A DNA stretch of 16,425 nucleotides from Gemmatimonadota bacterium (lineage in GTDB: Bacteria > Gemmatimonadota > Gemmatimonadetes > Gemmatimonadales > Gemmatimonadaceae). Below, piece after piece: positions 1 to 16,425 of the stretch (positions are counted from its first letter, which is position 1; each line of letters starts with the position of its first letter). The position numbers and the translations under genes were made by a program. The notes under the pieces are model-generated. The model ran no database searches, was not told the origin of the DNA, and saw only the letters and a program-made list of their open reading frames with translations. The stretch lies in the NCBI GenBank assembly GCA_029884515.1, contig JAOUHR010000008.1, forward strand, positions 1 to 16,425. Reading direction: 5' to 3'.

Positions 1-1
1 C

Positions 2-778
2 GCCAAGCGGGTGGTGGCGTTCGCACCGGACGGATCGGCGCTCCGCACCTACGGGGGGCCCACGATCTTCCTGAATCCGGTGGACGTCGCCGTCGATGCG
101 GAGGCGGGCATCGTATACGTCGCGGACAGCTACCTCCACCAGGTGCTGGCGTTCCGGCAGTCGGACGGCGCGCTGCTGCGGCGCCTGGGGCTCAACGCCG
201 GCGACGTGGCCGCCAAGCAGACGAAGCTGGGGACGAGCCCCTCCTCGCACGACCTCTCCGACATCGACATCACCACGCGCTCGAAGCTCGGCCATGCGTC
301 CAATGCGTCCAATGAGCCGCGGGACCTCGTCGAGAACCGCGGCGCGGGCCCCGGTGAGTTCCGGTATCCCTCGTTCCTTGCCGTGGGCCAGGACGGGAAG
401 CTCTACGTGAGCGATGCGCTGAATTTCCGGGTGCAGGTCTTCGACCGCGGGGGCACCTTCCTGCGGGCGATCGGCAAACAGGGCGACGGGCCCGGCACGT
501 TCGCACGGCCGAAGGGGATCGCACTGGACGGCGCAGGGCACCTGTACGTCGTCGACGCCGCGTTCAACAACATCCAGATCTTCGATGGGATCGGGCGCCT
601 GCTGCTGACCTTCAGCCAGATGGGACGCGGGGAGGGCGAAGTCGTGCTCCCCCTGGGACTCTTCATCGACGAGCACGACTTCATCTACGTCGCCGATCGG
701 GCCAATGATCGGCTGCAGGTGTTCCAGTTCCTTGGCGAACCGAATCTCCCGGCGACCCCGTCGCGCCCGAAGCGCTAG
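2..778 (+). CDS. NHL-repeat beta-propeller protein, 3' part only
   Basis: The frame is open to the left edge of the window, so the start and any signal peptide lie outside; about 258 residues are visible, ending in TAG at 776-778. The visible part holds several NHL-type blades of the form 'P-x-[GD]-[VIL]-A-[VL]-D ... [LI]-Y-V-[AS]-D-x-x-x-x-R-[VLI]-Q-V-F', for example around bases 80-165, 365-445, 510-590 and 650-725. NHL propellers act as protein-binding platforms, and secreted ones often accompany multiheme cytochromes. It is a clear paralogue of the propeller lipoprotein at 4546-5598: both contain 'DALNFRVQVF' and 'ARPKGIALD'. Unlike that paralogue it carries an extra segment of about 40 residues (about bases 205-340) between two blades. 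A tetrahaem cytochrome follows after 43 bases. The propeller fold is secure; the exact role is not. Confidence 0.85.
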   Translation, partial: AKRVVAFAPDGSALRTYGGPTIFLNPVDVAVDAEAGIVYVADSYLHQVLAFRQSDGALLRRLGLNAGDVAAKQTKLGTSPSSHDLSDIDITTRSKLGHASNASNEPRDLVENRGAGPGEFRYPSFLAVGQDGKLYVSDALNFRVQVFDRGGTFLRAIGKQGDGPGTFARPKGIALDGAGHLYVVDAAFNNIQIFDGIGRLLLTFSQMGRGEGEVVLPLGLFIDEHDFIYVADRANDRLQVFQFLGEPNLPATPSRPKR

Positions 779-812
779 CACGAGCCAGACGGTCCCGCAC
801 CACCCTTTCCAC

Positions 813-817
813 GAGGA
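813..817 (+). promoter_or_regulatory. Ribosome binding site of the tetrahaem cytochrome
   Basis: GAGGA lies four bases before the ATG at 822. It supports that start over the longer open frame reaching back to 705, which would overlap the upstream NHL gene and put unlikely residues before the signal peptide. Confidence 0.6.
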
Positions 818-821
818 ACCC

Positions 822-1517
822 ATGTCCAGACTTCGGCAATTCCTGCTCGTCGCGTCGAGCCTGGCGGCGATCGCCGTCGCCGCGCTCACTGTCCCGGTGG
901 CGCTCCTCGCCCAGGACAACATCGCGGTGACCAAGCACAACTTCTCGACGCTCTCGGGCCGGAATGCCGCGTTCACCGACATCTCCGCCGGCGTCGCCGA
1001 CTACGGCGAGATCTGCGTGTACTGCCACACGCCGCACGGCGGACAGACCGGCGCGCCGCTGTGGAACCGCGCCTTCGGCGCCGGACCCTACCAGATGTAC
1101 ACGAGCCCGACCATCGACATGGTGATCAACGCGGTCCCCGGCGACGTCTCGCTCGCGTGTCTCTCATGCCACGACGGTACCATCGGTATCGACGTCATCA
1201 CCAATCGGCCGAACTCGTCCGCCGCGGCGTCCATCGGCTCGACCATGGGCGTGCTCTTCCCGAGTGGTCCGGACGCGCTCAAGAACCTCGGGACCGACCT
1301 GCGGAACGACCACCCCATCGGGGTGACCTTCAGCACGCTCGACGCCGCCTTCAATACCCAGGCCAGCATCTCCGCAGCCGGACTCAAGTTCTACGGAGCG
1401 ACCGTCGACCGCGTGGAATGCGCGACGTGCCACAATCCACACAGCTCTACGAACATCCCGTTCCTGCGGCGGTCGAACGCGGCGAGCGCGCTCTGCCTCA
1501 CCTGCCACATCAAGTAG
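822..1517 (+). CDS. Tetrahaem c-type cytochrome, doubled-CXXCH family
   Basis: The product is 231 residues, with a Sec signal peptide (hydrophobic residues 7-30, likely cleavage near 'LLAQ'), so it is exported and receives haem in the periplasm. Four CxxCH motifs lie at residues 65-69 (in 'CVYCHTPHGG'), 113-117 (CLSCH), 200-204 (CATCH) and 225-229 (CLTCH), the last two residues from the C-terminus. A conserved 'KHN' at 38-40 before the first motif probably supplies a distal haem ligand. The pattern 'KHN ... C-x-x-CHTPHG ... PLWNR ... LSCHDG ... CxxCHNPH ... CLTCH' is typical of doubled-CXXCH (cytochrome c3-like) proteins in dissimilatory metal- and sulfur-metabolising bacteria. It matches the first 230 or so residues of the 12-motif cytochrome at 5595-7616, so the two are paralogues. 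It is probably an electron carrier; partner and location (periplasm or cell surface) are inferred. Confidence 0.92.
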   Translation: MSRLRQFLLVASSLAAIAVAALTVPVALLAQDNIAVTKHNFSTLSGRNAAFTDISAGVADYGEICVYCHTPHGGQTGAPLWNRAFGAGPYQMYTSPTIDMVINAVPGDVSLACLSCHDGTIGIDVITNRPNSSAAASIGSTMGVLFPSGPDALKNLGTDLRNDHPIGVTFSTLDAAFNTQASISAAGLKFYGATVDRVECATCHNPHSSTNIPFLRRSNAASALCLTCHIK

Positions 1518-1608
1518 GGCCACGCATCGTGAGCAGGGTATCCGGCCAACCGAACGGAACGATCGCGGGCGCGCGGGCTTCGCCCCGGCACCGGGGACCC
1601 CATCTTCC

Positions 1609-2601
1609 ATGGAAGGGGCCGTGAGTTGGCACGCGGGGCATGGGATCCCCGCACGGGTGGTGCTTGCGCTGGTCTCCTGCGTGCTGGGCGCGTCCGTCGG
1701 CTGTAGCCGGCGGACGCTTTCGGCATTCTTCGACCTGCCCCAGGCCGCTCCGGCTGCGGCGCCGGCTCCGACCGCCGCCACGCCTGCCACGGCGGCCGTG
1801 GCGCGCCCACCGGAAGCGGCTGGCGAACTGCCGCGCCCGGTGTTCGAGGGCACCCTGGATCCGGACAGTGCCATCAAGCTCCTGCCGCGCGACCATGCCG
1901 GGAACATCGACTGGGTCAGGGCGGCGGTCTCCGGTGTCATCCGACCCCGCGAGGCGCTTTCCGGCCGGCTTCCGGCGGATTCCTCGCAGTTCCAGTTCGG
2001 CTTCGACTTCCTGTTCCCCGGACCCGACACGCTCTTCGATGCCTTCTTCCCGCACTCGACACACACGCAGCTGCTGAGCTGTGCGACCTGTCATCCGCGC
2101 ATCTTCCCGCATCGGGACAACCCGATCAAGATGGGAGACATCCTCAGTGGCAGGTACTGCGGCGAGTGCCACGGCAAGGTCTCGTTCCCGGTGGTCACGG
2201 GGTGCGAACGGTGCCACATCCGGCTGCAACTTCCGCCCGACCGAGCCAAGCCCGAACTGATCGGGACGGTGACGCTGCTGCGCGTCTCCCCGGACAGCCT
2301 CCCGGACGGCGTCGTCCCCGGGAACTCGGCGGGGGTGACCACCCGTGCGCTGCCCTCGGCTGTGTTCCCGCACTGGGTGCACCGGGCTCGCTACGCGTGC
2401 AAGAGCTGCCACATGGAGCTGTTCATCCCCGTCGCCGGGGCGAACCGGATCACCATGAAGGACATCTCGGCAGGGAAGGCCTGCGGCGCCTGCCACGACG
2501 GAAGAACGGCGTTCGCGGCGGGGTTCGGCGCCTGCCAGCGATGTCATCCGGCGCCTTCGGCGACCGAACAGCCGGTACCTCCCCCCAGCGCACGGGAGTG
2601 A
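1609..2601 (+). CDS. Hexahaem lipoprotein with two c7-type trihaem domains
   Basis: The product is 330 residues. A hydrophobic stretch (about residues 15-31) ends at Cys32 ('ASVGC'), a plausible though imperfect lipobox; 'LVSC' at 21-24 is an alternative. An Ala/Pro-rich linker (45-72) probably tethers the protein off the membrane. Six CxxCH motifs fall in two sets of three: 158-162, 184-188, 199-203, and 264-268, 292-296, 309-313. Each set has the c7-type trihaem layout 'FPH-x2-H ... CxxCH ... F ... M-x-D-I-x-x-G-x-x-CG-x-CH-G ... F ... CxxCH', with histidines in 'FPHxxH' as likely axial ligands. It lies 7 bases upstream of the beta-barrel gene, suggesting a membrane-tethered relay feeding that barrel (inference). 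The start is uncertain: ATG 1609 has only a distant GGGGA (1593-1597), while GTG 1621 sits just after a purine-rich run. Confidence 0.9.
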   Translation: MEGAVSWHAGHGIPARVVLALVSCVLGASVGCSRRTLSAFFDLPQAAPAAAPAPTAATPATAAVARPPEAAGELPRPVFEGTLDPDSAIKLLPRDHAGNIDWVRAAVSGVIRPREALSGRLPADSSQFQFGFDFLFPGPDTLFDAFFPHSTHTQLLSCATCHPRIFPHRDNPIKMGDILSGRYCGECHGKVSFPVVTGCERCHIRLQLPPDRAKPELIGTVTLLRVSPDSLPDGVVPGNSAGVTTRALPSAVFPHWVHRARYACKSCHMELFIPVAGANRITMKDISAGKACGACHDGRTAFAAGFGACQRCHPAPSATEQPVPPPSARE

Positions 2602-2608
2602 AGCCGGC

Positions 2609-4546
2609 ATGCGGCGTTCGCGACGCGATCTCACCCCGCGGCTGGTACGCGTGCTGGCCGGCGTCCTGATCGGCGTGATGCCCGCGACCGTCGGTGCGCA
2701 ACTCATCCAGGTCACCCCAGGCGGCGGCGAATTCGGCGTGGAGGGGCGGAGCGTGCGCTCGGCGATCATCGGCGACGGCCGGGCGTGGGACACCTTCCTG
2801 AGCACCTGGGTCAGCTTCCCCGTCTCCGGGTCGGTCCTGACGCCCCGGCTCCTGACGTACCACGCGTCCTTCCGGCCGACACGTTCCCAGCAGACGATTC
2901 GTGGCCGTGAGTCGCCGCAGGAATCGAACTCGCTCGGCTTGAGCGTCGGCGCAAGCCTGCTGCCCGCTGCGGTCATCTCGGTGAGCGTGCACGCCGATCG
3001 GACGACCACGGCGTCGCCGAACGACCAGTTCGGTGCCAGCAGCACCTACCGGAACGGCTCCGCGGGGGGCCTCGCCCGGTTCCGGCTGCCGGCGTTCCCG
3101 CTTCGCTTCGAGTGGAACACGCTCGACCTCGCCGACTCCTGGAACCCCGCGTTCACGCAGGCGCCGATCCGGCGCGACGAGTCCCTCCACGTGCTCCGCC
3201 TGACGGGCGAGAGTTCGAAACTGACCACGTCGCTCGAGCGCCAGCGTTTCGTGGATCGCATCGGCGTCCTCGACTTCGCGTCGGACGCCGGCACGGCGCA
3301 ACACAGTCTCCGCTGGGGAACGGGAAGCAGCCTCACGTCGAGCCTCGAGGTGTACCGGCGTGAAGGGCGCGACCCGCAGCAGCGACGGCTCATCCTCGAG
3401 CACGTGCACCTGCGTCACTCACCGTCGGTCATGTCGGACCTCACCGTGCACCGCCAGCGCTTCCAGAGCGGCGGTGACTACGTCTCCGATGTCGCCACGA
3501 CGCTCCTCGCGGTCCAGGCGGATCCCAGGGAATGGCTCTCGGCGAACGTGAGTGGGAGCTACATGACCAACGACTACACCAACGGACAGGTGCGCATGCT
3601 GTCCACCACGCCGACGATCTCGGTGCGGCGCATGCTCCCGGGGGCTCTTCGGTTCGTGAGCTCCGTCGGCGCCAGCTACCAGCGCACCGACCAGCGGTTG
3701 AGCCAGGCGATCCCGATCCCGGTCTCGGACGAGTTGCATGTCGTGGATGCGACCCGGCGACTCCAGTTGCGCCACGAGCGCGTCGACGCACTCACGGTGA
3801 CCGTGTACAATCGGGATCGTACGGTGAGCTATCTCGAGGGGATCGACTATCGTGTGCTCACGCTGGGCGATCTCGTCCTGATCGAGATCCCGATCGCCAG
3901 CCGGATCCTGGAGGGGGACCAGCTCCTCATCGGCTACGCCTACGCCGCGCCGACGGCTCGCGCATACGATCTGCGTGGTGGCAGCGCCGCGCTCGCGGTC
4001 TCGCGCGGTGGCGTCTCGCTCAGCCAATCGGCGGTGCTCCGTCGCGCCCACACCCTCGCCGGTGACGATGCGCAGGGGCTCGAGGGCGGCGACGACTTCG
4101 TGTCGGCGCTCGACGTGCGCCGCGCCGTGGGCGACGGCCAGGCGACCCTGAACGCGCAGCATCGGGCCCGCCGGCGCGCACGGAGCGATTTCACCTCGTC
4201 CGAGTTGCGCCTCGGGTTCTCCCCGGCCGGTGGCACCGATCGGCAGACCACCTTCGGGGCCTCGGTGGCCCGGACGGGCGCCGCGGCGCAGGTCGCGACG
4301 GTGTGGGGCTCGTCTGCTTCCCTCCTGTGGATGATCAGGTCCGGCCTGCACCTGAACGCCGCCGCCGAGACGCAGGTGTGGCAGCTCAGGGATCGCGGCG
4401 CGGATCGCACGAACGTGTTTCGCCTCGACTTGCGCTGGCGCGTCGCGCGCCTCGAGACAGACTGGCAGTATCGGTGGCAACAGCGGAACACATTCGCGCA
4501 GCGGTCCGAACACCGCTTCTCGGCGCGCGCGGTGCGCCGCTTCTGA
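2609..4546 (+). CDS. Outer-membrane beta-barrel, putative cytochrome-conduit porin
   Basis: The product is 645 residues. A basic N-terminus and hydrophobic stretch (12-25) are followed by 'VGA-Q', giving likely cleavage after residue 30. The mature part shows alternating short amphipathic strands, many ending in aromatic or Arg residues. The C-terminus ends 'RAVRRF', with the terminal phenylalanine expected of BAM-assembled barrels. Near residues 395-445 is a soluble-looking unit ('DRTVSYLEGIDYRV ... I-x-SRILEGDQLLIGYAY') of a kind seen in large outer-membrane proteins of metal-respiring bacteria. The chain has no cysteine, so no haem or CXXC pair. GGGAG at 2594-2598 serves the ATG. The stop overlaps the next ATG (TGATG, 4544-4548). 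Between a hexahaem lipoprotein and further cytochromes, a porin sheathing a cytochrome wire is the best inference; a different transport barrel cannot be excluded. Confidence 0.8.
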   Translation: MRRSRRDLTPRLVRVLAGVLIGVMPATVGAQLIQVTPGGGEFGVEGRSVRSAIIGDGRAWDTFLSTWVSFPVSGSVLTPRLLTYHASFRPTRSQQTIRGRESPQESNSLGLSVGASLLPAAVISVSVHADRTTTASPNDQFGASSTYRNGSAGGLARFRLPAFPLRFEWNTLDLADSWNPAFTQAPIRRDESLHVLRLTGESSKLTTSLERQRFVDRIGVLDFASDAGTAQHSLRWGTGSSLTSSLEVYRREGRDPQQRRLILEHVHLRHSPSVMSDLTVHRQRFQSGGDYVSDVATTLLAVQADPREWLSANVSGSYMTNDYTNGQVRMLSTTPTISVRRMLPGALRFVSSVGASYQRTDQRLSQAIPIPVSDELHVVDATRRLQLRHERVDALTVTVYNRDRTVSYLEGIDYRVLTLGDLVLIEIPIASRILEGDQLLIGYAYAAPTARAYDLRGGSAALAVSRGGVSLSQSAVLRRAHTLAGDDAQGLEGGDDFVSALDVRRAVGDGQATLNAQHRARRRARSDFTSSELRLGFSPAGGTDRQTTFGASVARTGAAAQVATVWGSSASLLWMIRSGLHLNAAAETQVWQLRDRGADRTNVFRLDLRWRVARLETDWQYRWQQRNTFAQRSEHRFSARAVRRF

Positions 4547-5598
4547 TGCCCGGGTCGGTCGCCCGCGCGCTCCGCCGCCTCGTCCTCCCCACCGCCGCGT
4601 TCGCGACCCTCGGGAGTTGCACCTCCCACCCCGCGGGAGTCCGGTTCGAACCCACACTCGACCATCCGTCGCTGAGCTGGCCCGCGCCGCCGGGCCGGGC
4701 GCGGATCCGGTATCTCGCGAGCATCTCCACACCATCCGACGTCGGGGTCCGGCCGTCCATCCTCCGGCGCCTGATGAATGTCTTCACCGGGGCGGTGGCG
4801 CCACGCGTCCGCCAGCCATACGGGATCGCGGTGGATTCGCTCGGGCGCATCTTCGTGGCCGATGTCGTGGCCGGCGGCGTCCACCGCTTCGACCCGGCGC
4901 GCGGGGAGTACCAGTTCATCATCGCTTCGGAGCGCCCCGCCTTCCGGTCGCCGATCGGCGTCGCCGTCGGGGCGCGGGGCGACCTGTACGTGTCCGACAG
5001 CGAACTCGGGGTGGTCATCGTATTTCGCCCCGACGGCCGGGAACGCCGGCGCATCCGCGCCGGGCTGATCCGTCCGACCGGCCTCGCGTTCGACGCGGCA
5101 CGCGGCCTGCTCTGGGTGGTCGACACGCAGGGGCATCGGCTCGTCGCCTTCGATCGCGACGGCGTGGAACGCCGCGCCTTCGGCCACCGCGGAGCGGGGG
5201 CAGGCGAGTTCAACTTCCCGACGAATGTCGTGGTCGCACCCGACGGCACGCTGTACGTCACCGATGCGCTGAACTTCCGCGTGCAGGTGTTCTCCCCGGA
5301 CGGGGTCTTCCTGCGGCAGTTCGGTCGCCACGGTGATGCGGTCGGCGACCTCGCGCGTCCCAAGGGGATCGCGCTCGATTCCGAAGGGCATGTGTACGTC
5401 GTCGAGGGTCTGTACGACGTCGTGAACCTCTTCGATCCCGAGGGCCGGACGCTCCTTTCGTTCGGCTCGGCCGGACGGGGACCGGGCGAGTTCTGGCTGG
5501 CGACCGGGATCGCGATCGATCGCCAGGACCGCGTGTACGTGGGTGACTCGCACAACGGCCGCATCCAGGTGCTGCAGTACGTGACGGAGGACCGATGA
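4546..5598 (+). CDS. Six-bladed NHL propeller lipoprotein
   Basis: The product is 350 residues. The ATG at 4546 overlaps the stop of the barrel gene; the frame runs further upstream inside that gene, but starting here places a perfect lipobox, 'LGSC', with Cys25 as the lipidated residue. The segment 'WPAPPGRARIRYL' (45-57) precedes the propeller, as in other 6-bladed propeller lipoproteins linked to cytochrome genes. Six blades can be followed at about 90-120, 133-165, 175-207, 222-255, 269-300 and 316-346, for example 'GTLYVTDALNFRVQVF' (234-249). No catalytic residues or haem motifs are present, so a docking or scaffolding role on a membrane surface is inferred. No clear Shine-Dalgarno precedes the ATG, so translation is probably coupled to the barrel gene. 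It is a paralogue of the partial propeller at the left edge. Confidence 0.88.
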   Translation: MPGSVARALRRLVLPTAAFATLGSCTSHPAGVRFEPTLDHPSLSWPAPPGRARIRYLASISTPSDVGVRPSILRRLMNVFTGAVAPRVRQPYGIAVDSLGRIFVADVVAGGVHRFDPARGEYQFIIASERPAFRSPIGVAVGARGDLYVSDSELGVVIVFRPDGRERRRIRAGLIRPTGLAFDAARGLLWVVDTQGHRLVAFDRDGVERRAFGHRGAGAGEFNFPTNVVVAPDGTLYVTDALNFRVQVFSPDGVFLRQFGRHGDAVGDLARPKGIALDSEGHVYVVEGLYDVVNLFDPEGRTLLSFGSAGRGPGEFWLATGIAIDRQDRVYVGDSHNGRIQVLQYVTEDR

Positions 5599-7616
5599 CG
5601 CGACGGGGCCGCGCGTTCCGGTCCCTGCTGGCGCTGCCGCTCCTCGCGGCGGGGATCGCCCTTCCCCACCACCTCGACGCGCAGACCGGGATCCGTAACA
5701 CCAGGCACAACCTGTCCGCGTCGTCCCCCAACACGGTGCGCGCGGTGACGGAGACCGAGATCTGCGTCTTCTGTCACACGCCCCATGGCGGCCGGACCGA
5801 TGCGCCACTGTGGAATCGCGACTTCTCGGGGCAGGTGTACACGCCCTACACGAGTCCCTCGCTCCAGGGGGGCACGGGGCAGCCGAACGGATACTCGAAG
5901 CTCTGCCTCTCGTGCCACGACGGCTCGATCGCGCTCGGGGCGGTGACCAACACGCCGAACGGCAGCGCCGCGGGAGCGATCGCGATGACCGGCACGGCCG
6001 GTGATGGCACGATGCCCGCCGGCACGACGCGCATCGGCACGAACCTGCTCAACCACCACCCCATCTCGTTCGCGTACGACGACGCCGTCCGGGCCGCCGA
6101 CGGCGAACTCGCCGACCCCACGTCGCTGGTCGGTTCGGCCGTCCCCCTCTACGAGGGCGCCACGCCCGGGCTCCGCAACACCTTGCAATGCACCACCTGC
6201 CACGACCCGCACACGGATGCGTTGCCGAAGTTCCTGCGCCGCGACCCGCGCGGCCGCACAGGGTCCCTGTGCCTGACGTGCCACACGAAGCCGGGATGGG
6301 AGGGGAGCTCGCATGAGGCCTCGAGCGCCACCGTGACGATCGGTGGCGTGGCGACCGCGGTGAGTGCGCACTCCTGCTTCGCCTGCCATACGCCGCACGC
6401 ACCGACGGGCGCCGAGCGCCTGCTCAGGGCTGGCGCCACCGGCGGCGTATCGACCATCGAGCAGACCTGCTTCCAGTGTCACCAGGCCGCGGGGCCGGCA
6501 CGGAACATCCAGGGCGAGTTCGCGAAGAGCAGCCGGCACGACGTGGCGAGCGCCGCGACCGCCGGACGGCATCGCCCGGTCTTCATCACGACGCCGCCCG
6601 CGGGCCTTCCCGAGAACGTGCTGCTCCAGCCCGGGAATGCCGCGCCGGACGGCCGGTTCACCGACGCGCAGCACGTGGAATGCGTCGATTGCCACAATCC
6701 GCATCGCGCGACGGCCGCGAACAAGCTGGAGGGGATGCGCGGCATCAGCATCAGCGGTGCGGTGATCCCCAGCGTGCGCAACGACTCCTCCGCCGCGGGA
6801 CTCTCCGAGCAGTACGCGGTCTGCTTCCGGTGCCATGGCGACAGCTACGCGACGGCCCTGCCGGCCACGCTGCCCAGTGGACTGACGCCCCGCAACAAGC
6901 GCACCGAGTTGCAGCCGACCAACAGTGCCTATCATCCGGTGGCGGCCCGCGGCCGCAATCTCTCGGCGAACCTGAACGCGCAACTCACGCCGAACGGCCT
7001 GAGCGTCAACGCGATGATCCGCTGCACCGACTGCCACAACAGCGATGCCTTCGCCACGACCACCGGTCGTGTGGTCGGAGGGCCGACCAGCCCGTCAGGT
7101 CCGCACGGATCGACCAACGCGCCGTTGCTCCGCGCCAACTATCGGCGGGCGCCAGGCGCCACGTCCTTCTCGGCGGCCAACTTCGCGCTCTGCTTCCGCT
7201 GCCACAGCGCGAACGTCCTGCTCGGCTCGAACTCCGGTGCGTCGACGAACTTCGACGACCAGATCAACGGCAAGGACAACTTGCACTGGGTGCACCTCGA
7301 GGACCGCATCGACAAGTCGGGAGCGGTGTGCGCGAGCTGCCACTACAACGTCCACTCGAACCAGGAGACGACGACCACGCAGTACAACATCGACGGCGTC
7401 GTCTTCACCACGCCGCCCGGCGGCACCCCGACGCGCATGGTGAACTTCCATCCCAATGTCCGCGGCATCGGCGGGCGCCCGCGCCCCGAGTGGTGGTTCA
7501 ACACGGCGACTCGGGAGCGCCGGTGCTACCTGCAGTGCCACAGCCCGGCTGGCGGCACCGGCGGCGAGGTGATGAATGGATTGCAGTACCGGCCACCGAC
7601 CGGCGACGTGCCCTGA
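5595..7616 (+). CDS. Large multiheme c-type cytochrome (11 CxxCH plus one CX3CH)
   Basis: The product is 673 residues, with a signal peptide (hydrophobic 10-24, likely cleavage near 'LDAQ', 27-30). Canonical CxxCH motifs start at residues 57, 104, 199, 226, 261, 292, 363, 410, 477, 533 and 579. A twelfth site, C644-YLQ-C648-H649, has three residues between the cysteines. Residues 31-230 resemble the whole tetrahaem cytochrome at 822-1517 ('TRHN', 'CVFCHTPHGG', 'PLWNRDF', 'CLSCHDGS', 'CLTCH'). The rest adds further 'C-x-x-CHTPH', 'CxxCHNPH' and 'CFRCH' units of the doubled-CXXCH type. It is likely extracellular or outer-surface, and might be a terminal reductase or a filament-forming cytochrome; neither is proven. 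Its ATG overlaps the propeller stop (ATGA, 5595-5598), with GGAGG at 5586-5590. It is the last gene of the plus-strand block. Confidence 0.92.
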   Translation: MTRRGRAFRSLLALPLLAAGIALPHHLDAQTGIRNTRHNLSASSPNTVRAVTETEICVFCHTPHGGRTDAPLWNRDFSGQVYTPYTSPSLQGGTGQPNGYSKLCLSCHDGSIALGAVTNTPNGSAAGAIAMTGTAGDGTMPAGTTRIGTNLLNHHPISFAYDDAVRAADGELADPTSLVGSAVPLYEGATPGLRNTLQCTTCHDPHTDALPKFLRRDPRGRTGSLCLTCHTKPGWEGSSHEASSATVTIGGVATAVSAHSCFACHTPHAPTGAERLLRAGATGGVSTIEQTCFQCHQAAGPARNIQGEFAKSSRHDVASAATAGRHRPVFITTPPAGLPENVLLQPGNAAPDGRFTDAQHVECVDCHNPHRATAANKLEGMRGISISGAVIPSVRNDSSAAGLSEQYAVCFRCHGDSYATALPATLPSGLTPRNKRTELQPTNSAYHPVAARGRNLSANLNAQLTPNGLSVNAMIRCTDCHNSDAFATTTGRVVGGPTSPSGPHGSTNAPLLRANYRRAPGATSFSAANFALCFRCHSANVLLGSNSGASTNFDDQINGKDNLHWVHLEDRIDKSGAVCASCHYNVHSNQETTTTQYNIDGVVFTTPPGGTPTRMVNFHPNVRGIGGRPRPEWWFNTATRERRCYLQCHSPAGGTGGEVMNGLQYRPPTGDVP

Positions 7617-7623
7617 GCGCGCC

Positions 7624-8331
7624 CTACTCGCGGTTCCGCTTGCGGCCCAGCGACCAGACGTAAGCCGCGACGGCGTACACCTCGGCGTCGGTGAGCCGCG
7701 CGCCGCCACGCGGTGGCATCTCGATCCGGACGCGCGACCGGAAGGCCGGCACACCACTCAACACCGTGCCCACGATCGAGAGGTAGCTCCCCTTCGTGTG
7801 CAGCCACTCGGCGTCCGTGAGGTTGGGGCCCACGTCGCCCTTCGCCTCGGGCCCATGGCATCGGTGACAACCGCCGGGCCCCAGGAAGACCTCGCGCCCG
7901 CGCGCGATCAGTGCGGCGGTCACGGGCACCTGCAGCGAATCGTCCGGATGGCTCAATCGCCATACGTACGCGGCCACCGCCTGTGTGTCATGGTCGTCGA
8001 TCGCCGATCCGCCGCGCGGCGGCATCGCCACCCCACGGGCGGATTGCTCGATGGGCACCCCGTAGTTCACCAATTGCAGGATGGCCAGGTACGTCCCCTT
8101 CGCGTCCCACCATTCAGCGTCCGTCAGGTCCGGCCCCAGCAGGCCGCGCGCCTCGGGACCATGGCAGTTGTGGCAGTTGCCCTTGCCGCGGAAGATCTCG
8201 CGGCCGAGGCGCACCATGCCCGCGGTCACGCCGGGAGGGAGCGAATCGGGGACGTGCAACGATTGCGCCGCAGTGTCCGGCGCGGCGATGAGGCTCAACA
8301 GCGCGACGGCGAAGACGTTCCGGTGCGACAC
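7624..8331 (-). CDS. Dihaem class I cytochrome c
   Basis: The product is 235 residues, with a signal peptide (hydrophobic 5-17, likely cleavage after 'TAA', residue 22), hence soluble and periplasmic. Two tandem mono-haem domains are direct repeats of each other. Domain 1 (about 36-127) has CHNCH at 53-57, and domain 2 (about 137-230) has CHRCH at 155-159. Each continues with 'GPEA[RK]G ... GP[DN]LTDAEW ... KG[TS]YL' and 'MPPRGG', whose Met (103 and 205) is the expected sixth iron ligand, then a C-terminal 'AVAAYVW' helix. This Met/His-ligated fold, like the cytochrome domains of CcoP, generally has a higher potential than the bis-His cytochromes around it, so it may link this cluster to a respiratory complex (inference). 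The start is GTG with a good ribosome site. It is separated from the 16-haem gene by 156 bases and converges on the plus-strand block. Confidence 0.93.
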   Translation of the reverse strand: MSHRNVFAVALLSLIAAPDTAAQSLHVPDSLPPGVTAGMVRLGREIFRGKGNCHNCHGPEARGLLGPDLTDAEWWDAKGTYLAILQLVNYGVPIEQSARGVAMPPRGGSAIDDHDTQAVAAYVWRLSHPDDSLQVPVTAALIARGREVFLGPGGCHRCHGPEAKGDVGPNLTDAEWLHTKGSYLSIVGTVLSGVPAFRSRVRIEMPPRGGARLTDAEVYAVAAYVWSLGRKRNRE

Positions 8332-8487
8332 CGACGGCCTCCCGGCAGAGGGTGGAGAGGTGACCAGCGAGATAATGTCCGGTGGGCCGTGCCGGCGCCA
8401 GAGGGCCCTGTCGCGCCCCGACCTCCGGCACGGACCGCGCGCCCTGAATCCCGCGCTGTCGTGGCCCCGCCGTGATCGACCCTTCGG
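8332..8487. other. Intergenic gap with a 9-bp inverted repeat
   Basis: This gap separates the 16-haem and dihaem cytochrome genes. CCGTGCCGG (8387-8395) and CCGGCACGG (8425-8433) are perfect inverted copies with a 29-base loop, and AGGGCCCT (8402-8409) within the loop is itself palindromic. No T-tract follows on the minus strand, so it is not a standard intrinsic terminator. The minus strand reads CATTAT at 8372-8377, weakly like a -10 box, without a convincing -35. The dihaem gene may have its own promoter or be read through. Confidence 0.3.
8338..8343 (-). promoter_or_regulatory. Ribosome binding site selecting a GTG start
   Basis: On the minus strand GGGAGG lies six bases before the GTG at 8331, supporting that non-ATG start for the dihaem cytochrome. 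Confidence 0.65.
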
Positions 8488-9966
8488 CTACGGCACGCCC
8501 GGGATCGCGCGCCCGTGGCACGCGATGCACACCGAGGGGTTCTTCGCCAGCGCCCTGGACGCGTTGAAGCCCGGCCCGTGGGGGTTGAACCGGTATCCGC
8601 CGCCCACGGCCGAATGACAGGTGGTGCAGTCGCGTTCCGCGTGGCACGACGCGCACGTCTCGAGGCTCTGCCGCGCCGCCTGGCCATGCCCGAGGCTGAA
8701 TCCGCGGAACGCGTCGTGGTAGCCCACGCGGCCGAGGCGTGCCGTCGCGACGAGCCCGGCCTGCTGGTGACAGCTCTGACAGAACTGCGCCGGGTTGTGG
8801 CAATCGCTGCAGTTGGCCTCACGGCTGTACGCGGGACTCGGATGCCGTGTGAGGAAGCCGGTGGCGTGATACTGCGACTCTGACCCGCCCTCCGGGCGAT
8901 GGCACTGCAGGCAGGTCTCGCGCAGGTGGCAGGTCTCACAGGACCGCGGCCGCGCATTCGCGTCCAGCCCGTGCCGCTCCCGGAACTCCGTCGTGTGGCT
9001 CAGCGGCGGCTTGCGCACGAGCCGCGCGCCGACTGCGCGTCCGGGGCCTGCCTCGGGGAGCGCCGCCGCGGCGCGGGGGGGGCCGCCCACGTGACAGGTG
9101 GTGCAGCTCGCGCGCGCGTGGCAGGTCGCGCAGGTCGCGTCGGAGCGCTGCGCCTGGCGACCGTGGCCGCGGAGGAATCCGGCGGCGGCGTGTGACGCCG
9201 GCACGGGCTGCGTGGTCGCGTAGGCCGGCGAACGGTCGTCGAGCCCGAGCGCACCGATCGCCGCGACCTCGGGGGCGTTCACGTGGCAGGCGAGACAGAA
9301 GTTCCGCGCATGGCACGTGGCGCAGCTCGCCGCGACCGGGGCCGGCTGCCCCCCATCGCCGTCCTGCTCGGCGGCCTTCCCGTGACCGCCGAGCACGAAG
9401 CCCGGCGCGTCGTGAGAAGCCGGCTTGGGAAAGGCCTTGATGTCGGCGGTGGTGAGGGCACGCGCCTCGGTGAGCCGCAGGTGACAGGTGGAGCAGACGT
9501 CACCGGGGTTGTCGATGTGCGTGGCCTTGAGCCCGTGACAGGACATGCACTGCGCGACGACCGCATGCTGCACGGCCATGCGGGGTGCGGACCCTTCGAT
9601 GTGACAGGCCGAGCAGTCCCGGATGAGCGCGCTGTCGGCCGGGTTCTTGGCCGCGGCAGAGAGGCTGTGCGCGTCGTGCGTGAAGCGCAGGTTGCTGGCG
9701 CGCGGGCCCACGCGCGGCTGCCAGTCGACCCGCTTCTGCACCGTGCCGTCATGGCAGGTGGCACAGCCCTCTGGCGAGGGCCAGAGCGACACCCCCGTCT
9801 CGACGACGCCCCGGTGACAGGCAACGCAGACCGGGAAGACCTTCGCGTGCTTCTCGTGCGGGAACGGCGGATCCGCCGTCCGGCTGGCCAGCGGGGCGGC
9901 GAGCAGGACACCCGCGACGAGCGCGCCGAGCCCCAGGGTGAGACCACCGAGCGCACGAAGTCTCAT
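8488..9966 (-). CDS. 16-haem c-type cytochrome with repeated dihaem modules
   Basis: The product is 492 residues, with an N-terminal signal or anchor (hydrophobic 6-27) and then 'FPHEKH' (35-40), as in c7-type cytochromes. Sixteen CxxCH motifs start at residues 47, 68, 118, 140, 158, 215, 224, 279, 288, 343, 352, 386, 396, 438, 447 and 480. From residue 185 onward the chain is modular: a histidine, a Phe, 'HG', then two haem motifs only 4-5 residues apart ('CATCHARNFCLACH', 'CETCHLRETCLQCH' and so on). There are five complete modules and a sixth reduced to one haem at the C-terminus. I do not recognise a named family. Such haem density fits a long electron wire threaded through or exposed beyond the outer membrane. 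The ATG at 9966 overlaps the stop of the barrel gene, which suggests coupled synthesis. Confidence 0.92.
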   Translation of the reverse strand: MRLRALGGLTLGLGALVAGVLLAAPLASRTADPPFPHEKHAKVFPVCVACHRGVVETGVSLWPSPEGCATCHDGTVQKRVDWQPRVGPRASNLRFTHDAHSLSAAAKNPADSALIRDCSACHIEGSAPRMAVQHAVVAQCMSCHGLKATHIDNPGDVCSTCHLRLTEARALTTADIKAFPKPASHDAPGFVLGGHGKAAEQDGDGGQPAPVAASCATCHARNFCLACHVNAPEVAAIGALGLDDRSPAYATTQPVPASHAAAGFLRGHGRQAQRSDATCATCHARASCTTCHVGGPPRAAAALPEAGPGRAVGARLVRKPPLSHTTEFRERHGLDANARPRSCETCHLRETCLQCHRPEGGSESQYHATGFLTRHPSPAYSREANCSDCHNPAQFCQSCHQQAGLVATARLGRVGYHDAFRGFSLGHGQAARQSLETCASCHAERDCTTCHSAVGGGYRFNPHGPGFNASRALAKNPSVCIACHGRAIPGVP

Positions 9967-11507
9967 GGCAGCGTCCTCCGCGCCTTCGGCAGCGGTGACC
10001 GGTCGGCGCCGGAGCCGAACACGAGGCTCAATCCTCCCCGGAGACGCACCTGCGACAGCGAGGATGCGCCGGCGTCGGGCCGCTCGCGGTCGTCGTTGAC
10101 GAACGCGACGTCGGCCCAGACGCGCCGCTGCGCGTGGAACGTCCACTCCCCGCGGCCGCCGACCCACCGGCTGGTGGCGTCGTAGTAGCGCAGCTCGAGC
10201 GGACGGGCCATCGTGCCGCCGTAGAGGTCGAACGCGATGCGCTCCGATGGCGCGAACGTCACGGCCCCGTCAGCGAAGCGACCCGAGGCTCCGGGGCCTC
10301 GCTCGAGGCTGTACGTCCCGCTGAGCGTCCAGCGCGGATCGACGGTCGCCGTCACGCCGGCGCTGGCGCGCCATCCGCGGTCCTGCAGGTCGGGGACGAG
10401 GGCGGTGGAGACCTCCGCGTCCGCATAGCGGTACCGTTCGCCGCGCGCGTTCACCGTCAGCCACTCGGTGGGCCGCGCCTGTACGGAGGCGTTCACGGCG
10501 TTGTAAGGCACGGGGCTGAAGGCACCCCAGAGCGTCCAGAGACTGAAGTACGGACGATACCGGCGCACGCCGCCCGACAGGGAGACCTTCCGGCGCATGT
10601 AGGTCACCGTGAGGTCGCCGCTGCCCAGACGGGCCTCGGCCATGTTGTAGTCCAGTCCGCCGCTCACGCGGAAATCCGCGGCCCGCGCGCCCATCGAGAT
10701 CGCCGTCCGCTCCGACACGAAGTAGTGGTCCTGCGGGTCGATCTCGCGACGGTACTCGGCGCGAAGGTCCACGTTGTCCTTGTAGAGCCACGCCGCCTCG
10801 GCGCCGGCGACCAGCTGCCGGTCGCGCGGGCGCCACTCGTCGAGCGGATTGAGCGCCGGGCTCGTCGCGACCAGCGCGCTCGCCTGCCCCAGGCCCCAGC
10901 CGCCGTATCCGGTCACCTCGAGCGCCGCGCGGTTCCAGCGGTAGCGGAGCCAGCCGCCATCGAACCCCATCGGCTCCAGTCGGGACGCGATGAGCTGGCG
11001 CCCCGCGCGCGCGATGATCGCGGCGCGCTCGTACTCGAGGTAGCCCTCGATGAGCTGCGCCGACGGATCGGTCCCTGGCCACACGAGGTCGCTGCCGAGG
11101 TCGGCCATCAGGCGTCCGGTCGCGCGGAAGGCGAGCCCCGGCGTGCCCAGGCCCCAGACGACGACGCTCGCCGAGGTGGTCATCGGCACCCCGCGCAGGA
11201 CCGCGCCGGGGCGTGTGTAGTAGCAGAACGCGGTCGCTCCGCATCGCACGGCATGGCCGTCGGGCGTCTCGAGGCCGCCGTTGGCCGCCGTCACCACGAG
11301 CGAGGCATCGATGCTGTCGGTCACGAGCGCGCGGAGGGAGACCCCCTGGGCACGCGTGTCGAGGCGTACCCGGTAGTTCTGGCCGCCGACCACTGCCGGG
11401 ACGACGGCGCACGCCAGCAGCAGGGCGAACGCCACGCACCGGCCACGCCCTCCGACGGAGGCCAGCCGTCGCGACGTCGGGCCAGGCGCTGGTGGGCGTC
11501 GCATCAT
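9963..11507 (-). CDS. Outer-membrane beta-barrel of the second cytochrome cluster
   Basis: The product is 514 residues. Hydrophobic residues 25-40 end in 'VVGGQ', suggesting cleavage near 42; 'LLAC' at 30-33 resembles a lipobox but is unusual for a barrel. The mature chain is a series of amphipathic strands rich in Tyr, Trp and Arg with short turns ('LRYRWNRAALEVTGYGGWG', 'VTYMRRKVSLSGGVRRYRP', 'TLSGTYSLERG'), as in porins. Two cysteines, C89 and C94, lie close together near the mature N-terminus. The last strand 'LRGGLSLVFG' is followed by a polar tail, so the usual terminal aromatic is not the last residue. It shows no obvious sequence likeness to the 645-residue barrel in the other block. 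ATGA overlaps at both ends, with 9-haem and 16-haem cytochromes, make it the likely porin of a cytochrome conduit. No clear Shine-Dalgarno is present. Confidence 0.78.
   Translation of the reverse strand: MMRRPPAPGPTSRRLASVGGRGRCVAFALLLACAVVPAVVGGQNYRVRLDTRAQGVSLRALVTDSIDASLVVTAANGGLETPDGHAVRCGATAFCYYTRPGAVLRGVPMTTSASVVVWGLGTPGLAFRATGRLMADLGSDLVWPGTDPSAQLIEGYLEYERAAIIARAGRQLIASRLEPMGFDGGWLRYRWNRAALEVTGYGGWGLGQASALVATSPALNPLDEWRPRDRQLVAGAEAAWLYKDNVDLRAEYRREIDPQDHYFVSERTAISMGARAADFRVSGGLDYNMAEARLGSGDLTVTYMRRKVSLSGGVRRYRPYFSLWTLWGAFSPVPYNAVNASVQARPTEWLTVNARGERYRYADAEVSTALVPDLQDRGWRASAGVTATVDPRWTLSGTYSLERGPGASGRFADGAVTFAPSERIAFDLYGGTMARPLELRYYDATSRWVGGRGEWTFHAQRRVWADVAFVNDDRERPDAGASSLSQVRLRGGLSLVFGSGADRSPLPKARRTLP
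9974..9979 (-). promoter_or_regulatory. Ribosome binding site of the 16-haem cytochrome
   Basis: On the minus strand GGAGGA lies seven bases before the ATG at 9966. This fixes the start there rather than at the far upstream end of the open frame (10167), which would add 67 Arg/Ala-rich residues before the signal peptide. Confidence 0.7.
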
Positions 11508-12286
11508 CGCGGCTGCGGCGTGAGGAGCTTCGCCCGGTACGCGGCGGGATCAGCGAGGAGATGACACACCGTGCATTCCCGCGCGTCGTGGTGGTCCTTG
11601 GCCTTCGCCGCGTGGCAGGTGGCGCACAGCGCGCGAGTGGGAGTGAGCTTCGCGACGGTCGTCGCCGTGTGGCAGGCGTCACACCGCTGGTGCGTCACGT
11701 CCGGCAACGGGTGGGCGACCTTGGGATCGGCGAGCTGGTGGCACGACGAGCAGTCGGCGGCCTTCGCATGGTGTTCGGTGTGGCAGGCCTGGCACGTGAC
11801 CACCTCCGTCGCCGGGGCGAGCGTCACGGGCGTGGTATGGCACTCCACGCAGGAGCTGCTCACGTGCTTCTCGTGCAGGAACGCCACGGTCCGCGGCCGC
11901 GGCGCCTGTCCCGGCACCGTGATCGTCACGGTCTCCTGCTTCGGCGTCCCGTAGTCCGCCGGCCGGTGGCAGCTGCCACACTTGTCCGGCGCGGGCGCCT
12001 GGTGATGACAGATCGCGCAGCCGCGCGGGGGCTCGAACGTGAGCCGTCCGTGGCCGGAGCCCGTCGCATGACAGGTGAGACAGGCCACTGATGTATGCCG
12101 GGCATGCGGGAACGAGTCCGCCGCGCCCGGCGCCGGCACTGCGGCCTGGCTCGCCACCGGCGGCTCCACACGCGCTGCGCCGGCCGCGCCCGCGACCAGC
12201 ACGAAGGTCGCGGCGGCGATCCAGCGTGCGCCTCGCAGGCGCGAGGCCGGCCGGCCGCGGCGCGCAGCGGGGATGACGGGCTCCAC
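11504..12286 (-). CDS. Nine-haem c-type cytochrome with N-terminal signal anchor
   Basis: The product is 260 residues. A basic N-terminus precedes a hydrophobic stretch (22-37) that may be a cleaved signal ('GAAGA') or an uncleaved anchor. Nine CxxCH motifs start at residues 69, 90, 103, 146, 165, 179, 202, 221 and 238. 'FPHARH' (59-64) and 'FLHEKH' (136-141) each precede a haem motif, like the ligand-providing 'FPHxxH' of c7/c3-type cytochromes, and extra histidines ('HTEHH', 'DHHD') can supply bis-His ligation. At about one haem per 29 residues it is a compact wire, comparable in role to MtrA-type periplasmic cytochromes, though it is not clearly homologous to MtrA. It precedes the barrel gene with an ATGA overlap, so insertion into that barrel is a reasonable inference. 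It starts at GTG; an upstream stem-loop may affect its expression. Confidence 0.92.
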   Translation of the reverse strand: MEPVIPAARRGRPASRLRGARWIAAATFVLVAGAAGAARVEPPVASQAAVPAPGAADSFPHARHTSVACLTCHATGSGHGRLTFEPPRGCAICHHQAPAPDKCGSCHRPADYGTPKQETVTITVPGQAPRPRTVAFLHEKHVSSSCVECHTTPVTLAPATEVVTCQACHTEHHAKAADCSSCHQLADPKVAHPLPDVTHQRCDACHTATTVAKLTPTRALCATCHAAKAKDHHDARECTVCHLLADPAAYRAKLLTPQPR

Positions 12287-12292
12287 TAACGG

Positions 12293-12298
12293 TCCTCC
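12293..12298 (-). promoter_or_regulatory. Ribosome binding site selecting a GTG start
   Basis: On the minus strand GGAGGA lies six bases before the GTG at 12286, the start of the nine-haem cytochrome. It sits four bases beyond the foot of the stem-loop at 12303-12350. Confidence 0.7.
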
Positions 12299-12302
12299 AC
12301 AA

Positions 12303-12350
12303 GAGTGAGCGCCGCCGCCCGCGGGATCACTCGGGCGACGGCGCTCACTC
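12303..12350 (-). terminator. Strong intercistronic stem-loop
   Basis: GAGTGAGCGCCG (12303-12314) is perfectly complementary to CGGCGCTCACTC (12339-12350). After one mismatch (12315/12338) the stem continues as CGCCCG (12316-12321) with CGGGCG (12332-12337), leaving a 10-base loop. It lies in the 96-base gap after the stop of the lipoprotein cytochrome and before the ribosome site of the nine-haem gene. No U-tract follows on the minus strand (only UU), so full intrinsic termination is doubtful. A partial terminator, 3' mRNA stabiliser or processing site that sets the ratio of the first cytochrome to the rest is more likely. Confidence 0.55.
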
Positions 12351-12382
12351 GCGCACCGGTCACATGCGACGTCGGGTACGGA

Positions 12383-13957
12383 TCACTTGCCCGGCGGCGT
12401 GCGCGAGACGTGCATCGAGCGATTGAACTCTCCTCCGATGGGGCCGGCCAGCACGGCCGGCTGCCCGTCGCGCAGCGGCACCGAGACGCCATAGAAGCTT
12501 TGAATATAGTTGATCGTCGCGATGAGCAACGACTCGCACAGGAACGGATTGTGGATCCCCTTCGAGTTGTCGCTGTTCCCCTGTCCGAACTCGCCGCACA
12601 GCCGCGCGTTGAACTCCGCTCCCTCGGCGGGAGAGACACGATTGTCGGTGCCACTCCATTCCGTGGGCTGGGTCGAACGCACCAGCGGGAGCAGCCCCGC
12701 GTCGGTCGGCGACGCCTGCATCGACCCGCTGCCGTTCGTGTCGATCCAGAGCTGGTCGGCATAGAACTTCATGCGTGCCCGCACCGTGCCGAAGGCGTTC
12801 GCCGCCACCGCTGCTGACGCGTGGCATCCCGACGCCGCGCACGTCTGCCACGACCTGGCCGTCGACGTGTACGCGCAGGTCTTGTCCGCCGTCGGCTTGC
12901 CGGTCGGGTCGAGGCACGGGATCGGCCGGAAGAGGTGACCCGTGGCCTGGAAGGTGAATGAGCCAGTGAGTGGGTCGTTCACCGTGAACCGCCCCACGTG
13001 GCAGCCGGCGCAGAGCTTCGGGTTCGCCGTCGTGGCGTGCGAACCGAAGATGCGCGCCGTGTCATACACGAAGCCGGGTGGCCGCCAGCCGGCGAACCCG
13101 AGGAGCATCGCGCCCTGCGGAGCATGCGGCGACGCGGTGCCGTACCCCGTGAGCTCGGGCTCATAGCGCCGCAGGTGGCACTTCATGCAGAGATTCTGTT
13201 CTGGATCCTGTGTCGAGACCGCGAAGCGGAGCTGATGCTCGTTCGAGGATCCGTGCGGGTTGTGGCAGACGGCGCAGGTCGTTGGCTGGTAGGCCGTCGC
13301 GACGTCCCGCTCCTGATAGTTGGCCTCGACGCCCCAAGCCGCGAGCGCCCCGCGGCCGTCATGGCAACTCTTGCACGAGGCGTTCCCGGCGCGGCTCGCA
13401 TTCACGATCGCGTGTCCGGACTGGGCCCACTCCTCCGCGAACGGGTTATGGCTCCCGGTGTGGCAGTCGGCGCAGGTTCCAGCGCCTCCGGCTGCGAGCT
13501 TCGCGAGCGGCCGGACCACCGTGCCCTGCCCCACGCCTTCCACGTGTGTCAGACCCGCGCCGTGGCAGCTCTCGCACTGCACGTCGAAGTACGCCGAGTC
13601 CGCGACCTTGGCATATGCGACCGTGGTCCCGCTCGCGGCGTTCCCGTTCCCATTCACGGTGTGGCAGCCGTAGCAGGACGCCTGCGCGCCGGGGTTCGCG
13701 ACCAGCGACGCATACGCGCCGGCATGCTTCGTGGTCTTCCACTTCGCCTGATAGCTCGAGTGGCAGTTGCCGCAGGTCGTCTGCTTGACGGACGCGTCGT
13801 AGTAGCCGAGGAATCCGGACGCGGCGTCCGGCGGCGGGTTGAACGGCGCCCGGTCGCGGTAGACGATCTTGGTCGCGCTGTCGCAGCCGGCGAAGGAGAC
13901 CGTCAGCGCGTACGCCGCGGCGACGAGCAGGAGGGAACGGAGATTCGCGGTGCGCAT
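12383..13957 (-). CDS. Multiheme lipoprotein cytochrome (8 CxxCH plus one CX4CH)
   Basis: The product is 524 residues from the ATG at 13957, which has AGGGG just upstream; a GTG at 13993 would add 12 residues and spoil the signal. The signal 'LLLVAAAYALTVSFAGC' makes Cys25 the probable lipid site. Canonical motifs start at residues 62, 95, 128, 162, 195, 228, 257 and 316. C373-AASG-C378-H379 has four residues between the cysteines, a spacing known from some cytochromes c3. The first part ('CGNCH ... W-K-T-T-KHAGAYASL ... CYGCH ... CESCHGAG-x-x-H') resembles cytochrome c554-type proteins, and the C-terminal part has a long segment with 'HNPFLCESLL' (469-478). It heads the minus-strand block and is divergent from the NapA-like gene. 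It may be an outer-surface reductase or donor; a specific substrate cannot be named. No CxxCK motif is present, arguing against an NrfA-type nitrite reductase. Confidence 0.9.
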   Translation of the reverse strand: MRTANLRSLLLVAAAYALTVSFAGCDSATKIVYRDRAPFNPPPDAASGFLGYYDASVKQTTCGNCHSSYQAKWKTTKHAGAYASLVANPGAQASCYGCHTVNGNGNAASGTTVAYAKVADSAYFDVQCESCHGAGLTHVEGVGQGTVVRPLAKLAAGGAGTCADCHTGSHNPFAEEWAQSGHAIVNASRAGNASCKSCHDGRGALAAWGVEANYQERDVATAYQPTTCAVCHNPHGSSNEHQLRFAVSTQDPEQNLCMKCHLRRYEPELTGYGTASPHAPQGAMLLGFAGWRPPGFVYDTARIFGSHATTANPKLCAGCHVGRFTVNDPLTGSFTFQATGHLFRPIPCLDPTGKPTADKTCAYTSTARSWQTCAASGCHASAAVAANAFGTVRARMKFYADQLWIDTNGSGSMQASPTDAGLLPLVRSTQPTEWSGTDNRVSPAEGAEFNARLCGEFGQGNSDNSKGIHNPFLCESLLIATINYIQSFYGVSVPLRDGQPAVLAGPIGGEFNRSMHVSRTPPGK

Positions 13958-14198
13958 GGTGCCCCTGGGGCGAGGGTAGAATCCTGCTTTCACTCATGAC
14001 CTGCTGCAGCGCCTTCCGCAACCTGTCTCAGGCTGCACGTACTACTTAAGAAACGGGACAACGCGGAACAGTCGGGCTTTCCCTGCGCCTGTGTCGGGCG
14101 TCTGCTTGAACTTTCTCGCGAATCTCGGTACCGCCGGCCGCTGTCTCGGGAGGGAGCCGCGCGGAAGACAACAGGATGTCCAGCTGTACCGGGGTTCG

Positions 14199-14213
14199 TA
14201 GGGAGACCCCCTA
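14199..14213. promoter_or_regulatory. TAGGG-N5-CCCTA dyad, candidate operator
   Basis: This is a perfect 5-bp inverted repeat with a 5-base spacer, about 150 bases before the NapA-like start. The longer arm CCCCCTAG (14207-14214) is repeated inverted as CTAGGGGG at 14285-14292, right beside the promoter-like element. Its position would suit an activator or repressor site; no matching regulator is known to me. Confidence 0.3.
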
Positions 14214-14289
14214 GACGCCCTCCGGGAGAACTGCCACAATGCTTCCGGTTTTTCGGGACTACGGCTCTGTGCCGCCGAGACTAACTAGG

Positions 14290-14305
14290 GGGCACGGCCC
14301 GCGCA
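14290..14305 (+). promoter_or_regulatory. Possible sigma-54-type promoter of the NapA-like gene
   Basis: GGG-CACG-N4-GC-GCA has GG and GC separated by exactly 10 bases and a full CACG after GG, as in the sigma-54 consensus TGGCACG-N4-TTGC[AT]. The TT before GC is replaced by GC and the first T by G. The implied transcript start is about 50 bases upstream of the coding start. A chance match in GC-rich DNA is quite possible. Confidence 0.25.
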
Positions 14306-14365
14306 ACGGCGGCCGGACCCCCGCGTCGCGTCGCGACAGACCACACCACCCACGCCCGAGGAATG

Positions 14366-16425
14366 ATGCGATCTGTCGATCGGCGAACGTTCCTGCACGG
14401 CATGGCGGCGGCATCGGCGATCACGGCCGGTTCCGCCGTCACGCCGAACGGGACGCTCCTCGCCGGCAACGACCTCGGCGCTGACAGCGGACGGGACGCG
14501 CTGGAGCCCACGTGGCGCAAGACACCCTGCCGCTTCTGCGGCGTGGGATGCGGACTGCTCGTCGCGATCGAACGCGGGCGCGCGGTGGCGGTCAAGGGCG
14601 ACCCGGACTCGCCGGTGGGCAGCGGACTCGCTTGCGCAAAAGGCTACTACTCCATCCAGGCGCTCTACGGACCGGACCGGATCACGCGTGCGCGCATCCG
14701 CCGCGACCAGGCCCTCGAGCCGGCACCCATCGGCGAGGCGCTCGACCTCGTCGCGCGCCGGCTCCGGGAGACGGTCACGCAGCACGGCAAGGACAGCGTC
14801 GCCCTCTACGGCTCCGCGCAGTGGTCGATCGCGGACGCCTATGTCGCGTCCCGGCTCTTCAAGGGGGCGCTCGGCACGAACAACGTGGAGACGAGCTCGC
14901 GCCTCTACGCGGCCAGCGCGATGGCCGGCCTCCAGACCACCTTCGGGCTCGACGGCGCCGCCGGCTGCTATGAGGACATCGAGCACGCCGACATCTTCGT
15001 GCTCTGGGACGTGAACCTCGCGGAAACGGACCCGGTGCTCTTCTCGCGCATGCTCGCCCGCCGGCGAGCCGACCCCGCGGTGCGCGTCATCGACCTGGCG
15101 ACGCGGACGACGCGCACCAGCTACGCCTCCGATCGGTCGCTGCTCCACGCGCCGCACTCGGCAGCGGCCATCGCGAACGCCATCTGCCAGGAGATCGTCG
15201 CGCGGCGGTGGGTCGACCGCGCGTTCGTCGATGCGCACGTGGCATTCCGGAAGGGGAGGACGGGGATCGGCTACGGGCTCGCCGGCGACGCTCCCGTCAT
15301 TGACGACCCCACCGCCGTGACGTGGGATGCGTACGCGAGGTTCCTGGATGACTACACGCCCGAACGCGCGGAGCAGCGCTCCGGCCTGTCCGCCGGGAGC
15401 ATCCGATGGCTGGCCTCACTCTACGGTGACCGCACCAAGAAGGTGATGTCCGTCTGGGGCGCCAACGTGAACCAGCATGCGCGCGGCACCTGGATGAACA
15501 ACCTGCTGTACAACATCCACCTGCTGGTGGGGAAGATCGCGACGCCCGGGAACGGCGCGCTGGCGCTCACCGGGCAGCCGAGTGGCGGCGCGGCGGTCCA
15601 CGACGCGGGGAGCCTGACCGAGACGCTGCCGCGCGGGGTGGTCGAGAATGCGGAGGATCGGCGGCGCGCGGCCGACATCTGGGGCGTGCCGGTGGAACGG
15701 CTCGACGCGAAGCCGACCGACCGGACCCTCCCGCTGCTGCGCGCACTCGAGTCGGGCCGGATCCGCTTCCTCTGGATCCAGGCGACCAACCCGATGGTCA
15801 GCCTGCCGAACCTCGACCGGTATCGCCGGGCCGCAGCCAAGGCGGGCGTCTTCCTCGTGGTCTCGGAGGCCTATCCGACGCCGACGACGGACCTCGCGGA
15901 CGTCGTGCTCCCCGCGGCGATGTGGTTCGAGCGCGAGGGGATCTTCGCGAACGTCGAGCGGCGCACGCAGCACTTCGACCAGCTGGTGGCGCCCCCTGGC
16001 GACGCCATGAGTGACGCCTGGCAGATGATCGAGGTCGGGCGCCGCATGGGGTTCGAGGCGCTCTTCCCGTGGTCGCGCCAGACGCACGTCGAGCGGATCT
16101 GGGAGGAGTACCGCCGCTTCCACGACGACCCGGGGAGCTCGCTGGCGCCGTACGCGGTCCTGAAGGAGCGCCCGGGCGTCCTCTGGCCGTACGTCGCCGG
16201 CCGCGAGACGCGGTGGCGCTACAATCCGGAGCACGACCCGGCCGCCGAGGCATCGCGCGGCGCCTTCGACTTCTACGGCCACCCGGACCACCGGGCCTGG
16301 ATCTGGCTGCGGCCACAGGAGCCGCCCGCCGAGTCGCCCGACGCCGCGTATCCGCTCTGGCTGCGCACGGGCGCCGTCCTCGAACACTGGGGCACGGGCT
16401 CCATGACGCAGCGGATCCCGACGCT
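14366..16425 (+). CDS. NapA-family molybdopterin oxidoreductase, Tyr at the Mo-ligand site, 3' truncated
   Basis: The frame stays open to the window edge; about 686 of the roughly 830 residues usual for NapA are visible. 'DRRTFLHG' near the start and the following Ala-rich stretch form a Tat signal, so the folded enzyme would reach the periplasm. A 4Fe-4S motif C55-x2-C58-x3-C62-x27-C90 is followed by Lys92 ('CAKGYY'), which bridges the cluster and pterin in NapA. Further NapA hallmarks are 'GCYEDIE', 'VNQHARGTWMNN', 'GKIATPGN', 'LTGQPS', 'NVERRTQ' and 'LEHWGTGSMT'. In 'NNVETSSRLYAASAMAG' Tyr181 takes the place of the Mo-ligating Cys of NapA ('ARHCMASA') and NasA ('SRLCMSSA'), so the substrate is uncertain. 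Two ATGs lie at 14363 and 14366; GAGGA at 14358-14362 favours the second. No NapB, NapC or NapD gene is visible. Confidence 0.9.
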   Translation, partial: MRSVDRRTFLHGMAAASAITAGSAVTPNGTLLAGNDLGADSGRDALEPTWRKTPCRFCGVGCGLLVAIERGRAVAVKGDPDSPVGSGLACAKGYYSIQALYGPDRITRARIRRDQALEPAPIGEALDLVARRLRETVTQHGKDSVALYGSAQWSIADAYVASRLFKGALGTNNVETSSRLYAASAMAGLQTTFGLDGAAGCYEDIEHADIFVLWDVNLAETDPVLFSRMLARRRADPAVRVIDLATRTTRTSYASDRSLLHAPHSAAAIANAICQEIVARRWVDRAFVDAHVAFRKGRTGIGYGLAGDAPVIDDPTAVTWDAYARFLDDYTPERAEQRSGLSAGSIRWLASLYGDRTKKVMSVWGANVNQHARGTWMNNLLYNIHLLVGKIATPGNGALALTGQPSGGAAVHDAGSLTETLPRGVVENAEDRRRAADIWGVPVERLDAKPTDRTLPLLRALESGRIRFLWIQATNPMVSLPNLDRYRRAAAKAGVFLVVSEAYPTPTTDLADVVLPAAMWFEREGIFANVERRTQHFDQLVAPPGDAMSDAWQMIEVGRRMGFEALFPWSRQTHVERIWEEYRRFHDDPGSSLAPYAVLKERPGVLWPYVAGRETRWRYNPEHDPAAEASRGAFDFYGHPDHRAWIWLRPQEPPAESPDAAYPLWLRTGAVLEHWGTGSMTQRIPT

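Follow-up and report, generated by a model that had tools for sequence, protein, structure and literature searches.

The window analysed here, a stretch of 16,425 bases that makes up an entire Gemmatimonadota contig (C68), carries a series of genes for multihaem cytochromes and, at its end, a gene for a protein related to the periplasmic nitrate reductase NapA (Table 1). The assembly is fragmented (2.74 Mb in 548 contigs, 77% complete), and the gene could not be completed in the way an initial annotation of this DNA had proposed: searching the rest of the genome with the C-terminal portion of a relative yielded no continuation. Besides a single 19.8-bit match at C17, no other match to the protein was found in the genome. 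A Tat signal (RRTFL) lies at its N-terminus, and the solved structures closest to it in sequence are those of the NapA proteins from C. necator, E. coli and R. sphaeroides (E values of about 1e-147 to 1e-160). Two NCBIfam NapA models score it at 640 and 625 bits against cut-offs of 904 and 930.55, the protein being shortened by the contig end.

Table 1 Features of the window (positions on the forward strand of the contig)
Feature	Position	Strand	Remarks
Block with two NHL propellers and 4-, 6- and 11-CXXCH cytochromes	2..7613		Co-oriented; also a 645-aa barrel-like open reading frame without a Pfam match
Cytochrome c with two mono-haem domains	7627..8331	-	Cytochrome_CBB3 / Cytochrom_C; separates the two multihaem blocks
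16-CXXCH cytochrome with MtrC/MtrF-like domain	8491..10014	-	Start uncertain (frame open to 10167)
514-aa protein, probable outer-membrane barrel	9966..11507	-	No Pfam match; context suggests a barrel; shares 68% identity with the copy in L011
9-CXXCH cytochrome	11507..12286	-	18-CXXCH protein in the same place in several relatives
8-CXXCH cytochrome	12386..13993	-	Divergent from the NapA-like gene; relatives adjoin several further loci; start codon not certain
NapA-like protein without the Mo-ligating Cys	14363..16423	+	Open frame, start at 14363 or 14366; cut by the contig end at residue 686-687 of about 780
[4Fe-4S] ligands Cys55, Cys58, Cys62, Cys90 and relay Lys92	14528..14641	+	Retained in 16/16 non-Cys rows covering them
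TAC codon, Tyr181 in the Mo-Cys column	14906..14908	+	Column of E. coli Cys179, by alignment
First pterin patch, altered (residues 214-221)	15005..15028	+	WDVNLAET for NapA WGANMAEM; E. coli 212-219; patch as in PMC13223375
Substrate loop, altered	15581..15610	+	SGGAAVHDAG for NapA SACGTxREVG; Cys to Gly, and Arg near the nitrate site to His412
Second pterin patch, altered	16367..16396	+	TGAVLEHWGT for NapA TGRVLEHWHT; E. coli 718-727; patch as in PMC13223375

The Cys ligand expected of a NapA nitrate reductase is absent from the window protein, as it is from its close relatives in the clade described below. Alignment with the three NapA proteins of known structure runs without gaps through this column (NARHCMASA against SSRLYAASA) and places Tyr181 there, in agreement with a MAFFT alignment to E. 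coli NapA, and the Met next to the Mo ligand is replaced by Ala182. The CX2CX3CX27C Fe-S motif and the relay Lys of NapA are present. On all of these points, and on the loss of a Cys and an Arg from the substrate loop, the initial annotation had read the sequence correctly. Selenocysteine at the Mo column was rejected as a candidate, since all seven loci flagged with one TGA have TGC or TGT there; the stop lies near the C-terminus in L097 and L099, and none lies within the aligned part of L090 and L105-L108. The fold model is that of an ordinary NapA and does not separate non-Cys from Cys types. A disordered active-site loop was likewise not discriminating as a mark of the non-Cys type (block pLDDT of 43 in the non-Cys L003 versus 58 in the Cys control L010).

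The homologue search and alignment at the Mo column drew on 76 loci fetched from genome contigs and on the top 30 loci of a search in 395 genomes of the phylum, giving 97 aligned rows after duplicate removal, with the window and E. coli NapA included. Five loci identical to others over residues 61-600 were removed (L087, L088, L094, L095 and L096), and second copies identical over the same range were left out (L080, L081, L083, L084, L085 and L128-L130, the originals being, in order, L050, L003, L008, L007, L053, L006, L011 and L004). Cys occupies the Mo column in 79 rows and Tyr in 13, with one row each for Phe (L004), His (L011), Thr (L100) and Glu (L102), and one that is gapped or too short. 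Because 16 further relatives also lack Cys at this position, the change in the window goes beyond chance, and the missing Mo-Cys is confirmed as real rather than a sequencing error.

Sixteen of these 17 non-Cys rows, referred to below as the core, form one clade with an SH-aLRT support of 97 in a quick tree built without the active-site columns from 73 of the 97 rows (3 short rows dropped, 21 thinned). The clade is nested among Cys-type NapA of Gemmatimonadota, which indicates that its ancestor was probably of the Cys type; with the remaining row, L098, counted too, a single change suffices, but the support is 50. Its members are spread over families and over at least two orders of Gemmatimonadota. 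All 17 non-Cys rows come from Gemmatimonadota except L005, a 70% identical relative on a 7.5-kb contig of a MAG labelled Candidatus Zixiibacteriota, which may reflect transfer or mis-binning. Within the window's order, 17 of 288 genomes match at E <= 1e-200, 14 of them with the non-Cys type, G013 with the Cys type, and G104 and G328 with a Cys-type subfamily that is more distant. The window's genus has 16 other listed genomes, and as none of them matches at this threshold, the distribution is patchy. The carriers of NapA relatives without the Mo-Cys are some bacteria of one phylum, known mostly from environmental DNA so far. The distinct subgroup suspected in the initial annotation is thereby found conserved in many genomes, most members with enough flanking sequence lying beside multihaem cytochromes.

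Further replacements accompany the ligand change. In E. coli numbering, the core has mostly Ser for Asn175, Ala or Gly for Met180, Asp for Gly213, Leu for Met216, Asp for His220, Gly, Ala or Thr for Asp264, varied residues for Met372, His for Arg418, Ala or others for Arg720, Gly for His726, and Thr, Ser or others for Lys819. At the Arg418 column, the 17 non-Cys rows have His in 14, Glu in 2, and Arg in L098 only. Lys83 is retained in all 16 non-Cys rows covering the position, Gln150, Asn215 and Glu218 in all 17, and Trp212 is also kept. The conserved residues of the pterin patches are reported to include Gly213, Asn215, Glu218, Arg720, His724, Trp725 and His726, and Arg354 of the D. desulfuricans enzyme, probably the equivalent of E. 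coli Arg418, is given as a possible nitrate site (PMC13223375). The initial view that the pterin-binding regions are kept holds only in part, both patches being altered. The remaining positions of the MGD and Mo sites, including Asp264, Lys819 and Met372, we take to be those of the UniProt site list.

Among 186 positions invariant in Cys-type NapA, the core has lost 34, not counting the four Fe-S cysteines, none of which is lost. The comparable losses are 1/181 in Cys-type Gemmatimonadota, 8/183 in Bacteroidota and 15/230 in classic NapA, the reference for these counts leaving out six distant Cys rows, the partial rows L072, L073 and L105, and L056. In the two published pterin patches alone, losses are not significantly enriched (4/13 versus 30/173 elsewhere, p=0.26). 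On the assumed list of Mo/MGD sites the core has lost 9/25 positions versus 25/161 elsewhere (p=0.023), a list towards which classic NapA leans likewise (5/31 versus 10/199, p=0.036). Of 33 lost sites examined in the core, 17 are variable. In the other 16 a new residue has become fixed (among them Asp at 213, Asp at 220 and His at 418), which suggests new constraint and not decay alone. Both drift and new constraint are thus seen in the core.

E. coli requires NapD for Nap activity, and a role in inserting the Mo cofactor is attributed to this protein (PMC4159696). Using a model built from E. coli NapD and eight loci, and within the family that has the NrfD operon, we detected napD up to 1.5 kb upstream in 54 of 56 Cys-type loci versus none of the core non-Cys loci, 15 in number, including two with just 431 and 974 bases available; L101, with no upstream sequence, and L058, with 87 bases upstream, are not in these counts. 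On either strand, no napD was found in the window or in 18 fetched non-Cys stretches, three of which are second copies, and the sole remaining fetched stretch, L111, which carries L098, does contain it. Across whole genomes, PF03927 has no match in any of 12 core non-Cys genomes. The genome of the window (G000, 77% complete) shows none. Matches occur in G319, where L098 is located, and among 17 other genomes in 10, with only 5 of these 11 passing the cut-off. As the loci are related, the loss of napD represents one or a few evolutionary events, and the locus counts overstate independence.

A possible order of these losses is seen in L098, which has Tyr at the Mo column while retaining napD and 21/25 residues of the assumed Mo/MGD sites. 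By this evidence, changes at the ligand and at residues near the Mo may have come first, and the loss of napD and of the remaining pterin contacts later. L091, in which Cys is kept and napD is absent, is a caution against a strict order. It lies in a genome (G013) listed as 99% complete that has no PF03927 match, and it is one of the two Cys-type loci without napD. The other, L056 (G327), has a short frame (549-597 aa) and a long branch and is possibly another decaying copy. Absent Moco synthesis is not supported as proof of Mo loss, since the genes are present in most genomes: among 13 non-Cys genomes, MoeA is found in 13, MoaC in 12 and MoaA in 10. The matches to MobA all fall below the cut-off, and the control was unspecific. 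G319 has neither a MoaA nor a MoaC match, although it is listed as 98% complete.

The operon downstream was read in relatives as far as their contigs reach, the window contig ending before it. Both types are followed by a five-haem cytochrome, a four-haem cytochrome, a Tat-signalled Fe-S protein resembling DsrO and QrcC, and an NrfD-family protein. In the core non-Cys loci read, five haem motifs are present in the first cytochrome in 14/14 and four in the second in 13/13, and the Fe-S protein has 15-16 Cys within its last 240 residues in 13/13; the five-haem slot contains only four such motifs in L010, as it does in the loci of other phyla that were read. The NrfD-family protein of L011 passes the DsrP cut-off (398.7 versus 350 bits). 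Similar clusters have been described in MAGs from an Oslofjord tunnel, in which a multihaem cytochrome, a 4Fe-4S protein and an NrfD-type subunit lie downstream of Nap genes in two MAGs, an NrfD-type cluster of this kind lies downstream of a porin-cytochrome complex in one MAG, and NrfD-type gene clusters occur near nap, nxr or porin-cytochrome genes (PMC10732223). They differ in also carrying actD-type genes, and the passages describing them mention no lost Mo ligand.

On the upstream side, the barrel-like protein and multihaem cytochromes flank nine non-Cys loci (the window, L007, L011, L050, L053, L110, L112, L114 and L116), with cytochromes of 8, of 9-18 and, in eight of the loci, of 16 CXXCH motifs. 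L003 has the cytochrome part of the block only, followed by the contig end. The block and the NapA-like gene are divergently oriented in all but L114, whose version is 30-40% identical and shares the strand of that gene; the block is not found upstream of L004, L006 and L103, for which 1.9-3.7 kb are available. A conduit specific to the non-Cys type is ruled out, as 30-42% identical versions flank the Cys-type loci L009, L016 and L028. As for the other multihaem block of the window, the one with the NHL propellers, several of its genes have relatives in G190 (L119), where they precede a Cys-type napA on its upstream side.

The ratio dN/dS is 0.14-0.20 in seven non-Cys pairs versus 0.06-0.18 in three Cys pairs. 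The mean pairwise difference of NapA, taken as a ratio to that of the Fe-S protein and to that of NrfD, comes to 2.2 and 1.5, respectively, in 66 non-Cys pairs, and still to 2.0 and 1.3 without the two most divergent; the corresponding values in Cys pairs are 1.3 and 1.0 in Gemmatimonadota (21 pairs) and 1.0 and 0.8 in others (136 pairs). The non-Cys protein is maintained, but less tightly than its operon partners. Its frame is complete in 12/16 core rows, and those of the window, L101 and L103 are cut by contig ends. In L004, at about 2,830-2,890, the reading frame of the twin-arginine motif differs from that of the remaining protein, so that the signal-peptide part is out of frame, through either a true frameshift or an assembly error.

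Several known systems resemble this arrangement in part. Cys-type NapA is NapD-linked and encoded in NapA-cytochromes-FeS-NrfD operons of Gemmatimonadota, Desulfobulbales and Bacteroidota, from which the clade is set apart by its lack of the Mo-Cys, Met180 and napD, its altered pterin patches, and His for Arg418. A likeness in function may be seen in QrcB of the quinone reductase QrcABCD, a Mo-family subunit without a Mo ligand that is described as lacking a redox cofactor (PMC13059093). Its companions are an NrfD-like subunit, an Fe-S protein and a multihaem cytochrome, the same set that the relatives of the window gene have downstream. The window protein scores 65.2 bits against the QrcB cut-off of 440, far below it even for a protein cut by the contig end; it descends from NapA and keeps the relay Lys, which the one QrcB examined lacks, and the membrane subunit of L011 passes the model for DsrP and not that for QrcD. 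The Asp of a PGTD-like motif was ruled out as a clean marker, as one QrcB keeps it; in the second NapA-like open reading frames L054_0 and L055_0 this Asp is Asn and the Mo-Cys is kept.

ActB of alternative complex III is likewise described as having lost Mo, its complex containing a pentahaem cytochrome together with subunits of the NrfD-like kind (PMC10100899, PMC8076601), and as being without Mo/W-bisPGD (PMC10100899); the complexes of QrcB and ActB both include NrfD-like subunits (PMC8076601). ActB is traced to an ArrAB-like fusion (PMC10100899), in contrast to the NapA ancestry seen here, and its fusion of Mo-like and Fe-S domains is not seen in the relatives, which have a separate Fe-S gene downstream. 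AioA and IdrA hold Mo without a protein ligand (PMC10100899). The window protein, cut as it is, reaches 69.4 bits against the AioA cut-off of 359.05, and it has the four-Cys Fe-S motif of the NapA type.

Taken together, the lost residues, the single clade, the missing napD, the preserved Fe-S motif and the operon of the relatives point to a subunit derived from NapA, probably free of Mo, that transfers electrons within a quinone-multihaem complex, similar to QrcB and ActB and separate in origin, a reading to which we assign a probability of roughly 60%. A former periplasmic nitrate reductase subunit would no longer reduce nitrate. Having lost its Mo ligand along with residues of the nitrate site and several contacts to the pterins, it probably no longer receives Mo-bisMGD, and with its [4Fe-4S] cluster motif kept it may serve as a structural or wiring subunit of a membrane complex. 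Its putative partners in a single complex are the DsrP/NrfD-like quinone subunit, the Fe-S protein, and the five-haem and four-haem cytochromes. Electrons would be carried between the quinone pool and periplasmic cytochromes, by a route and in a direction that we infer, and the cytochromes probably link on to the outer-membrane barrel/multihaem conduit in several genomes, including that of the window. The initial annotation had taken the changed ligand as a possible sign of another substrate, a view that is not supported here. Tyr was dropped as a leading candidate for a new, conserved Mo ligand, because a column that varies among Tyr, Phe, His, Thr and Glu, and admits even Phe, makes this role unlikely; the variable column, the changed pterin contacts, the absence of napD and the divergence in excess of the partners fit a loss of Mo chemistry better than a new ligand.

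Some features count against a Mo-free subunit: the protein retains its relay Lys as well as Gln150, Trp212, Asn215 and Glu218, 16/33 lost sites are newly fixed, losses are not significantly enriched in the published pterin patches, most genomes have Moco-synthesis genes, the fold model is ordinary NapA, and napD is lacking from two Cys-type loci too. An alternative to which we give clearly less credence, yet which survives best among the rivals, is that Mo- or W-bisMGD is still bound, either without a protein ligand as in AioA and IdrA or with Tyr loosely placed, and that the protein catalyses another reaction fed or drained by the cytochromes. The retention of Lys83, Gln150, Asn215, Glu218 and the Fe-S motif, the newly fixed sites with Asp213, Asp220 and His418 among them, the purifying selection, the Moco genes and the existence of ligand-free Mo sites (PMC10100899) would all be in line with such an enzyme. 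It agrees poorly with the chemically unlike residues at the ligand position, the absence of napD and a subunit more diverged than its partners. Nor does it readily explain why Asp264, Lys819 and Met372, which we again assume to be UniProt sites, together with Arg720, which is one of the published patch residues as well, are replaced by varied residues. More doubtful still is the fuller proposal that Mo or W is held by the two pterins only, within a rebuilt second sphere (Tyr, Phe, His, Thr or Glu at 179, Asp213, Asp220 and His418), for a novel reaction coupled via NrfD and the outer-membrane multihaem conduit.

A decaying nitrate reductase that is heading towards a pseudogene and is kept merely by its operon position could account for the eroded active site, the divergence above that of the partners and the out-of-frame signal peptide of L004. 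We consider this improbable in view of the complete frame in most core rows, the low dN/dS, the Fe-S cysteines kept in the 15 core rows covering them, and the spread of the clade over families and orders. Sequencing, assembly or binning error, which the fragmented window assembly might suggest, has next to no plausibility and is already excluded for the clade, as independent assemblies share the change and the correlated residues, an argument that the initial annotation had already drawn from the other active-site changes, and as the Tyr codons differ (TAC in the window, TAT in L050).

None of the literature matches listed, judged by titles and abstract starts, concerns this clade, which is not proof of its absence from print. 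A survey of the superfamily from 2023 reports three independent losses of the Mo/W cofactor, with FhcB, Nqo3 and ActB discussed there, lists NapA with a Cys ligand and checked each surveyed sequence for the expected ligand (PMC10100899), and a NapA phylogeny from 2025 covers cultured organisms only (PMC12769810). A clade of the present kind would escape both by virtue of these designs, as far as the two sources describe them. Counts of 'napA' genes in Gemmatimonadota would overstate the nitrate-reducing potential of the phylum. If the reading as a Mo-free electron-transfer subunit is true, the clade would be a separate case of Mo-subunit conversion, arising from NapA, besides QrcB and ActB. 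Wherever the contigs extend far enough, the operon is the same in Cys-type sisters, in the intermediate L098 and in the fully altered members, which makes the conversion of a catalytic Mo subunit to an electron-transfer subunit testable stepwise.
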